Shown: one piece after another, positions 1 to 64,000 of the stretch
Numbering within the stretch: the first letter of the stretch is position 1
Layout of the letters: every line of letters begins with the position of its first letter
Assembly: GCA_017303805.1 (NCBI GenBank)
Contig: JAFLBQ010000001.1
Span: forward strand, 496,001 to 560,000
From: Cytophagales bacterium
GTDB taxonomy: Bacteria; Bacteroidota; Bacteroidia; Cytophagales; Cyclobacteriaceae
DNA: 64,000 nt
Direction of reading: 5' to 3'
The notes under the pieces: model-generated
Told to the model about the DNA's origin: nothing
What the model saw: the letters and a program-made list of their open reading frames with translations, nothing else
The model's database searches: none
Program-made: the position numbers and the translations under genes

Positions 1-3000
1 ACCGGGGGGGTTTTTTCAGCAGATGCAAGTTCTACGTTAAATATCTTAAACACAGGCACATTCGGTACCTTGGAATTTTCACCCTCCGGGAACACGCTGG
101 GTACATTCTTTATAAATCGTCCTACGGGCGGTTCGTTGGTTACGCTTAACTCCCCACTCACAGTTGAAAGTTCTTTCACACTGCAGGATGGGGACTTTCT
201 CAATACTTCGGGGTTAAGCTTTGGCCCTGGTGCGGTGGTAACCAGAAATTCTACAGCCGCATTTTCATCAGGTAGTGCTGTTCCGGGTGGTGGCCCTTAC
301 GATTTGTTCTATACTGGCGCGGGCATGACTGCCGGTGTGGAATCGAACGGCAACATTGAAAATTTTACTAAGAACTCTACAGGAACGCTTACCCTTTCAG
401 GAACAGTTAACGTATTAAATGACTTAACCAATACTACCGGTACCATCAACTGCGGGGCCAATTCGGTAACTACATTAAACCTAATCAATCTTGGTACTTT
501 TACAGCCCCTAATGCCTCAGCATTATTAACCCTATCCGGTAATTTGGTTAACAACGGAACGTTTAACCGAAATGGAGGTACGGTCGAATTCGCTGGAAAC
601 TCTTCCATTTTAGGAACGACCATCCCGGCATTCAACAACATTACAATTAGTGGAATTTTAACACCACCTACTACGCTCACGGTTCATGGCGCATTTACAA
701 ATAACGGCACGTTTAATAACAGCGGTGCGGGTACTGTTGCATTTCAAGGTACTGCGGGAACACCCCAGATTGTAAGTGGCACCACAGTTACTAATTTTCA
801 CAACATCAGCATTGCCAATACCGCATCCGATCCGGATGTGATAATGGAGAGCAACCAAAACCTGACCGGGGTGCTTACCCTTGCCGGAACTGTAAACTTT
901 GACCCGGACGGAACTTCCAATACTGCAGTCTTCACCCTTATCTCTTCTGCCGATGATCCAACACAGGATGCGGCCATTGCAACATTGCCCGCCTCGGCTA
1001 CCATTAGCGGTAATGTTACCGTGCAACGATACATGTCTATTGAAGGCTCTAATAATGGAAGAATTTACCGCTACATTTCTTCTCCGGTTCAAAGTGCACC
1101 GGTATCTCAACTACAGGCCTATATTCCTGTAACCGGAGGCTTCTCGGGTTCCAGTGCCTGTTCGGGTTGTGGAACCAATCAAAGCATGTTTCAATACAAC
1201 GAAAATGTAATTACCGATACAAACGGCAGCGGTTCAAACGATGCTGATGATGGCTATGTAAATTTTCCGGCTGCTGCCAATTCCGAGACCCTTACAACCG
1301 GAAGAGGCTATGCAGTTTTTGTGCGCGGAAATGTGGCCCCGGTTTCTACAGCAGGCTCCGCACTTTGGGCAGTGCGCGGATCTGTTAACCGCGGAACGGT
1401 TAACTATAACGGTTTTGTTTCTTTTACTTCGTCAGGCAACGTAGCAAACGATGGCTGGAATCTGGTGGGTAATCCCTATCCTTCTACTATTGACTGGAGT
1501 GCCGCAACCGGCTGGACGAAAACCAACGTAACCAATGCCATTTATATGCGCGACAATGGACAGGTAGGGCAGGTGTATGCCACGTTTGTTGGCGGTGTTG
1601 GAACGAATGGAGGTTCCCGTTACATCCCATCGGGGCAGGCTTACTTTATAAAAAGCAATGGGGGGTCTATTAACTTTCAGTCCAACGAAAACGTGAAGGT
1701 GGCAGGCACCCAGACTACATTTTTCAGGGAAGAGGGAGTAAGCGATATTTTACGCGTTACCTTAAAACAAAATAACCTGCGCGATGAAACCGTAATCCGA
1801 TTTATACAAGGAGCCACCGAAGGCTACGATGAAGATTTGGATGCATTTAAGCTACCGAATGGAACTTTTAACCTGGCATCGATTAGTGGCGGTAGTAAGT
1901 TCGCTATTAATGCAATTTCATTTGGGTCTTCGTGTACGGCCAGTACGCAACTCAATATTGGCAATGCGCCTGCAGGTAATTACCAATTAGTGTTTTCCGA
2001 CTTAGCATCTTTTTCAAGTACACCCACTGTAAAGCTGCTTGATAATTTTACAGGTTCTGTTGTAGAGGTTACGGATAATCTGGTTTACAATTTTTCAATT
2101 ACCGCTAATGCGCAGTCCACAGGCAACAGGTTCGCCATAATAACCGAGCAACCCGGTGTAAATCAGACTTTGGCTGTAACCGGTGCTGGTTCAATTTGTC
2201 TTGAAGCACCGTATCAATTTACTATTAGCAATGCCGAGGCCGGTGTAAGTTATATAGCAAAAGTAAACGGTGTTGATGTATCGTTGCCTGCTGTTGGTGC
2301 CGGTACCGATTTAATTTTAACAATCCCAACTCAGAACCTTGCTGCCGGTGTTAACACAATCACCGTGTTTGCTCAACGTTCAACCTGTGCTGCAATTCCG
2401 CTACAGCAGGTAGTAACTGTAAGTGCCGATAGGATTTATGCCGTGCAATCTGTTTCACCTGCTACTGCGTGTCAGCCGGGTGCGGTTAGTTTATCTGCTG
2501 CAGGAGCCCCTGCCGATGGAACGTATCGGTGGTACGCATCCGCAGATTCCGAAACTATAGTATTTGAGTCTGCATCAAGTACCTTCGTTACACCGGTTCT
2601 TGATAAATCGCGATCTTATTTCGTAGCTATCAACAATAAGTTTGGATGCGAAGGTGCCCGAATGGAAGTAAGGGCCACGGTAGAGAATTACGAGAATGTG
2701 CTGATTTCCGAAACGTCTTATGGAGTTCTGCAATCAAGTTATACAGCTAATAACACGTGGTATTTTAATGACGAACTAATTCAGGGCGCAACCGGCCAAG
2801 TATTAAATGTTTCACAATCGGGTGTCTATAAAGTTGAGGTAACGGTGGGATCATGCAAAACAACTGATTCGTTCGAGTTTGTAGTAACCGGGGTTGAAGA
2901 CCTGCGATTACAGTCCAGTATTTATCCAAACCCGGTAGTAGATCAACTAACTATTGACCTTACAGGGCTCGAAGCAACTTCTGTTGAATTACTTTCAAAC

Positions 3001-3147
3001 ACCGGGGCATCGGTTGGCCAGTACCCGGTTACTAAAAATCAGGGAACGTTAACTATTAATTTTGCGGATAAACCTTCGGGGTTATACCTGGTCCGGGTAA
3101 CCGGAAACCGCAATGCTGTGTCCACCTTTAAGATTATCAAACGATGA
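1..3147 (+). CDS. T9SS-secreted surface protein (5' partial)
   Basis: The frame is open from the first base with no stop, so the N-terminus and any signal peptide lie upstream; about 1,048 codons are visible. The first third is rich in Asn, Thr and Gly, with degenerate beta-strand repeats around the motif NNGTF, as in Bacteroidota adhesin-like proteins. A later segment carries the NLVGNPYPS motif often seen in such secreted proteins. The last ~75 residues (SIYPNPVVDQLTIDL to TFKIIKR) form a typical type A sorting domain of the type IX secretion system. Such proteins are carried through the outer membrane and usually attached to the cell surface. The stop overlaps the next start by four bases (ATGA). 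The ligand or role is unknown; no catalytic domain was recognised in the visible part. Confidence 0.85.
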   Translation, partial: TGGVFSADASSTLNILNTGTFGTLEFSPSGNTLGTFFINRPTGGSLVTLNSPLTVESSFTLQDGDFLNTSGLSFGPGAVVTRNSTAAFSSGSAVPGGGPYDLFYTGAGMTAGVESNGNIENFTKNSTGTLTLSGTVNVLNDLTNTTGTINCGANSVTTLNLINLGTFTAPNASALLTLSGNLVNNGTFNRNGGTVEFAGNSSILGTTIPAFNNITISGILTPPTTLTVHGAFTNNGTFNNSGAGTVAFQGTAGTPQIVSGTTVTNFHNISIANTASDPDVIMESNQNLTGVLTLAGTVNFDPDGTSNTAVFTLISSADDPTQDAAIATLPASATISGNVTVQRYMSIEGSNNGRIYRYISSPVQSAPVSQLQAYIPVTGGFSGSSACSGCGTNQSMFQYNENVITDTNGSGSNDADDGYVNFPAAANSETLTTGRGYAVFVRGNVAPVSTAGSALWAVRGSVNRGTVNYNGFVSFTSSGNVANDGWNLVGNPYPSTIDWSAATGWTKTNVTNAIYMRDNGQVGQVYATFVGGVGTNGGSRYIPSGQAYFIKSNGGSINFQSNENVKVAGTQTTFFREEGVSDILRVTLKQNNLRDETVIRFIQGATEGYDEDLDAFKLPNGTFNLASISGGSKFAINAISFGSSCTASTQLNIGNAPAGNYQLVFSDLASFSSTPTVKLLDNFTGSVVEVTDNLVYNFSITANAQSTGNRFAIITEQPGVNQTLAVTGAGSICLEAPYQFTISNAEAGVSYIAKVNGVDVSLPAVGAGTDLILTIPTQNLAAGVNTITVFAQRSTCAAIPLQQVVTVSADRIYAVQSVSPATACQPGAVSLSAAGAPADGTYRWYASADSETIVFESASSTFVTPVLDKSRSYFVAINNKFGCEGARMEVRATVENYENVLISETSYGVLQSSYTANNTWYFNDELIQGATGQVLNVSQSGVYKVEVTVGSCKTTDSFEFVVTGVEDLRLQSSIYPNPVVDQLTIDLTGLEATSVELLSNTGASVGQYPVTKNQGTLTINFADKPSGLYLVRVTGNRNAVSTFKIIKR

Positions 3148-3365
3148 AATTGAGTACCAGAATTTTTCGATTGGGGTTGAGTGTACTAGGCTGTTTGTTG
3201 TTGGCTACCCAGGTTTTTGCGCAGCCCGGTGATCCTTGCCCCGGTGGGCCGCCCTGCGATCCGGATGTACCTATTTCAGGTATTGAAATTCTCGTACTGG
3301 TAGGTGGCGCACTTGGTTTGGGAAAATTTTTTGTATCCAAAGGAAATCGCAACCCTAAAGAGTGA
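3144..3365 (+). CDS. Small exported protein with CTERM-like C-terminal membrane anchor
   Basis: A 73-residue protein. Residues 1-27 form a clear signal peptide ending VFAQ. A short Pro/Gly/Asp/Cys-rich linker follows (PGDPCPGGPPCDPDVP). The end is a PISGIEILVLVGGALGLG hydrophobic stretch with a basic tail. This tripartite layout (Pro-x-x-Gly, glycine-rich helix, Arg/Lys tail) resembles the small PID-CTERM-like sorting tails of Bacteroidota. That assignment is from memory of the pattern and has not been searched. The gene overlaps the T9SS gene by four bases upstream and the sugar dehydratase by four bases (GTGA) downstream, which suggests translational coupling. The function is unknown. Confidence 0.7.
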   Translation: MKLSTRIFRLGLSVLGCLLLATQVFAQPGDPCPGGPPCDPDVPISGIEILVLVGGALGLGKFFVSKGNRNPKE

Positions 3366-5269
3366 AAAACCTTCCTGCCATTCTTCGGAAATTAAAAATT
3401 CTTCCTCGCTGGGTAATTGTTTTAATTGATACGGGCTTTATTCTGTTCTCAACGCTTACGGCTTACCTGCTCCGGTTTAATTTTTCAGTTACAGAACTCC
3501 TCAATAATAACTTTTACTTTGGCCTGGTCATTTACGCAACCTGCGGTTTCCTTGCCATTATAACTACCGGAAGTTATCGGGGTATTATCCGGTACACCGG
3601 ATTACAGGACGGGGTGCGGATTTTCTTCATGTTGATTTTGAATGCCGGGCTGGTGCTGGCGCTCAACCTTTTTACATGGGTTAATAGTCAGCATTTCATC
3701 ATTCCTTTCTCGGTTATCTTTATTAGCCTGCTATCTTCTTTCCTTTTCTTGTTCAATTACCGGTTACTGGTAAAATACATTTTTGCTTTTTACAGAAACA
3801 CCATCATTAAAAAATCGCGGGTATTAATATTTGGTGCCGGGCAAACCGGTATTATTACCAGGCACGTTATTGATTCCACTCCTCGTATGCAGATAGTGGG
3901 TTTTCTGGAGGACAATCCGAATAAAATCGGAAAGGTTGTGGATGGCGCAAAAATTTATGATGGCCGGGGCGACAACCTCGATCATTATTTTGACGAATTG
4001 AATATCGATGAATTGATTATTACCGTGCGCGATATTTCGCTGGAGCGTAAAAATGATATTGTAGATGCCTGCATCCGTAAACAAGTAAAAGTGCGTACAG
4101 TTCCACCTGTGGAAAAATGGGTGGGGGGAGAACTAAGTTTTAATCAGATTCGTGAGGTTAACATTGAGGAACTTCTGGGACGAGAGACCATTCAATTAAA
4201 CAACCCGAGCGTTGTAAAGGATATTAAAGGCAAACGCATTTGCATTACAGGCGCGGCCGGTTCCATTGGCAGCGAATTGGTTCGCCAGGTTGCAGCCTAC
4301 CAACCGGAACGAATTATTCTGATTGACCAGGCGGAATCGCCCCTTTACGAAATTGAATGCGAACTGAAGAGTAAATTTAATGGAAAGGTTATTCCATACC
4401 TGGCGGATATTACCAACCGAAACCGCCTCGCTGCTATTTTTGATGAAAACAAACCGGAAATAATTTATCACGCAGCAGCGTACAAACATGTGCCTTTAAT
4501 GGAAGGCAACCCAAGCGAAGCAATTCATTGCAATATTTTGGGCACAAAAACGCTGGCCGACCTTGCGGTGGAGTTCAAGGTAAGGAAGTTTGTAATGATT
4601 TCAACCGATAAGGCGGTGAACCCGACCAACGTGATGGGCTGCTCCAAGCGCATAGCCGAAGTTTATGTTCAGGCGCTCAATGCAAAACTTCAGGTAAAAG
4701 GAAATTATACAACGGCCTTTGTTACTACCCGGTTCGGGAATGTACTCGGTTCAAACGGATCGGTGATTCCATTATTCAAAAAGCAAATTCAGGAAGGCGG
4801 CCCTGTAACGGTTACACACCCCGAGGTTACCCGTTTTTTCATGACTATTCCGGAAGCGTGCCAATTAGTTTTGGAGGCCGGTACGATGGGCAAGGGTGGT
4901 GAAATTTTTGTGTTCGACATGGGCAAGCCGGTGCGGATTGCTGACCTGGCCAAGAAAATGATTTTGTTATCGGGCATGCAGCCCGGTAAGGATATAGAAG
5001 TTGTTTTTACAGGCCTGCGCGAAGGCGAGAAATTGTACGAGGAGTTGCTGAACAAAACGGAAGACACCATCCCTACGCACCACGAGAAAATATTGATTGG
5101 TAAAGTAGAAGCGCAGGACTACGAAGAAGTGAATCGCTACATAGAGCTCTTTTTCGATTTAATAAACGATAAGAACGAACTGAAGATGGTGGCGCTTATG
5201 AAAGAATTAATTCCGGATTTTGTAAGCAACTATTCACGCTACGAGATTTTGGACAAGAACCTGCAGTAG
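3362..5269 (+). CDS. Membrane-bound UDP-sugar 4,6-dehydratase (CapD/PglF/WbpM type)
   Basis: A 635-residue polysaccharide-biosynthesis dehydratase that probably converts UDP-GlcNAc to its 4-keto-6-deoxy form for capsule, O-antigen or glycan synthesis. Four membrane helices fill residues ~15-140. A CoA-binding-like Rossmann segment with GAGQTG follows near residue 160. The catalytic NAD(P)-binding domain begins with GAAGSIG near residue 297. The STDKAVNPTNVMGCSKR stretch near 413-429 has Met where short-chain dehydrogenases usually have Tyr, a hallmark of this large dehydratase class, and the catalytic Lys is kept. The start is GTG at 3362, inside the stop of the small protein before it. Family and reaction class are secure; the exact sugar is not. 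Confidence 0.9.
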   Translation: MKNLPAILRKLKILPRWVIVLIDTGFILFSTLTAYLLRFNFSVTELLNNNFYFGLVIYATCGFLAIITTGSYRGIIRYTGLQDGVRIFFMLILNAGLVLALNLFTWVNSQHFIIPFSVIFISLLSSFLFLFNYRLLVKYIFAFYRNTIIKKSRVLIFGAGQTGIITRHVIDSTPRMQIVGFLEDNPNKIGKVVDGAKIYDGRGDNLDHYFDELNIDELIITVRDISLERKNDIVDACIRKQVKVRTVPPVEKWVGGELSFNQIREVNIEELLGRETIQLNNPSVVKDIKGKRICITGAAGSIGSELVRQVAAYQPERIILIDQAESPLYEIECELKSKFNGKVIPYLADITNRNRLAAIFDENKPEIIYHAAAYKHVPLMEGNPSEAIHCNILGTKTLADLAVEFKVRKFVMISTDKAVNPTNVMGCSKRIAEVYVQALNAKLQVKGNYTTAFVTTRFGNVLGSNGSVIPLFKKQIQEGGPVTVTHPEVTRFFMTIPEACQLVLEAGTMGKGGEIFVFDMGKPVRIADLAKKMILLSGMQPGKDIEVVFTGLREGEKLYEELLNKTEDTIPTHHEKILIGKVEAQDYEEVNRYIELFFDLINDKNELKMVALMKELIPDFVSNYSRYEILDKNLQ

Positions 5270-5325
5270 ATTTTTCAATTGATGCCCGATTTCAGGTTTA
5301 TCACTTTGAGTCAATGTAAGTAACG

Positions 5326-6723
5326 GTGCTCTTAATTTCCATTGTACTTTATTTACTCGTAACCGTTCTCATTGGCTATTGGGCGTCATCGCGGGTTAAA
5401 ACATCGGGCGATTTCATGTTGGCTGGCCGAAGCCTGCCTTTGTTTCTTAGTTCTTCAGCCTTATTTGCTACGTGGTTCGGATCGGAAACTGTGTTTGGAG
5501 CCTCTTCCGAATTTCTGAAAGGGGGCCTCTATTCGGTAATAGAAGATCCGTTTGGAGCAGCGCTTTGTCTCATATTGTTTGGGTTGTTCTTTGCCCGCAA
5601 GCTTTATACTATGAACCTGCTCACCTTAGGCGATTTTTTTAAGGTTCGTTATGGCGCCCGGGTTGAGTTAGTAGCCGGGGTTTTTATTGTTCCCTCCTAC
5701 ATAGGCTACATTGCCGCCCAGCTAGTTGCCATGGGTTTAATCCTAAACGCAGTAACAGGCATGGTTATGTGGCAGGGTATTGTAGTCTCGGCAGTGGTGG
5801 TTACATTCTATACCTACATTGGTGGCATGTGGGCTATTTCCATTACCGATTTTGTTCAAAGTATAATAATCATTGGTGGCCTACTTGTGCTGGCCATAAT
5901 TTTAGCAGGCAAGGCGGGTGGCGTGGCTACTGTGTTAAGCGAAGCGCAGCCTGGTACTTTCCGATTTTTACCCAAGGCATCGGGAATAGAAATTATTACG
6001 TGGCTTGCTGCCTGGTCAGTTCTGGGGTTGGGCTCTATTCCATCGCAAGATGTTTTTCAACGGGTAATGTCATCCAACTCTGTTCGTACCGCAGTGCGTT
6101 CGTGTTTTATTGCGGCCGGCTTGTACCTAACTATCGCTATGCTGCCCTTGTTTATAAGTATGTGCGTTCGGCATCTTTACCCTGAGTTTACTATTGGCGA
6201 TACGCAGCTGGCCTTGCCCACCATGGTGCTGGCACATGCTGCCATGCCAGTTCAGGTTTTGTTTTTTGGTTCACTCTTATCAGCTATTATGAGTACCACC
6301 AGTTCGGCTATTCTTGCACCTGCGGCTATCTTCTCCGAAAACCTGGTACGGCCCCTGGCTAAGCACCGGTTTACCGATAAGCACTTTCTTTTCATTACCC
6401 GCATGGCAGTTTTGGGCTTTGCTGCCGTGGCAACCCTTATGGCTTGCCTGCGCACAAATATTTACGAGTTGGTTGGCGAATCCTCTGTGCTTAGTCTGGT
6501 ATCTTTGTTAGCGCCTATGGTGTTGGGCTTATATTGGAAACGGGCCTCATCAGTAGGTGCTATGCTGGCTATGGTAACCGGAATAATAACGTGGATAGTT
6601 GGTCAGCAAATGAATTTACCATGGCCTGCATTGGTGCCGGCCTTGTTAGTAAGTATGGTGAGTATGATAGCCGGTAGTTTGATTTGGAAAGACAAAAGCG
6701 CAATTACAAATGATAAAAGTTGA
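5326..6723 (+). CDS. Sodium:solute symporter (SSS family)
   Basis: A 465-residue polytopic membrane protein with about 13 hydrophobic segments. The N-terminus (GDFMLAGRSLP, ATWFGSETVFGASSEF) and the GGMWAISITDFVQ motif near residue 165-178 are diagnostic of the sodium:solute symporter family (PutP/SglT-like). The reading frame is blocked upstream by a TAA at 5317, so GTG at 5326 is the only sensible start. The 3' end overlaps the OsmC gene by 14 bases, so the two are probably co-transcribed. The substrate cannot be read from the sequence. The neighbouring sulfur-assimilation gene gives only weak context. Confidence 0.85.
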   Translation: MLLISIVLYLLVTVLIGYWASSRVKTSGDFMLAGRSLPLFLSSSALFATWFGSETVFGASSEFLKGGLYSVIEDPFGAALCLILFGLFFARKLYTMNLLTLGDFFKVRYGARVELVAGVFIVPSYIGYIAAQLVAMGLILNAVTGMVMWQGIVVSAVVVTFYTYIGGMWAISITDFVQSIIIIGGLLVLAIILAGKAGGVATVLSEAQPGTFRFLPKASGIEIITWLAAWSVLGLGSIPSQDVFQRVMSSNSVRTAVRSCFIAAGLYLTIAMLPLFISMCVRHLYPEFTIGDTQLALPTMVLAHAAMPVQVLFFGSLLSAIMSTTSSAILAPAAIFSENLVRPLAKHRFTDKHFLFITRMAVLGFAAVATLMACLRTNIYELVGESSVLSLVSLLAPMVLGLYWKRASSVGAMLAMVTGIITWIVGQQMNLPWPALVPALLVSMVSMIAGSLIWKDKSAITNDKS

Positions 6724-7129
6724 GATTAGCCGGGTAGATGCAGACTTCCGGATGGAAGCAGTTAACGATAAAGGCAATAGCATTATAATGGATGCCGGCC
6801 TGGCCGATGGGGGCCATGATTCTGGTTTTCGGCCAATGCAATTGTTACTGGCCGCTTTGGGCGGATGTAGTACCATCGATCTGATAGCAATTTTACGGAA
6901 GCAACGTGAGCCCTTGCGCGATGTTAAAATTACCGTTACCGGTGAGCGTGAGACGGGTGTGGTGCCTGCACTTTACACCGGTGCTCATATTCACTTTAGA
7001 TTACTTGGAGCTGTCAATCCCGAAAAGGCAGAACGTGCCGTAGCACTCTCGGTAGAAAAATACTGCTCGGTTGCCAAAACATTGGAAAAGACTGCGAAGA
7101 TTACTTACAGCTTCGAAATTATTGATTGA
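6710..7129 (+). CDS. OsmC family protein
   Basis: A 139-residue protein of the OsmC/Ohr superfamily, cytoplasmic thiol-dependent peroxidases acting on organic hydroperoxides. The two expected cysteines are present: C53 in LGGCSTIDL and C119 in KYCSVAKTL. The DSGFRPMQLLLAALGGC segment is the usual family core. The length is normal. It overlaps the symporter upstream by 14 bases, and its stop shares one base with the ATG of the sulfhydrylase downstream. It belongs to the YhfA-like branch rather than the Ohr branch by general look; that sub-assignment is inference. Confidence 0.88.
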   Translation: MIKVEISRVDADFRMEAVNDKGNSIIMDAGLADGGHDSGFRPMQLLLAALGGCSTIDLIAILRKQREPLRDVKITVTGERETGVVPALYTGAHIHFRLLGAVNPEKAERAVALSVEKYCSVAKTLEKTAKITYSFEIID

Positions 7130-8304
7130 TGAGAAAGAAAAGTTTTGAAACCAATGCAATTCGCGCACAAATGTCTCGTACAACCAATCGCGAGCATTCG
7201 GTTCCATTGTACCTTACCTCTAGTTTTGTTTTTGAAGATGCAGAACAGGCCCGGGCTCTTTTTGCTGATGAAATCTCAGGCAATATCTATACCCGGTTCT
7301 CCAATCCGAACAACAACGAACTGATTGAAAAACTGTGCTTGTTGGAAGGCACCGAAGATGGAATAGCCACGGCATCGGGTATGGCTGCTATGTATAGCAG
7401 TATGGCGGCATTACTTAAGTCAGGCGACCATGTGCTTGCTTCGCGCTCGGTGTTTGGTTCTACACATCAGATTTTGAATACGCTATTCCCAAGGTTTAAC
7501 ATTAGTTATACCTATGCGGATATTGCCGATCCGGCCTCGTGGGAGAGTAAGATAATGCCGAATACAAAAATGATTTTTGTAGAAACGCCCTCTAACCCCG
7601 CATTGGATATTATTGATCTGGAATGGTTGGGCAAACTTGCTAACAAGCACAATCTCATCTTAAATGTTGACAATTGTTTTGCTACCCCGTATTTGCAAAA
7701 CCCTTTTGCTTGGGGTGCCCACCTGGTAACCCATTCGGCCACCAAGTTTATCGATGGGCAGGGAAGAGTGATTGCTGGTGCGGTGCTGGGTAAAAAGGAA
7801 TTGATTAAGGAGGTGCGCTTCTTCGCACGCCATACCGGCCCCGCACTTTCACCTTTTAATGCGTGGGTGCTTTCTAAAAGTTTAGAAACCCTTGCAGTGC
7901 GGATGGATCGCCATTGTGAACAGGCTCATAAACTCGCACAGTTTCTGGAGCAGCATCCGGATGTGGAACGTGTTAAGTACCCGTTCCTGCCATCGCACCC
8001 GCAGCATGCCTTAGCCAAAAAGCAAATGCGATTGGGTGGGGGTGTAGTAACATTTGAACTAAAAGGTGGTATTGAGCGCGGGCGGAAATTTTTGAACGCG
8101 CTAAAAATGCTCTCGCATTCGGCCAACCTGGGTGATACCCGAAGTATTGCTACTCACCCTGCTTCCACCACACATTCTAAATTAAGTGAAGCCGAACGCC
8201 TGGCTGTAGGTATCACCCCGGGCCTTGTTCGCATTTCAGTTGGGCTGGAAACTTACGATGATATCCAGGTAGACGTAAGGCAGGCGATTGAGGGAAAGAT
8301 ATAG
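7129..8304 (+). CDS. metZ: O-succinylhomoserine sulfhydrylase
   Basis: A 391-residue PLP enzyme of the Cys/Met metabolism (cystathionine gamma-synthase) family. It would make homocysteine from O-succinylhomoserine and sulfide in methionine synthesis. The PLP Schiff-base lysine is K206 in the THSATKFIDG motif, and YTRFSNPN near residue 54 is the phosphate-binding segment. FIDGQGRVIAGAVLG after the lysine is the wording typical of MetZ rather than MetB or MetC. I chose ATG 7129 over the TTG three bases earlier; it overlaps the OsmC stop by one base. The succinyl rather than acetyl preference is inferred from resemblance. Confidence 0.88.
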   Translation: MRKKSFETNAIRAQMSRTTNREHSVPLYLTSSFVFEDAEQARALFADEISGNIYTRFSNPNNNELIEKLCLLEGTEDGIATASGMAAMYSSMAALLKSGDHVLASRSVFGSTHQILNTLFPRFNISYTYADIADPASWESKIMPNTKMIFVETPSNPALDIIDLEWLGKLANKHNLILNVDNCFATPYLQNPFAWGAHLVTHSATKFIDGQGRVIAGAVLGKKELIKEVRFFARHTGPALSPFNAWVLSKSLETLAVRMDRHCEQAHKLAQFLEQHPDVERVKYPFLPSHPQHALAKKQMRLGGGVVTFELKGGIERGRKFLNALKMLSHSANLGDTRSIATHPASTTHSKLSEAERLAVGITPGLVRISVGLETYDDIQVDVRQAIEGKI

Positions 8305-8374
8305 TATAAGGTAAAGAATCGATTATCACACTTCATAAGTTCCTATTCGACAAAAATTACCAAAAACGAATTTT

Positions 8375-8409
8375 TTTGACATTTTACTTTTAAATTCAAA
8401 GTACTTTTA
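8375..8409 (+). promoter_or_regulatory. Candidate Bacteroidota-type promoter for the 8440 gene
   Basis: TTTG at 8375-8378 and TACTTTTA at 8402-8409 are 23 bases apart in a strongly AT-rich gap. This is one mismatch from the TTG / TAnnTTTG consensus of the phylum and sits about 30 bases before the ATG. Confidence 0.3.
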
Positions 8410-8439
8410 TTTAGTTAGGAACCTGTAAGGATTTACCCA

Positions 8440-8943
8440 ATGACAAAACTTTCGAATCTAAAAGCCAATAGGCTCCAGAAAAAAATCAGAACGCATGTTC
8501 TTCTTATGATGGCGGGCCTAGTTGCAAGCGGTCTTACAGCGTTTCCCATTCAGAAGCAATTAGAAATTGGAAAAACTTATATAAATAGGTATAAGTGGAA
8601 CAATGACCTTACAAATTGGCTTGAATTTGTTTATGCAGGAGTGTATGAAACGGATTTCAGATACCCCTTCATTGCATATGGTACAGATTGGCTCGGGTTT
8701 GCGCACTTGATAATTGCTGTTGCATTTATCGGGGTATTACGCGAGCCAGTTCGAAATGTTTGGGTAGTACAATTTGGTCTTATTGCATGTGGAAGTATAG
8801 TCCCTTTCGCCTGGATTGCTGGTACGATTAGAGGCATTCCTTATTTCTGGATACTAATCGATTGTTCTTTTGGTGTTATTGGAGGAATACTCTTATTGCA
8901 TTGTCAATATTTGATTACCAAATTAGCCAGAATACAAATGTGA
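8440..8943 (+). CDS. Conserved small four-helix membrane protein
   Basis: A 167-residue protein with four predicted membrane segments, at about residues 18-36, 83-99, 107-127 and 133-155, and a polar 45-residue loop between the first two. Recognisable wording includes PFIAYGTDWLGFAHLIIA and IRGIPYFWILIDCSFGVIG. I recall similar unnamed proteins in other Bacteroidota but cannot give a function. It stands alone after a 135-base AT-rich gap with a possible promoter of its own, and its base composition is more AT-rich than metZ before it. Confidence 0.75.
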   Translation: MTKLSNLKANRLQKKIRTHVLLMMAGLVASGLTAFPIQKQLEIGKTYINRYKWNNDLTNWLEFVYAGVYETDFRYPFIAYGTDWLGFAHLIIAVAFIGVLREPVRNVWVVQFGLIACGSIVPFAWIAGTIRGIPYFWILIDCSFGVIGGILLLHCQYLITKLARIQM

Positions 8944-9021
8944 GTTTCCTCAGCAACCCTCAATCTGATCTTAAAATTGTTTGATTATGTAGAAGCTAGC
9001 TAATAGGTGTAACGTTATCTC

Positions 9022-10143
9022 TCAATAAGTAGGCACACTCGGATCAATTTCTTTAGCCCAGGCAAGAATGCCGCCTTTTAGATTGTAAAGATTAGTGAAC
9101 CCGTGATTCTTTTCTAACCATTGCACCATATTGCCACTGCGGGCTCCACTTCGGCAATGGATTACCACTTGTTTGTTTTTTGAGATTTTATCTACAGATG
9201 AAGGTATGTTACCCTGTGGAATGAGTTCACCATTCAAGTTACAGATATCGAACTCATGTGGCTCGCGCACATCAATTAATTGAAAATCGGCTTTGCTATC
9301 CAACAATGCTTTTAATTCCTGTACGGTAACTTCTTTCATGGCTTTAGTTTTTACTCCACAAAATTCATCATAATCTATCAGACTTTTAATACCCGCTCTT
9401 GAATTTCGATCAGGAATTTTTAAACGCTGAAATTCAAGTGATAAAGAATCTACCAGCAACACTTCTCCGGCTAACGGTTGTGCGTAGCCTGTAAGAATTT
9501 TCAGTACTTCATTTGCCTGGAGGCACCCGATAATGCCCGTTAGCGTTCCCAGCACACCGCCCATTTCGCAAGTAGGTACAAGGCCTGCCTCGGGGGGAGT
9601 AGGATAGAAGTCGCGGTAGTTGGGGCCTTGCTTGTAATTGAATACTGCTACCTGACCTTCGTAACGAAATACCGAGCCATATACGTAAGGAATGTTTAGC
9701 AACACGCACGCATCGTTAAGCAAATACCGGGTAGCGAAGTTATCTGTGCAGTCCACCACCAGGTGGGCGTATTGTAGTAAAGCCAGCGCGTTGGCCGAGG
9801 TAATTTTTTCTTGTACGGTTGAAATATTCAAATGGGGATTAACCGCTGCTAAGCGTGCTGCTGCTCGTACCGCTTTGGGTTTGTCCAGATCGGCAGTAGT
9901 AAAAAGTACTTGCCGCTGTAAGTTTGAAAGGCTAACGTTATCGAAATCAATAACCTGCAGTGAACCTACTCCCGCAGCGGCAAGGTATTGCAGCACCGGG
10001 CTTCCAAGCCCACCGGCACCCACCACGGCAACGTTGGCATTTTTTAATTTATGCTGGGCTTGCTTACCAAATTGTGGTAGCACAAAGTGGCGACTGTACC
10101 TGTTGCTTTCCGTTGCAGAAAATTCTTCTTCGGGTTGTGCCAT
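9022..10143 (-). CDS. moeB: MoeB/ThiF-type adenylyltransferase with C-terminal rhodanese domain
   Basis: A 373-residue E1-like enzyme that would adenylate the C-terminus of a small sulfur-carrier protein (MoaD or ThiS) for molybdopterin or thiazole synthesis. The N-terminal ThiF domain has GAGGLGS at 42-48, and the conserved Cys is C192 in PTCEMGG. The last ~100 residues are a rhodanese domain with active-site loop CRSGARS starting at C330, so adenylation and sulfur transfer are fused. The two CxxC pairs that bind structural zinc in MoeB are missing: GPNYRD at 173-178 replaces GPCYRC, and DRNSRAG at 245-251 replaces the second pair. The gene diverges from ridA with only 40 bases between. MoeB or ThiF roles cannot be told apart here. 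Confidence 0.85.
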   Translation of the reverse strand: MAQPEEEFSATESNRYSRHFVLPQFGKQAQHKLKNANVAVVGAGGLGSPVLQYLAAAGVGSLQVIDFDNVSLSNLQRQVLFTTADLDKPKAVRAAARLAAVNPHLNISTVQEKITSANALALLQYAHLVVDCTDNFATRYLLNDACVLLNIPYVYGSVFRYEGQVAVFNYKQGPNYRDFYPTPPEAGLVPTCEMGGVLGTLTGIIGCLQANEVLKILTGYAQPLAGEVLLVDSLSLEFQRLKIPDRNSRAGIKSLIDYDEFCGVKTKAMKEVTVQELKALLDSKADFQLIDVREPHEFDICNLNGELIPQGNIPSSVDKISKNKQVVIHCRSGARSGNMVQWLEKNHGFTNLYNLKGGILAWAKEIDPSVPTY

Positions 10144-10183
10144 ACTTCGTTAAATTTACAATGATAATTTAAATACAAGAGTC

Positions 10184-10564
10184 ATGCGCGTCAACTATTC
10201 AACAGGTGCTAAATGGGAAGACATTGTAGGCTATTGCCGGGCTGTGCAAATTGGTAACACAGTTGAAATTTCAGGTACAGTTGCATCCGATGGTAATCAG
10301 GTTATAGCCAAAGGCGATTTCTATGGTCAAACCCGGTACATTATCGAAAAGATTGAAGGTGTATTAACGAAGGCGGGCTTTGCGTTGAGCGATGTGGTGC
10401 GGACGCGCATTTATGTTACCGATATTTCTAATTGGGAGGCAGTGGGCAAAGCACACGGAGAATTTTTTAAAAACATTAAACCCGTTACTTCTATGGTTGA
10501 AGTAAGCGGATTAATAGCACCGGATTACCTGGTTGAGATTGAGGCAACAGCGGTAAAGGAATAG
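10184..10564 (+). CDS. RidA/YjgF family enamine/imine deaminase
   Basis: A 126-residue member of the RidA (YjgF/YER057c/UK114) family. These small trimeric enzymes hydrolyse reactive enamine/imine intermediates such as 2-aminoacrylate. The conserved substrate-binding Arg lies in VVRTRIYVTDI, and the family end SGLIAPDYLVEIEATAV contains the conserved Glu. It lies head to head with the MoeB-like gene and tail to tail, four bases apart, with the 2-hydroxyglutarate oxidase gene. There is no signal peptide, so it is cytoplasmic. Its subgroup (RidA proper or a Rid1-7 branch) is not resolved. Confidence 0.88.
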   Translation: MRVNYSTGAKWEDIVGYCRAVQIGNTVEISGTVASDGNQVIAKGDFYGQTRYIIEKIEGVLTKAGFALSDVVRTRIYVTDISNWEAVGKAHGEFFKNIKPVTSMVEVSGLIAPDYLVEIEATAVKE

Positions 10565-10568
10565 CCTC

Positions 10569-11762
10569 CTAAAAGCGGGCCAAGGCCAGCTTAGAAACGG
10601 TTGCACCAATGGCAAGAGAAGAAGTGGCTGCCGGTGAAGGTGCATTACAAACATTTATTATTCCGGTATTCTCCAGAATGAGAAAGTCATCTACCAGGCC
10701 GCCCTGGCGGTCGCAGGCCTGTGCCCGCACTCCGGCTCCGCCTTCCACCAGGTCGTTTTCTTTAATTTCAGGTAAGAGCTTCTGAAGCGCTTTTGTAAAT
10801 GCGGATTTGGAGAACGATCGGTACATTTCGCCCATACCTGTGCGCCAGTATTTGGCCGCAACTTTTTGGAATCCGGGCCAGGCCAGGCTCTCGGCAAGTT
10901 CGCCCACATTTATCTTAGTCTTTTTATACCCCTCGCGACTGAAAGCCAATACGGCATTCGGGCCGGCCTCTACGCCACCCTTTGCCATTCGGGTAAAGTG
11001 CACCCCCAGAAATGGAAAGTTAGGATCGGGCACCGGGTAAATCAGATTTTTTACCAGGTACTCTTTTTCCTTCTTCAGCCTGTAGTACTCACCTCTAAAC
11101 GGAATAATTTTTACATTCAACCGGGGAGTTGTCATACGGGCCACCTTATCGGAATACAAACCCGCACAATTGATTATGAGCTTAGATGGATAGCTTGCCT
11201 TTTGGGTAACAACTACACCTTGGCCCGCATTCATTTGGATATCCAATACTTTTTCGCCCAGCTTGATGGTTCCGCCATTTTGCTGAAACACATACCCGTA
11301 CTGGTTTGCCACACGGGCGTAATCAACAATACCGGTTTGTGGAACAAAGATGCCGGCAATGCCAGCCACATGGGGTTCATATTCTTTTAGTTCTTCAGCC
11401 CGAAGCCGTTTCAGATTTGAGAGACCGTTTTGTTGGCCACGAGTGTATAGGTTTTCGAGTAAAGGCAGTTCGTGTTGTTCGGTTGCTACTACAATTTTAC
11501 CACACAGGTCAAATGGGATTTCGTGGGTTCGGCAAAAGTCGAGTAGCAGATTGTACCCGGTTATGCAATTGGTGGCTTTCAGGCTGCCGGGTTTGTAATA
11601 TAGTCCACTATGGATTACTCCGCTGTTGTTTCCGGTTTGATGCTGAGCCAGCGAAGATTCTTTTTCAAGAAGAACAATTCTTAGGCGAGGATTAGCGGAT
11701 TGAATTTGCAGCGCTGTGGCAAGGCCTACAATGCCACCGCCTATAATGGTAATGTCGTGCAC
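10569..11762 (-). CDS. lhgO: L-2-hydroxyglutarate oxidase
   Basis: An FAD-dependent oxidase of the DAO superfamily, about 397 residues. It would oxidise L-2-hydroxyglutarate to 2-oxoglutarate and pass electrons to the quinone pool. The N-terminus has the dinucleotide fold ITIIGGGIVGLATALQ, followed by the LhgO signature QTGNNSGVIHSGLYYKPGSLKA. GGAGVRAQA and the C-terminal NAPSPAATSSLAIG match the family. I chose GTG 11762 (VHDITIIGGG) because family members begin right before the Rossmann fold. The alternative GTG at 11801 adds 13 residues (MRVGCVASQKKKS) of no obvious meaning, read through a run of nine A. Confidence 0.88.
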   Translation of the reverse strand: MHDITIIGGGIVGLATALQIQSANPRLRIVLLEKESSLAQHQTGNNSGVIHSGLYYKPGSLKATNCITGYNLLLDFCRTHEIPFDLCGKIVVATEQHELPLLENLYTRGQQNGLSNLKRLRAEELKEYEPHVAGIAGIFVPQTGIVDYARVANQYGYVFQQNGGTIKLGEKVLDIQMNAGQGVVVTQKASYPSKLIINCAGLYSDKVARMTTPRLNVKIIPFRGEYYRLKKEKEYLVKNLIYPVPDPNFPFLGVHFTRMAKGGVEAGPNAVLAFSREGYKKTKINVGELAESLAWPGFQKVAAKYWRTGMGEMYRSFSKSAFTKALQKLLPEIKENDLVEGGAGVRAQACDRQGGLVDDFLILENTGIINVCNAPSPAATSSLAIGATVSKLALARF

Positions 11763-11829
11763 CGATTTTTTTTTCTGCGAAGCTACGCATCCAACCCGCA
11801 CTCAACAACTTCTGGTAGCGAATAAAACA

Positions 11830-11860
11830 CAAAGACCTCTTCCGTCTGAAGAGGTCTTTG
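11830..11860 (-). terminator. Perfect 13-bp hairpin, probable terminator
   Basis: CAAAGACCTCTTC (11830-11842) and GAAGAGGTCTTTG (11848-11860) are exact reverse complements around a five-base loop. Read on the minus strand the stem is followed by TGTTTTATTC, so it can end the transcript coming from msrA. The U-run is modest. Confidence 0.65.
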
Positions 11861-11971
11861 CTACCTAAACCTAAACCTATGAGAAGATTTATTCTGCTCT
11901 GGTAATAGAACGTGGCAAGGTTAAATAAGTTGCGCCCCGGGTGTGGGAATTAAGAAGTTTTTAACAAGCGG

Positions 11972-12586
11972 TTATTTTTTGAGTTTAGCTGCATATTGCT
12001 TGTTAAACTTTTCAATTTTAGGTCTTATAACCACCTGGCAATAGCCCTGGTTAGGGTTGAGTGCGTAATAATTCTGGTGGTAGTCTTCGGCCGGATAAAA
12101 TACAGAAAAAGGTGTTATTTCAGTTACAATGGGTTTTTTGAAAGCCCCGGATTGATCAAGCTGCTTTTTGTAATCTTCTGCCGTGCGTTTTTGATCTTCG
12201 TTATGGTAAAAGACTGCCGATCGGTATTGGGTGCCTTCATCGTACCCTTGCTTATTTAATGTGGTAGGATCGTGTGTGTTCCAGAAAACTTCAAGAATCT
12301 CAGCAAAGGAGATTACAGTTGGATCGAATTTAACCTGAACAACTTCGGCATGCCCGGTAAGGCCACTGCAAACCTCTTTGTAGGTTGGGTTTTTTACCTT
12401 ACCCCCGGAATATCCGGACACTACCGACTCAACACCTTTCAAGCGTAAAAAGAAGGCCTCGGTACACCAAAAGCAACCCGAGCCCAGGGTTGCAGTTTCT
12501 AATTCATTCATTTTTTTTGAGGGATTAGATTGAGCTCCGGCCGCGGTAATGGCCAGTGCAAAAATCAATGTTAAGTAAACCTTCAT
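11972..12586 (-). CDS. msrA: Peptide-methionine (S)-S-oxide reductase, exported
   Basis: A 204-residue MsrA, which reduces methionine-S-sulfoxide in damaged proteins. The catalytic motif GCFWC is at residues 37-41 with nucleophile C38; GYSGG, GHAEVVQVKFDP and NPNQGYC are further family blocks, the last with a candidate resolving Cys. The first ~18 residues (MKVYLTLIFALAITAAGAQ) are a signal peptide, so it probably acts in the periplasm. I chose ATG 12586, which has AAGG six bases upstream; a longer reading from TTG 12604 would only add MMFKVI before the signal peptide. A hairpin about 110 bases downstream may end its transcript. Confidence 0.9.
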   Translation of the reverse strand: MKVYLTLIFALAITAAGAQSNPSKKMNELETATLGSGCFWCTEAFFLRLKGVESVVSGYSGGKVKNPTYKEVCSGLTGHAEVVQVKFDPTVISFAEILEVFWNTHDPTTLNKQGYDEGTQYRSAVFYHNEDQKRTAEDYKKQLDQSGAFKKPIVTEITPFSVFYPAEDYHQNYYALNPNQGYCQVVIRPKIEKFNKQYAAKLKK

Positions 12587-12648
12587 AATTACCTTAAACA
12601 TCAAAGTAGGTTGAAAAGTTTAGTCGAAATTTCTAAACCAACTTTCCG

Positions 12649-13761
12649 CTAATAGTTGGAGTAAAATCCCGACAGCGCATTGGCAAGTTTTGTATCGAGG
12701 TTTTGCTTGGTGCGTGTGGTCAGGTAATCGCGGGGCATGCTCGCTTCTTTTGTGCCACACAGTTTGCGGGTGGCTTCCGGCACCGCGCGCACATCGCCTG
12801 TGCATAATGCCCATCGTTCGCTCCATCGTTCTTCTGCAATGATGTCGGAATTACGTAAGTCTGCACCGCTGTTGGCATCGCGAATGTAAAGCACAATTGA
12901 GCCGCGCGATGTAACCACCTTTTCGTAGGTAATCATTTTGGCGGTAATTTTTTCGAACACCGGTACTTTCTGATCTTTTACAGTTTTCTCGCCCACCTTT
13001 ACACTGTCTGTATAATTATCGGTGCGCAGGGTAGTTGCCGGCCGGCCTTCGTTATAGCCGTTAACGGTAACTTTAACGATGTGATCGACACGCGTAAGCT
13101 TAGCATTTTCTGCTTCGCGCGGAGTATAGAATTTTACAAACTGGCTTGGGTTGACGCCAAACACAACGGGTTCAAAATTCCAACCGTTAAAATTGGATAG
13201 GGTAGGCTCTACAATTACTTTAATAGTGGCGTTAAATTTTGCCTGCTCCATCATTTCAATCGACTCGCGGTATCCGGGCGAAAAGGAATTTGCATCGGCA
13301 AACAGAAAGTAGGCACGCTTGGCATCTTCGCGGGTGTTTTTAAGCATGGCCTGGATGCCCGCTTCATACGATTCTTCAGCAGCCTTGCTTTTAATTTCGC
13401 TCAGTTCTTTATACTTATTTACCGGGTTAGGAATAATTTTCAGGGCCCCGGGTGAAGTGCGGATTTGTTCGTACAACGAATTGATCAAGTCGTAATTTTG
13501 GGCCACTCCGCGCCATTTGAAGTTGTCGTTGGTGGTAATCTGGTTTTGTGCATTTTCTTCGAGGTAGCTAACCGCCAAATGATAGCTCGATTTTAAAACC
13601 TCGCGCGATTTTTTGTGATCTGGATTTTGGCGCAGCCGGGTTACAGCCTGGGAAACAGCCGAGTAATAGTCGCCTCGCTTTAATGCATTTTTGCCGGAAG
13701 TACAGTGTTGCAAGGTGCCGAGCAACAGTAGTAAGCCAACTAGTAGGGAAAGGTTTTTCAT
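12649..13761 (-). CDS. Lipoprotein of unknown function
   Basis: A 370-residue predicted lipoprotein: MKNLSLLVGLLLLLGTLQHC is a signal peptide with a lipobox-like end at C20. Residues 25-190 look alpha-helical, with TPR-like spacing (KRGDYYSAVSQAVTRLRQNPDHKKS, then AAEESYEAGIQAMLKNTREDAKRAYFLFADA). The second half looks beta-rich and I do not recognise it. The ATG at 13761 was preferred over an upstream start at 13857, which lies inside the esterase gene and would place 32 unrelated residues before the signal peptide. It follows the esterase on the same strand after 76 bases. An envelope location is likely, the function unknown. Confidence 0.75.
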   Translation of the reverse strand: MKNLSLLVGLLLLLGTLQHCTSGKNALKRGDYYSAVSQAVTRLRQNPDHKKSREVLKSSYHLAVSYLEENAQNQITTNDNFKWRGVAQNYDLINSLYEQIRTSPGALKIIPNPVNKYKELSEIKSKAAEESYEAGIQAMLKNTREDAKRAYFLFADANSFSPGYRESIEMMEQAKFNATIKVIVEPTLSNFNGWNFEPVVFGVNPSQFVKFYTPREAENAKLTRVDHIVKVTVNGYNEGRPATTLRTDNYTDSVKVGEKTVKDQKVPVFEKITAKMITYEKVVTSRGSIVLYIRDANSGADLRNSDIIAEERWSERWALCTGDVRAVPEATRKLCGTKEASMPRDYLTTRTKQNLDTKLANALSGFYSNY

Positions 13762-13837
13762 TGGGTTAGCCAAGTGGGTTTTCGAATGTCGAAAGTTATG
13801 CAATTGGTGTTTAGGCAACAATAGTGCCGAACCGCGG

Positions 13838-15028
13838 CTACCTTCCAAAAAGATCAATCAGCACATCGTCAACCAGCCTGCGCCAATTTCCCCACGAGTG
13901 GCCTTCGTTTACTTCGCGGTATTGGTATTCGCAGCTACTCGCTTTCAATACTTCGCTCATTTTACGACTATCAACGCTGGTATCGTTAATCAGGCCGGTT
14001 GTCATCGAAATTTTTAGTTGCACTTCGGGTTTACCCTCGCATAAGTTATAGATCTGAGGCCGGGCATAAAAGGCTGGCGATTGGATGCCCGCCAGACCAA
14101 ACAAATCGGGGCGTGTAAATGCAAAATAGGTTGCCGTTAGTCCGCCCATCGAGGTTCCGATTATGGCTCTGTTTTTTGCGTTATCTTTTACCGCGTAGCG
14201 GGCCTGAATTGCCGGAATGAGCTCATCGGCAAAAAAGGTAAGGTACTTTGCATTAAGCGCCAGTTCGCTCATGCGCCTGTTGTTGGCACGATTGGCCGGC
14301 TCGCGATTATCAACCAGTACTGCTATCAGCGGTTGTATCTTTTTTGTGTGAATCAGGTTATCAAGAATCGTAGCGATATTACCAAGTTGTGGATGTTGGT
14401 ACTCGTACCCATCGGTAAAGTAAGCCACCGCCAATGGGCCGTATTGTTTGAAGTTATGGGGCAGGTACACGGAGTACGTAACCTGGTAGCTAAGGACAGT
14501 ACTGTTAATGAGAAGATCCGAGATCAACTCACCCTTAGGTACATTCGGATTTGAAACACTATTCTCATCTTCCTTCCACAAAGGCATGCGCAATTCAGAG
14601 TTAGGGCTACCACCCCCAACGCCCGACCATTGCTGGAATTTGTTTACCGGATCGATAATCCAGTTGGTGCCGTCAACCAGAATTTTATAATCAAGTCGTG
14701 CATCGGATGGAAATTTACATTTCAAATACCAGATATTGGTGTTCGCGAACTTGCGACCTTTGTTGTTAAAATCCTTCACATAACCCCACCCATTAAAATC
14801 GCCCATCCATTCAACCGTATTGGCGTTGCCGCGATAGAGAAAAAGCACGGAATCGTTTTGAGTTAGGGGGATTTTTGATTCGGCAAGTAAGGCCTGATAT
14901 GTTTTTTCAACCTCTGCCGGATTACCCGATTGGAGTTTAGTAAAAATTAGATTTAGGGCTATATTCTGCTCCTGCGCCAGCAGCGCAAAAGAGAAGCACG
15001 TAAGTAAAAGAATTACAAAGAATCTCAT
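13838..15028 (-). CDS. Exported alpha/beta-hydrolase esterase (Fes/esterase D-like)
   Basis: A 396-residue secreted or periplasmic hydrolase. A signal peptide ends at LLAQ near residue 19. Residues ~55-150 form an immunoglobulin-like E-set/CBM48-type module (VEWMGDFNGWG, then LDYKILVDGTNWIIDP). Residues ~175-396 are the esterase D/enterochelin-esterase fold. The nucleophile is S293 in GTSMGG and the catalytic His is probably H377 in NEGHSWGNW; D349 or D353 could be the acid. The E-set plus esterase layout is shared with carbohydrate esterases and Fes proteins. It overlaps the MFS transporter gene by four bases, so it probably belongs to the alpha-glucoside operon and may remove acyl groups from the sugar. 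The substrate is inference. Confidence 0.8.
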   Translation of the reverse strand: MRFFVILLLTCFSFALLAQEQNIALNLIFTKLQSGNPAEVEKTYQALLAESKIPLTQNDSVLFLYRGNANTVEWMGDFNGWGYVKDFNNKGRKFANTNIWYLKCKFPSDARLDYKILVDGTNWIIDPVNKFQQWSGVGGGSPNSELRMPLWKEDENSVSNPNVPKGELISDLLINSTVLSYQVTYSVYLPHNFKQYGPLAVAYFTDGYEYQHPQLGNIATILDNLIHTKKIQPLIAVLVDNREPANRANNRRMSELALNAKYLTFFADELIPAIQARYAVKDNAKNRAIIGTSMGGLTATYFAFTRPDLFGLAGIQSPAFYARPQIYNLCEGKPEVQLKISMTTGLINDTSVDSRKMSEVLKASSCEYQYREVNEGHSWGNWRRLVDDVLIDLFGR

Positions 15029-16362
15029 TTCGAATTTGTTACCGGATCGTCTTTATCGCTTACAAACCGAACACAGAAGGCAGCAACCAATAGGAATACC
15101 CCAGCCATTACAATTGCGTAGATAGCTTGCGAGCTATAGAAGTACTTTACGATTGGCCCGCCAATGAGACCATTTACAATTTGCGGCAGAGTAATAAAGA
15201 AGTTGAACACTCCCATGTAAATTCCCATTTTATGCGCTGGTATTGCTCCGGCCAGAATTGCATACGGCATGGCTAGAATGCTGGCCCACGCCATACCTAC
15301 ACCTATCATAGAAAAAAGCAGCAGCGTGGGGTCGTGAATAAAATAGATGGAGATTAAGCCAATGCCCCCTGCAAGAAGCGAAACAGCATGCGTGGTTTTG
15401 CGCCCTAACTTTGCAGCAATAAAGGGAAGCAGAAGTGCGTAGATGGCTGATACACCATTGTAAACACCAAAAATAATCCCTACCCAATTGGCAGCATCGT
15501 TAAACATTTCAGAAGACCGGTCTTCTTGCGGAAGGCCATATACGTGGGTAGCCACTGCAGATGTTGTAAATACCCACATCGAGAACAACGCAAACCATGA
15601 AAAAAACTGAACAAGGCCTAATTGCTTCATGGTAGATGGCATGCCGGTAAAATCATTCAGGATTTGACTTATGCCTTTCTTACCCGTATGCTTTTCGTCT
15701 TTCAGGTATTCTTTATCGGGTGGAAATTCTTTGGTAGTAAGTACTGTCCACAAAATAGCGATTAGAAAAATTACCGCACCGATGTAAAACGAAAGTGTAA
15801 CACTGTAAGGAACGCTTCCATCGGTGGTTGATTTTTCTACCCCGCCAAACTCGGCAAACAGATAAGGCAACCACGAGCCAATTACAGCGCCAATTCCAAT
15901 CAAACATGTTTGAATAGAAAACCCGAGCGTACGCTGATCGGTTGGTAATAAGTCGGCAACCAGCGCGCGGAAAGGCTCCATGGCCACATTAAAAGAGGCA
16001 TCCATTATCATTAAAATGCCGGCACCAATGTAGAGCGGTGGCAGCAGGCTTGCCAACACAGCTGCGTTGGGCATCATAATAAGGGCCGATGCAGCCAGGA
16101 TAGAGCCGGCCAGAAAGTAAGGTCGCCTGCGGCCTAGCGAAGTCCAGGTTCTATCGCTATAGTAGCCAATTATTGGTTGTATAATCATTCCCGTTAAAGG
16201 TGCGGCAAGCCAGAACCAGGAGAGATGTTCCACCTCGGCTCCAAAAGTTGTTAAGATGCGCGAGGCATTTCCGTTTTGCAAAGCAAACCCAAACTGGATT
16301 CCTAAAAATCCAAAACTCATGTTCCAGATTTGTGCGAGGGAAAGACGTGGTTTTTGTGTCAT
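15025..16362 (-). CDS. MFS sugar transporter (maltose/sucrose type)
   Basis: A 445-residue major facilitator with 12 predicted helices. The SDRTWTSLGRRRPYF loop between helices 2 and 3 and the MEPFRALVADLLP segment are typical of the proton-coupled disaccharide transporter group related to SLC45 and bacterial MalT. It sits between the GH31 alpha-glucosidase (13 bases upstream) and the esterase (4-base overlap), which suggests uptake of an alpha-glucoside for cytoplasmic cleavage. It is a paralogue of the transporter at 40274. The substrate is inferred from context. Confidence 0.85.
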   Translation of the reverse strand: MTQKPRLSLAQIWNMSFGFLGIQFGFALQNGNASRILTTFGAEVEHLSWFWLAAPLTGMIIQPIIGYYSDRTWTSLGRRRPYFLAGSILAASALIMMPNAAVLASLLPPLYIGAGILMIMDASFNVAMEPFRALVADLLPTDQRTLGFSIQTCLIGIGAVIGSWLPYLFAEFGGVEKSTTDGSVPYSVTLSFYIGAVIFLIAILWTVLTTKEFPPDKEYLKDEKHTGKKGISQILNDFTGMPSTMKQLGLVQFFSWFALFSMWVFTTSAVATHVYGLPQEDRSSEMFNDAANWVGIIFGVYNGVSAIYALLLPFIAAKLGRKTTHAVSLLAGGIGLISIYFIHDPTLLLFSMIGVGMAWASILAMPYAILAGAIPAHKMGIYMGVFNFFITLPQIVNGLIGGPIVKYFYSSQAIYAIVMAGVFLLVAAFCVRFVSDKDDPVTNSK

Positions 16363-16375
16363 AATTTACAAAGTG

Positions 16376-18775
16376 TTACCACCGGATTTCTAACCGGTCA
16401 GGTGTATAGTCTATTTCTGTCCAACGTACGGATTCTTCACCCATCGAATCGGGTTCGTTAATCGGATCGTATTTTTCTAATGGTGAAAAAAACGAATGCC
16501 GACTTTGGTTCAAAGAGAATGACTTTCCATTTATGGTAGCCTGCGAAGCGTTTGATCCGTGTAAAACAATTTTCAATGTAGTGTAAGTTGTTGTGTAGGC
16601 GCCTTCACTTTTTCCAACTACAACCAAATTTTGCGATCCGTGATTTTGAATCAATCGGGTAGCACATGCCCCTTGCTGGTACTGAAATGTTTCTCCATCA
16701 TCGCTGTAAAGCAAAAACTCAGTAGATTCATTACCACAATAAATATGAAGAGCTAATTCGGTGGAAGCAATGCCTGCATGGGCTTGTGCCGGACGCATGG
16801 GTAAAACACTTCCTGCTTTTACAAACACCGGCAGCTTATGAATTGGCGATTCAATAATGGCTTCCTGATTGCCCTGCCATTGTTTGCCGGTATATAAATC
16901 ATACCAGGTACCTTCCGGGAAATAGATTTTCAATAACTCTTTATTGCTTTCAACGGGCGCAACCAATATGGCGGGGCCAAACAGATATTGGTTCTGATAC
17001 AAACCACTGTAAACAAGTGGATCGTGTGTGTAGTTGATAGCCAGCGAACGCTGTACCGGCATACCCGTTTTTGATGCATCGTAAAATAACGAATAGATAT
17101 AAGGCATTAACTGGTACCTAAACTTAATGTAGTTGCGACAGATGTTTTCAACTTCCTCACCATAACTCCAGGGTTCGCTATCGCGGGTGTTAATCATGGT
17201 GTGTGCACGAAAGAAAGGCGATAGCGCTGCAATAGAGATCCAGCGGGCAAATAATTTCGTGTTGGCATCGCCCACAAAACCTCCGGCATCGTAACCCGCA
17301 AAAGCAATTCCCGTAAGGCCCATGCTGTTTACCAAGCGTACACCCAACAACATGTGTTCATCATAACTTACGTTATCGCCTGTCCATACAGCAGCATACC
17401 GTTGCACACCCGAAAAACCAGAGCGCGTAAGATTGAATGGTCGTTTTCCTTTTAATAACGCTTTGGTGCCCTCGTACGTGCTGCGTGCCATTTGAAAGCC
17501 GTACAGATTTCTTCCTCTGCGTGTGGTAGCTTTAGTACCTTCAAAGTCGAACTCAAGATTTTCAGGAAGAGAATGACCCCACGTTGCAATTTCATTCATG
17601 TCATTCCAGAAGCCATCAACTCCTAATGCAACGTAATCCTTAAACTGTTCAGCCCACCATGCGCGGGTTTCTGGTTTTGTGAAGTCAGGGAAATGGCACC
17701 AACCAGGCCACACTTGCCCCTCGTAATTCTGGCCATCGGGGTATTTGATAAACACATCCTGGGCAAGGCCATCTTCGTACGTTTTATAGCCGGGTTCCAC
17801 TTTAATGCCGGGGTCGCACATCACAACAACATGAAAGCCCTGTTGGTTTAGGTGTGCTATCAATGCCTTGGGGTTGGGGAAGTTTTTAGGATCCCATGTA
17901 AAAATTTTATACTTATCCATGTAGTGGATGTCAAAAACAATTACATCGGCTGGGATATCCTTATCGCGAAATGTTTTTGCTAATGTTAGAACTTCCTGGT
18001 CGGGGTAATAGCTGTAGCGGCATTGCTGATAGCCAATACTCCAAACAGGCGGAAGTTCCATTCTTCCCGTAAGGAAAGTATAATGCTTTATGATTTCAGC
18101 TACCGTGGCTGCATGGATGAGGTAATACGTCATTTCACCTGCATCGGCCGAAAAAGATGCAAAGCGATTGTTGGAAGCACCGAAATTGAAAAAACTTTTA
18201 TAACTGTTATCGAAGAACAGACCATACACAAGGTGTTGGTGGATGCCAATGTAAAAGGGAGTAGAACAATAGAGCGGGTCGGAACCTGAGTGGTATCCAT
18301 AGGCATCGGAATTCCAGTTTTGAAACGCATGGCCTTTGCGATCGAGACCTCCGGTTTTTTCTCCGAGCCCGATAAACCGCTCGCCCGGCTGTAATTTTTT
18401 ATACGTAGTTACCTGTTCACCATTCCAGGCTGTACCAAACGTATCGTCTTCGTTTATTACCTTTCCATCTAATGTTTGTAAAGAAAACCGCACCGGGTGT
18501 TTGGATACAACCAACTGCGTGCTTGCTGTTATGAGCGTTAGTATTGATTCGGTTTCAACAACGTTAAAGGCGGTAGATTCCGGAGTGCCTACTACGGCAT
18601 ACGAAAAAGCTTCGAAGGGTTCTTTAGAGATACTTATTTTAAAAATTGATTCGTTGTACAAATCAACTTTAAAGTTGCCGTTGCTTGTTGTACCGGAAAT
18701 TCCTGATGGCGTTTTGGTAACAGCTGTAAGTACACCAAGACTTTGGCTTGAAGAGGAATTGAGAATGGGATTCAT
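16376..18775 (-). CDS. GH31 alpha-glucosidase, cytoplasmic
   Basis: A 799-residue glycoside hydrolase family 31 enzyme releasing alpha-linked glucose (or alpha-xylose) from non-reducing ends. After an N-terminal beta-sandwich (to ~240) the barrel carries the nucleophile Asp in DGFWNDMNE (about residue 392) and the acid/base Asp in WTGDN (about 467). RSGFSGVQRYAAVWTGDN and FRAHTM are further GH31 blocks. There is no signal peptide, so it should act on imported sugars. I start at ATG 18775; a TTG one codon earlier is possible. It is the first structural gene after lacI (80 bases) and precedes the sugar transporter. Alpha-glucosidase is more likely than alpha-xylosidase from context, but the xylose genes at 60-63 kb leave this open. 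Confidence 0.88.
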   Translation of the reverse strand: MNPILNSSSSQSLGVLTAVTKTPSGISGTTSNGNFKVDLYNESIFKISISKEPFEAFSYAVVGTPESTAFNVVETESILTLITASTQLVVSKHPVRFSLQTLDGKVINEDDTFGTAWNGEQVTTYKKLQPGERFIGLGEKTGGLDRKGHAFQNWNSDAYGYHSGSDPLYCSTPFYIGIHQHLVYGLFFDNSYKSFFNFGASNNRFASFSADAGEMTYYLIHAATVAEIIKHYTFLTGRMELPPVWSIGYQQCRYSYYPDQEVLTLAKTFRDKDIPADVIVFDIHYMDKYKIFTWDPKNFPNPKALIAHLNQQGFHVVVMCDPGIKVEPGYKTYEDGLAQDVFIKYPDGQNYEGQVWPGWCHFPDFTKPETRAWWAEQFKDYVALGVDGFWNDMNEIATWGHSLPENLEFDFEGTKATTRRGRNLYGFQMARSTYEGTKALLKGKRPFNLTRSGFSGVQRYAAVWTGDNVSYDEHMLLGVRLVNSMGLTGIAFAGYDAGGFVGDANTKLFARWISIAALSPFFRAHTMINTRDSEPWSYGEEVENICRNYIKFRYQLMPYIYSLFYDASKTGMPVQRSLAINYTHDPLVYSGLYQNQYLFGPAILVAPVESNKELLKIYFPEGTWYDLYTGKQWQGNQEAIIESPIHKLPVFVKAGSVLPMRPAQAHAGIASTELALHIYCGNESTEFLLYSDDGETFQYQQGACATRLIQNHGSQNLVVVGKSEGAYTTTYTTLKIVLHGSNASQATINGKSFSLNQSRHSFFSPLEKYDPINEPDSMGEESVRWTEIDYTPDRLEIRW

Positions 18776-18855
18776 CAAAAAAAATAAGAGTTAAGAAGCC
18801 TGAAATTAAATTATTGGCTACTAACTCTTATCGTAATGCTGTAAAAAAAACGAGG

Positions 18856-19905
18856 CTATTTTTTCTTGCCTTGTTTTTTAAGTGATGAATTACGGATTAC
18901 CAATCTTGTTTTCAAGACTTTTGTTTCAGGCTGCGGCTCGAAGTCTTCTTTATCTTTTAACTCAATCTGGCGGATGAGTAAGCGGGCAGCTTCCTGCCCC
19001 ATTTCAAAGCCTGGCTGATCGATGGAGGTGAGCGATGGTTCCATCAACTCGCCAAAAAACCAGTTGCTGAAACCCAGCAATGCGATGTCTTGCGGAATTT
19101 TAAGCCCCTTTTCCTTAATAGCTACCATGGCGCCCATTGCCATGGGATCATTTCCGGCAAATACAGCATCGGGCAAAGGATTTTGAGAGAGCAGTTTGTT
19201 CATGCCGCGTTTACCTTCTTCAAAAGTTCCTGAAGGCACGCTGATTACCACGCTTTCATCGTATTTTAATCCGTTTTCCTCCAACGCATCTTTGTAGCCG
19301 CGCAGGCGATCAATGCTGATAATCAGGTTTGGCGACCCATTGAGGTGCGCAATTCGCTTACAGCCTTGTTCTATCAGGTGCTTAACACCTTCTTTTGCCC
19401 CGGCATAGTCGTCAACAATTACCTTACTGCTGGTGGGGCTGTTGTACATTCTATCGTAAAACACGATAGGCACCCCTTTGGAGATTATACTCTCGATGTG
19501 GTCAAAGTTGTTGGTTTCGCGCGAAATGGAGATGAGCATGCCATCTACACGGCTGTTAAAAAGGGCCTTAATATCGGTAAGCTCGCGTTGGTACGACTCG
19601 TTAGACTGAGCCAGAATTACGTTATAGCCGGCTGTATAGGCCACATCTTCAATACCGCTGATTACAGTTGAGAAGAAGAAATGGACGATTTCGGGTATGA
19701 TTACTCCAATGGTATTGGTTTTTTTTTGGCGGAGGTTAAGGGCTACAATGTTGGGTTGGTAGTTGAGTTTATCTGCCAGTTCGTTTACCGCTTTTTTGGT
19801 TTGAACACTGATATCGGGATGGTCTTTAAGTGCCCGCGAAACGGTGGAGGGGGAGATGCCCAACTCGCGGGCAATGTCTTTAATGGTAACCTGGTTAAAC
19901 TTCAT
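18856..19905 (-). CDS. LacI family transcriptional regulator
   Basis: A 349-residue LacI/GalR-type repressor. The N-terminal helix-turn-helix (VTIKDIARELGISPSTVSRA) covers residues 6-25, with the hinge helix near residues 50-60 (NYQPNIVALNLRQ). The periplasmic-binding-protein-like effector domain follows (TIGVIIPEIVHFFFSTVISGIE to the C-terminus). It heads the minus-strand GH31/transporter/esterase operon and diverges from susC. The shared 225-base gap holds two perfect palindromes, GCAAACGTTTGC and AAACAAGCTTGTTT, which are good operator candidates. It probably represses both directions and responds to an alpha-glucoside or a breakdown product; the effector is unknown. Confidence 0.92.
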   Translation of the reverse strand: MKFNQVTIKDIARELGISPSTVSRALKDHPDISVQTKKAVNELADKLNYQPNIVALNLRQKKTNTIGVIIPEIVHFFFSTVISGIEDVAYTAGYNVILAQSNESYQRELTDIKALFNSRVDGMLISISRETNNFDHIESIISKGVPIVFYDRMYNSPTSSKVIVDDYAGAKEGVKHLIEQGCKRIAHLNGSPNLIISIDRLRGYKDALEENGLKYDESVVISVPSGTFEEGKRGMNKLLSQNPLPDAVFAGNDPMAMGAMVAIKEKGLKIPQDIALLGFSNWFFGELMEPSLTSIDQPGFEMGQEAARLLIRQIELKDKEDFEPQPETKVLKTRLVIRNSSLKKQGKKK

Positions 19906-19950
19906 GTCAAATCTGCTTTTTTATAAAAATTTCAAATATTTGTGATTTAA

Positions 19951-19962
19951 GCAAACGTTTGC
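19951..19962. promoter_or_regulatory. Candidate LacI-family operator
   Basis: GCAAACGTTTGC is a perfect 12-base palindrome with a central CG, the usual form of LacI/CcpA-type operators. It lies 46 bases upstream of the lacI start and 169 bases upstream of susC. Confidence 0.65.
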
Positions 19963-19999
19963 GGTGACGTTTCCGGAATATTTGTATGGGATTTTACCG

Positions 20000-20013
20000 A
20001 AACAAGCTTGTTT
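20000..20013. promoter_or_regulatory. Second palindrome in the lacI-susC gap
   Basis: AAACAAGCTTGTTT is a perfect 14-base palindrome 38 bases after the first one. It could be a second, weaker operator. It lacks the central CG of typical LacI sites, so this is less certain. Confidence 0.4.
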
Positions 20014-20130
20014 GCTCATAAAAACCCGGTAATATTGAATAGAAATCATGTTTTTTAATTCTATGCAATTAACAAATTTGATTTCGAATAAGTACTCTAA
20101 AACAACAATTAAACCCTAAAACAATTAAGT

Positions 20131-23124
20131 ATGAGTAAACTGTATCTGTTAGTACGCAGGTGCCTTACGGTAGCGCTGGTTATGGCAGCCTTTGCAGGCT
20201 ATGCCCAGCAATCTGTAACGGGCAAAGTAACAGCAGCCGATGACGGCTCGGGCATTCCCGGTGTGAATGTGCTGGAGAAAGGAACCAGCAATGGTACCGT
20301 TACGGATTCGGATGGAAATTTCAGAATTAACGTTGGTGCCAACGCTACACTGGTATTTTCATTTGTAGGCTACGCTACACAAGAAGTGGCGGTAGGAAGC
20401 CAAAGTTCGGTAAACGTTTCGTTACTATCGGATGTAACGGCTTTGAGCGAAGTTGTTGTGGTAGGGTATGGTACGCAAGACAAGAAAGAAATTACAAGCT
20501 CTGTTACGAGTATCAAATCTGAGGATTTTAACAAAGGTACCGTAAATGACCCTGTTCAATTGTTACAGGGAAAAGTAGCGGGCTTAAACATTACCCGCCC
20601 AGGTGGAGACCCTAATGCCGGCTTTAACATCAGACTGAGAGGTGTTGGTACAATTGGTGCCAATGCAGAACCCTTGGTTGTAATTGATGGTGTAATTGGC
20701 GGTTCCTTAAGTACAGTTGATCCCAATGATATCCTTTCGGTTGATGTTTTAAAGGATGGTTCAGCCGCAGCGATTTATGGAAGTCGGGGCGGAAGTGGTG
20801 TTATTCTGATTACCACTAAGTCCGGAAAGAAAGGAAGAGTAGACGTAAGCTATAATGGATCAGTAGCGGTTGAAAGTATTGCCAGAACCATCGATTTTAT
20901 GAGTGCCGATGAATATCGTCAGGTACAAGGTGCAGTAAATTTAGGATCGAGCACAAATTGGCTGGACGTAGTTACCAAAAAAGGGAGCGCTATGGTTCAC
21001 AACTTATCTCTTTCTGGCGGTAGTGAAAAAACAACTTACAGAGCATCTTTTAACGTTAGAGAGGCTTCAGGTATCGCAATCAATTCAGGATTTACCCAGC
21101 TAAACGGTCGTTTGAACCTTACCCAAAAGGCGCTAAAAGACAAGGCAACATTTACAATGAATGTTTCATCCACTACCAAAGATGCCGAGTATGGTTTTAC
21201 TGAATCTTTGCGATACGCAGTAATAGCGAATCCTACTATGCCAGTATATGACAATACAACTACAAGCCCCACTGCTGGTGGTAATTTTGGCGGCTATGCG
21301 CAGCGCGATATTTTTGATTTTTTCAATCCGCTGGCTATAGCTGAGCAAAACCAAAACGATGGCAAGGATACACGCTTACTAACGAGCTTGAGAGGTGACT
21401 ATGATTTCAGCGATGTAATTAATGGATTATCTGCAGCCGTATTTTATTCACAGCAGCGCGAATCGGATTTCAGGGGATATTATTACTCCAAGTTTTCAAA
21501 ATTCAGAGGAGCTGGAAGAAATGGATTAGCGGGCAGAAGAAACGACCAACGGTTTAATGAATTGTTTGAAACGACAGTTAACTACAACAAGAATATTAAT
21601 AATGCTAACCTTGCTTTACTTGGTGGATACTCTTATCAGTACTTCCTAAACGAAGGTTTTGGAATGGAAGGAGGCAACTTCCTTACAGATGCTTTTGGTT
21701 ATAATAACATGGGAGCAGCTCTGGATTTTGCAAATGGATTAGGAAATGTATTTAGCTACGCTAATTCCAACAAGTTGGTAGCTTTTTTCGGAAGAGCCAA
21801 TTTGAATGTTTCAGAAACTTACTTTGCATCGGTTAGCGCTCGATATGAGGGCTCATCACGGTTTGGAAAAAACAATAAGTGGGGTTTATTTCCCGCAGCT
21901 AGTGCTGGTGTTACCCTCAGTAATCTGGTTGATATTCCATCAGTTAACAGCCTGAAATTAAGAGCCAGCTACGGTGTAACTGGTAACCAGCCTGGTTCTT
22001 CGTATGAGTCACTTTCGAGAATAGGAAGGTTAGGAAACTTTTTCTACGAAGGAGTTTACGTTCCAAGTTATGGCCCAGTTTCAAATGCTAACCCGGATCT
22101 AAAGTGGGAAACAAAATCTGAAATAGATTTTGGAGTTGACTTCTCAATGTTGAATAACAAACTAACCGGTACCATTGATTACTATACCCGTACCACGAAA
22201 GACATGATTTTGCCGGTAAATGTGCCTGTTCCACCAAATTTGTATGGAACTACGTTAGTTAATATTGGTGAATTAAAGAATGACGGTTTTGAACTAGCAC
22301 TTAATTACAATCCGATGAAGGCTGGTCTTATCAAGTGGACTGTAGGCGGTAACTTTTCAACCTATAACACAAAGGTTGTTAGTTTGACCTCTGGCCCGCT
22401 AAGTTTTGGATCTGGGGGAGTACTTTATAGAGCCGGAATGGGAGCGCCAGGTCAAAATGACTTTAGACTGATAAGGGTTAAGGAAGGTCAACCCCTTGGT
22501 GAAATCTGGGGACCTGTGCAAGTAGGAGTAAACCCTGATGGAACTCCTAAGTTTAAGGACATTAATGGTGATGGTGGTAACTATTGCGATTGTGATGACG
22601 ACAAGACTGTACTTGGCAACGGGTTGCCTAATTTTACGGCAGGTTTAAATTTCACCGTATCATACAAGAACTTTGATTTAAGTACATTTTTTAGAGGAGC
22701 ATTTGGTCATGACTTGGTTAACAGTTACCGCGGTTTTTATGAAAACCGGGAATCAACCACAGTTGGTAACTATAACATAGTAAATACCAAATATTACGAT
22801 CCAAATATAACCAAGGCGGTGTTCAATAGTTCGCACGTTGAAAAGGCAAGTTTTGTTAAACTTGATAATATGCAAATCGGTTACAACGTACCGTTAAAAG
22901 GTGGTTCTACTTTTACCAACTTTAGGGTATATGTGGCTGGACAGAACCTATTTGTGATTACAGGCTACACAGGAATTGACCCCGAAGTTCGTTATACCGA
23001 CCGCATCGATGGTGATGGTGGTGGTAATCCAGGTGCTGTGGATGCGTTGTCTCCAGGTATTGAGAGGAGATCAACCTATTTCACCACCCGCACTTTCACC
23101 TTTGGTGTTAACATCGGATTTTAA
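20131..23124 (+). CDS. SusC/RagA family TonB-linked outer membrane receptor
   Basis: A 997-residue TonB-dependent transporter that would import a bound ligand together with its SusD partner. A signal peptide ends near AGYAQ (residue 25). A carboxypeptidase-regulatory-like domain follows (SVTGKVTAADDGSGIPGVNV to ~105). EVVVVGYGTQ at ~110 is the SusC-type motif before the plug, which includes FNIRLRGVGTIGANAEPLVVIDGV. The barrel runs to the terminal aromatic residue (GVNIGF). susD follows after 13 bases. The gene diverges from lacI and the GH31 operon, which hints at an alpha-glycan or glycoside ligand. No SusC-type promoter box was found in the gap; the palindromes there suggest LacI control. 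Confidence 0.93.
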   Translation: MSKLYLLVRRCLTVALVMAAFAGYAQQSVTGKVTAADDGSGIPGVNVLEKGTSNGTVTDSDGNFRINVGANATLVFSFVGYATQEVAVGSQSSVNVSLLSDVTALSEVVVVGYGTQDKKEITSSVTSIKSEDFNKGTVNDPVQLLQGKVAGLNITRPGGDPNAGFNIRLRGVGTIGANAEPLVVIDGVIGGSLSTVDPNDILSVDVLKDGSAAAIYGSRGGSGVILITTKSGKKGRVDVSYNGSVAVESIARTIDFMSADEYRQVQGAVNLGSSTNWLDVVTKKGSAMVHNLSLSGGSEKTTYRASFNVREASGIAINSGFTQLNGRLNLTQKALKDKATFTMNVSSTTKDAEYGFTESLRYAVIANPTMPVYDNTTTSPTAGGNFGGYAQRDIFDFFNPLAIAEQNQNDGKDTRLLTSLRGDYDFSDVINGLSAAVFYSQQRESDFRGYYYSKFSKFRGAGRNGLAGRRNDQRFNELFETTVNYNKNINNANLALLGGYSYQYFLNEGFGMEGGNFLTDAFGYNNMGAALDFANGLGNVFSYANSNKLVAFFGRANLNVSETYFASVSARYEGSSRFGKNNKWGLFPAASAGVTLSNLVDIPSVNSLKLRASYGVTGNQPGSSYESLSRIGRLGNFFYEGVYVPSYGPVSNANPDLKWETKSEIDFGVDFSMLNNKLTGTIDYYTRTTKDMILPVNVPVPPNLYGTTLVNIGELKNDGFELALNYNPMKAGLIKWTVGGNFSTYNTKVVSLTSGPLSFGSGGVLYRAGMGAPGQNDFRLIRVKEGQPLGEIWGPVQVGVNPDGTPKFKDINGDGGNYCDCDDDKTVLGNGLPNFTAGLNFTVSYKNFDLSTFFRGAFGHDLVNSYRGFYENRESTTVGNYNIVNTKYYDPNITKAVFNSSHVEKASFVKLDNMQIGYNVPLKGGSTFTNFRVYVAGQNLFVITGYTGIDPEVRYTDRIDGDGGGNPGAVDALSPGIERRSTYFTTRTFTFGVNIGF

Positions 23125-23137
23125 AATTTGATCCAAA

Positions 23138-24769
23138 ATGAAAATGAAACAAAATATTATTAAAAAGATAGCAGCTCTTAGTATCGCATTGACTTTTTTT
23201 AATCAATCCTGTACTAATCTGGATGAAGAGATTTACAGTGATGTTACAGCTGATAATTTTTTCAAAACCAATGAAGAATTTATATCGGCACTGGGGCAGG
23301 CGTACGCTTCTTTAGGCGGACTAGGAAATCACTCTAACCTTTGGTCTGTTCAGGAAATTTCTTCTGACGAGCTCGTTATTACCACTAAAGGTGGTGACTG
23401 GTACGATGGAGGTGTACTTATTCAGCTACACCAACATAATTGGACTATTGATAATGGCTTTTTCAATAATACCTGGCAATTTCTTTACGGTGGCATTAAT
23501 AACTGTAACAGATTGATATATCAATTTGGCCAATCAGATGCCCCACAGGCTACTGCGTTTATAAATGAATTGCGCGCCCTTCGAGCCTTATGGTATTATT
23601 GGTTACTAGATTCTTTTGGCAACGTACCGCTTGTGGTTGATTTTAAAGAAACCAGCCCTGTAGGGAATTCAACCCGGGCTCAGGTTTTTGCTTTTGTTGA
23701 AAGCGAATTAAATGCCGTGATTAACAATTTGCCCACAGATGTTTCTGCGGTAACCTACGGAAGAATGACTAAGTGGACTGCACATGCCATTAAATGCAAA
23801 CTGTATTTGAATGCAGAAGTTTATACTGGTACTGCAAAATGGACTGAGGCAGCAGCAGAAGCTCAAGCTATTATCTCAAGTGGTAAGTACAATTTGGAAT
23901 CTAGCTACAAAGATAACTTCTCGATTAATAATGCCGGATCAACAGAGAATATCTTTGTCTACCCATACGATAAGGTGTTTGCTGGTGGATTTAACTGGCC
24001 AATGATGACGCTACATTATGCCAGTCAGGGTGTATATAAGCTTACTGCACAACCTTGGAATGGATATTCTGTAGTTGAGGAATTTTATAACTCTTACATT
24101 GACCCAGCCCAAAACCCAGGGCCGCAAGGACCTGTGTGGAAGGGCTTGACGAGTGATTTAAATGGGGATGGAATATCTGACGACAATGGCACTGTGGACT
24201 CTAGATTGTCAAATTTTGTGGTCGGCCCGCAATTCAACCCCGATGGAACACGCGCTTCAGATCCTGGTTTTGAAGGACCGACTACTGCTGCACCAGACCC
24301 TGACGGAGCACCCCTGACCTTTACTCCACAGATAAACCAAATTTATCCGAATGGATGGAGACAGGGCGGTGCACGGATTGGTAAGTACCAGTACGAGGTA
24401 GGTGGAACAAATAATATGAGTAATGACTTTGTTGTATTTAGATATGCAGACATATTACTTTCACGTGCGGAAGCCCTTTGGAGACTGAATTCAGGAAGTG
24501 CAGAAGCTTTGACGCTGGTTAATCAAATCAGAACAAGAGCCGGTGTAACAGCTTATGGCTCGCTAACGGCAGATAATTTAGTTGCTGAAAGAGGCCGTGA
24601 AATGTTTGCAGAGATGACCCGCAGACAAGATTTAATTCGCTTCGATAAGTGGGGCAGTACTTGGTGGGAAAAACCTGTTAGTACTGCCACTTACAAATTA
24701 TTCCCGATTCCCAAGGCTCAGCGGGATGTGAATAGTTTACTTCAGCAAAACCCTGGTTATCCTAACTAA
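23138..24769 (+). CDS. RagB/SusD family surface glycan-binding lipoprotein
   Basis: A 543-residue SusD-like lipoprotein, the lid and ligand-binding partner of SusC. The signal peptide ends in FFNQSC (Cys near residue 25), giving a lipid anchor. The family blocks are present: LDEEIYSDVTADNFF at the N-terminus, ALRALWYYWLLDSFGNVPLV near 150-165, and the C-terminal VVFRYADILLSRAEALWRLN and ERGREMFAEMTRRQDLIRF. It lies 13 bases after susC. A strong hairpin terminator follows its stop. The ligand cannot be read from sequence. Confidence 0.93.
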   Translation: MKMKQNIIKKIAALSIALTFFNQSCTNLDEEIYSDVTADNFFKTNEEFISALGQAYASLGGLGNHSNLWSVQEISSDELVITTKGGDWYDGGVLIQLHQHNWTIDNGFFNNTWQFLYGGINNCNRLIYQFGQSDAPQATAFINELRALRALWYYWLLDSFGNVPLVVDFKETSPVGNSTRAQVFAFVESELNAVINNLPTDVSAVTYGRMTKWTAHAIKCKLYLNAEVYTGTAKWTEAAAEAQAIISSGKYNLESSYKDNFSINNAGSTENIFVYPYDKVFAGGFNWPMMTLHYASQGVYKLTAQPWNGYSVVEEFYNSYIDPAQNPGPQGPVWKGLTSDLNGDGISDDNGTVDSRLSNFVVGPQFNPDGTRASDPGFEGPTTAAPDPDGAPLTFTPQINQIYPNGWRQGGARIGKYQYEVGGTNNMSNDFVVFRYADILLSRAEALWRLNSGSAEALTLVNQIRTRAGVTAYGSLTADNLVAERGREMFAEMTRRQDLIRFDKWGSTWWEKPVSTATYKLFPIPKAQRDVNSLLQQNPGYPN

Positions 24770-24790
24770 TACGATTTAAAAGATTCCTGA

Positions 24791-24819
24791 AAGGCAAACA
24801 GTAATGTTTGCCTTTTTTT
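24791..24819 (+). terminator. Rho-independent terminator after susD
   Basis: AAGGCAAACA (24791-24800) and TGTTTGCCTT (24805-24814) are exact reverse complements around a GTAA loop, followed by a T run. It separates susCD from the FG-GAP genes and could limit read-through into them. Confidence 0.85.
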
Positions 24820-24839
24820 ATTCAGCTTTAATAAATTTG
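24807..24839 (+). promoter_or_regulatory. Candidate promoter for the first FG-GAP gene, overlapping the terminator
   Basis: TTTG at 24807-24810 and TAAATTTG at 24832-24839 fit the phylum consensus TTG-N(17-23)-TAnnTTTG with a 21-base spacer. The -33 part lies in the right arm of the susD terminator. A start a few bases after the -7 box would fall at or next to the ATG at 24847, giving an almost leaderless mRNA. Confidence 0.45.
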
Positions 24840-24846
24840 GCACTGA

Positions 24847-27800
24847 ATGTTCAGAGTATTCATTTTCGCCTTCATTTGTGCTGTCTTTTCGAAGTGTGCT
24901 GCCGATCAAAAAGGAAAAACACTCTTCCTACGTAAGAATTCTCTATCTACAATGATTAATTTTAGAAATGAGCTTATTTATTCGGAAGATGTTAATGCTT
25001 ATACTTTTAAGAATTTTTACAATGGTGGCGGAGTAGGGCTCGGAGATTTCAATTCAGATGGCTTATTGGATATTTTTTTAGCTGGAAACCAAGTCTCTAA
25101 CCGGTTATATATCAATCAGGGCAATTTTAAATTTAAGGATTTTACAGATGAGGCAGGACTCAGCTCGATTGGCTCATGGACCACGGGTGTGAGTATTGTT
25201 GATATAAATGGAGACAATTTGCCCGATATTTATCTCTGTAAGTCTGGCCCACCAAATACCCCGGGCCGAAAAAATCAATTATGGATCAATAAAGGTGGAC
25301 TTAGGTTTGAGGAGTCTGCAGAAATCTTCGGCCTTGACCACCTGGGATTGTCAACACATGCAGCTTTCTTTGATTTTGATTTGGATGGTGACCTTGATTG
25401 CTATTTATTAAATAATTCTATCCGTTCGATTGGGGCATACGACCTAAGGCCAAACCAGAGATTAGTACGAGACTCACTAGGTGGAAATAAGTTACTTCGG
25501 AATGACAAGGGTAAATTTATAGACGTTACGGCCGAGGTTGGTATCTTTAGTAGTGCAATAGGCTTTGGCCTAGGGGTAACAATTTGTGATATAAATATGG
25601 ATGGCTGGCCAGACATTTATGTTTCAAACGATTTTTTTGAACGCGATTATTTATACATTAATCAGGATGGGATTGGTTTTATTGAAAGCCTGGAAGACTA
25701 CATTCAGGAACATAGTATGGGATCTATGGGAGCGGATGTGGCTGACGTTAACAATGATTTGCTTCCTGATATTTTTGTAACAGAAATGCTTCCTCGCAGT
25801 GATGCCCGCTTGAAGACCAAAGCTCAATTTGAAAATTGGGAGAAACTGACCTCAGCACACAAAAATGGGTATGGAAAACAATTTGGAAGAAATGTATTAC
25901 AGAAGAATAATGGCAATGGCACATTTAGTGAAGTGGGGAGATATGCCGAAGTGGATGCCACAGATTGGAGTTGGGGAGCATTATTGTTCGACATGGACAA
26001 TGATGGGCTTAAAGATATTTTCGTAGCGAACGGAATTTATAAGGATTTACTTGATCAGGACTATGTGAATTTCATGGCAAATCCGGATCGGATTAGAAAA
26101 ATGATTTTAAGCAAGGGCAAGGTAATCAAACAGCTAATGGATTCGATTCCATCTGCCCCCATAGCAAATTTCGCTTTTCAAAATCTTGGCGATTTTCAGT
26201 TTTCAGACAATAGTCTAGCTTGGGGTTTTAATGAAGAAACATATTCTAACGGATCTGCATATGGAGATCTTGATAATGATGGTGATTTAGATCTGGTTAT
26301 TAATAATGTAAATATGACGGCTTCCGTTTTTGAGAACACTGCGAACACCGTTACCGGTAATAATTCATTTTCAATCGATTTAAAAATGGTTGGCAAAAAT
26401 TCGTCAGCGATTGGCGCAAAAGTATTTGTGAAAACTAATTCAATCTGGCAATATCAAGAGAATAATCCATTTAGAGGTTTTATGTCTACAGTGGATTCTA
26501 GGCTTCACTTTGGGGTTGGAAAATTGGAGTTAATCGATACTGTTATTATCGTTTGGCCCAATAGCAGTACTTCTCTCTTGACAAATTTGAAAGTAAACGT
26601 ACTGCATGAAGTGTCTTTTGAAAAAGCAACCCTTGATAGCTATGATTGGAAAAGGAATTTTACCCGCAAGGATTTCACGTATTTTGGTAAGCCTCAACCA
26701 AATTCAATAAACTTTACTCATGTTGAAAGCGAATTTAACGACTTTGATCAACACAGACTTAAGTTTATAATGAGCTCCAATGAAGGCCCCTGTTTGTGCA
26801 AAGGAGATATTAATGGTGATGGAAAGGATGACTTCTATATTGGAGGAGCAAAAGGAAAGTCGGGAAGTCTTTTTGTAACACAAGGAAATTCTTACACGCA
26901 GGTAAATCAAAACCAACTTGAGCAGGATCGAGAATCCGAAGATACCGGGTGTGTCTTTTTTGATGCAAACGGAGATGGTATGTTAGATTTGTATGTTTCG
27001 TCCGGAAGCCTTGAATATTCTACGAGTTCAGTTGCATTAGCCGATAGGTTGTATTTTAATTTCAATAAATTCTGGAAGAAATCGGAGCAGTTACTTCCGT
27101 CTAAATTGACTTTTGAAAGCACAAAGGCAGTAACTGCGGCTGATTTTGATCTGGATGGTGACATGGATCTATTTGTGGGTGTTCGATTGAATTTGTTGAG
27201 CTATGGGACACCTTGCTCAGGTTATTTATTGAAAAATGATGGTCATGGAAATTTCGAAAGTGTTTCTGAAACCATTGGGCCAGGCTTGACTGAGTTAGGT
27301 ATGATTACTGATGCCAGGTGGTCTGATTTGAATAATGATGGCCTACCGGATTTAATAGTTGTGGGAGAATGGATGCCTATTAAGTGTTTTATTAACATAA
27401 ACGGCCAATTATTGGATAGGACTAAAGAACTTGGCTTACAGAATTCGAACGGGTGGTATCAGAGTGTAGAGATTGTTGATATAAACAGTGATGGCTTACA
27501 GGATATTGTTGTAGGCAATCACGGTCTCAACTCGCAATTTAAGGCAAGCTTTCTGAGCCCTTTAACACTGTATGTTAGTGATTTTGATCGTAACGGATTT
27601 ACTGATCCAATATTGACGCGTAGGGTGGAAGGAAAAGAATTGCCTATGGTTTTGCGAAACGAGCTATTAGCTCAAATACCCGGATTAAGAAAGAAGTATG
27701 TTCGATTTAAAGATTATGCAAACCAAACAGTTCAAGATTTATTCGAAAAGTCGCAGTTGGATCAAGCATTACGCCTTACCGCTACAGAATTGAAGTCGGC

Positions 27801-28158
27801 AGTCTGGATCAATACGGGTTCCGGTTTCGAGCAGTTTCCATTACCATACGAAGCGCAGCTATTTCCTATATACGCAATCTTGCCGATTGATGCTGACAGT
27901 GATGGAAATTTGGATTTACTGGTTGGAGGAAATCAAAGCAAGGCAAAACCCCAAATGGGTATTTACAGTGCAGGGTACGGTGCATTTCTGAAAGGTAGGG
28001 GCAACGGAAATTTTGATTTTGTGCCTCCAAGAATTTCTGGAATAGAGATTAAGGGGGATATTAGGAGTATAAAATGCCTGAATAATAGTAGTGACCCTTT
28101 AATACTAATCGCCAGGAGTAACGATAGTTTAGTTTTTTTATCTAAGTTAAAACCATGA
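24847..28158 (+). CDS. FG-GAP/VCBS repeat lipoprotein with internal ASPIC/UnbV domain (copy 1)
   Basis: A 1,103-residue predicted surface lipoprotein; the signal peptide MFRVFIFAFICAVFSKC ends at C17. Residues ~55-490 hold FG-GAP/VCBS beta-propeller repeats, each with an acidic DxNxDG-type calcium loop (GDFNSDGLLDIF, VDINGDNLPDIY, GDLDNDGDLDLVINNV). An ASPIC/UnbV module follows at ~505-580 (SAIGAKVFVK, STVDSRLHFGVG, IIVWPNSS). A second propeller set runs from ~650 to 1,060 (GDINGDGKDDFYIGGAKG, ADFDLDGDMDLFVGV). In the better known CRTAC1-type layout the UnbV module is near the C-terminus; here it is in the middle. It is the first of three tandem paralogues; the stop overlaps the next gene by four bases. 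The molecular role is unknown; ligand binding or scaffolding at the cell surface is inference. Confidence 0.85.
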   Translation: MFRVFIFAFICAVFSKCAADQKGKTLFLRKNSLSTMINFRNELIYSEDVNAYTFKNFYNGGGVGLGDFNSDGLLDIFLAGNQVSNRLYINQGNFKFKDFTDEAGLSSIGSWTTGVSIVDINGDNLPDIYLCKSGPPNTPGRKNQLWINKGGLRFEESAEIFGLDHLGLSTHAAFFDFDLDGDLDCYLLNNSIRSIGAYDLRPNQRLVRDSLGGNKLLRNDKGKFIDVTAEVGIFSSAIGFGLGVTICDINMDGWPDIYVSNDFFERDYLYINQDGIGFIESLEDYIQEHSMGSMGADVADVNNDLLPDIFVTEMLPRSDARLKTKAQFENWEKLTSAHKNGYGKQFGRNVLQKNNGNGTFSEVGRYAEVDATDWSWGALLFDMDNDGLKDIFVANGIYKDLLDQDYVNFMANPDRIRKMILSKGKVIKQLMDSIPSAPIANFAFQNLGDFQFSDNSLAWGFNEETYSNGSAYGDLDNDGDLDLVINNVNMTASVFENTANTVTGNNSFSIDLKMVGKNSSAIGAKVFVKTNSIWQYQENNPFRGFMSTVDSRLHFGVGKLELIDTVIIVWPNSSTSLLTNLKVNVLHEVSFEKATLDSYDWKRNFTRKDFTYFGKPQPNSINFTHVESEFNDFDQHRLKFIMSSNEGPCLCKGDINGDGKDDFYIGGAKGKSGSLFVTQGNSYTQVNQNQLEQDRESEDTGCVFFDANGDGMLDLYVSSGSLEYSTSSVALADRLYFNFNKFWKKSEQLLPSKLTFESTKAVTAADFDLDGDMDLFVGVRLNLLSYGTPCSGYLLKNDGHGNFESVSETIGPGLTELGMITDARWSDLNNDGLPDLIVVGEWMPIKCFININGQLLDRTKELGLQNSNGWYQSVEIVDINSDGLQDIVVGNHGLNSQFKASFLSPLTLYVSDFDRNGFTDPILTRRVEGKELPMVLRNELLAQIPGLRKKYVRFKDYANQTVQDLFEKSQLDQALRLTATELKSAVWINTGSGFEQFPLPYEAQLFPIYAILPIDADSDGNLDLLVGGNQSKAKPQMGIYSAGYGAFLKGRGNGNFDFVPPRISGIEIKGDIRSIKCLNNSSDPLILIARSNDSLVFLSKLKP

Positions 28159-28730
28159 AAGGATTTTTGTTTTTTGTAACGCTCTGTGTTATATCACTTG
28201 GTTTGGTCAATTGCAACAGACTTATTGATTCAAAAAGAATAAGTTCTAAGTATGACAGCCTTGTGCTGGATGTTCGATTTGGCATGGAGAGAAAGGAATT
28301 TTTTGATTATTGCTGGGAGATGAACCGTCAGAAGATATTAACTCATGGGCCCACCAATCAAAATGTGGAATACGAATTTCAAGGTGTTAAAGATAAAATC
28401 ATCATGAGATTTTATCCTTCCTTTTATGAAGAGCGTGTTTATGAATTGCCGGTTACTTACACGTATCAGGCATGGGCACCATGGAATAAGGAGTATGATT
28501 CAGAGCACCTCCTAGTTGAAATATTAGATTTATACAAGCGAGTGTACGGCAATGATTTTAAAAGTATTGTTCACCCAACAATGGGCGAGGTGTTTTATAA
28601 ATTCGATAAATACAGGAGAATAAATATTTTTTTACGGGATGAGCAATTTGTGCAGGTTGTATTCTCAGACATGAGAGTTTTGAAACAACTTAAAAAGGAG
28701 TACGAGTCAGAAGTAATAGATTTGGAATAA
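28155..28730 (+). CDS. Small orphan lipoprotein in the FG-GAP operon
   Basis: A 191-residue protein with a signal peptide ending GLVNC (Cys near residue 21), hence a probable lipoprotein. The mature part has mixed helix and strand character, is rich in Tyr, Phe and charged residues, and contains FYPSFYEERVYELPVTYTYQAWAP. I recognise no domain. It overlaps FG-GAP copy 1 by four bases and ends ten bases before copy 2, so it is embedded in the same transcript and is likely to work with these proteins. The composition is AT-rich like its neighbours. Confidence 0.75.
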   Translation: MKGFLFFVTLCVISLGLVNCNRLIDSKRISSKYDSLVLDVRFGMERKEFFDYCWEMNRQKILTHGPTNQNVEYEFQGVKDKIIMRFYPSFYEERVYELPVTYTYQAWAPWNKEYDSEHLLVEILDLYKRVYGNDFKSIVHPTMGEVFYKFDKYRRINIFLRDEQFVQVVFSDMRVLKQLKKEYESEVIDLE

Positions 28731-28740
28731 GAGACTTTTA

Positions 28741-31700
28741 ATGCGATTTTTCTATTTGGTGTTGATTGGAGCATTATGCCTAACCTGCTCACGGAGAACA
28801 ACCGATGATAAGTTGTTCAGATTAGTTTCGCCTGGCACTTCGGGCGTTAACTTTTCAAATAACCTACATTTTGATCAGGCTTTTAATATTTACACCTACC
28901 GTAATTTTTATAATGGTGGTGGTGTGGCATTAGGTGACATTAATAACGATGGTTTGATTGATATTTTTTTTACGGCTAATCAGGAGAGGAATAGACTATA
29001 TTTAAATAAAGGTAATTTCAAATTTGAAGATATTTCGGAGTTGGCTGGTATTGGTGGAAGTAAAGCATGGTCAACCGGAGTTAGTATGGTTGATATTAAT
29101 GGAGATGGGTGGTTGGATATTTACGTTTGTAACTCGGGTGATGTGAAAGGTGATAACAAAGAGAATGAACTATTTATTAATAATGGGAATTTAACATTTA
29201 CAGAGCGTGCGAGCCACTATGGAATTGCTGATTCTGGATTTTCCACACACGCGGTATTTTTTGATTACGATAACGACTCAGATCTGGATTTATACATCTT
29301 AAATAATTCCTATCAGGCAATTGGATCATTTAATTTGATGAAGAATGTTCGCAATGAACGCGACTTACTCGGGGGAGATAAGCTATATAGGAATGATAAT
29401 GGCAAGTTTAAAGATGTTAGTAAAGAAGCAGGCATATTTGGAAGTGTTATTGGATTTGGATTAGGCGTTACAGTGGGAGATATTAATGGTGATGGATGGT
29501 TAGATATATATGTTTCGAATGATTTTTTTGAACGTGATTATCTTTACATTAACTTAAAGGATGGTACGTTTAAAGAGTGCCTTACTAGTCAGATTGAATC
29601 CATTAGCGGGGCTTCTATGGGAGCTGATTTAGCTGACATCAACAACGATGGCTTGCCTGATATATTTGTTACAGAGATGCTGCCAAATGACTATGGAAGA
29701 TTAAAATCAGTTACCACATTTGAGAATTGGGATCGTTACCAATATAGTGTGCAGAATGGATATCATCATCAGTTTACAAGAAACATGTTGCAACTCAATA
29801 ACGGTAATAATTCTTTCTCTGAAATAGGCAGGTTAGCCAATGTGGCAGCAACTGATTGGAGTTGGGGCGCTTTGATTTTCGATATGGACAATGATGGATA
29901 CAAAGATATTTTTGTTTCTAATGGAATTTACCAGGATCTGACTGATCAAGATTACCTTCAATATGTCTCAAGTGAGGAGGTAGTTCGGTCGGTTGTTTCT
30001 AATAAGAATGTGAATTATAAGAAACTGGTAGAATTAATACCTTCCAATCCCATACCTAACTTCAGTTTTAAAAACTTAAAGAACCTGCAATTCGAGAATG
30101 TTGCAGGTGCATGGGGTTTAGATGCATTAGGATTTTCGAATGGTGCCGCCTATGGCGATCTTGATAACGATGGGGATATGGATTTGGTAATTAACAATGT
30201 TAATGCAACAGCGTTAGTTTACGAAAATCAGGCAACAAGATTATATCCAGACAATAAGTATTTAAAGTTTGTTTTGGAAGGTCCGCTGTATAATAATTTT
30301 GCAATTGGTACTGCCATTCGGGTATATGCAGCCGGTGAACTTTTTTATATCGAAAATGTACCTAACAGAGGCTTCCAATCTTCGGTAGATGGAAGACTTA
30401 ACTTAGGATTAGGCGCATTGAATAAAGTTGACTCAATTGTAGTATCCTGGCCTAAGGGAAAGCAAACCAAACTTTATGAAATCGAAACTAACAAGACCCT
30501 GGTACTAAATTTCAGCGATGCCCGGGAGTATAAGGCTGTAGCGCATCAGAAAAATCAAATGTTTCAACCCATACCTTCTTTTATAGAAGCCGAGCACATT
30601 GAAAGTCAATTTGTGGATTTTGATAGAGATAAACTGATTTTTCATATGTTAAGTACACCAGGCCCTAAGCTTACTGTGGGTGATGTAAATGGAGACTATC
30701 TGGATGACATTTATTTAGGTGGCGCAAAGGGGCAAACCGGAACCTTGTTACTTCAGAACAAAAATAAAGGGTTCACCAGATTAACGGTGGCTGCGTTTGA
30801 GGGTGATAAAATGTCTGAAGATGTAGCGTGCATTTTTTTTGATGCCGATGGTGATTCAGATTTGGATTTGTACGTGGCCAGTGGTAGTAACGAATTCTCC
30901 ACCAGCTCAATTGATCTTGCAGATAGGCTCTACTTTAATGATGGAAGAGGGAACTTTACGAAGTCCACGCAAATTTTGCCGAAAGGAGATTTCGAGAACA
31001 CATCGGTTGTAGTGGCGGCAGATTTTGATAAGGATGGAGATTTGGATTTATTTGTTGGAATCAGAAGCCATCCCTTTTTTTATGGTAAACCAACAAATGG
31101 CTATATCCTTCAGAATGATGGAAACGGATTTTTTTCTGATATAACTGATCATGTTGCAGGTGGATTAAAATCTATTGGTATGATTACGGATGCAGTCTGG
31201 GCTGATATAAATGGAGATAGTTGGGTTGATTTAATAGTGGTCGGTGAATATATGCCTGTAAAAGTATTTCTTAATCAAGGCGGTACATTTACTGACGATA
31301 CTGAAAGGTATGGCTTGGAAAACTTTAAAGGCTGGTGGAGTAAAGTTATTGCGGCCGATGTGGACAATGATGGAGATTTAGATATTGTGCTGGGTAATCA
31401 TGGATTAAATTCAAGATTTAAATCTAACGGCAGTTATCCAATTGAATTATTTGTTAACGATTTTGATGGTAATGGATCAATAGAACAAATCCTTTGCATG
31501 TACTTTAATGATGAAAGTTATCCTTTAGTGCTTCGCCATGATTTAGTCTCTCAAATTCCTTCTCTTAAAAAGAAGTACCTCAGGTACCAGGATTTCAAAA
31601 CCCAGAACATGCTTCAAATATTCGGGGCCAAAGGAATAGAGTCTTCCATTCAGCTAATGGCTACTGAATTGAGGAGCGGTTTGCTGCTTAACCATGGGGG

Positions 31701-32031
31701 TAGTTTCGAGTTTAGGCCTTTACCCATTGAGGCGCAATTTTCTCCAATTTTTGCAATAGTGTCCAATGATTTTGATAATGATGGGTTTGTGGATTTAATT
31801 ATTGGCGGAAATCTATACAACGTGAAACCAGAGGCGGGTCGTTATGATGCCAGCGAGGGTCTGTTTTTGAGAGGAAAGGGCGATGGAACTTTTGCGCCCG
31901 TCTTACCTAGAATCTCCGGGTTAAAATTGGTAGGTGAAGTTCGGGATTTGAAAATTCTTCACATTCAATCCAAAGTCATTCTTCTGGCGGCACGCAACAA
32001 TGATTCATTAATGAGTTGGCTTGTACAATGA
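28741..32031 (+). CDS. FG-GAP/VCBS repeat lipoprotein with internal ASPIC/UnbV domain (copy 2)
   Basis: A 1,096-residue paralogue of the gene at 24847 with the same order: lipoprotein signal (LCLTC, C16), first propeller, internal ASPIC/UnbV module (FAIGTAIRVYAAG, SSVDGRLNLGLG, IVVSWPKG), second propeller. Phrases such as YRNFYNGGGVALGDINNDGLIDIFF and ATDWSWGALIFDMDNDGYKDIFVSNGIY are nearly identical to copy 1. It is closer to copy 1 than to copy 3 by eye, including FERDYLYIN and the FVTEMLP segment. The stop overlaps the start of copy 3 (ATGA). The function is unknown. Confidence 0.85.
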   Translation: MRFFYLVLIGALCLTCSRRTTDDKLFRLVSPGTSGVNFSNNLHFDQAFNIYTYRNFYNGGGVALGDINNDGLIDIFFTANQERNRLYLNKGNFKFEDISELAGIGGSKAWSTGVSMVDINGDGWLDIYVCNSGDVKGDNKENELFINNGNLTFTERASHYGIADSGFSTHAVFFDYDNDSDLDLYILNNSYQAIGSFNLMKNVRNERDLLGGDKLYRNDNGKFKDVSKEAGIFGSVIGFGLGVTVGDINGDGWLDIYVSNDFFERDYLYINLKDGTFKECLTSQIESISGASMGADLADINNDGLPDIFVTEMLPNDYGRLKSVTTFENWDRYQYSVQNGYHHQFTRNMLQLNNGNNSFSEIGRLANVAATDWSWGALIFDMDNDGYKDIFVSNGIYQDLTDQDYLQYVSSEEVVRSVVSNKNVNYKKLVELIPSNPIPNFSFKNLKNLQFENVAGAWGLDALGFSNGAAYGDLDNDGDMDLVINNVNATALVYENQATRLYPDNKYLKFVLEGPLYNNFAIGTAIRVYAAGELFYIENVPNRGFQSSVDGRLNLGLGALNKVDSIVVSWPKGKQTKLYEIETNKTLVLNFSDAREYKAVAHQKNQMFQPIPSFIEAEHIESQFVDFDRDKLIFHMLSTPGPKLTVGDVNGDYLDDIYLGGAKGQTGTLLLQNKNKGFTRLTVAAFEGDKMSEDVACIFFDADGDSDLDLYVASGSNEFSTSSIDLADRLYFNDGRGNFTKSTQILPKGDFENTSVVVAADFDKDGDLDLFVGIRSHPFFYGKPTNGYILQNDGNGFFSDITDHVAGGLKSIGMITDAVWADINGDSWVDLIVVGEYMPVKVFLNQGGTFTDDTERYGLENFKGWWSKVIAADVDNDGDLDIVLGNHGLNSRFKSNGSYPIELFVNDFDGNGSIEQILCMYFNDESYPLVLRHDLVSQIPSLKKKYLRYQDFKTQNMLQIFGAKGIESSIQLMATELRSGLLLNHGGSFEFRPLPIEAQFSPIFAIVSNDFDNDGFVDLIIGGNLYNVKPEAGRYDASEGLFLRGKGDGTFAPVLPRISGLKLVGEVRDLKILHIQSKVILLAARNNDSLMSWLVQ

Positions 32032-35000
32032 TTCAATTTCGGTGTTTATTGGGTTTAGTAATCATCGGCATGTTGGTAGGTGGATGCAAGCAGGCGAATA
32101 CAAATTTTAAAGTTGTAAGCCCGGCACATTCAAATGTTCATTTTTCAAATGAATTAGCAGAGGACGCTGACTTTAACATTATACAATATTTGTATTTCTA
32201 TAATGGTGGTGGAGTGGCCATAGGCGATATAAACAATGACTCATTACCTGATATCTATTTTTCTTCTAACCAAAAATCCAATAGGCTCTATTTAAATAAG
32301 GGAAACTTTAAATTTCTGGACATTACGGAGCAGGCTGGTGTTGCTGGTTTTGGCAATTGGAAGAGTGGAGTAACTATGGCAGATGTGAATGGTGACGGGT
32401 TGTTAGATATTTTTTCATGTGGTGTAGGGGGGTATAAAAAATTTACAGGAGCCAACAGGCTATATATTAATAATGGTGATTTAACATTTAGCGATCAAAC
32501 CGAAAAGTATGGCCTGGCTTTTCAAGGATTTTCTTCGCAGGCAATTTTTTTTGACTACGACAATGATGGAGATTTGGATATGTACCTGGTTAACCATTCA
32601 GTTCGGTCAGTAAGGAACTACGGTGATGTAAGTTTACGTTTTCAAAGCGATTATAAATCTGGAGATAAACTATATCGCAATGAATTGTATCCAGCCGGTT
32701 TAGAGAAGTTTACGGAAGTTACGGCCACTTCCGGAATTTATGATAGTCATGTTGGATATGGGTTAGCGGTAGCTGTTGCCGATTTTAATGATGATAATTT
32801 CCTGGATATTTATGTGAGCAATGATTTTCAGGAAAACGATTATTTGTACATGAATCAGAGAGATGGAACTTTTAAAGAGAAGTCTGGTACCAGCCTTAAG
32901 CATAGCAGTCGGTTTTCCATGGGTAGCGATGTTGGTGACATTAATAACGATGGTTATTTAGATATCATCACAATGGATATGCTGCCAAAGGATGAGTATA
33001 TTCAGAAAACAACTGCTGGTGAAGATCCTATGGATATAGTTCTTTACAAGCTCAAAGCTGGTTTTGGTTATCAGGTGTCCAGAAATTGTTTACAACTAAA
33101 TCAAGGTGTTGATGCCAAGGGTGAAGTTTATTTTTCTGATATCGCCCCGTTAGCCGGGGTTGAGGCAACAGATTGGAGTTGGTCGGTTCTGATGGAAGAT
33201 TTAGACAATGACGGCCTCAAAGATGTATTCATTACAAATGGAATTCCAAGAAGACCTAACGATCTGGACTATATAAATTATATTTTGAATGATTCTGTAC
33301 AAAGGTTTGCGGGCGATAGCGAGTTGATCAAATATATGCCAAAGGGACCTGTCTCGAATGTATTGTTGCGGAATCTTGGTAATCTGAAGTTTGGAGACTT
33401 TTCGGTTGGTGACTTGAACTGGCCCAAAGGCTTCTCGCATGGAGCTGCCATGGCCGATCTCGATGGTGATGGAAGACTTGATATTGTAATTAACAATCTT
33501 AATGAAGTAGCGACCATTATCCGGAACACGAATCAATCGGATAAAAGTTGGGTTCAAATCGCACTGCAAGGCGGTAAAGGAAATACCTTTGGTTTAGGTG
33601 CAAAGATTACCGTATTCACTGATTCCCTAAAAGTAACAAGCCGGGTAATGGCAACTCGTGGCTGGCAATCCAGCTCTGATAATGTTTTGCATTTTGGTTT
33701 AGGAGCCAGCACTCGAATAGACTCAATACAGATAGTATGGCCGGAGGGAGAAGTTCAGCTCATCAAGGGGGCTTCCTTAAATAAAAAGTTAACTCTTAAG
33801 AAGAGCAACACCTCTACTTTGGTATATGCACTTAAAACTACCTACTTAGTTACAGACACTACCTTGGCACAAATTCACCATATTGAGAATGAATATATTC
33901 CATTTCGACAAGAGTTTTTGTTGACACAATCGTTGGCAGCAGAAGGACCGGCAATGGCATTTGCAGATATTGACAATGACAGGTTGACTGATTTCTTTTT
34001 AGGTGGCGCCCGGGGAAACCGAAGCAAGCTGATATTACAAAAGTCAAAGGGCGTACGGACAGTAGATCTTGATGCAGATTTGATTCCGACAGATGCGGAT
34101 GTTGTTGGAGCGCAGTTCTTTGATGCTAATGGTGATGGTTTGGAAGATTTAATTATTGTGCGCGGAGGCCAAGAAGTTGACAATTTGCAATCAATGATGC
34201 CATCACTTTATTTAAATACAGGCAACAGTTCTTTTAAGAAAAGCGGATTGCTGCCAGATATTCTGGTAAATGCTTCTTGTGTAAAAGCTTTTGATTTTGA
34301 TGGCGATGGTGATATGGATTTGTTTATCGGGGGTGGTGTTGTAGGAGGAAGTTTTGGGCTAAAACCTAAAAGTTATCTGCTTAAAAACAACGGAAAGGAG
34401 GGGTTTGAGATTGTTAATCATTTGCTGCCGACAGCGCAATTAGGGATGGTAAAAGATGTGATTTGGCAGGATGTAAATGGAGATTCAATGGTAGATTTAG
34501 TAATAGTAGGATTATGGATGCCTATTACAATATTGCAACAACAAAGTGATGGAACCTTCAAAAATGTAACCGAGAAACTGGGTTTTTCAGCAACTTCTGG
34601 TTGGTGGAATACCATATTTTCTTACGATGTTGATAGCGATGGAGACATGGACTGGGTTGTAGGAAATTTAGGGTTAAACTCTCGGTTACGGGCTAGCAAG
34701 TCGCAACCTCTTGAATTATGGGCTGCTGATCTTGACGAAAACGGGAGCAATGATCCGATTATGACCTACTTTAATGGAGGCCGGTATCCTTTTATTACCC
34801 GAGATCAACTTACTCGACAAGTTCCTTCATTAAAGAGGAAATTTCCTCGATATTCAGATTTTGGCAAGGCGAGCATTGAGCAGCTACTACCTAAAAATCA
34901 GATTGCCAATGGTGCATTACTTCGAGTGGAAATGCTGGAGTCAATATGGGTTGAAAATTCACCAAGTGGATATAAAATTCATAACTTACCACGTGAGGCA

Positions 35001-35330
35001 CAAATGTTCCCAATCTTGGATTTCGAGTTAGCAGATGTGGATTCAGATGGAAAGCCAGAACTTTTAGCTGTTGGAAATCTCACAGACTTTCAGTCCGAAA
35101 TTGGCAGGCAGGATGCTGGGTATGGGTTGGTTATGAAACTGAATAAGAGTGCCTCTTTTGAAGTTATTCCCAATAGAGTAACCGGATTTTGGGTGAATGG
35201 GGCTGCCAGAAAAGTAAAACTTTTCAACAATTCGAAAAATGGAATAACAATACTTGTTGGTAGAAATAATGAATCAGCTTTGACATTTAGAACCAAATCA
35301 AAAAACCAAAATACTTCAGCCTCCAGGTAA
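32028..35330 (+). CDS. FG-GAP/VCBS repeat lipoprotein with internal ASPIC/UnbV domain (copy 3)
   Basis: A 1,100-residue third paralogue. I start at ATG 32028, which overlaps the stop of copy 2 (ATGA) and puts the lipoprotein signal directly at the N-terminus (MIQFRCLLGLVIIGMLVGGC); an in-frame start at 32016 would add four residues. The layout is propeller, internal ASPIC/UnbV (FGLGAKITVFTDS, SSSDNVLHFGLG, IQIVWPEG), propeller. It is the most divergent copy (YFYNGGGVAIGDINNDSLPDIYF, TMDMLPKDEYIQK, PRRPNDLDYINYIL). A haloperoxidase-like lipoprotein gene follows after 29 bases. The function is unknown; a paralogue specialised for a different partner or ligand is inference. Confidence 0.85.
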   Translation: MIQFRCLLGLVIIGMLVGGCKQANTNFKVVSPAHSNVHFSNELAEDADFNIIQYLYFYNGGGVAIGDINNDSLPDIYFSSNQKSNRLYLNKGNFKFLDITEQAGVAGFGNWKSGVTMADVNGDGLLDIFSCGVGGYKKFTGANRLYINNGDLTFSDQTEKYGLAFQGFSSQAIFFDYDNDGDLDMYLVNHSVRSVRNYGDVSLRFQSDYKSGDKLYRNELYPAGLEKFTEVTATSGIYDSHVGYGLAVAVADFNDDNFLDIYVSNDFQENDYLYMNQRDGTFKEKSGTSLKHSSRFSMGSDVGDINNDGYLDIITMDMLPKDEYIQKTTAGEDPMDIVLYKLKAGFGYQVSRNCLQLNQGVDAKGEVYFSDIAPLAGVEATDWSWSVLMEDLDNDGLKDVFITNGIPRRPNDLDYINYILNDSVQRFAGDSELIKYMPKGPVSNVLLRNLGNLKFGDFSVGDLNWPKGFSHGAAMADLDGDGRLDIVINNLNEVATIIRNTNQSDKSWVQIALQGGKGNTFGLGAKITVFTDSLKVTSRVMATRGWQSSSDNVLHFGLGASTRIDSIQIVWPEGEVQLIKGASLNKKLTLKKSNTSTLVYALKTTYLVTDTTLAQIHHIENEYIPFRQEFLLTQSLAAEGPAMAFADIDNDRLTDFFLGGARGNRSKLILQKSKGVRTVDLDADLIPTDADVVGAQFFDANGDGLEDLIIVRGGQEVDNLQSMMPSLYLNTGNSSFKKSGLLPDILVNASCVKAFDFDGDGDMDLFIGGGVVGGSFGLKPKSYLLKNNGKEGFEIVNHLLPTAQLGMVKDVIWQDVNGDSMVDLVIVGLWMPITILQQQSDGTFKNVTEKLGFSATSGWWNTIFSYDVDSDGDMDWVVGNLGLNSRLRASKSQPLELWAADLDENGSNDPIMTYFNGGRYPFITRDQLTRQVPSLKRKFPRYSDFGKASIEQLLPKNQIANGALLRVEMLESIWVENSPSGYKIHNLPREAQMFPILDFELADVDSDGKPELLAVGNLTDFQSEIGRQDAGYGLVMKLNKSASFEVIPNRVTGFWVNGAARKVKLFNNSKNGITILVGRNNESALTFRTKSKNQNTSASR

Positions 35331-35359
35331 TAAACTTTTCAATAACTTCTAATATCAGT

Positions 35360-36685
35360 ATGAAACGATTGTTATTTTTTCTCGGCTTACTTTTTATAGC
35401 ATGCAATGGAGATAACAAAGACTACAAAGCCTTAGTTGAACAACCGGAGTTTTTACACCGCACCCTCAAGCAAGTTACTGATGTAATTGTGCATGATATT
35501 TTCTCACCACCTGTAGCAAGTCGTATCTATGCGTATTGTACCATTGCCGCGTATGAGGCGATAATTCCTCAGGACAGTAGCTACGTTTCGTTGGCCGGCC
35601 AGCTACATGGGTTAACAGAAACACCTAAACCGGAGCCCGGAAAGGAATATTGTTTTCCTATTTCCTCTATGCAGGCTATGTTTAAGGTAGGCCGCACCCT
35701 TATTTTTTCAGAAGATAAGATGGATGTCTTCTACCGTCAACTGATGAGCGAAGTTGAAACCCTGAAGGTTCGTGGCGATGTTCTGAAGCGATCAATCGAC
35801 TACGGTAATCAAGTGGCAGATCACATTCTTGAATGGTCTGGCAAAGATAATTACAAGCAAAGCCGCTCATTCCCCAAGTATTCGATCTCCAATGACCCAG
35901 CCACTTGGAAACCAACCCCACCCGCCTACATGGATGCTGTAGAACCTCACTGGAATAAAATCAGAACGTTTGTAATTGATTCAGCCGGCCAGTTTAAACC
36001 TAACCCGCCCACGCCCTTTTCAACCAATAAGACAAGCCAGTTTTATAAAGAAGCTTTGGCTGTTTACGAAGCTGGAAAAATGCAGACTCCAGAGCAACGC
36101 GAAATAGCTTTCTTCTGGGATTGCAATCCGTTTATGATGAATGTGAAAGGACACGTAATGTTTGCCACCAAAAAGATTTCGCCTGGCGGGCACTGGATTA
36201 ACATTACGGCAACGGCTTGCCGTGGATCGAACGCATCGGTTATAGAATCGGCAGAGGCCTACGTACGAGTCTCCATTGCATTGGCCGATGCCTTTATCAG
36301 TTGCTGGGATGAAAAGTACCGGAGCCTGTTGATACGTCCTGAAACCTATATAAATCAATACATTGATGAAGACTGGGTGCCCACGCTTCAAACACCTCCA
36401 TTTCCTGAGTACACCAGTGGGCATAGTGTAATCTCAGCAGCGGCAGCAGATATTCTTACGGATGTTTTTGGGGAATCATTTGCTTTTACTGATAGTACTG
36501 AAAATGAATTTGGTCTTCCGTCAAGAAATTTTAAGTCGTTTAAGGATGCAGCCGAAGAGGCAGCAGTAAGCAGGTTCTATGGAGGTATTCATTATACGCC
36601 CGCATGTGAAAATGGAACACACGAAGGCCATCTTGTAGGTGAATACGTAAAGATCAATTTGAAAACAAAAAGCAAAAAGATCTAA
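35360..36685 (+). CDS. Vanadium-haloperoxidase-type PAP2 family lipoprotein
   Basis: A 441-residue protein of the PAP2/vanadium-dependent haloperoxidase superfamily. MKRLLFFLGLLFIAC is a lipoprotein signal (C15). The oxyanion-binding triad motifs are complete: K319-x6-R326-P327, S353-G354-H355 in YTSGHS, and S404-R405-x5-H411 in SRFYGGIH. These residues bind phosphate in acid phosphatases and vanadate in haloperoxidases, so either activity is possible. The length and the long helical N-terminal half fit the bacterial haloperoxidase branch. It ends the susCD/FG-GAP gene run, 29 bases after copy 3, and its stop overlaps the convergent DUF4249 gene by four bases. An outer-surface or periplasmic location is inferred from the lipid anchor. 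Confidence 0.85.
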   Translation: MKRLLFFLGLLFIACNGDNKDYKALVEQPEFLHRTLKQVTDVIVHDIFSPPVASRIYAYCTIAAYEAIIPQDSSYVSLAGQLHGLTETPKPEPGKEYCFPISSMQAMFKVGRTLIFSEDKMDVFYRQLMSEVETLKVRGDVLKRSIDYGNQVADHILEWSGKDNYKQSRSFPKYSISNDPATWKPTPPAYMDAVEPHWNKIRTFVIDSAGQFKPNPPTPFSTNKTSQFYKEALAVYEAGKMQTPEQREIAFFWDCNPFMMNVKGHVMFATKKISPGGHWINITATACRGSNASVIESAEAYVRVSIALADAFISCWDEKYRSLLIRPETYINQYIDEDWVPTLQTPPFPEYTSGHSVISAAAADILTDVFGESFAFTDSTENEFGLPSRNFKSFKDAAEEAAVSRFYGGIHYTPACENGTHEGHLVGEYVKINLKTKSKKI

Positions 36686-37737
36686 AACCAATCCGGGCGT
36701 TGAAGTGTACTGTTTTTCATGGTCAGGCAATTAAGGCAATATTGTGAATATTGCTCCGTGCGGTTAGGATTATAGGTACAATTTTCATTTGAAAAGAATA
36801 TAGGGAATGGAAAATCATACGGATATAAAACGAAGCGTTCAGTGGTCTCATTCACACTTTGTACGTATCCCCAAATAGTTTCTTCGGGAGAAGCTAGATT
36901 TTGAATGTTGCCTCTAATCTGGGCAGGAGGTGTATCGAATATTGAACCAGTCTGGTTGGCGAGCGTATTGACTCTGCTCCAGTATTGGAAAGACTCTTCT
37001 GAAAGAAGGGTTTGGTATGCTGTGAAATAGTGTTTTTCCAGAAACGTCCAATCTATATTTCTTTTACAGATTAAGATATTTTCAATCTTAGAGCCAGTTA
37101 TATTTCTCGTGGATACCTGCGCAATTCTATTTGGTTCAGCTTTTTGATCAATAAAGCAAGGTGGTGGGATTGATCCAAATGGATCTGGAAAATCGGTAGG
37201 AGAAACCATAAAGGTTTCATTCACAATGTAGCCGATTCGTATATTCTTAAGGTTATTTAATGAAGTAGATGCATATATTGAAATAAATTTTTGCCTGATG
37301 GTGGCCCCATCCGCGTTTACTGCTTGATCTTCACCAAATGTGTAGGAAAGTTCCAAAGGCAAATTTTCGATTGGAATCATTTCCGGTTGTGAGCGGTACA
37401 CAGCTCCGGTTGAAAGTATGATTTCAACGTGGTACAGACTTCCGGGTACGCCTTGGAAACCAGGTAACCTGTATATACCACTATCATATTCTATCATTGC
37501 AATTTGATTTTCCAAATGGTCGATCAATAAGACGGTTGAACCCCTTACAGCATAAGGTAATCGGTCGGGTGCGGTACGCCCGATTTGAATCAGCGTGCGC
37601 CCCTCTACTGTACTTATTTGGCCGGAAATAACTAAGGTACCTAAATTGCCTTCAACGGGAATCTCCACAGGGCTAATGCAGTAAAAAGGCAACTGTGCAA
37701 GAATAAAAAAGAGGCAATTCCTGAAACTGATTCTCAT
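36682..37737 (-). CDS. DUF4249 family protein
   Basis: A 351-residue exported protein with a signal-peptide-like start (FLFFILAQLPFYC, possible lipid Cys at residue 20). It has the early EGNLGTLVISGQIS and VLLIDHLENQ strands and the middle block SPTDFPDPFGSIPPPCFIDQ that I associate with DUF4249. These proteins usually sit next to a TonB-dependent receptor, as here: the receptor gene overlaps its start by four bases. By analogy with SusD it may be a surface partner of that receptor. Six cysteines in the mature part (PPCF, LICK, NCTYN, YCLNC) could form disulfides or bind metal. The function is otherwise unknown. Confidence 0.8.
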   Translation of the reverse strand: MRISFRNCLFFILAQLPFYCISPVEIPVEGNLGTLVISGQISTVEGRTLIQIGRTAPDRLPYAVRGSTVLLIDHLENQIAMIEYDSGIYRLPGFQGVPGSLYHVEIILSTGAVYRSQPEMIPIENLPLELSYTFGEDQAVNADGATIRQKFISIYASTSLNNLKNIRIGYIVNETFMVSPTDFPDPFGSIPPPCFIDQKAEPNRIAQVSTRNITGSKIENILICKRNIDWTFLEKHYFTAYQTLLSEESFQYWSRVNTLANQTGSIFDTPPAQIRGNIQNLASPEETIWGYVQSVNETTERFVLYPYDFPFPIFFSNENCTYNPNRTEQYSQYCLNCLTMKNSTLQRPDWF

Positions 37738-40172
37738 TTGTCGGAGATCTTGAAATTATAGGTAATGGAGGGTAGGGCTGATCCCAGCACTGAAAGTTTG
37801 TAAGGTTTGGGAATGTAATAATTTGCGGAGGGCCGCGAGTAAAAAACAGAGTAAGCGTTATCTCTTCCTAATAAATTATAAATAGATAGAATCAAAGAGT
37901 CATTTATTTTTTTAAATACATTTCCGATTGTTAAAGAGATATCAATTCTAACATAATCGGGTATTTTATATTGATTCCGTAACGAATAAACCGGAATAAC
38001 CGAGCCATTTACTATGTAGCTGGATTCAATTGCAGTTATAGGTCTGCCAGAAGAATAAGTTGCAATAATAGAGAAAGCACCGTTTTTATACCCTTTTTTG
38101 GTCCATACCGCATTGAACACATGAGGCTTATTAAAATTAGATGGAAACCATGCACCGCTGTTAATCGAAAAGGTGCCAGTGGTGGCAGGGGTTCGGATTT
38201 GGGATTGGGAGTACGAGTAAGAGACCCAGCCTGTCCATCTGCCCTTTAATTTCCGCAGTAGCAATTCAAGGCCATACGATCTTCCTACGGATGAAATTAA
38301 TTCGGTTTCCAAATGAGGATTAGCGTTCAATTGAGCAAAGTCAATATACTCTATAATGTTTTTCATACGCCTTCCAAAAACCTCCAACGATGTTTCCCAA
38401 ACATTATCATTTAAGTTTACAAAATAACCTACAGAATAAGAATCGCTAAGTTGGGGTGGTATGTATTGATCACTGGCAATCCAGGAATCAACCGGAGTGG
38501 CTGTGGTGGTGTTGCTTATTTGATGGATGTATTGCCGCATTCTATTATAACCAATCTTAATCGATTGATTTTTTGTGATGGAATAACGAATACCCGCTCG
38601 GGGCTCAAGGCCACCGTAACTCTGAATAGGTTTTAATTGCTCATAATAAGTTGTATCTATAACTGATTGTAATGTTCTTGGTTGTCCATCAGTATAATGG
38701 TAAACCGAATCAGGCCCCACTTGGAGGTAGTGCGATGCTCTAATACCCAATGTAAACGCAAATTTTTTGTAAGTGAATTCATTATTAATAAAAGCTGAGT
38801 TTTCTAAACCACTGTTTTTTAGTACACTGCGCGGAGCCAAGTTGGCATTGCTTCCGTATCCCTTTTTTACTTCCTGGTTTGGAAAATAAAACATTGATTC
38901 GACACCACCGGTAAGTGTAAAGAAGTCATTAAGGATGTAATTAAGGGTAGATTTTAATTGCAGGTAACGCATACAATTTTGCAATTGCGAGGCAGTTGGT
39001 TCTATCGGGTCCACCAGTGTTGTTTTAAATTGTCCATAGGTCAGGTTAACGGTAGGAGAGGCTTTTCGATTGGTAAACCCAACCCAACTTGTTTGTAATA
39101 AAAAATTGCTCCATGAATATTTAAACTTATCTGACCAATTAAAGCTATCATGGCTTTGGTAAAGAAAGGTTTTGAATTTATTGCCATCATTTATTTTGTG
39201 ATCATAGGAGATATAGGTATCGTTGAATGAGGTGCGGCTAGTGTTTACATCAGGATTTGAAACTTTTTTCAGAATCCAGTTTGGGTATGCATACCTGCCG
39301 GAAATAAGTAGTGCGGATTTTTCTTCCCGAACGACTCCTTTGGCAGTAAAGCGTGAGGTCAGAGGCCCAATACCACCCTCATATTCCCAAGGTTCGGGTT
39401 TAGGATTTAATGTATTGATGGAGACGACTGACGAGGCGCGGCCTCCATATTGTGCTGGTATGGTCCCTTTGTACAAATCAAAATTATCCACTACCTCTTG
39501 GCTAAATGATGAAACGAATCCCAAGGCGTGAGAGGTATTAAAAAGAGGGGCTTCATTTAATAGTATTAAATTTTGATCGGATCGCCCACCTCTAACATTG
39601 AAACCTGTAGCACCTTCTCCTATACTCGTTACACCAGGCATAAGTTGAATGCCCTTCACTATATCTACCTCCCCAAGTAGCATAGGTAATGCTTTCATTT
39701 CTGTGGTCGACAGGGTGGTTAGCCCGGTGATACTTTGTTGTATATTCGCATCAATAGGCCGCGCAAGTATTGTAAGTGACTCAAGGCTTGTTACACCCTC
39801 ATCCAATTCTATATCAAAGACACCGCTACCCAACACTTTTATTCTGCTATAATCAGTCTTTGTGCTTATGTGACGTACGGTTACTTTGTATTCGCCTTTA
39901 GGAAGTTCCAGAATGTATCTTCCATTATTGTCTGAGTAGTTAAAAAATTTAAATCCGTTTACAGAAATACTTGCACCAGCTATGGGGGTTCCCGTTTCTC
40001 TAGTGCGGATTGTTCCCGTTACAATCACATTTGATCGCTGTGCTAGTTGCGCAGTATCTTTTCCCACAATAAGTAAAGTGGCGGAGGCCCATGGATCCTG
40101 AGCCTGAATGCTAAGACAAGTACTAATTACCAAAATACATGCTGCCATCAAATTTCTCCCCCTCAACACCAT
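37734..40172 (-). CDS. TonB-dependent receptor with carboxypeptidase-like N-terminal domain
   Basis: An 812-residue outer membrane receptor. The signal peptide ends near SIQAQ (residue 24). A carboxypeptidase-regulatory-like domain follows (VIVTGTIRTRETGTPIAGASISVNG, ~48-130), then a plug with FNVRGGRSDQNLILLNEAPLF and YKGTIPAQYGGRASSVVSI, and a barrel of about 550 residues. It is shorter than SusC and is not followed by a SusD gene; the DUF4249 gene takes that place with a 4-base overlap. ATG 40172 is used; ATG 40148, preceded by GGGGAGAA, is an alternative start. Transport of a metal-chelate or peptide-like ligand is as likely as a glycan. Confidence 0.87.
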   Translation of the reverse strand: MVLRGRNLMAACILVISTCLSIQAQDPWASATLLIVGKDTAQLAQRSNVIVTGTIRTRETGTPIAGASISVNGFKFFNYSDNNGRYILELPKGEYKVTVRHISTKTDYSRIKVLGSGVFDIELDEGVTSLESLTILARPIDANIQQSITGLTTLSTTEMKALPMLLGEVDIVKGIQLMPGVTSIGEGATGFNVRGGRSDQNLILLNEAPLFNTSHALGFVSSFSQEVVDNFDLYKGTIPAQYGGRASSVVSINTLNPKPEPWEYEGGIGPLTSRFTAKGVVREEKSALLISGRYAYPNWILKKVSNPDVNTSRTSFNDTYISYDHKINDGNKFKTFLYQSHDSFNWSDKFKYSWSNFLLQTSWVGFTNRKASPTVNLTYGQFKTTLVDPIEPTASQLQNCMRYLQLKSTLNYILNDFFTLTGGVESMFYFPNQEVKKGYGSNANLAPRSVLKNSGLENSAFINNEFTYKKFAFTLGIRASHYLQVGPDSVYHYTDGQPRTLQSVIDTTYYEQLKPIQSYGGLEPRAGIRYSITKNQSIKIGYNRMRQYIHQISNTTTATPVDSWIASDQYIPPQLSDSYSVGYFVNLNDNVWETSLEVFGRRMKNIIEYIDFAQLNANPHLETELISSVGRSYGLELLLRKLKGRWTGWVSYSYSQSQIRTPATTGTFSINSGAWFPSNFNKPHVFNAVWTKKGYKNGAFSIIATYSSGRPITAIESSYIVNGSVIPVYSLRNQYKIPDYVRIDISLTIGNVFKKINDSLILSIYNLLGRDNAYSVFYSRPSANYYIPKPYKLSVLGSALPSITYNFKISDK

Positions 40173-40273
40173 AGAATCTTAAATCTTGAAACTTGATTTT
40201 GAATGATTTAAAGTGCTTAATTTAAGAGGAAATTAATGTAGTCCATCTACCACTTAAGAAATTCCGTACCTCC

Positions 40274-41599
40274 ATGCAAAAGCCCAACCTCACCTTTGCC
40301 CAGATTATCAACATGAATGTGGGCTTTTTTGGGATTCAATATAGCTTTGGCTTACAGCAAAGTGCCGTTAATCCAATTTATGATTTGCTCGGTGCCCAGC
40401 CGCACGAAATTCCGCTGCTAAACCTGGCCGGCCCTGTTACAGGGTTAATCGTGCAGCCCATAATCGGGGCCTTGAGCGATAAGACCTGGAGCCCGCGATT
40501 TGGCAGAAGAAAACCTTATTTTTTTGTGGGCGCGTTGCTTTGCAGTATAGCGCTTTTCTTCTATCCATTTAGCAGCGCATTGTGGATGGCCGTTGGGCTG
40601 TTATGGATATTGGATGTGGGCAATAATACAGCGATGGAACCGTACCGGGCTTTTATAGCTGACAAACTTAACCCGCAACAACAACCTCTGGGTTTCCAGG
40701 CCCAGAGTTTCTTCACCGGCTTTGGACAGACTCTAGCCAACGTGTCGCTATTTGTGTTTCCCTTATTGATTGTTGGCAAAACCGGTTCGCTGCCAACATG
40801 GGTTTATGCCTCTTTCTTTTTTGGTTCATTTTGTTCCATTGCATCCATTTGGTGGAGCACCCGAACTACTCCAGAGATTCCACCCACTCAAGAAGAATTG
40901 AAGCAAATGAAATCCACGGGAATAAATCTATTCTCACCGTTTATTGAAATAGGAAAAGCAATAACTGACATGCCAAAAGTGATGTGGCGGCTTGCGCTTG
41001 TATATTTATTTCAATGGTATGCCTTGTTCTGTTACTGGCAAAATGCTTCGAAGAGTATCGCGCTTTCTGTTTGGAACACCACCCCGGCCAATGAAGAACT
41101 CTATCAAAAGGCGTTTAGCTGGACGGGCCTGGTTAACGGTTGGTACAATATAGTTACCTTCTTAACTGCCTTTTCGCTGGTTTGGTTTGTTAAAAAAACA
41201 TCCCCCAAAGTGGTACATTTTAGTTGCCTTATCTTGGCCGCCATTGGCCTCTTATTTTTTCCTTTTATCGAGAACAAATATTTGCTGTTCCCGGCTATTA
41301 CCGGTTTTGGAGTAGGGTGGGCCAGCATGATGGGCATTCCGTATTTGATGGTTGTGAGCGCAATCCCCAAAGAGCGCTACGGAGTGTACATGGGCATCGT
41401 CAATATGATGATTGTAATTCCTATGATCTTGCAAAACCTTACGTTTGGATACATCCTTCAAAACTTTCTGGGTAATCACGCAGGCTACGCGGTAGCTTTT
41501 GCCGGCATCCTTCTATTGGTAGCTGCACTGGCCACCTTATTAATAAAATCCACTACGCAGCAAGGGGAGGTAACACTCACACAATCCAGCGGGCACTAA
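40274..41599 (+). CDS. MFS sugar transporter (maltose/glucoside type), second copy
   Basis: A 441-residue 12-helix major facilitator. SDKTWSPRFGRRKPYFFVG and MEPYRAFIADKLNP match the paralogue at 15025 and the disaccharide-transporter group. It starts the long plus-strand run with glycerol genes, GH13, ROK kinase, PgmB and GH65, so it probably imports the glucoside that those enzymes break down. The 101-base gap to the divergent TonB receptor gene should hold the promoter of the run, but no clear consensus box is visible. Maltose, isomaltose or glucosylglycerol are candidate substrates by context only. Confidence 0.85.
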   Translation: MQKPNLTFAQIINMNVGFFGIQYSFGLQQSAVNPIYDLLGAQPHEIPLLNLAGPVTGLIVQPIIGALSDKTWSPRFGRRKPYFFVGALLCSIALFFYPFSSALWMAVGLLWILDVGNNTAMEPYRAFIADKLNPQQQPLGFQAQSFFTGFGQTLANVSLFVFPLLIVGKTGSLPTWVYASFFFGSFCSIASIWWSTRTTPEIPPTQEELKQMKSTGINLFSPFIEIGKAITDMPKVMWRLALVYLFQWYALFCYWQNASKSIALSVWNTTPANEELYQKAFSWTGLVNGWYNIVTFLTAFSLVWFVKKTSPKVVHFSCLILAAIGLLFFPFIENKYLLFPAITGFGVGWASMMGIPYLMVVSAIPKERYGVYMGIVNMMIVIPMILQNLTFGYILQNFLGNHAGYAVAFAGILLLVAALATLLIKSTTQQGEVTLTQSSGH

Positions 41600-41654
41600 G
41601 CATTGTTTTACATTATCTAATTACCGAATTTTCAAATTGTCAAATTAACTTTCT

Positions 41655-42359
41655 ATGAATCCCTACCTCGGAGAATTTTTAGGAACCATGCTGCTCATTT
41701 TGCTGGGCGAAGGTGTAGTAGCCGGTGTTGTACTAAAGGGTACTAAATCTGAAAATGCGGGCTGGCTTACAATCTGTATTGCCTGGGGGCTGGCGGTAGC
41801 GCTGGCTATCTACGCAGTGGGCGAGTTTAGCGGTGCACATCTGAATCCCGCCATTACAATTGCGCTGGCTGGCATTGGTGAGTTTGAATGGAGCCGGGTG
41901 GCCGGATATTGCCTGGCCCAAATGGGTGGCGCATTTGCGGGTGCCGTGGTTGTATGGTTTTTTTATTTGCCGCATTGGAAAACTACACCCGATGCCAGCA
42001 CCAAGCTGGCCGTTTTTTCAACCGCTCCGGCTATTCGCCATACGCTTGCCAATCTTTTAAGCGAAGTTATTGCAACGGCCATACTTGTATTCGCGATTCT
42101 TTTTATTGGATTGAATGAATTTACCCAGGGACTCAAACCACTGGTGGTTGGGTTGTTGATTGTTTCTATCGGTTTAAGTTTAGGCGGTACAACCGGTTTT
42201 GCTATTAATCCCGCCCGGGATTTAGGTCCGCGCATCGCGCATGCTATTTTACCCATTTTCGGTAAAGGCTCTTCCGATTGGGGGTATGCGTGGATACCGG
42301 TGGTCGGGCCGATTGCCGGTGGATTACTGGGAGCGCTTTTATATAAGAGTATCTTTTAG
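41655..42359 (+). CDS. glpF: Glycerol uptake facilitator (aquaglyceroporin)
   Basis: A 234-residue MIP family channel with six helices and both NPA boxes: N64-P-A in [10 protein letters not shown] and N185-P-A in GFAINPARD. The Asp directly after the second NPAR (D189) marks the glycerol-conducting branch rather than pure water channels. It lies six bases before glpK, which is followed by glpD, giving a complete glycerol uptake and oxidation set. The length is somewhat short (E. coli GlpF is about 280), mainly in the loops. Confidence 0.93.
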
Positions 42360-42364
42360 AAGGT

Positions 42365-43858
42365 ATGAGTAAGCAGAAATATATTATTGCATTAGACCAG
42401 GGCACTACCAGTTCGCGGGCGGTGCTGTTTAATGAAGCTGGCGAGATCAAAGGAATAGCCCAACAAGAGTTTCGGCAAATCTTTCCAAAGCCAGGCTGGG
42501 TAGAGCACGACCCGGAGGAAATCTGGGCTACACAATTAGGAGTATTGCAACGCGTAATAGTTGAGAATGCCATTGAAGTGAAATCTATTGCAGCAATTGG
42601 AATCACTAACCAACGGGAAACAACTGTAATCTGGAATCGCAAAACCGGACAACCCATTTACAATGCCATTGTGTGGCAAGACAAACGTACAGCACATATC
42701 TGTGAGGACTTAAAGCAAAAAAATCTGACCGACTATGTGCGCACTACTACCGGCCTCGTTATCGACTCTTACTTTTCAGGAACAAAAATAAAGTGGATAC
42801 TGGATTCAGTAGCAGGAGCAAGGCAACAAGCCGAACGTGGTGAACTCGCATTCGGAACCATTGATACGTGGCTCATCTGGAAATTAACCAACGGTAAATC
42901 GCATGTAACTGATTTCTCCAATGCATCGCGCACCCTGATCTTTAACATTAAAGAATTGAAATGGGACGAGCGCATGCTGCAAGAGCTTGAAATCCCAAAA
43001 TCGATTCTTCCGGATGTAAAGCCTTCTGCCAATCTGTTTGGTACCTGGCACGTAGATCATACCGAAATACCAATTGCCGGGGTGGCGGGCGACCAGCAAG
43101 CGGCCTTATTCGGGCAGGCATGTTTTGAACCGGGAATGGCCAAGAACACGTATGGCACCGGATGCTTCATGTTAATGAACACGGGTTCCACCATACAGCA
43201 ATCGAAAAACGGACTAATAACAACTATTGCCTGGGGATTAGCTGGTAAAGTAGAATATGCGCTGGAAGGAAGTGTGTTTATTGCCGGTGCGGCAGTACAA
43301 TGGCTGCGCGATAGTTTGCATCTTATCGATCAATCGAAAGACTCCGAATATTTTGCCGCGAAAGCACTGGGTTCAAATGAAGTGTATGTGGTGCCGGCTT
43401 TTGCAGGACTAGGCGCTCCGTATTGGGATATGTATGCGCGCGGAGCCATTTTTGGCTTAACACGCGATACCGGCAAAGATCATATTATCAAAGCTACGCT
43501 TGAATCGCTTGCCTATCAAACCAAAGACATCTTAAATGCCATGCAGGAAGATGCCGGAATAAAACTGGCCAGTTTGAAAGTAGATGGCGGAGCCTGTGCC
43601 AATAATATTCTCATGCAATTTCAAGCCGACATATTGGGTACAGAGGTAGAGCGACCCGAAGTAATTGAATCAACCGCACTGGGTGCGGCTTACCTGGCGG
43701 GCATTCAAATTGGATTATGGAAAAAAGAGGACATTATCCGGAACCGTAGAATCCAGAAACAGTTTGTACCCGAAATGACAGCAACGCAGCGCACTTCGCT
43801 TTATAGGGGCTGGCAGAAAGCAGTAAAGCGCACCATGGGTTGGATAGAGCAAGCGTAG
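42365..43858 (+). CDS. glpK: Glycerol kinase
   Basis: A 497-residue FGGY kinase making sn-glycerol-3-phosphate from glycerol and [13 protein letters not shown] at 11-20 is the phosphate loop, and [11 protein letters not shown] and GITNQRETT are glycerol kinase blocks. [13 protein letters not shown] holds the catalytic Asp region, and [11 protein letters not shown] and [17 protein letters not shown] lie in the C-terminal ATPase domain. The length is the family norm. It sits between glpF and glpD with gaps of five and three bases, so the three are surely one transcript. Confidence 0.96.
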
Positions 43859-43861
43859 CCT

Positions 43862-45487
43862 GTGAACCGTGCCGCCAACATAGAAACCCTTCGGTCAGAA
43901 ACGTTCGATATACTAATTATCGGTGGTGGCATTACCGGTGCGGGTATAGCGCTGGATGCTGCGGCCCGGGGCTTAAAAGTAGCGTTGTTGGAAAAGCATG
44001 ACTTTGCTTCTGGTACCAGCAGTCGTTCCACCAAATTGATTCACGGAGGGCTTCGGTATCTTAAACAATTAGAGTTTGCCTTGGTAAAAGAAGTGGGCAG
44101 CGAGCGGGCCATTGTGCATAAGTTGGCGCCCCACTTGGTGGTACCTGAAAAAATGCTGCTGCCGCTTTACGAAAAGCGCGGGCTTGGGTATTGGCTTACT
44201 TCGGTTGGATTAAAAATTTATGATTGGCTGGCCGGTGTTAAAACGGAAGATCAACGCAGGATGCTCACCCGCAATCAAACCTTGTCGTACGAGCCGGCCC
44301 TTAAGCCCGATGACGTGCGGGGCGGAGCCATCTATGCCGAATATCGTACCGATGATGCCCGCCTCACTATCGAGATTCTAAAACTGGCTTCGCAAAAAGG
44401 CGCCTGCATAGGTAATTACCTTAAAGCCGAGGGCTTTCTCTATACCGATACTAAAATTTCTGGAGTTAGTGTGGTTAACCTTTTGGATAACACAAAATTT
44501 AAGGTTCATGCACGGGTTGTTGTAAATGCCACCGGCCCGTGGGTAGATGAATTGCGGGTGCTTAACGAATCCCGCAAGGGCAAACAACTGCATTTAACAA
44601 AGGGTGTGCATTTGGTAGTACCATTTCACAGGTTGCCGGTGCGGCAGGCTATCTATTTCGATGTACCCGATGGCCGAATGATTTTTGCTATTCCACGTGG
44701 CCGCATTACGTACATAGGCACCACCGATACCGACTATACCGGAAGCATTGATGAAGTAACAGCAACGCGGGCCGATGCCCAGTATTTGGTGAATGCGGTA
44801 AACGAAACCTTTCCGCAGGCGCTGCTTACGCTGGCGGATATCGAGTCCAGTTGGGCTGGTCTGAGGCCGCTCATTCACGAAGAGGGCAAGTCAGCATCTG
44901 AGCTTTCGCGTAAAGACGAAATTTTTGAGTCGCCAACCGGTTTAATCTCTATTGCGGGTGGCAAGCTTACCGGCTATCGCAAAATGGCCGAGCGGGTGGT
45001 TGATAAAGTAATTGAAATTGCATTCGATCATTTGGATTTGCTCGATTGTTCTACCGACAAGCTTACTTTGCCCGGTGGCGACTTTGACACGTACGCCCAG
45101 GTTAAGCAGTTTGAAGTAGAATTGGCAGCGCGGTTAGCCAACCTTGGTGTGCGCGGAAATGAAGCTACCAACCTGGTGCATCTTTACGGCCGGCAGGCTA
45201 CGCTTATTGTTGAACATCTCGAACGGAACCTGACTCAGCAGCCAGAGCGCGACTTATTGCTGGCCCAAGCATGGTTTGCAATCCGATACGAGGCTGCTTT
45301 GTTTCCATTGGATTTTATAAATCGCAGAAGCGGACTTTTATTCTTTGATTTACCCAAGATTAACCGGTGGGTTGAACCGGTAGTAGATTTCTTTGCCAAT
45401 GAATTTAAATGGACGGAGCAACAACGAACCGACCAATTGAAATTAGTTTTACACGCTTTGAAAGAAGTAGTTAGCTTTACCGCATGA
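43862..45487 (+). CDS. glpD: Glycerol-3-phosphate dehydrogenase, FAD-dependent
   Basis: A 541-residue respiratory enzyme oxidising glycerol-3-phosphate to dihydroxyacetone phosphate at the inner membrane. The FAD-binding fold is FDILIIGGGITGAGIALDAAARG (16-38), followed by SGTSSRSTKLIHGGLRYL, the family signature. FAIPRGRITYIGTTDTDY and AGGKLTGYRKMAERV are further GlpD blocks, and a C-terminal helical domain is present. The start is GTG 43862, three bases after the glpK stop. Its own stop overlaps the DUF3179 gene by four bases. Confidence 0.95.
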   Translation: MNRAANIETLRSETFDILIIGGGITGAGIALDAAARGLKVALLEKHDFASGTSSRSTKLIHGGLRYLKQLEFALVKEVGSERAIVHKLAPHLVVPEKMLLPLYEKRGLGYWLTSVGLKIYDWLAGVKTEDQRRMLTRNQTLSYEPALKPDDVRGGAIYAEYRTDDARLTIEILKLASQKGACIGNYLKAEGFLYTDTKISGVSVVNLLDNTKFKVHARVVVNATGPWVDELRVLNESRKGKQLHLTKGVHLVVPFHRLPVRQAIYFDVPDGRMIFAIPRGRITYIGTTDTDYTGSIDEVTATRADAQYLVNAVNETFPQALLTLADIESSWAGLRPLIHEEGKSASELSRKDEIFESPTGLISIAGGKLTGYRKMAERVVDKVIEIAFDHLDLLDCSTDKLTLPGGDFDTYAQVKQFEVELAARLANLGVRGNEATNLVHLYGRQATLIVEHLERNLTQQPERDLLLAQAWFAIRYEAALFPLDFINRRSGLLFFDLPKINRWVEPVVDFFANEFKWTEQQRTDQLKLVLHALKEVVSFTA

Positions 45488-46674
45488 AGTTAGTTGCCTT
45501 TACCTTGGGCATTATTGGATTCGCGTTCTTGCTGGGATCGGAGGTAGCCAGTATTTATTACATCATGCCTTTTCCGGGGAGCCAAAACCAGCAGTCTGTA
45601 GAACTTGCTTACTTTATTGTAAGTAAGCTAATGGTATTCCGGTTAGTGGCCTTGCTGCTGCTTGCCTACCCGGTTTATTATTTTATTGCAAGAGGCAGTA
45701 CTACCCATAAGGTCTTACTCATTGCTTTTTCATTGCTTTACCTTATGGTGTACTATCAGGTTAACCACCGCATGCGGGCCGATGCCATGTTTAAGCAACC
45801 CCGTGTCGTAAGCCTGCTTACGGCCGATAGCAGCCAGGTGGATAAGAAGCAACTGATACTGGGTATAGCGCTCAAGGGCCAGGCGCGCGCTTATCCAATT
45901 GAAGTAATAGGGTACCACCACCAGGTGCGCGATACGGTGGCCGGTGAACCGGTAATGATAACCTACTGTACGGTATGCCGCACGGGCCGGGTGTACAAAC
46001 CCGTTGTTAAAGATGAACCGGAAACCTTTCGCCTGGTGGGTATGGAACAATTCAACGCCATGTTTGAAGATAGCCGCACCAGGAGTTGGTGGCGCCAGGC
46101 CACAGGCGAAGCAGTAGCCGGGCCTTTGAAAGGTAGCTTGCTGGAAGAAATTCCCTCCATGCAAATGAGTTTGCGCGCATGGATTGATCTGTATCCGAAT
46201 ACTTTAATCCTGCAGCCCGATTCTTCTTTTAAGGAACCTTATAAAGTATTGGAGCATTTTGATGAAGGCACAATTGAAAGCAGCCTGGAAAGACGCGATA
46301 GTTTATCGTGGCAAAACAAAAGCTGGATTGTAGGTGTACAACTTCAATCAGAAGCCAAAGCCTACGATTGGAATGATTTGTTGCGCTTGCGGGTAATCAA
46401 TGATCGCGTAAGCACCGTGAATCTGCTGCTTACTGTAGAAGGCGACAGCGCCACTTTTCATGTTTGGAACCGCGACTCGCTGCAATTTGAATTGGCAGGC
46501 GGTGCTTTGCGCGACCGGCAAACACAATCAGTTTGGAACTGGCGCGGCCAGTGCATAGAAGGTAAGTTAGCCGGTGCGCGGTTAGCCTACGTGCAATCTT
46601 ACCAGGAGTTCTGGCACGCGTGGCAAACCTTTCACGCACACACACAAAAGTATCTACCCCCCGAACATGAATAA
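45484..46674 (+). CDS. DUF3179 domain membrane protein
   Basis: A 396-residue protein with three N-terminal membrane segments (about 4-28, 47-69 and 77-95) and a large non-cytoplasmic domain that matches DUF3179. Key wording is GQARAYPIEVIGYHHQVRDTVAG and VMITYCTVCRTGRVY, with a Cys-x-x-Cys pair that may bind a metal or act in redox chemistry. It overlaps glpD upstream by four bases and the GH13 gene downstream by eight, so it is fixed inside the sugar/glycerol run, although no role in that pathway is known. The function of the domain is undescribed to my knowledge. Confidence 0.82.
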   Translation: MKLVAFTLGIIGFAFLLGSEVASIYYIMPFPGSQNQQSVELAYFIVSKLMVFRLVALLLLAYPVYYFIARGSTTHKVLLIAFSLLYLMVYYQVNHRMRADAMFKQPRVVSLLTADSSQVDKKQLILGIALKGQARAYPIEVIGYHHQVRDTVAGEPVMITYCTVCRTGRVYKPVVKDEPETFRLVGMEQFNAMFEDSRTRSWWRQATGEAVAGPLKGSLLEEIPSMQMSLRAWIDLYPNTLILQPDSSFKEPYKVLEHFDEGTIESSLERRDSLSWQNKSWIVGVQLQSEAKAYDWNDLLRLRVINDRVSTVNLLLTVEGDSATFHVWNRDSLQFELAGGALRDRQTQSVWNWRGQCIEGKLAGARLAYVQSYQEFWHAWQTFHAHTQKYLPPEHE

Positions 46675-48316
46675 CCCCGCATGGTGGAAAGAAGCAGTTG
46701 TATATCAAATTTATCCCCGCAGCTTTAAAGACAGCAATGCCGATGGCATTGGCGACTTGCGTGGAATAATTGAAAAACTGGATTACATCCAAAGCCTGGG
46801 TGTGGATGCAGTTTGGTTAAACCCGATTTTCAAATCGCCTAACGATGACGGTGGCTATGACATCAGCGATTACTATGCGCTGCAACCGGAGTTTGGTACG
46901 ATGGCCGATTTTGATGAGCTGCTGGCCGGCCTTCATCAGCGAAAGCTTAAATTGATCATCGACCTGGTGCTCAACCATTCATCCGATGAACATGAGTGGT
47001 TTCAGCTCTCGCGCCAGGGTAAAAAACCTTATACCGATTTTTACTTTTGGAAGCCAGGTACACCCGATGCACCGCCCAACAACTGGCCTTCGTTTTTTGG
47101 TGGCAGTGCGTGGCAGTGGGATGCCGGTGCCGGTAAATATTATCTGCACCTGTTTTCAAAAAAACAACCCGATCTTAATTGGGAAACCCCTGCACTCCGG
47201 CAAGAACTTTATAAAGTAATGCGCTATTGGCTCGACAAAGGAGTGGATGGCCTGCGGCTCGATGTAATCTCGGCCATTTCAAAACGAACCGATTTTCCGA
47301 ATACCGATACGGATGATTTTAATGAGACCATCAGAAAGTATTATGCCAATGGCCCGCGCTTGCGCGAGTTTATTGCAGAAGCCCGCACCGAAGTGTGGAA
47401 TAACTACGATGTGATGACCGTGGGCGAAGGGCCAGGTATTACGCCACAGAATGCCTTGGAATTTTTACATCCGCAGCAAGGCCTCAACATGCTCTTTCAC
47501 TTCGGGCACATGTTTATAGATCAAGGCCCTGGCGGGCGCTTTGACCCCATACCGTGGACGATGAAAGAGTTTAAGCAGGTGTTTGAAACTTGGAACGCCA
47601 CCTTTCAGCAGGCAGGGTGGGGCAGCGTGTTTCTTGGTAACCACGACTTTCCGCGCATGGTGTCGCGGTGGGGAAACGACACGCTTTACCGGCAGGAATC
47701 TTCCAAACTGCTGTGCACACTTTTATTAACCATGCCCGGCACGCCCTTCATTTACATGGGCGATGAAATTGGGATGACCAATACTACACTAACCAGCATG
47801 GCCGCATCATTGGATGTGGAAACTCAAAACGGATGGGTGCAAGCCCGCGCCAATGGAATACCGGAGGCCGAGTTTCTTAAATATGCCAACTATGCCGGCC
47901 GCGACAATGCGCGCACCCCCGTGCAATGGACAGCCGATAGCCACGCAGGCTTTAGTACGGCCCGGCCGTGGATGCCCGTTAACGCTAACTATGCACAGGT
48001 AAATGTTGCCCAACAACAAGCCGACCCTCAATCAACCCTTACTTATTTTAAAAACATAACCCAACTACGTAAGCGGCATCGGGTTTTAACCCATGGTAGC
48101 TATAAATCAATTGAAACTACCCATCAACAGCTCTTTGCGTATGAACGCGAGTGGCAACAAGAAAAATTGCTGGTTGTTCTTAATTTTTCTGATCAGGTTG
48201 TTAACTTACCCGATGAAGTAAGTGCTTATCCTGTTTGTTTAATCACTAACTACCCGGCTGTAAATCCGGGTTTGCTTCAGCCGTGGGAAGCTCGTATTTA
48301 TACCTATAAAGTTTAA
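46667..48316 (+). CDS. GH13 alpha-glucosidase, oligo-1,6-glucosidase type
   Basis: A 549-residue cytoplasmic glycoside hydrolase family 13 enzyme. VLNHSSDEH at ~101-109 is conserved region I. The nucleophile is D199 in GLRLDV, the acid/base E254 in TVGEGPG, and the third acid D327 in FLGNHDFPR. QPDLNWETP near 167-175 is the QPDLN fifth-region motif of the oligo-1,6-glucosidase subfamily. The residue after the nucleophile is Val (V200), which in characterised yeast and Bacillus enzymes goes with alpha-1,6 (isomaltase) preference rather than maltase. The start overlaps the DUF3179 gene by eight bases. Maltose or other glucosides as substrate cannot be excluded. Confidence 0.9.
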   Translation: MNNPAWWKEAVVYQIYPRSFKDSNADGIGDLRGIIEKLDYIQSLGVDAVWLNPIFKSPNDDGGYDISDYYALQPEFGTMADFDELLAGLHQRKLKLIIDLVLNHSSDEHEWFQLSRQGKKPYTDFYFWKPGTPDAPPNNWPSFFGGSAWQWDAGAGKYYLHLFSKKQPDLNWETPALRQELYKVMRYWLDKGVDGLRLDVISAISKRTDFPNTDTDDFNETIRKYYANGPRLREFIAEARTEVWNNYDVMTVGEGPGITPQNALEFLHPQQGLNMLFHFGHMFIDQGPGGRFDPIPWTMKEFKQVFETWNATFQQAGWGSVFLGNHDFPRMVSRWGNDTLYRQESSKLLCTLLLTMPGTPFIYMGDEIGMTNTTLTSMAASLDVETQNGWVQARANGIPEAEFLKYANYAGRDNARTPVQWTADSHAGFSTARPWMPVNANYAQVNVAQQQADPQSTLTYFKNITQLRKRHRVLTHGSYKSIETTHQQLFAYEREWQQEKLLVVLNFSDQVVNLPDEVSAYPVCLITNYPAVNPGLLQPWEARIYTYKV

Positions 48317-48330
48317 ACTATTTTTTATCA

Positions 48331-49239
48331 ATGAGTAATTTATGGGGTATTGATTTAGGAGGTACAAAAGTGGAAGGCGCAGTGCTCAGGTCGGCTGCCG
48401 ATCCTCAGGTAATTTATCGCGACCGGCTGCCCACCGAAGGGCACAAAGGGTACGACCACATTGTTGGTCAGATAAAAAAAGTAGTGGAGATGATGCAGGC
48501 CAACCTCGGCTACAAGCCAGCAAAAATTGGTATCGGCACTCCCGGAACCTTAGATCCGGCCACCGGATTAATGAAGAACAGTAACTCCACATCGTTAAAC
48601 GGACAACCGCTAAAAAACGACCTTGAAAAATTACTCGGCATGGAAGTGGCGATGGCCAACGATGCCAACTGTTTTGCCCTGGCCGAAGCCAACATGGGTG
48701 CTGCACATGAAAAATATCCGAACGCGCGCGTAGTGTTTGGGATAATTCTCGGCACGGGTGTAGGCGGAGGAGTGGTGGTAGATGGAAAAGTAATAAACGG
48801 GCTGCACGGTATTGGGGGCGAGTGGGGCCATAATTTTCTCGATGCCTCCGGTGGCCCTTGCTATTGCGGTAAAAGCGGTTGTGTAGAAAAAGTGTTGGCC
48901 GGGCCGGCTTTGGAAAAGTACTATGCGTCAATCAGCGGTACCTCCAAAAACATGAAAGAAGTATATGCGGGTTATAAGAGCGGCACTGATCCGTTTGCAG
49001 TACAGACCATTGAACGCCTGCACCACTTTTTTGGTGTGGCGCTTAGCGTGGTGCTCAACATTTTAGATCCGGATGTGGTGGTTATTGGAGGTGGTGTAGG
49101 CAACATCGATACGGTTTACACAGAAGGTTTGCGGTCGTTGCAGCAGCATATTTTTAACGATCGTGTAATCACCCCCATTCTAAAGCCAAAGCTGGGCGAT
49201 AGTGCGGGTGTGTTTGGTGCAGCTTTTCTTGTAAATTGA
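48331..49239 (+). CDS. ROK family sugar kinase, probable glucokinase
   Basis: A 302-residue ROK kinase. GIDLGGTKVEGAVL is the ATP-phosphate loop and MANDANCFALAEA holds the catalytic Asp region. GGEWGH with the zinc cluster CYCGKSGCVE (three Cys plus the His) is the ROK signature. It has no helix-turn-helix domain, so it is an enzyme and not a ROK repressor. Placed 14 bases after the alpha-glucosidase, it would phosphorylate the released glucose; fructokinase or N-acetyl-sugar kinase activity is possible but less fitting. Confidence 0.88.
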   Translation: MSNLWGIDLGGTKVEGAVLRSAADPQVIYRDRLPTEGHKGYDHIVGQIKKVVEMMQANLGYKPAKIGIGTPGTLDPATGLMKNSNSTSLNGQPLKNDLEKLLGMEVAMANDANCFALAEANMGAAHEKYPNARVVFGIILGTGVGGGVVVDGKVINGLHGIGGEWGHNFLDASGGPCYCGKSGCVEKVLAGPALEKYYASISGTSKNMKEVYAGYKSGTDPFAVQTIERLHHFFGVALSVVLNILDPDVVVIGGGVGNIDTVYTEGLRSLQQHIFNDRVITPILKPKLGDSAGVFGAAFLVN

Positions 49240-49350
49240 AGGGGCGTCATTAAAATCTACCTGTATGAAATGGCCATGTACTACCTTACCCGCAACCAAC
49301 AAAACTCGGTTGGCCATTCCATGCTACTTTACTAAAAAAATCATAAACCC
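49240..49350. other. Intergenic gap with an inverted repeat
   Basis: This 111-base gap holds AATGGCCA (49268-49275) and TGGCCATT (49311-49318), an exact 8-base inverted repeat, with a near match one base further out, separated by 35 bases. It has no T run, so it is not a typical terminator. A 29-codon open frame from 49265 is discussed under rejected items. Confidence 0.35.
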
Positions 49351-50319
49351 ATGAAACGTATAGCCGTTGTTGGACCTATTCCACGCGATCACATCGTAAC
49401 CCACACGGGCGATCTGATTCAAAAATGGGGCTGCGTAACTCACCCGGTAATTGCTCTGTCGGTGTTGGCGGGCCACGATCTTGAAATAATACCGGTATGC
49501 CATGTACGCACCGTAGATCATGATAATGTGGAGGAGGTTTTTAAAGATTATGAGGGTATCAACACCCGGCATATTACAACGGCAAACGATCAGGGCGATA
49601 TCATCAGCCTCCGGTTTGTGGATCAGAACAACCGGCTCGAACGTCAAACCGGTTTTATGGATCCCATTCTTCCGGCCGATATGGCCAATCTGTTGAATTG
49701 CGAGGCCTTTGTTTTTATTCCCATCAGCGACTACGAAGTTTCGTTGGACACGCTGAAGTTTTTGAAGAAGAAGAGCAAAGGCAAAATTATTTTTGATGCG
49801 CACGGTCCCACAACCGCCTGCCTGGTAAATGGCGAGCGCCAACGTAAGTTTTGGATCGATCGCGACCAGTGGTTGCCCTACATCGATGTATTGAAGATGA
49901 ACCTGGAAGAAGCCCACGCCTCGTGGTTTAAGAAAGAGTACGAAAGCCAGGATTTTAACATGCAAGAACCTGACCGGCAGGAGTTGCGTGCCTTTGGCGA
50001 GCACTGTCTTTCGTTGGGTGTTAAATGCGTGTACATCACGCTCGACTCGCGCGGTTGTTTAACCTACTTTAAGAAACGCGGCAAAATTGTTGAAGAACTG
50101 GTGCCATCCATTCGGGTAGATAAAGTTATCGATACCACAGGGTGTGGCGATTCGTTTGCCGGAGGGCTTTCGTTTGGGTTGGTACAAAACCCAACCGATT
50201 ACATTGGGGCCGCACAGTATGCGAATGCGTTTGGTGCTCTTCGCACGCAGGGAAAAACGTTCGATGTGTTTAAATCGTTGGAAGAAACAAATGCCATTAT
50301 TGCCCGTGGGCATGTTTAG
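49351..50319 (+). CDS. PfkB family carbohydrate kinase, substrate unknown
   Basis: A 322-residue ribokinase-like kinase. The C-terminal motif DTTGCGDSFAGGLSFG near residues 262-277 holds the catalytic Asp and anion hole of the PfkB family. The N-terminus (KRIAVVGPIPRDHIVTHTGD) is the sugar-binding half, although the usual GG pair is replaced by a WGC segment. It lies between the ROK kinase and beta-phosphoglucomutase in the glucoside run. It could phosphorylate a sugar or sugar acid released from the same substrate. No residue pattern tells fructose, ribose, adenosine or ketodeoxygluconate apart. Confidence 0.85.
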   Translation: MKRIAVVGPIPRDHIVTHTGDLIQKWGCVTHPVIALSVLAGHDLEIIPVCHVRTVDHDNVEEVFKDYEGINTRHITTANDQGDIISLRFVDQNNRLERQTGFMDPILPADMANLLNCEAFVFIPISDYEVSLDTLKFLKKKSKGKIIFDAHGPTTACLVNGERQRKFWIDRDQWLPYIDVLKMNLEEAHASWFKKEYESQDFNMQEPDRQELRAFGEHCLSLGVKCVYITLDSRGCLTYFKKRGKIVEELVPSIRVDKVIDTTGCGDSFAGGLSFGLVQNPTDYIGAAQYANAFGALRTQGKTFDVFKSLEETNAIIARGHV

Positions 50320-50332
50320 AATTTAGTACTGC

Positions 50333-50977
50333 ATGATTGAAGGAGTAATTTTTGATTTGGATGGTGTGATCGTAGATACCGCTCACTACCACTACATAGC
50401 CTGGAAACGCCTGGCCAGCGAATTTGGAGTAACGTTAACTACCCAGCAGAATGAATTGCTTAAAGGAGTAAGTCGGATGCGCTCGCTGGAGATCATTCTG
50501 GAACTTGGAAAAATTCACTTGCCCGAAGCTGAAAAGGTGGCGCTGGCCAAGAAAAAGAACAAGTGGTTTGTAGAGTACATAGAAGCAATACGACCCGAAG
50601 AGATTTTTGCAGGGGTGCCCGAAATGTTAGCGAACTACCGGAGCCAAAACCTTAAAATAGCGCTTGCCTCCAGCAGCAAAAATGCACCTCGGGTAATCGA
50701 GTTGTTAGGCATAGCCCATTTGTTTGATGCGCTGGTAGATGGAACGATGATCACCCACACCAAACCCGATCCGGAAATTTTTTTGCTGGCAGCGAAGTTA
50801 TTAAACGTATCACCTGACCGGTGCCTGGTTTTTGAAGATGCCGAAGCCGGTGTAGAAGCCGCGCTGGCTGCGGGAATGAAATGTGTGGGGGTAGGGTCGG
50901 CCGAACAACTCGGCAAAGCAAACTATATTGTAAAGCAAACAGCAGACTTTGACTTAGCCATCCTCAACAAAATTTAA
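50333..50977 (+). CDS. pgmB: Beta-phosphoglucomutase (HAD family)
   Basis: A 214-residue HAD phosphomutase turning beta-glucose-1-phosphate into glucose-6-phosphate. FDLDGVIVDT at 7-16 supplies nucleophile D8 and acid/base D10. HYHYIAWKRLA and KGVSRMRSLEIIL are beta-PGM substrate-loop blocks, LASSSKNA is HAD motif II, and KPDPEIFLLA with FEDAEAGVEAA are motifs III and IV. It is the expected partner of the GH65 phosphorylase encoded next, whose product is beta-glucose-1-phosphate. The gap between them is filled by a 7-base tandem repeat. Confidence 0.92.
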   Translation: MIEGVIFDLDGVIVDTAHYHYIAWKRLASEFGVTLTTQQNELLKGVSRMRSLEIILELGKIHLPEAEKVALAKKKNKWFVEYIEAIRPEEIFAGVPEMLANYRSQNLKIALASSSKNAPRVIELLGIAHLFDALVDGTMITHTKPDPEIFLLAAKLLNVSPDRCLVFEDAEAGVEAALAAGMKCVGVGSAEQLGKANYIVKQTADFDLAILNKI

Positions 50978-51026
50978 AATACCCAATACCCAATACCCAA
51001 TACCCAATACCCAATACCCAATACCG
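50978..51026 (+). repeat. Heptanucleotide tandem repeat (AATACCC)n before the GH65 gene
   Basis: Six perfect AATACCC copies (50978-51019) and a seventh ending in G fill the whole gap between the pgmB stop and the GH65 ATG at 51029. The array occupies the ribosome-binding position. A copy number change would shift spacing but not the coding frame. Confidence 0.95.
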
Positions 51027-51028
51027 CT

Positions 51029-53314
51029 ATGAAGCAATACCTTAAACACCACGAATGGCACATTATTGAAGAGGGGTTAAATCCGCATTACAATAAAATT
51101 TCAGAAAGTGTATTTAGCCTTGGCAATGGCCGAATGGGGCAGCGGGCTACTTTCGAAGAGGATTACACAGGCGAAACGCACCAGGGAAGTTATGTAGCCG
51201 GAGTTTATTACCCTGACAAAACGCGGGTGGGCTGGTGGAAGAACGGGTACCCCGAATACTTTGCAAAGGTGTTGAATGCGCCCAGTTGGATAGAAATAAA
51301 AATTAAAATTGGCGATACGCTGCTCGATCTGAACACTTGCCAGGTTGAATCCTTCGCGCGTGTGCTGGATATGAAGCAAGGCCTGTTGCACCGCACGTTT
51401 ACCGCTACCTTAACCGATGGTAAGAAGATTAGTGTGGATGCCAAACGCTTCTGCTCTATGGCCGATGGCGAGGTAGGTGCAATCAGGTATGAAATAAAAG
51501 CGCATGATTTTTCTGCACCCATTACCCTTACGTTGCCGGTAGATGCTGATGTGGTGAACAAAGATTCCAACTACGATGAAAAATTTTGGGAGGAGGTTTA
51601 CAAAGAAGCCGGGCCTGGGCTGGCCTTGGTTACAGCTCAAACCAAAAAGACACACTTTCATGTGTGCACGGCCATGAGTTATAAATTACTGCTGGATGGA
51701 AAAGAGGTTGCCGGCAAAGCGACCACAAACCTTCGCACCAAATACGCAGATAATGTGGTCGAAACAACCTTGAAAGCCGGAAGCACACTTACCATTTTCA
51801 AGTATGCAGTAGTGTTGTCATCCGAAAATCACGCCAAGGAAAAACTGGCCGCAGCCGCCAAGGCGAAACTAACTGCAGCCGTTGCTTCGGGGTTCGAAAA
51901 ATTATTTGCAGACCATGCAGCGGTATGGGCCCATAAGTGGGAGGAATGCGACATTACAATTGATGGCGATGTGGCCGCGCAACAAGGTATTCGGTTTAAC
52001 ATCTTTCAACTTACGCAAACTTATACAGGCGAAGACGAACGCTTGAACATTGGCCCGAAAGGATTTACAGGCGAAAAGTATGGAGGAAGTACTTATTGGG
52101 ATACTGAAGCATACTGCTTGCCCTTCTTTTTAAGTACAGCCGAACCTAAAGTGGCCCGCAATCTTTTGGTATATCGGTATAAACACTTAGGCAAAGCAAT
52201 TGAAAACGCAAAAAAGTTAGGCTTTAAAAATGGTGCTGCGTTTTATCCTTTCGTAACCATGAACGGTGAGGAGTGCCACAACGAATGGGAAATCACCTTC
52301 GAAGAGATTCATCGCACCAGCGCTATGGCTTATGCCATTCGCGATTACATCGACTACACCGGGGATTACGAATACCTTGCCGAGTATGGATTGGAAGTTC
52401 TCATTGGTATTTCACGCTTTTGGGGGCAGCGTGTTAACTGGTCGGCCGATAAGAACCGGTATGTTGTTTTAGGTGTTACGGGCCCCAACGAATATGAAAA
52501 TAATGTAAACAACAACTGGTACACCAATTACCTTGGTGCGTGGACGCTCCGGTTTACACAACAGGCAGTAGCGCATGTAAAGAAAAATCATCCGGCCCGG
52601 TATGGCGAAATAGTTTCTAAAACTTCCTTTCAGGAGGCTGAAGAAACTACCCGGTGGAAAGACATCTCCGATAAAATGTATTATCCAAAAGACGAAAAGC
52701 GCGGAGTGATTTTGCAGCAAGATGGATTTTTGGATAAAGAGCTAATGCATGTAAAAGACTTACCGGCATCGGATCGGCCCCTCAATCAAAAATGGTCGTG
52801 GGATCGTATTCTTCGCTCATGCTTTATTAAGCAGGCCGATGTGCTGCAGGGTATTTATTTATTCGAAGATGATTTTGACCTCGAAACCATTAAGCGCAAT
52901 TTTGACTTCTATGAACCCATGACGGTGCACGAATCTTCATTGTCGCCTTGCGTGCACGTAATTCTTGCCAGCAAAATCGGCTACAAAGCGCAAGCGTACG
53001 AATTTTATCTTCGCACGGCCCGCCTCGATCTGGACGATTACAACAACGATACTGAAGAAGGCTGCCACATTACCTCCATGGCTGGTACCTGGATGAGCGT
53101 AGTAAAAGGATTTGGTGGCATGCGTGTGCGCGATGGCAAGCTTTACTTTACACCCTTTATTCCCGAGCAATGGAAGTCGTATTCGTTTCGGTTGGAGTAC
53201 CGGGGCCGGGTGTTAAAGGTGAAAGTAAGCAGTGGAGGTAACACAGAAATTAACCTCGAGCAAGGTGAACCGGTAGAGGTGGTACTGAATGGTAATGCGG
53301 TAATAATTAAATAG
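51029..53314 (+). CDS. GH65 disaccharide phosphorylase (maltose phosphorylase type)
   Basis: A 761-residue glycoside hydrolase family 65 phosphorylase that cleaves an alpha-glucoside with phosphate, giving beta-glucose-1-phosphate. The general acid is E488 in VTGPNEYENNVNNNWYTN. The acceptor loop at about 411-428 (MNGEECHNEWEITFEEIH) looks like that of maltose phosphorylases. There is no signal peptide. Upstream pgmB handles the product. GH65 also includes kojibiose, nigerose, trehalose and 2-O-alpha-glucosylglycerol phosphorylases, and the glycerol genes in the same run make the last one worth considering. Maltose remains the best single guess. The tandem repeat in front replaces a normal ribosome-binding site. 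Confidence 0.87.
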   Translation: MKQYLKHHEWHIIEEGLNPHYNKISESVFSLGNGRMGQRATFEEDYTGETHQGSYVAGVYYPDKTRVGWWKNGYPEYFAKVLNAPSWIEIKIKIGDTLLDLNTCQVESFARVLDMKQGLLHRTFTATLTDGKKISVDAKRFCSMADGEVGAIRYEIKAHDFSAPITLTLPVDADVVNKDSNYDEKFWEEVYKEAGPGLALVTAQTKKTHFHVCTAMSYKLLLDGKEVAGKATTNLRTKYADNVVETTLKAGSTLTIFKYAVVLSSENHAKEKLAAAAKAKLTAAVASGFEKLFADHAAVWAHKWEECDITIDGDVAAQQGIRFNIFQLTQTYTGEDERLNIGPKGFTGEKYGGSTYWDTEAYCLPFFLSTAEPKVARNLLVYRYKHLGKAIENAKKLGFKNGAAFYPFVTMNGEECHNEWEITFEEIHRTSAMAYAIRDYIDYTGDYEYLAEYGLEVLIGISRFWGQRVNWSADKNRYVVLGVTGPNEYENNVNNNWYTNYLGAWTLRFTQQAVAHVKKNHPARYGEIVSKTSFQEAEETTRWKDISDKMYYPKDEKRGVILQQDGFLDKELMHVKDLPASDRPLNQKWSWDRILRSCFIKQADVLQGIYLFEDDFDLETIKRNFDFYEPMTVHESSLSPCVHVILASKIGYKAQAYEFYLRTARLDLDDYNNDTEEGCHITSMAGTWMSVVKGFGGMRVRDGKLYFTPFIPEQWKSYSFRLEYRGRVLKVKVSSGGNTEINLEQGEPVEVVLNGNAVIIK

Positions 53315-53447
53315 CCTTATGCGGTTAGGCTTACCGGACGCTGGCTCAGACTGCCGGAAGCACAACGCAAACCGTAGTTAATTCAATTATGCGTAAGGCA
53401 TCGAAACAACTTCCTTACATCATTAAGTAATTCTTAAACAAATTCGA

Positions 53448-55247
53448 ATGAAAACACTCTTAACCCTGCTCCTCGTACTTGGTGTTACCTGCGCTCAATC
53501 ACAAAAGAAAGAGGCAGACAAACGCCTGGCGGGATTAGATACCGAATTACAAAAGGTGTTAGACACCTGGAAAGCATCCGGCTTTGCGGTGGCCGTTGTT
53601 GAAAAGAACAAAATAATTTATGCCAAGGGGTTTGGCTACCGCGATTATGAAAACAAACAACCGGTAACGCCCAATACATTGTTCGCGATAGGAAGTTGCA
53701 CCAAAGCATTTACATCGGCTGTATTAGGTCAACTGCGGCAGGAGCAAAAGTTGCAGTTTGAAGATCGGCCCTCCAGCTATGTACCCGAGTTGAAGTTTTT
53801 CAATGATCAGATGAATAACACCATTCAGATTCGTGATTTGATGAGCCATCGCACCGGTTTGCCGCGCCACGATTTTTCGTGGTACTTATTTCCAACCGAT
53901 TCGAAAGACAGCTTAATTCAACGCATTGCCCACCAGGAGCCGTTTGCCGGTGTGCGCGAAAAGTATTACTACAATAACTTTATGTTTTTGGCGCAAGGTG
54001 TAATTGCCGAAAAACTTACCGGCAAAACCTGGGAGGAAAATATAACCGAACGGTTTTTTAAACCCCTGGGCATGGTGCGTAGCAATCTTTCAATTACCGA
54101 TTTGAAGAAAGCCGGAGATGTTGCGTTTGGGTACGGGCTTGAGAATGAAACTAAAATTAAAAAGCTCGACTACTATCATATTGCGGGCATGGCTCCGGCC
54201 GGAAGCATTAACAGCAGTGTAAACGAGATGGCCAATTGGGTTAGCACCTGGATTAACGGTGGCAAGTTTAATGGCAAAGAAATTTTGCCGCCAGCTTATG
54301 TGGCAGAGGCATTTAGTTCTCAAATGTTGGTAAGTGCGGCTCTGCCCGATAAAACCAACCCCGATGTATTTCTTTCCAACTATGGTTATGGATGGTTTCT
54401 GGCTTCTTACAAAGGGCATTATCGCGTAGAGCACGGGGGCAACATCGATGGCTTTTCGGCAAGCACTTCTTTTTTTCCAAGCGATAGTGTGGGCATTATT
54501 GTGCTGGTGAATCAAAACGGTTCGAGCGTGCCTTCGGTGGTTCGTAACATGATCTCCGACCGCCTTCTGAAAGTAAGAGCCAATGATTGGAGTAAAGAAC
54601 TGAAGGAAAGACGCGACAAGGCCCTTGCCGAACAAAAGAAAGCAGCGGCCACGCGGTCGTCTAACAAAGTAAAAGGCACCCGGCCTTCGCATATTATGCA
54701 GGAGTTTACAGGCCGGTACAGCCACCCGGCTTATGGATCATTTACAATTACTTTCGTGCGCGACTCACTTTTTGCAAACTTCAAAAGAATGAAGTTATGG
54801 TTGGGGCATCATCATTACGATATCTTTAATTCATTTCCGGTTGTAAGCGGAAAGATTGACACCACAGAGGTAAATGCAACGCAATTTCAGTTTTATGGAA
54901 ACGAAACGGGCGAGATAACCCGTGTGGCTTTGAAACTCGAACCTACGCTTGCGCCCCTTGAATTTAAAAGAACACCCATTAAAGTGGATGTAACAGAAGC
55001 AAGTCTGCAGCACTTAGTAGGCGACTACGAATTAGGGGGCATGCTGGCAAAGTTCTTTTTAAAAAATGGTTCGTTGCGGTTGGTAGTACCGGGCCAGCCC
55101 GAGTATGAATTAATTCCTACGGGCAAAAACAAATTTGCCATTAAAGGGCTGGAAGGTTTTCGAATAGAATTTTCTGAAAATGGAGGCGCTGTTACCGAAT
55201 GTGTCTTCCATCAGCCCAATGGCGTATTCAAAGCAAAGCGGAAATAG
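53448..55247 (+). CDS. Serine hydrolase, beta-lactamase class C family, with C-terminal DUF3471-like domain
   Basis: A 599-residue exported hydrolase. The signal peptide ends near TCAQS (residue 17). The penicillin-binding-like domain has S83-C-T-K86 (SxxK), Y175-N-N177 (YxN) and EHGGNIDGF (HxG type motif) in the usual order. Residues ~410-599 form two small beta-rich segments (EFTGRYSHPAYGSFTITF and LVGDYELGGMLAKFF) resembling DUF3471 and the lipocalin-like tails of esterase EstB-type proteins. It probably acts in the periplasm as a peptidase or esterase rather than a true beta-lactamase. Its 3' end overlaps the convergent YkvA-like gene by 20 bases. Confidence 0.87.
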   Translation: MKTLLTLLLVLGVTCAQSQKKEADKRLAGLDTELQKVLDTWKASGFAVAVVEKNKIIYAKGFGYRDYENKQPVTPNTLFAIGSCTKAFTSAVLGQLRQEQKLQFEDRPSSYVPELKFFNDQMNNTIQIRDLMSHRTGLPRHDFSWYLFPTDSKDSLIQRIAHQEPFAGVREKYYYNNFMFLAQGVIAEKLTGKTWEENITERFFKPLGMVRSNLSITDLKKAGDVAFGYGLENETKIKKLDYYHIAGMAPAGSINSSVNEMANWVSTWINGGKFNGKEILPPAYVAEAFSSQMLVSAALPDKTNPDVFLSNYGYGWFLASYKGHYRVEHGGNIDGFSASTSFFPSDSVGIIVLVNQNGSSVPSVVRNMISDRLLKVRANDWSKELKERRDKALAEQKKAAATRSSNKVKGTRPSHIMQEFTGRYSHPAYGSFTITFVRDSLFANFKRMKLWLGHHHYDIFNSFPVVSGKIDTTEVNATQFQFYGNETGEITRVALKLEPTLAPLEFKRTPIKVDVTEASLQHLVGDYELGGMLAKFFLKNGSLRLVVPGQPEYELIPTGKNKFAIKGLEGFRIEFSENGGAVTECVFHQPNGVFKAKRK

Positions 55248-55635
55248 CTTTTTGTTTTTCCCAGGCATCGAAGGCGAGCAACTCCTCGCTGGCGGTATTT
55301 ACTACCCAGGCAAGTATGGTCATGTCATCGGCAAGCCCAATGGCAGGTAGTACATCGGGCACAAGATCTAGCGGGTTTACAAAGTAAATGCAGGCTGCCA
55401 GCAAGGCAACCAAAAGCCGGGGCGATTGAAAGCGGTAGCCGCCCGTAAGGCTGGCCTTTATAAGGCGGCCTATTTGTAACGTTTGTTGTTTTAAGCGGGT
55501 GCGTCCGCTGGCCGACCAGTCTGCGCGACTCACTTTTAGGGTGAGTTCGAAAATTAAACGGCCAATTCGGGCAGGCTTCCCCTTTAATCGGGTGGCCTGG
55601 TGCAAGGCAAGTCTAAAAAAGCGGTTGGTCTTCAT
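55228..55635 (-). CDS. YkvA family (DUF1232) membrane protein
   Basis: A 135-residue protein with the DUF1232 core YFVNPLDLVPDVLPAIGLADDMTIL at about 87-111, including the PxDxxPD-like pattern and a following ADD. The first 75 residues are basic and helical, and the domain contains one or two membrane segments. ATG 55635 was chosen over GTG 55638. The last 20 bases overlap the end of the serine hydrolase gene on the other strand. The function of the family is not established. Confidence 0.82.
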   Translation of the reverse strand: MKTNRFFRLALHQATRLKGKPARIGRLIFELTLKVSRADWSASGRTRLKQQTLQIGRLIKASLTGGYRFQSPRLLVALLAACIYFVNPLDLVPDVLPAIGLADDMTILAWVVNTASEELLAFDAWEKQKAISALL

Positions 55636-55761
55636 CACATACAGGGTAACGTAAAATTATCCGGTTTCATTCATCAGGCTAGAAATTTATGATACTTGTC
55701 ATTGAAACTGGTTGGGAATATTTGCAATTTTCTATTGCGTTCGCACTAAACCACCTGCACT

Positions 55762-56514
55762 ATGGAAACCTCTGCCCGTCAGTTTATCGAAACCTGGGAT
55801 CATTATCTGATTTTAGGTGCATATGCTTGTTTTGGAGTAGCCGTGTTGATTTTGATTTTTCATGAGATCAAACTCATTACGATTAAAGAACATAAAGACC
55901 GCTACGACTACGTAAACCTTCATGAAATAAAGTTTTTCTGGTATGCCATCTTGAGTGTAATAATCGGGCTTGCGCTTTTTGCCACTGCCGAGGTTACACC
56001 CGTGCTTCCGGTTGATGACTCACTCAAACTGTACGTGAGCTTTTTCTTTCTTGCGGGTTCGTTTGTAATTGTGTACCTGCTGCTCTCCAGTCTTATCAAA
56101 ATTCAATATCCAAAGTTGCTGGAAGGTCGGCTGAAGCGAATCCGCGCCAGCGCCCGCAAATCTTCTGCTGGTAATACCATGCGTAAACTCTCAGAAGAAG
56201 AAGGTTCTGTTCATTTGGATGCCGAGCAATTGGCACAACATCGCAGCGATATTCATTCTGTAGAGTACGATGTTTGGTTGGATGAAAAAACAGGGGAGAA
56301 GAAGGTTGAAAAATACCTGGCCTACCAGCATGCAGAAAAATGCAGCGAGTGCGGTTTCTATACCATGAAAATCGATTCGGAAGAAATTGAAAAGCAACCC
56401 ACCCAAACCGAAGACGGTTTGCTTTTGGAACATTATAGATGCAGTTACTGCAAGCACCGCGAGGCAAAAGAAGTAGTGATCGCTGCACTCAGCTCAAACG
56501 TGAAGGGCGCTTAA
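55762..56514 (+). CDS. Membrane protein with C-terminal zinc-ribbon-like domain
   Basis: A 250-residue protein with three membrane segments (about 15-34, 57-75 and 90-112), a basic helical linker, and a soluble tail. The tail carries CSECGFYTMK and CSYCKHREAKE, two Cys-x-x-Cys knuckles about 35 residues apart that could bind one zinc. The linker has a long acidic/basic helix (RKLSEEEGSVHLDAEQLAQHRSD). I do not recognise the family. The next gene starts ten bases on, so the two may be co-transcribed. Confidence 0.72.
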   Translation: METSARQFIETWDHYLILGAYACFGVAVLILIFHEIKLITIKEHKDRYDYVNLHEIKFFWYAILSVIIGLALFATAEVTPVLPVDDSLKLYVSFFFLAGSFVIVYLLLSSLIKIQYPKLLEGRLKRIRASARKSSAGNTMRKLSEEEGSVHLDAEQLAQHRSDIHSVEYDVWLDEKTGEKKVEKYLAYQHAEKCSECGFYTMKIDSEEIEKQPTQTEDGLLLEHYRCSYCKHREAKEVVIAALSSNVKGA

Positions 56515-56523
56515 GAGCAACTT

Positions 56524-56889
56524 ATGGCGCGTTGGCTGGTTGCCTTGCTTTCGGCTGTGGTAGTCTTTCATGTGTTGGTGGTGCTGCAGGTTGTTCCCCC
56601 GGAAATTGTGTGGGGCGGCAGGCTTACCTCCCGGCAAGAATTAATTCACTTCGAAGCAGTTTCAATAACGCTTAATTTGTTCATGATCTTCGTGGCGTGC
56701 CATCCCGCAGGCTTTTTAAAGGTGTTGAATACCCGGCTGATAAAATGGCTGCTGGCGATAATGGCTGCACTGTTTGCGCTTAATACCGTTGGCAACCTGT
56801 TGGCCAATAATCCGCTGGAGCGATGGATTTTTACCCCGCTTACCGCAACGTTAGCGGTGCTCTGTACCCTTATAGTTCGAAAACTGTAA
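56524..56889 (+). CDS. Small four-helix membrane protein
   Basis: A 121-residue hydrophobic protein with four predicted helices (about 3-25, 43-60, 72-91 and 100-118) and short loops. WGGRLTSRQELIHFEAVSI between helices 1 and 2 is the only polar stretch. This general layout is seen in small unnamed membrane proteins of Bacteroidota. It follows the zinc-ribbon protein by nine bases and ends two bases from the convergent methyltransferase gene. The function is unknown. Confidence 0.68.
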   Translation: MARWLVALLSAVVVFHVLVVLQVVPPEIVWGGRLTSRQELIHFEAVSITLNLFMIFVACHPAGFLKVLNTRLIKWLLAIMAALFALNTVGNLLANNPLERWIFTPLTATLAVLCTLIVRKL

Positions 56890-56891
56890 CG

Positions 56892-57692
56892 TTACTTGGT
56901 TAGTACATACCGATAGTAAAATCGGGTACCATCTTTCAGGTTGCGATAAAATTTAGAGCCAACCACACCGGCAAATTCGGCAAATAACTTTTGCCATTTA
57001 GGCGGCACCAGTTCACGAATGCGTTTTTGTTTTGCTTCGTCTTCCGCTTCAATAGCCAGCACCACACGGCTGGTAATGTTTTCTTCCTGCTTCAGGGTTA
57101 ATCCACTTTCAGCAAGTAATCGATTTAGCTCAGCCATATCCTGAGCGTATCGAAAATCAACCATCAGAAAAGAACCTCCGGGTTTCAGTACTCGTTTTAC
57201 TTCACTTAAAAATTTCTTTACCGATCCGTATGCATGGCAAGACTCTACGTTAACCACCACATCGATGCTGTTGTCGGCTAATGGAATGTTTTCTGCGCTA
57301 CCTTGAATGAATTTAAGATTGGGGCGACTATGCAGCTTATTGGCAAGATCAACAGCATGCTGTGCCAGGTCCAAACCGGTGTACTGCTTTGGTTTAAAAA
57401 AACCGGCCAGGTGCAGCGCGCCACCCCCGCGCCCGCTGCCTACTTCCAATACCACTTTGTCGCTTAAATCGGCTTTGCTTGCAAGATGGTGGTACATGAG
57501 CAGCGGATACACCTGCAAAGGTTGTGTGGCAAACGTAGGAGTGGGTTCTTCGGCTGTAGGGAAATAGCCGTAGTTCATAAAGTGCCAGTCTTTGGCAGGA
57601 ATGTGTTTGGCCAACCACTCGTAGGTTATTTTAGCATTCATTCGCTTAAACCAGGCAAAGCGCTTAAAAGGCGAGAGTAAAGTTTTAATCAT
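56892..57692 (-). CDS. Class I SAM-dependent methyltransferase
   Basis: A 266-residue methyltransferase with Rossmann motif I VVLEVGSGRGGGALHLA near 80-96, motif II region YTGLDLAQ, FIQGSAENIPLADNSIDVVVNVESCH as the motif III/IV part, and LKPGGSFLMVDFR after it. The N-terminal FMNYGYFP and the AYG after the Cys recall methyltransferases of the phthiotriol/polyketide O-methyltransferase group, but the acceptor cannot be predicted. It is cytoplasmic and convergent with the small membrane protein gene. Confidence 0.87.
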   Translation of the reverse strand: MIKTLLSPFKRFAWFKRMNAKITYEWLAKHIPAKDWHFMNYGYFPTAEEPTPTFATQPLQVYPLLMYHHLASKADLSDKVVLEVGSGRGGGALHLAGFFKPKQYTGLDLAQHAVDLANKLHSRPNLKFIQGSAENIPLADNSIDVVVNVESCHAYGSVKKFLSEVKRVLKPGGSFLMVDFRYAQDMAELNRLLAESGLTLKQEENITSRVVLAIEAEDEAKQKRIRELVPPKWQKLFAEFAGVVGSKFYRNLKDGTRFYYRYVLTK

Positions 57693-57760
57693 GAGGTAGC
57701 GGTTTTAGGGTTGGGCAAGTTAAAGGAAAAATTCAGTTATATTTTCGAGCTAGAAAACAG

Positions 57761-58147
57761 ATGCGAAAACTTGGATTGATTAGCCTGGTGGTGCACGATT
57801 ACGATCAAGCGCTTGATTTCTACCTGAACAAACTTGATTTTGTTTTGGTAGAAGATACCGCTTTATCGGAAAACAAACGGTGGGTTGTGGTTGCACCCGC
57901 GCAGGATTCGGAATGCCGGTTGTTGTTAGCGAAAGCAGCCACTACCGAACAGCAGCGGTTCATTGGCAACCAAACCGGTGGCCGTGTGTTTCTGTTTCTC
58001 AACACCGACAACTTCTGGCGGGATTATGAAAAGCTAACGGAAAGAAACGTGAAGTTTGTTCGTGAGCCCAATGAAGAGCCCTATGGCACGGTAGCGGTGT
58101 TTGAAGATTTGTATGGCAACCTTTGGGATTTAATTGAGCACAAATAG
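57761..58147 (+). CDS. VOC family (glyoxalase/bleomycin resistance-like) protein
   Basis: A 128-residue single-domain vicinal oxygen chelate protein. It begins with the usual GLISLVVHDYDQALDFYLNKLDFVLVED and ends with VAVFEDLYGNLWDLIEHK, where the final Glu is a typical metal ligand. Such proteins dimerise and can be glyoxalase-like enzymes, dioxygenases or binding proteins, and nothing here decides between them. It stands alone, 68 bases from the divergent methyltransferase, with a shared hairpin 3' to it. Confidence 0.85.
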   Translation: MRKLGLISLVVHDYDQALDFYLNKLDFVLVEDTALSENKRWVVVAPAQDSECRLLLAKAATTEQQRFIGNQTGGRVFLFLNTDNFWRDYEKLTERNVKFVREPNEEPYGTVAVFEDLYGNLWDLIEHK

Positions 58148-58149
58148 AA

Positions 58150-58176
58150 AAGGCTGCCTTTGGTAAAAGCAGCCTT
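58150..58176. terminator. Hairpin between convergent VOC and MFS genes
   Basis: AAGGCTGC (58150-58157) pairs exactly with GCAGCCTT (58169-58176), and the stem can extend inward with one mismatch. On the minus strand it is followed by TTTCTATTT, so it best ends the MFS transcript. The plus-strand side has few T residues. Confidence 0.6.
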
Positions 58177-58195
58177 CCGTTTAAGTTATTAAAAT

Positions 58196-59407
58196 TTAAT
58201 GAGCAGCCTTTGCCCGACTTCGCATCCAAAATAAAAGTATTACAAACAGTACAATCAAGATTGCTGGAAACGTAATCATTGTTTTTAACGTTGACTGTCC
58301 GGCCACTAATTCTATTGCATCACCTGTTATGCCCGATGCTGTCGCTTTTTCTTTCGCACTATCAATCCAACCACCAATAATCGGCTGCCAGATTGAGGTT
58401 GAAAACATTCCAAATGCTCCTACTACCGACATCCCAATGGCACCAGTAGCCGGCATTTTTTCGGCAGTAAAACCAATCATGTTAGGCCAGAAGTAACATA
58501 CACCCACGGCAAAAACAATAGCGGCAACATAAACCATCGAGCCGGTTTGAGTGCTGAAAAGAAAAATACCCAGCGCGGTAAAGATGGCCGATCCCAACAA
58601 CACCCCGGTTTGATCAAACTTATGCACAAACTCGCCACCAAAGTAGCGGCCAACAGCCATCAATCCGGTTACAAGTGCTAGAATTACCATAGGTTCAGCG
58701 CCACTCTTAGCCATGATAATACCTGTCCATTGTTGCGGGCCAAATTCTGAGATGGCAGTAAGTGTCATACAGGCACAAATGAAAATGAAAAGAGGTGTAG
58801 CCATCGCTTTCAAATTGGCAGTAAGCGAGCCTGCGTCACCCTTTGTTTCCGGAAAGGCTTGGCCATAGAACAGGTAGGCATAAATAACAGTAGGCAATAC
58901 GATTACCCAAATCTGGGCTTCCCATCCAAGTTGCATTTTGGTCATGGCCAGTGAAATCAAGCTTCCCAATACAATACCCCCGGGGAACCACATGTGAAAG
59001 CGATTCATAAGCGTGTTCATTCGCTTACCACTGTAGCTGGTTGCTATTAGGGGATTGCAGGCCGCTTCGGTACAGCCATTGCCTAATCCAATAAACAGGG
59101 TAGAGATAAGCAAGCCGATGTAGCCACCGGAAAAAATAGTAAGTAAGATCCCGATCGTGTGCGCTACAAAAGCAAAATTCATAATGCGCTTGGGACCGAT
59201 GGTATCGTAAAAGATGCCACCCAGCACCATCGAAATAGGAAAGCCCACAAACCACATGGTGTTGATGAAGCCGAGTTGTTCGTTGGTAAGATTGAAAGTA
59301 GCACCAAGCTCCGGCAAAATTCCAGCCCGGATGCTAAAAGAAAAGGCGGTTGTTATTAAGGCAAAGCAACTTGCATAAAACAGCCTGATATTAGGTTTAT
59401 CGCTCAT
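58196..59407 (-). CDS. MFS transporter, probable sugar transporter of the xylose locus
   Basis: A 403-residue major facilitator with 12 predicted helices. YDTIGPKRIMNF is the loop 2-3 motif, and FIGLGNGCTEAACNPLIATSY and FHMWFPGGIVLGSL resemble the FucP/nucleoside-proton symporter-like branch. It lies 97 bases downstream of the Nudix-type regulator on the same strand and may be co-transcribed with it, back to back with xylB-xylA. A role in pentose uptake is inferred only from this position. Confidence 0.8.
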   Translation of the reverse strand: MSDKPNIRLFYASCFALITTAFSFSIRAGILPELGATFNLTNEQLGFINTMWFVGFPISMVLGGIFYDTIGPKRIMNFAFVAHTIGILLTIFSGGYIGLLISTLFIGLGNGCTEAACNPLIATSYSGKRMNTLMNRFHMWFPGGIVLGSLISLAMTKMQLGWEAQIWVIVLPTVIYAYLFYGQAFPETKGDAGSLTANLKAMATPLFIFICACMTLTAISEFGPQQWTGIIMAKSGAEPMVILALVTGLMAVGRYFGGEFVHKFDQTGVLLGSAIFTALGIFLFSTQTGSMVYVAAIVFAVGVCYFWPNMIGFTAEKMPATGAIGMSVVGAFGMFSTSIWQPIIGGWIDSAKEKATASGITGDAIELVAGQSTLKTMITFPAILIVLFVILLFWMRSRAKAAH

Positions 59408-59504
59408 ACGTGTGTGTGTTAGGGTTTTGATTTAAGGTTTAGAAATATGTGATGAAAATTAGTTGGATGCAAACGGTTGATATAAAATTGAAAAAAAAGG
59501 GTTG

Positions 59505-60200
59505 TCATAATTCAAATACCATCCCGCTTTTGCGGAGGGTAACATACATACGCTTGTCAAATTTGTAAAGGGCTGCCGCGCGGTGCGAAACATCTTTCTG
59601 CTTTTCTTTACAGTTAATCAATAACTTCATCTTGCCCAGCTTGCGCCTGAAGTTCGACTTATCCATCTTGGTTTCCAGAATAGCTTCGTACAGCTCCTGT
59701 AATTGTAGTAAGGTGAACTTTTCGGGTAGCAGGTTAAAACCTACAGGCTCATGCCTTACCGTGTGTTTCAATCGCTTAAACCCGTAGTCCAGAATTTGAT
59801 TGTGATCGTAAATTAATGGCGGCACATCGTGGATGTTAAACCACTGTACATCCGATGCTGTAAAGCCGGGGATAAGCGCGTAGTTCTCTTCGTTTACCAA
59901 CGCATAGTACGCCACCGTAACAACCCGCTTAACCGGAAAGCGGTGCGGATCGCCAAAAGCCTTCAATTGTTCCAGGTAAATGTCACTGATTCCCGTAAGG
60001 GATTTAAGCAGCCGCTTGGCGGCATCGTCCACGCTTTCGCCATAAGTAATCCAGCCTCCGGGCAGCGCCCACTTGCCCTCGCTTATGCCTTCGCCATGTT
60101 TTACCAGCAGGATATCCAGTTTGCCATCCTTAAAACCAAAAATCACACAGTCGATTGACAGTGCCTCGATAATGCTGCCGGGCTGGATCAGATTTTCCAT
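59505..60200 (-). CDS. Nudix-fold sugar-responsive transcriptional regulator (NrtR/AraR-like)
   Basis: A 231-residue protein: an N-terminal Nudix domain (1-145) and a C-terminal winged-helix domain (~150-231, LLPEKFTLLQLQELYEAILETKMDKSNFRRKL). The Nudix box GGWITYGESVDDAAKRLLKSLTGI at 48-71 keeps the outer Gly, Glu and Arg. The catalytic stretch that should read R-E-U-x-E-E is instead R63-L-L-K-S-L68, so all three metal-binding Glu are gone. This is expected for a ligand sensor and not a hydrolase. Nudix-type regulators control arabinose and xylose genes in Bacteroides. It diverges from xylB with an inverted repeat in the 68-base gap, so a xylose-responsive regulator is the best reading. Confidence 0.85.
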   Translation of the reverse strand: MENLIQPGSIIEALSIDCVIFGFKDGKLDILLVKHGEGISEGKWALPGGWITYGESVDDAAKRLLKSLTGISDIYLEQLKAFGDPHRFPVKRVVTVAYYALVNEENYALIPGFTASDVQWFNIHDVPPLIYDHNQILDYGFKRLKHTVRHEPVGFNLLPEKFTLLQLQELYEAILETKMDKSNFRRKLGKMKLLINCKEKQKDVSHRAAALYKFDKRMYVTLRKSGMVFEL

Positions 60201-60219
60201 AAAAATTCTCCGGCTAATA

Positions 60220-60238
60220 TATGGTCGTTTTGACTATA
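60220..60238. promoter_or_regulatory. Candidate operator between the Nudix regulator and xylB
   Basis: TATGGTC (60220-60226) and GACTATA (60232-60238) form an inverted repeat with one mismatch around a five-base spacer. It covers the place where a -33 element of the xylB promoter should be, so a bound regulator could block or recruit polymerase. Confidence 0.5.
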
Positions 60239-60244
60239 AGTAAA

Positions 60245-60252
60245 TACTTTTG
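60245..60252 (+). promoter_or_regulatory. Candidate -7 box of the xylB promoter
   Basis: TACTTTTG fits the phylum TAnnTTTG consensus exactly and lies 16 bases before the ATG at 60269. No TTG is found 17-23 bases upstream; the inverted repeat lies there instead. Confidence 0.5.
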
Positions 60253-60268
60253 GCAACAATTCAATCGT

Positions 60269-61771
60269 ATGCAGGAGTATATTTTGGGCCTCGATATCGG
60301 AAGTTCATCGGTAAAAGCTTCGCTGGTAAGCATCAGCACCGGCCAGCGGGTGGCTTCGGCCCAATCGCCTGCCGAGGAAATGGAGATGCTTGCCGTGCAA
60401 CCGGGTTGGGCCGAGCAGGAACCTGAAACCTGGTGGCAACATACGCTTGCTTGCGTTCGACAAACGTTGGCGCAGGCAAACGCCAAAGGCGAGCAGGTAA
60501 AGGGAATAGGAATTGCCTACCAAATGCATGGGCTGGTTTGCCTGGACAAAAGCGGCAACCCGGTTCGGCCATCCATTATCTGGTGCGATAGCCGGGCGGT
60601 ACCATACGGTGAGGAAGCCTTTCATTCCCTCGGTGCGTCCTATTGTTTATCGCATTTCCTTAACTCGCCCGGAAACTTTACGGCATCAAAGCTTAAATGG
60701 GTAAAAGAAAATGAACCTGCCGCTTACGAGCGCATTCACAAAATAATGTTGCCGGGAGACTACATCGCCTTTAGGCTTACGGGCGAAACAACCACTACCG
60801 ATACGGGGTTATCGGAAGGTATTTTTTGGGATTTTAAAACGGGTTCGATAGCGCAATCGCTGTTGGATCATTATGGTATAAGCGCTGAGCTGTTGCCTGA
60901 GATTAAGCCCGTATTTTCTATTCAGGCCGAGGTAAATACTAATGGAGCCGAGCTTACCGGATTAAAAAAAGGAACCCCGGTTTCGTACCGCGCAGGCGAC
61001 CAGCCCAACAATGCATTTTCTCTGAATGTATTAAACCCAGGCGAGACTGCGGCTACAGCAGGTACTTCGGGAGTAATTTATAGTGTTACCGAAAACAATA
61101 CGTTTGATCAGCAATCACGCGTAAATGCATTTATACATGTGAACAACCAGGCCCGGCAAAAGCGCAACGGTATTTTACTTTGCGTGAATGGTACGGGGAT
61201 TTTGAACAGTTGGCTGCGCAAGAATGTTCGCAGCGTAGATGCATTTCCGTACACCAAAATAAACGAGTTGGCTGCGGGGGTACGGGTGGGTGCCGATGGG
61301 TTGCTCATGTTGCCTTTTGGTAACGGAGCGGAGCGCATCTTAGAAAACAAAGTAATCAACGCATCGTGGCACGGTCTTGATTTTAACAGACATTCTCAAG
61401 CGCATGTATTTCGTGCGGCACAGGAAGGCATTGTGTTTGCACTTCGTTACGGATTCGATATTCTTCAATCGATGGGTGTACAATCTCAGGTAATCCGGGC
61501 GGGCCATGCCAACATGTTTTTGAGTCCGGTATTCAGAAATGCTTTTGTAAACACCATTGGTGCACGTTTGGAACTTTACGATACCGATGGTGCTATGGGT
61601 GCTGCGCTGGGTGCGGGAGTAGGGGCTGGTATTTATTCAGATTTTAAACAAGCATTCACTGGCCTGAAGTTGTTACACGAAGAACAACCTGTACACAATC
61701 AGCAAGAAGAATACGAAGCAACTTATCAAAAGTGGAAGAGTGTATTAGATAGACAACTTACTTTAAAATAA
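60269..61771 (+). CDS. xylB: Xylulokinase
   Basis: A 500-residue FGGY kinase phosphorylating D-xylulose to xylulose-5-phosphate. [17 protein letters not shown] is the N-terminal phosphate loop. [14 protein letters not shown] and IIWCDSRA are xylulokinase blocks, [30 protein letters not shown] holds the catalytic Asp region, and [21 protein letters not shown] is in the C-terminal domain. I start at ATG 60269, directly before the ATPase fold; an in-frame start at 60221 would run through the operator and the promoter box and add 16 unrelated residues. xylA follows after 31 bases. Confidence 0.92.
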
Positions 61772-61802
61772 TTCAAATCGTTCCAAACTAAAATCTGAGA
61801 CC

Positions 61803-63131
61803 ATGAAAGTAATCAAAGGTAAAAAAGAGTATTTCAAAGGTATTCGTGCCATCAAGTACGAAGGCAGAGATTCTGATAACCCCTTGGCGTTTAAGTTTTA
61901 TAATCCTAATAAAAAGGTGGGCCGTAAAACCATGCAAGACCATCTTCGGTTTGCTATTGCCTACTGGCATACCTTCTGCGGAACGGGTGGTGATCCATTT
62001 GGGCCCGGCACCAAACAATTCCCATGGTTACAATCCGGTGATGCTGTGCAACGGGCATACGATAAAATGGATGCTGCTTTTGAATTCATTACCAAAATAG
62101 GCGCCCCGTTCTATTGCTTTCACGATTACGATTTGGTGGACGAAGCCCCCACGTTGGCCGAATCAGAAAAGCGCTTGCGCAAGATTGTGGACTACGCAAA
62201 ACAAAAACAAAAAGACTCTGGTGTGAAATTACTTTGGGGCACCGCCAACCTGTTTGGGCATCCGCGCTACATGAATGGCGCAGCAACCAACCCCAATTTT
62301 CAGGTGGTATGCCATGCCGGTGCACAGGTAAAAAATGCCATCGATGCAACCATCGAGTTGGGCGGACAAGGTTATACATTTTGGGGCGGGCGCGAAGGCT
62401 ACATGTCGTTGCTCAACACCAATATGAAGCGCGAACAGGAGCACCTGGGCAGGTTTCTGCAAATAGCACGGGATTATGCCCGCAGGCAAGGTTTTAAAGG
62501 CGTGTTCTACATCGAACCCAAGCCGATGGAGCCCTCCAAACATCAATATGATTTTGATGCCGCAACCTGCCTCAATTTTTTACGGCAGTTCGATCTGCTA
62601 GACGATTTTAAGTTGAACATTGAAGTAAACCACGCCACCCTGGCCAGCCATACCTTCGACCACGAATTGCAGGTGGCAGCCGATGCCGGGGCATTAGGAA
62701 GTATTGATGCCAACCGGGGCGACAATCAAAATGGCTGGGATACCGATCAGTTTCCGAACAGTGTATATGAGCTTACCGAAGCCGTGCTGGTTATTTTGCA
62801 GGCCGGAGGCTTTAAAACCGGGGGCGTAAACTTCGATGCGAAAACCCGCAGAAACTCTACCGACCTGGTGGATATTTTCCATGCCCACATTGGCGGCATG
62901 GATACGTTTGCCAAAGCCTTAATTGCCGCTCATGCCATTCTGGAAGATGGCGAGTACGTGCGCCTGAAGCGCGAGCGCTATGCCTCGTTCGACAGAGGCA
63001 ACGGTAAAAAATACGAAACCGGTAGCTTGAGTTTACGCGATTTGCGCCAACTGGCTTTAAAGAATGGCGAGCCCGAGCAGATAAGCGGCAAGCAGGAGTA
63101 CCTGGAGAACCTTTTAAACAAGTTTATTTGA
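61803..63131 (+). CDS. xylA: Xylose isomerase
   Basis: A 442-residue class II xylose isomerase converting D-xylose to D-xylulose with two divalent metals. [33 protein letters not shown] (catalytic His region), [26 protein letters not shown] and [18 protein letters not shown] with DANRGD are all conserved blocks with the metal-binding Glu, His and Asp in place. The length is the norm for this class, the one that includes the anaerobic-fungus and Bacteroides enzymes. It follows xylB in one transcript. Confidence 0.97.
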
Positions 63132-63234
63132 GGCCATTTAAAGTTCGTGCAAACGATTCCGTTAAATTTATTTCATTATTTTTCGACCGATCGTTTTAAT
63201 CTTACTTGTTGAATTTTAAACAGACCCCAATCGC

Positions 63235-64000
63235 ATGAACCGAAAACTTAGAATGGGCATGGTAGGAGGAGGTAAGGATGCTTTTATCGGCTCCATCCAC
63301 CGCCTTGCCGCCAATATGGACGGGCTTATTGAAGTTGTAGCCGGAGCGCTTAGTATCAATCCTGAACTAGCCAAAGAAAGTGGCAAGATGTTGTTTCTGG
63401 CAGAAGACCGGACGTACACCACCTTCGAAGAGATGATTGAAAAAGAAAGCAAGCTGCCTGCGGATAAGCGCATTGATTTTGTGACCATCGTTACCCCCAA
63501 CTTCGCGCACTTTGCACCGGCCATGCTCGCTTTGGAAAAGGGTTTTCACGTGGTAATTGAAAAGCCAATTACGTTTACAATTGACGAAGCACGTCAGTTA
63601 AAAAAGAAAGTTCAGGAAACCGGGTTGCTGCTTTGCTTAACGCACACCTATTCCGGCTACCCAATGGTACGCGAAGCCCGCGCGATGGTGCGCGATGGCA
63701 TCTTCGGAAAAATCCGTAAAGTATATGTGGAGTACCCGCAAGGTTGGTTGAGCAAGATGAGCGAGCGCGAAGGAAATGCGCAGGCTGCATGGCGTACTGA
63801 CCCTAAGCGTTCGGGTAAGGCTGGGGCGATGGGCGATATTGGAACGCATGCCGCACACCTCGCGGAGTTTATTACCGGTTTAAAAATCACGCACCTGTGT
63901 GCCGACCTCAACATTATGGTTCCGGGCCGGGCATTAGATGATGATGGCAACGTGTTGTTGAAGTTTGATAACGGTGGCGCAGGCGTGCTGATGGCCTCGC
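63235..64000 (+). CDS. Gfo/Idh/MocA family oxidoreductase (3' partial)
   Basis: The first 255 codons of an NAD(P)-dependent sugar or inositol-type dehydrogenase, cut by the window end. The Rossmann motif is RMGMVGGGKDAFIG at 6-19. DFVTIVTPNFAHFAPAMLALEKGFHVVIEKPIT holds the family EKP with its catalytic Lys, and KRSGKAGAMGDIGTHAAHLAEFI has the GDIGxH motif with the conserved Asp and His. It starts at ATG 63235, 103 bases after xylA. It could act in xylose or related sugar oxidation; the substrate is unknown. Confidence 0.88.
   Translation, partial: MNRKLRMGMVGGGKDAFIGSIHRLAANMDGLIEVVAGALSINPELAKESGKMLFLAEDRTYTTFEEMIEKESKLPADKRIDFVTIVTPNFAHFAPAMLALEKGFHVVIEKPITFTIDEARQLKKKVQETGLLLCLTHTYSGYPMVREARAMVRDGIFGKIRKVYVEYPQGWLSKMSEREGNAQAAWRTDPKRSGKAGAMGDIGTHAAHLAEFITGLKITHLCADLNIMVPGRALDDDGNVLLKFDNGGAGVLMAS

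Follow-up and report, generated by a model that had tools for sequence, protein, structure and literature searches.

A conserved SusCD operon with FG-GAP/UnbV lipoproteins and a vanadium-haloperoxidase-family enzyme in a Cytophagales bacterium, probably serving the uptake of small alpha-glucosides

SusC and SusD act together, throughout their families, as a TonB-driven pedal-bin importer. Haloperoxidases and PAP2 phosphatases have a vanadate/phosphate site in common, and cartilage acidic protein 1 (CRTAC1, PDB 9etn) is composed of FG-GAP and UnbV/ASPIC domains. It has been reported that PDB 4usz is the vanadium iodoperoxidase of Zobellia galactanivorans (PMC5064120). For the combination of SusCD with FG-GAP/UnbV proteins and a haloperoxidase, no description was found among the open-access papers searched.

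The window analysed here, a stretch of 64 kb from a Cytophagales bacterium, carries this combination. ORF calls give seven plus-strand genes in the order SusC-SusD-FG1-LIP-FG2-FG3-enzyme, and both the ORFs and the families agree with the order named in an earlier, sequence-only reading of this DNA. The SusC/RagA TonB-dependent importer (20131..23124, +; TIGR04056, 717 bits against a cut-off of 368) adjoins the SusD/RagB lipoprotein (23138..24769, +; PF07980, PF14322), so that by Pfam and TIGR04056 the locus has the adjoining susC and susD that define a SusCD locus. These are followed by FG-GAP/UnbV lipoprotein 1 (FG1, 1103 aa; 24847..28158, +), a lipoprotein of 191 aa (LIP; 28155..28730, +), FG-GAP/UnbV lipoprotein 2 (FG2, 1096 aa; 28741..32031, +), FG-GAP/UnbV lipoprotein 3 (FG3; 32028..35330, +, from an ATG start) and a vanadium-haloperoxidase-family lipoprotein of the Zobellia 4cit type (35360..36685, +; phmmer against PDB 4cit); the three FG proteins all match PF13517 and PF07593. 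Along the operon, the junctions are a gap of 13, a gap of 77, an overlap of 4, a gap of 10, an overlap of 4 (ATGA) and a gap of 29, where the second overlap applies if FG3 starts at ATG 32028 and not at the alternative TTG at 32016, which gives 1104 aa; with the ATG start, the four junctions that had been described as overlaps or gaps of at most 13 are indeed 13, 4, 10 and 4. The lipoprotein signals claimed for six of the seven products are likewise borne out, with a candidate lipobox cysteine in 6/7 products, and the aligned cysteine is largely kept in relatives (LIP, 32/32; enzyme, 34/40; FG-GAP, 42/45 sequences). The lipobox of FG1 is atypical in that Lys precedes Cys.

The seven genes are one conserved system and a predicted operon. 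The sequence-only reading had put forward a single functional system, to be given up if related genomes had no conserved neighbourhood, and the search of the relatives' neighbourhoods found conservation: FG-GAP/UnbV genes on the enzyme's strand precede it by no more than three genes in 64/78 same-family loci with enough sequence, SusC and FG-GAP are both upstream in 55/70 such loci, and the exact order SusC-SusD-FG-LIP-FG-FG-enzyme occurs in 19/86 same-family genomes with the enzyme. The last figure counts 86 of 89 enzyme-positive genomes, G023, G066 and G068 being excluded as the weakest matches (E 7e-65, 1e-17 and 3e-15). More divergent second copies of the enzyme also follow FG genes of their own strand (13/14; 14 of 27 second hits were examined, and still weaker hits among those listed were unused). 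Since the gene order recurs in many genomes, the arrangement is more than chance; in addition, the context changed no fewer than 22 times on the enzyme tree, losses included, which indicates that the pairing of enzyme and FG is not one frozen event. The enzyme occurs without FG in the three genes upstream in 14/78 and 24/54 loci, and SusCD-FG-LIP-FG occurs without the enzyme directly behind it in other classes (loci L271, L274 and L275), which makes the enzyme an optional part. Among cultured relatives, Algoriphagus boritolerans DSM 17298 (locus L245) and Pontibacter anaerobius M82 (L218) carry the operon.

LIP has a predicted alpha+beta domain and, at E ≤ 0.01, matches no family of Pfam or NCBIfam. 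It had been called an orphan, a label that does not hold, since relatives are present in 56/116 genomes of the family sample and 12/198 of the phylum sample; for 36/66 LIP hits, an enzyme gene follows on the same strand, with LIP 3.7–17 kb upstream of it. In FG1, FG2 and FG3, the FG-GAP_3 and UnbV_ASPIC matches are all above the Pfam cut-off, FG2 matches the CRTAC1 structure 9etn at E 3e-13, and each protein has 11–12 DxDxDG-like motifs; the three are probably calcium-binding beta-propellers. They are faithful to their positions, the best match being the protein at the same position in 1810/2106 comparisons across 27 operons, where one third would be expected if position were irrelevant. FG-GAP/UnbV lipoproteins are common SusCD partners in these genomes: all five UnbV proteins of the source genome are encoded in SusCD loci, in one case with an intervening SusE gene, and of 20 UnbV loci away from the listed enzyme hits, hand-picked among the matches listed, 18 contain a SusC within the 19 kb retrieved per locus and 10 come immediately after a labelled SusC-SusD pair.

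On its sequence, the last gene of the operon falls into the vanadium haloperoxidase family of Zobellia, and the haloperoxidase-type enzyme that had been proposed for this position is thus upheld: residues 7–435 align to PDB 4cit, a full-length match, with a phmmer E of 3.8e-147. The site residues K319, R326, S353, G354, H355, R405 and H411 are invariant in 40/40 sequences, and the vanadate/phosphate-site motif Kx6RP ... SGH ... SRx5H is present in 184/186 relatives of at least 400 aa. The Pfam PAP2 match is sub-threshold (22.8 bits against a cut-off of 27.2). A profile of 40 enzyme relatives, searched against the PDB, found, at E ≤ 0.001, nothing but haloperoxidase-family chains, to which NapH1 and NapH3 belong. 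For the reaction of the enzyme, we somewhat favour halide oxidation with H2O2 over the removal of phosphate from a sugar or glycerol phosphate.

The operon is surrounded by sugar and glycerol genes. On the minus strand, there are an esterase (13838..15028; PF00756), an MFS transporter (15025..16362; Pfam scan), a GH31 alpha-glucosidase (16376..18778; PF01055 and PDB alpha-glucosidases) and, divergent from the operon, a LacI-family regulator (18856..19905; Pfam LacI and Peripla_BP). A 12-bp palindrome, GCAAACGTTTGC (19951..19962), whose first base lies 180 nt before the SusC start, is a candidate LacI operator; it is exact in the window and is found with at most two mismatches before 25/49 SusC genes of enzyme loci, against a background of about 2.3% of random 510-bp pieces. 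Behind the operon, two convergent genes (36682–40172) stand before the downstream catabolic genes, all on the plus strand: an MFS transporter, probably a GPH-type sugar symporter (40274..41599; MFS_1, TIGR01301 far below cut-off), an MIP channel, of the glycerol facilitator type by context (41655..42359; TIGR00861, 201 bits, cut-off 171), the glycerol kinase GlpK (42365..43858; TIGR01311, 731 bits, cut-off 590), a member of the glycerol-3-phosphate dehydrogenase/oxidase family (GlpD; 43862..45487; DAO and DAO_C, NCBIfam below cut-offs), a DUF3179 protein (45484..46674; Pfam scan), a GH13 oligo-1,6-glucosidase-like alpha-glucosidase by sequence matches (46667..48316), a ROK sugar kinase (48331..49239) and a PfkB-family kinase (49351..50319), both by family matches, a beta-phosphoglucomutase (50333..50977; TIGR01990, 238 bits, cut-off 189) and a GH65 maltose-phosphorylase-like protein (51029..53314; PRK13807, 1159 bits, cut-off 838; PDB 1h54, E 5e-230).

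No glycoside hydrolase lies inside the seven-gene operon. The claim that the enzyme stands in place of glycosidases nevertheless fails, because GH31 on one side and GH13 and GH65 downstream flank the operon, and in some of the relatives GH37 or GH65 adjoins the enzyme. A GH37 trehalase is found 132–680 bp downstream of the enzyme for 16/72 trehalase hits, the other 56/72 not adjoining it; trehalase stands beside the enzyme without FG in 8/23 trehalase rows, and the enzyme tree, with 141 rows scored, has at least 12 changes of trehalase context, losses included, which show that this link is not one event. GH65 lies between the FG genes and the enzyme in 9/100 loci, and the one placed before the enzyme in locus L070 matches PDB 7fe3, a Flavobacterium kojibiose hydrolase, at E 1.7e-241. 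GH31 is present in 4/86 enzyme loci, about 17 kb upstream being searched. Symporter, glycerol or GH genes are downstream of the enzyme in 20/59 named loci and missing in 39/59, these loci belonging to a named set (the best 80 among at least 596) that partly overlaps the other enzyme-locus set and so is not independent of it.

Taken together, the locus probably takes up small alpha-glucosides through SusCD under LacI control; the FG-GAP/UnbV proteins would provide surface binding or a scaffold, and a haloperoxidase-family enzyme accompanies them. The seven genes would form the outer-membrane half of an alpha-glucoside locus, for maltose or kojibiose-like disaccharides, trehalose and probably glucosylglycerol, the last because the genes for the glycerol channel, kinase and dehydrogenase belong to the locus. 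SusC and SusD would import the substrate across the outer membrane, FG1–3 would be their surface partners, in the role that SusE/SusF-type proteins have elsewhere, and LIP may be a further dedicated partner. Judging from the families, the substrate would be split by alpha-glucosidases (GH31; GH65 and GH37 in some relatives), and inside the cell GPH or SSF symporters, GH13, the GH65 phosphorylase with beta-phosphoglucomutase, the ROK kinase and GlpK/GlpD would complete the breakdown. The enzyme, which belongs to the Zobellia vanadium iodoperoxidase family, would be held by its lipid anchor at the same membrane and work there. Halide or phosphate chemistry offers no obvious step in alpha-glucoside uptake, an observation that speaks against this reading, as do the loci in which the enzyme and the FG genes occur apart, the many loci that have no trehalase, GH31 or downstream catabolic genes near the enzyme, and the two convergent genes that stand in the window between the operon and the catabolic genes.

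Other explanations assign the enzyme a different part. It might be a PAP2-superfamily surface phosphatase, releasing phosphorylated glucosides or glycerol phosphate (trehalose phosphate, glucosylglycerol phosphate, teichoic-acid pieces) before uptake; the common site, the sub-threshold PAP2 match and the nearby glycerol and alpha-glucosidase genes would suit this, but the full-length match and the 40-relative profile lead to haloperoxidases, and no phosphodiesterase was seen among the Pfam-scanned proteins of the window. We consider it rather unlikely. A surface haloperoxidase fuelled by glucose would fit the nearest solved relative, the Zobellia vanadium haloperoxidase: glycosidases would free glucose, a membrane sugar oxidase would turn it into H2O2, and the enzyme would oxidise iodide or bromide, with hypohalous acid serving iodine uptake, defence or attack and SusCD-FG being part of the machine. 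It has been reported that iodine uptake by Arenibacter C-21 requires glucose, oxygen and calcium, and a glucose oxidase working with a haloperoxidase was proposed (PMC5064120); in Zobellia, one vanadium iodoperoxidase, vIPO3, is reported to be up on Ascophyllum compared with alginate (PMC9296495). Some loci have glucose-releasing enzymes beside the gene, and the DxDxDG-like motifs of the FG proteins also fit. However, the operator and the catabolic genes point to feeding, and no recurring H2O2-producing oxidase was seen beside the gene: a GMC oxidoreductase occurs in one locus, L094, and as a query, the one oxidase type searched for, it labelled no other ORF across 180 enzyme loci. This explanation is unlikely.

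A bolder version, distinctly improbable in our view, is a widespread Bacteroidota import machine in which SusCD, three FG-GAP/UnbV proteins, LIP and the vanadium haloperoxidase would form one complex, coupling the scavenging of compatible solutes (trehalose, glucosylglycerol) to surface hypohalous-acid chemistry, for example by damaging neighbours or oxidising envelopes so that solutes are released and imported. Least probable, and in our estimate very unlikely, is that the enzyme is a passenger whose adjacency reflects shared regulation and not shared function; enzyme and FG genes are each found without the other, whereas the same-strand position downstream of FG in most loci and in nearly all divergent second copies, together with the repeated context changes on the tree, argues against it.

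If the alpha-glucoside uptake reading is right, SusCD importers would often have FG-GAP/UnbV lipoproteins as a third partner, and the vanadium haloperoxidases of Bacteroidota, characterised in seaweed-associated species, would extend beyond these as components of operons for sugar uptake. Two poorly understood families would thereby gain a concrete setting, with a testable substrate prediction of alpha-glucosides of the trehalose or glucosylglycerol type.

Compared with known systems, the enzyme is homologous over its full length to the Zobellia galactanivorans vanadium iodoperoxidase (PDB 4cit, 4usz) and has the same residues around the vanadate site in the alignment. The FG proteins match CRTAC1 in sequence and differ from it in their length of about 1100 aa, in repeats that flank the UnbV domain on both sides, in the lipobox and in the bacterial importer context. 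The 7fe3-type GH65 is absent from the window operon, the GH65 of the window being of the maltose-phosphorylase-like kind. With SusCD polysaccharide and oligosaccharide utilisation loci, the locus shares SusC, SusD, a LacI-type regulator, glycoside hydrolases and a symporter; it differs from them in keeping its glycoside hydrolases outside the seven-gene operon, in that FG-GAP/UnbV lipoproteins take the accessory position, and in the presence of a haloperoxidase-family enzyme and of glycerol catabolic genes.

All seven open reading frames described in the sequence-only reading are present, and the operon (plus strand, SusC at 20131..23124 to the enzyme gene at 35360..36685) is real and conserved. 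The host genome (4.29 Mb) would belong to a Cyclobacteriaceae member, judged by the nearest named relatives: the best enzyme match, among the best 80 of at least 596, is a Cyclobacteriaceae MAG at 78%. Pfam and NCBIfam assign SusC, SusD and three FG-GAP/UnbV proteins (FG1–FG3) of about 1100 aa each, give only a weak PAP2 match to the 35360 protein and place the 191-aa lipoprotein (LIP, 28155..28730) in no family; FG2 and FG3 overlap by ATGA, provided that FG3 starts at 32028. A candidate lipobox cysteine is aligned in 42/45 FG, 32/32 LIP and 34/40 enzyme sequences.

The enzyme is encoded in 89 of 118 genomes of the same-family sample (E ≤ 1e-10), and for 86 of these the region before its best copy was fetched, at most about 17 kb long. 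The neighbourhood is conserved among these 86 loci, and the claim of one system is borne out: of the 78 loci covered far enough, 64 have a same-strand FG-GAP/UnbV gene at most three genes upstream, which in 42 is the gene directly before the enzyme, SusC and FG precede the enzyme in 55 of 70, and the exact gene order recurs in 19 of 86. Second enzyme copies, at 42–49% identity, have FG immediately upstream in 13 of 14 cases. Among the named loci (the best 80 of at least 596 matches), 54 are covered far enough, and FG is present in 30 of these; 12 of the other 24 have Saprospiraceae, Lewinella, Lewinellaceae or Phaeodactylibacter in their titles. A tree of 145 enzymes shows at least 22 changes of FG context and at least 12 of trehalase context (141 rows scored), losses counted among them; both associations are recurring ones. 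In L150, a locus of one draft genome, the operon genes are seemingly broken into many short frames; in locus L086 and contig G025:C78, FG/LIP units are repeated and score equally (LIP matches at 125252 and 129334), which would reflect either tandem duplication in the recent past or an artefact of assembly.

The 35360 protein matches the vanadium-dependent haloperoxidase 4cit/4usz over residues 7–435 (phmmer against PDB, E 3.8e-147), and a profile from 40 relatives finds nine distinct PDB sequences at E ≤ 0.001, all of the haloperoxidase family, including NapH1 and NapH3. The vanadate/phosphate-site residues are invariant in 40/40 aligned relatives, and the spaced motif is found in 184/186. This site is also used by phosphatases of the same superfamily, so the residues alone leave the reaction undecided; it is the full-length match that favours a haloperoxidase, in agreement with the class first proposed. 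Tandem pairs of haloperoxidase-family genes directly follow FG-GAP/UnbV genes in L087, L137, L141, L143, L145, L147 and L148.

The sequence-only reading had the enzyme stand in place of the usual glycosidases, which does not hold, since GH31 is divergent from the operon, together with a LacI regulator, an MFS transporter and an esterase, and GH13 and GH65 lie downstream. Past two convergent genes come an MFS/GPH-type symporter, an MIP channel, GlpK, a GlpD-family protein and, within this glycerol-gene series, a DUF3179 protein (45484-46674), then GH13 (oligo-1,6-glucosidase-like), ROK, PfkB, beta-phosphoglucomutase and GH65 (maltose-phosphorylase-like). These two genes (36682-40172, minus strand) encode a DUF4249 protein and a protein resembling TonB-dependent receptors; pairs like this one are found again next to relatives of the operon in L168, L169, L068 and L070.

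GH31 was seen in 4/86 fetched loci. Of the named loci with at least 5 kb downstream, labelled by phmmer best match, 20/59 have at least one catabolic gene there and 39/59 none; GlpK occurs in 10, GH13 in 9, GlpD in 8, GH37 in 8 and DUF3179 in 5. Such genes directly follow the enzyme in L166, L167 and L171, GH37 trehalase lies 132–680 bp downstream of it for 16 of 72 trehalase matches in 116 genomes, and GH65 sits between the FG genes and the enzyme in 9/100 loci, the L070 copy resembling PDB 7fe3. The shared theme would be small alpha-glucosides, with glycerol: trehalose, the kojibiose/maltose type and glucosylglycerol. Glucosylglycerol may be one of the substrates; no gene specific for it is found among the genes here.

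The LacI–SusC gap contains a perfect palindrome, GCAAACGTTTGC, exact at two genome sites, the second seemingly within a coding region. With at most two mismatches it precedes 25 of 49 SusC genes of enzyme loci, whereas about 2.3% of 510-bp pieces drawn at random from these loci contain it. It is taken as a candidate LacI-family operator, and sugar control of the operon is therefore favoured. At L157 (possibly also L158 and L159) a FecR-type gene, checked by Pfam in L157, precedes FG and the enzyme, which suggests sigma/anti-sigma control in place of LacI.

All five UnbV proteins of the genome lie in SusCD loci: three in this operon, a fourth (a 1116-aa FG-GAP/UnbV lipoprotein) in a locus of the starch type that also has SusE and two GH13 genes (L031, C12:197000-212000), and a fifth in a locus adjoining a Gfo/Idh-family gene; PF14322 has 13 matches in this genome, 12 above cut-off. 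A relative, G016, has 40 UnbV matches versus these 5. Among 20 UnbV loci of relatives, hand-picked from the matches listed and away from listed enzyme matches, 10 directly follow a labelled SusC–SusD pair and 18 have SusC within the 19-kb stretch examined; in L256, L262 and L265 the pair is on the opposite strand, and L260 contains the enzyme gene after all. The three FG copies of the enzyme operon keep their identity by position (same-position best match in 1810/2106 comparisons, 27 operons), match the CRTAC1 structure and carry 11–12 DxDxDG-like motifs each. They may be calcium-binding propellers with a role in substrate binding or as a scaffold for the importer.

Most likely the operon encodes an importer in which SusCD would take up alpha-glucosides, accompanied by the FG-GAP/UnbV propeller lipoproteins, while an enzyme of the iodoperoxidase family would act alongside at the cell surface. 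We infer that the proteins are exposed on the surface and form a complex and that their genes are co-transcribed, and every activity named is likewise predicted. With the GMC oxidoreductase of locus L094 as query over 180 loci, no H2O2-making oxidase was seen to recur in enzyme loci. In the Arenibacter genome paper, 4usz is named the Zobellia vanadium iodoperoxidase, and iodine uptake by Arenibacter C-21 couples glucose, oxygen and calcium with a proposed haloperoxidase (PMC5064120), a suggestive parallel to the enzyme loci. No description of this gene combination was found in the open-access literature searched; compared with the SusCD utilisation locus, the operon is a variant with propeller lipoproteins and a haloperoxidase-family enzyme.
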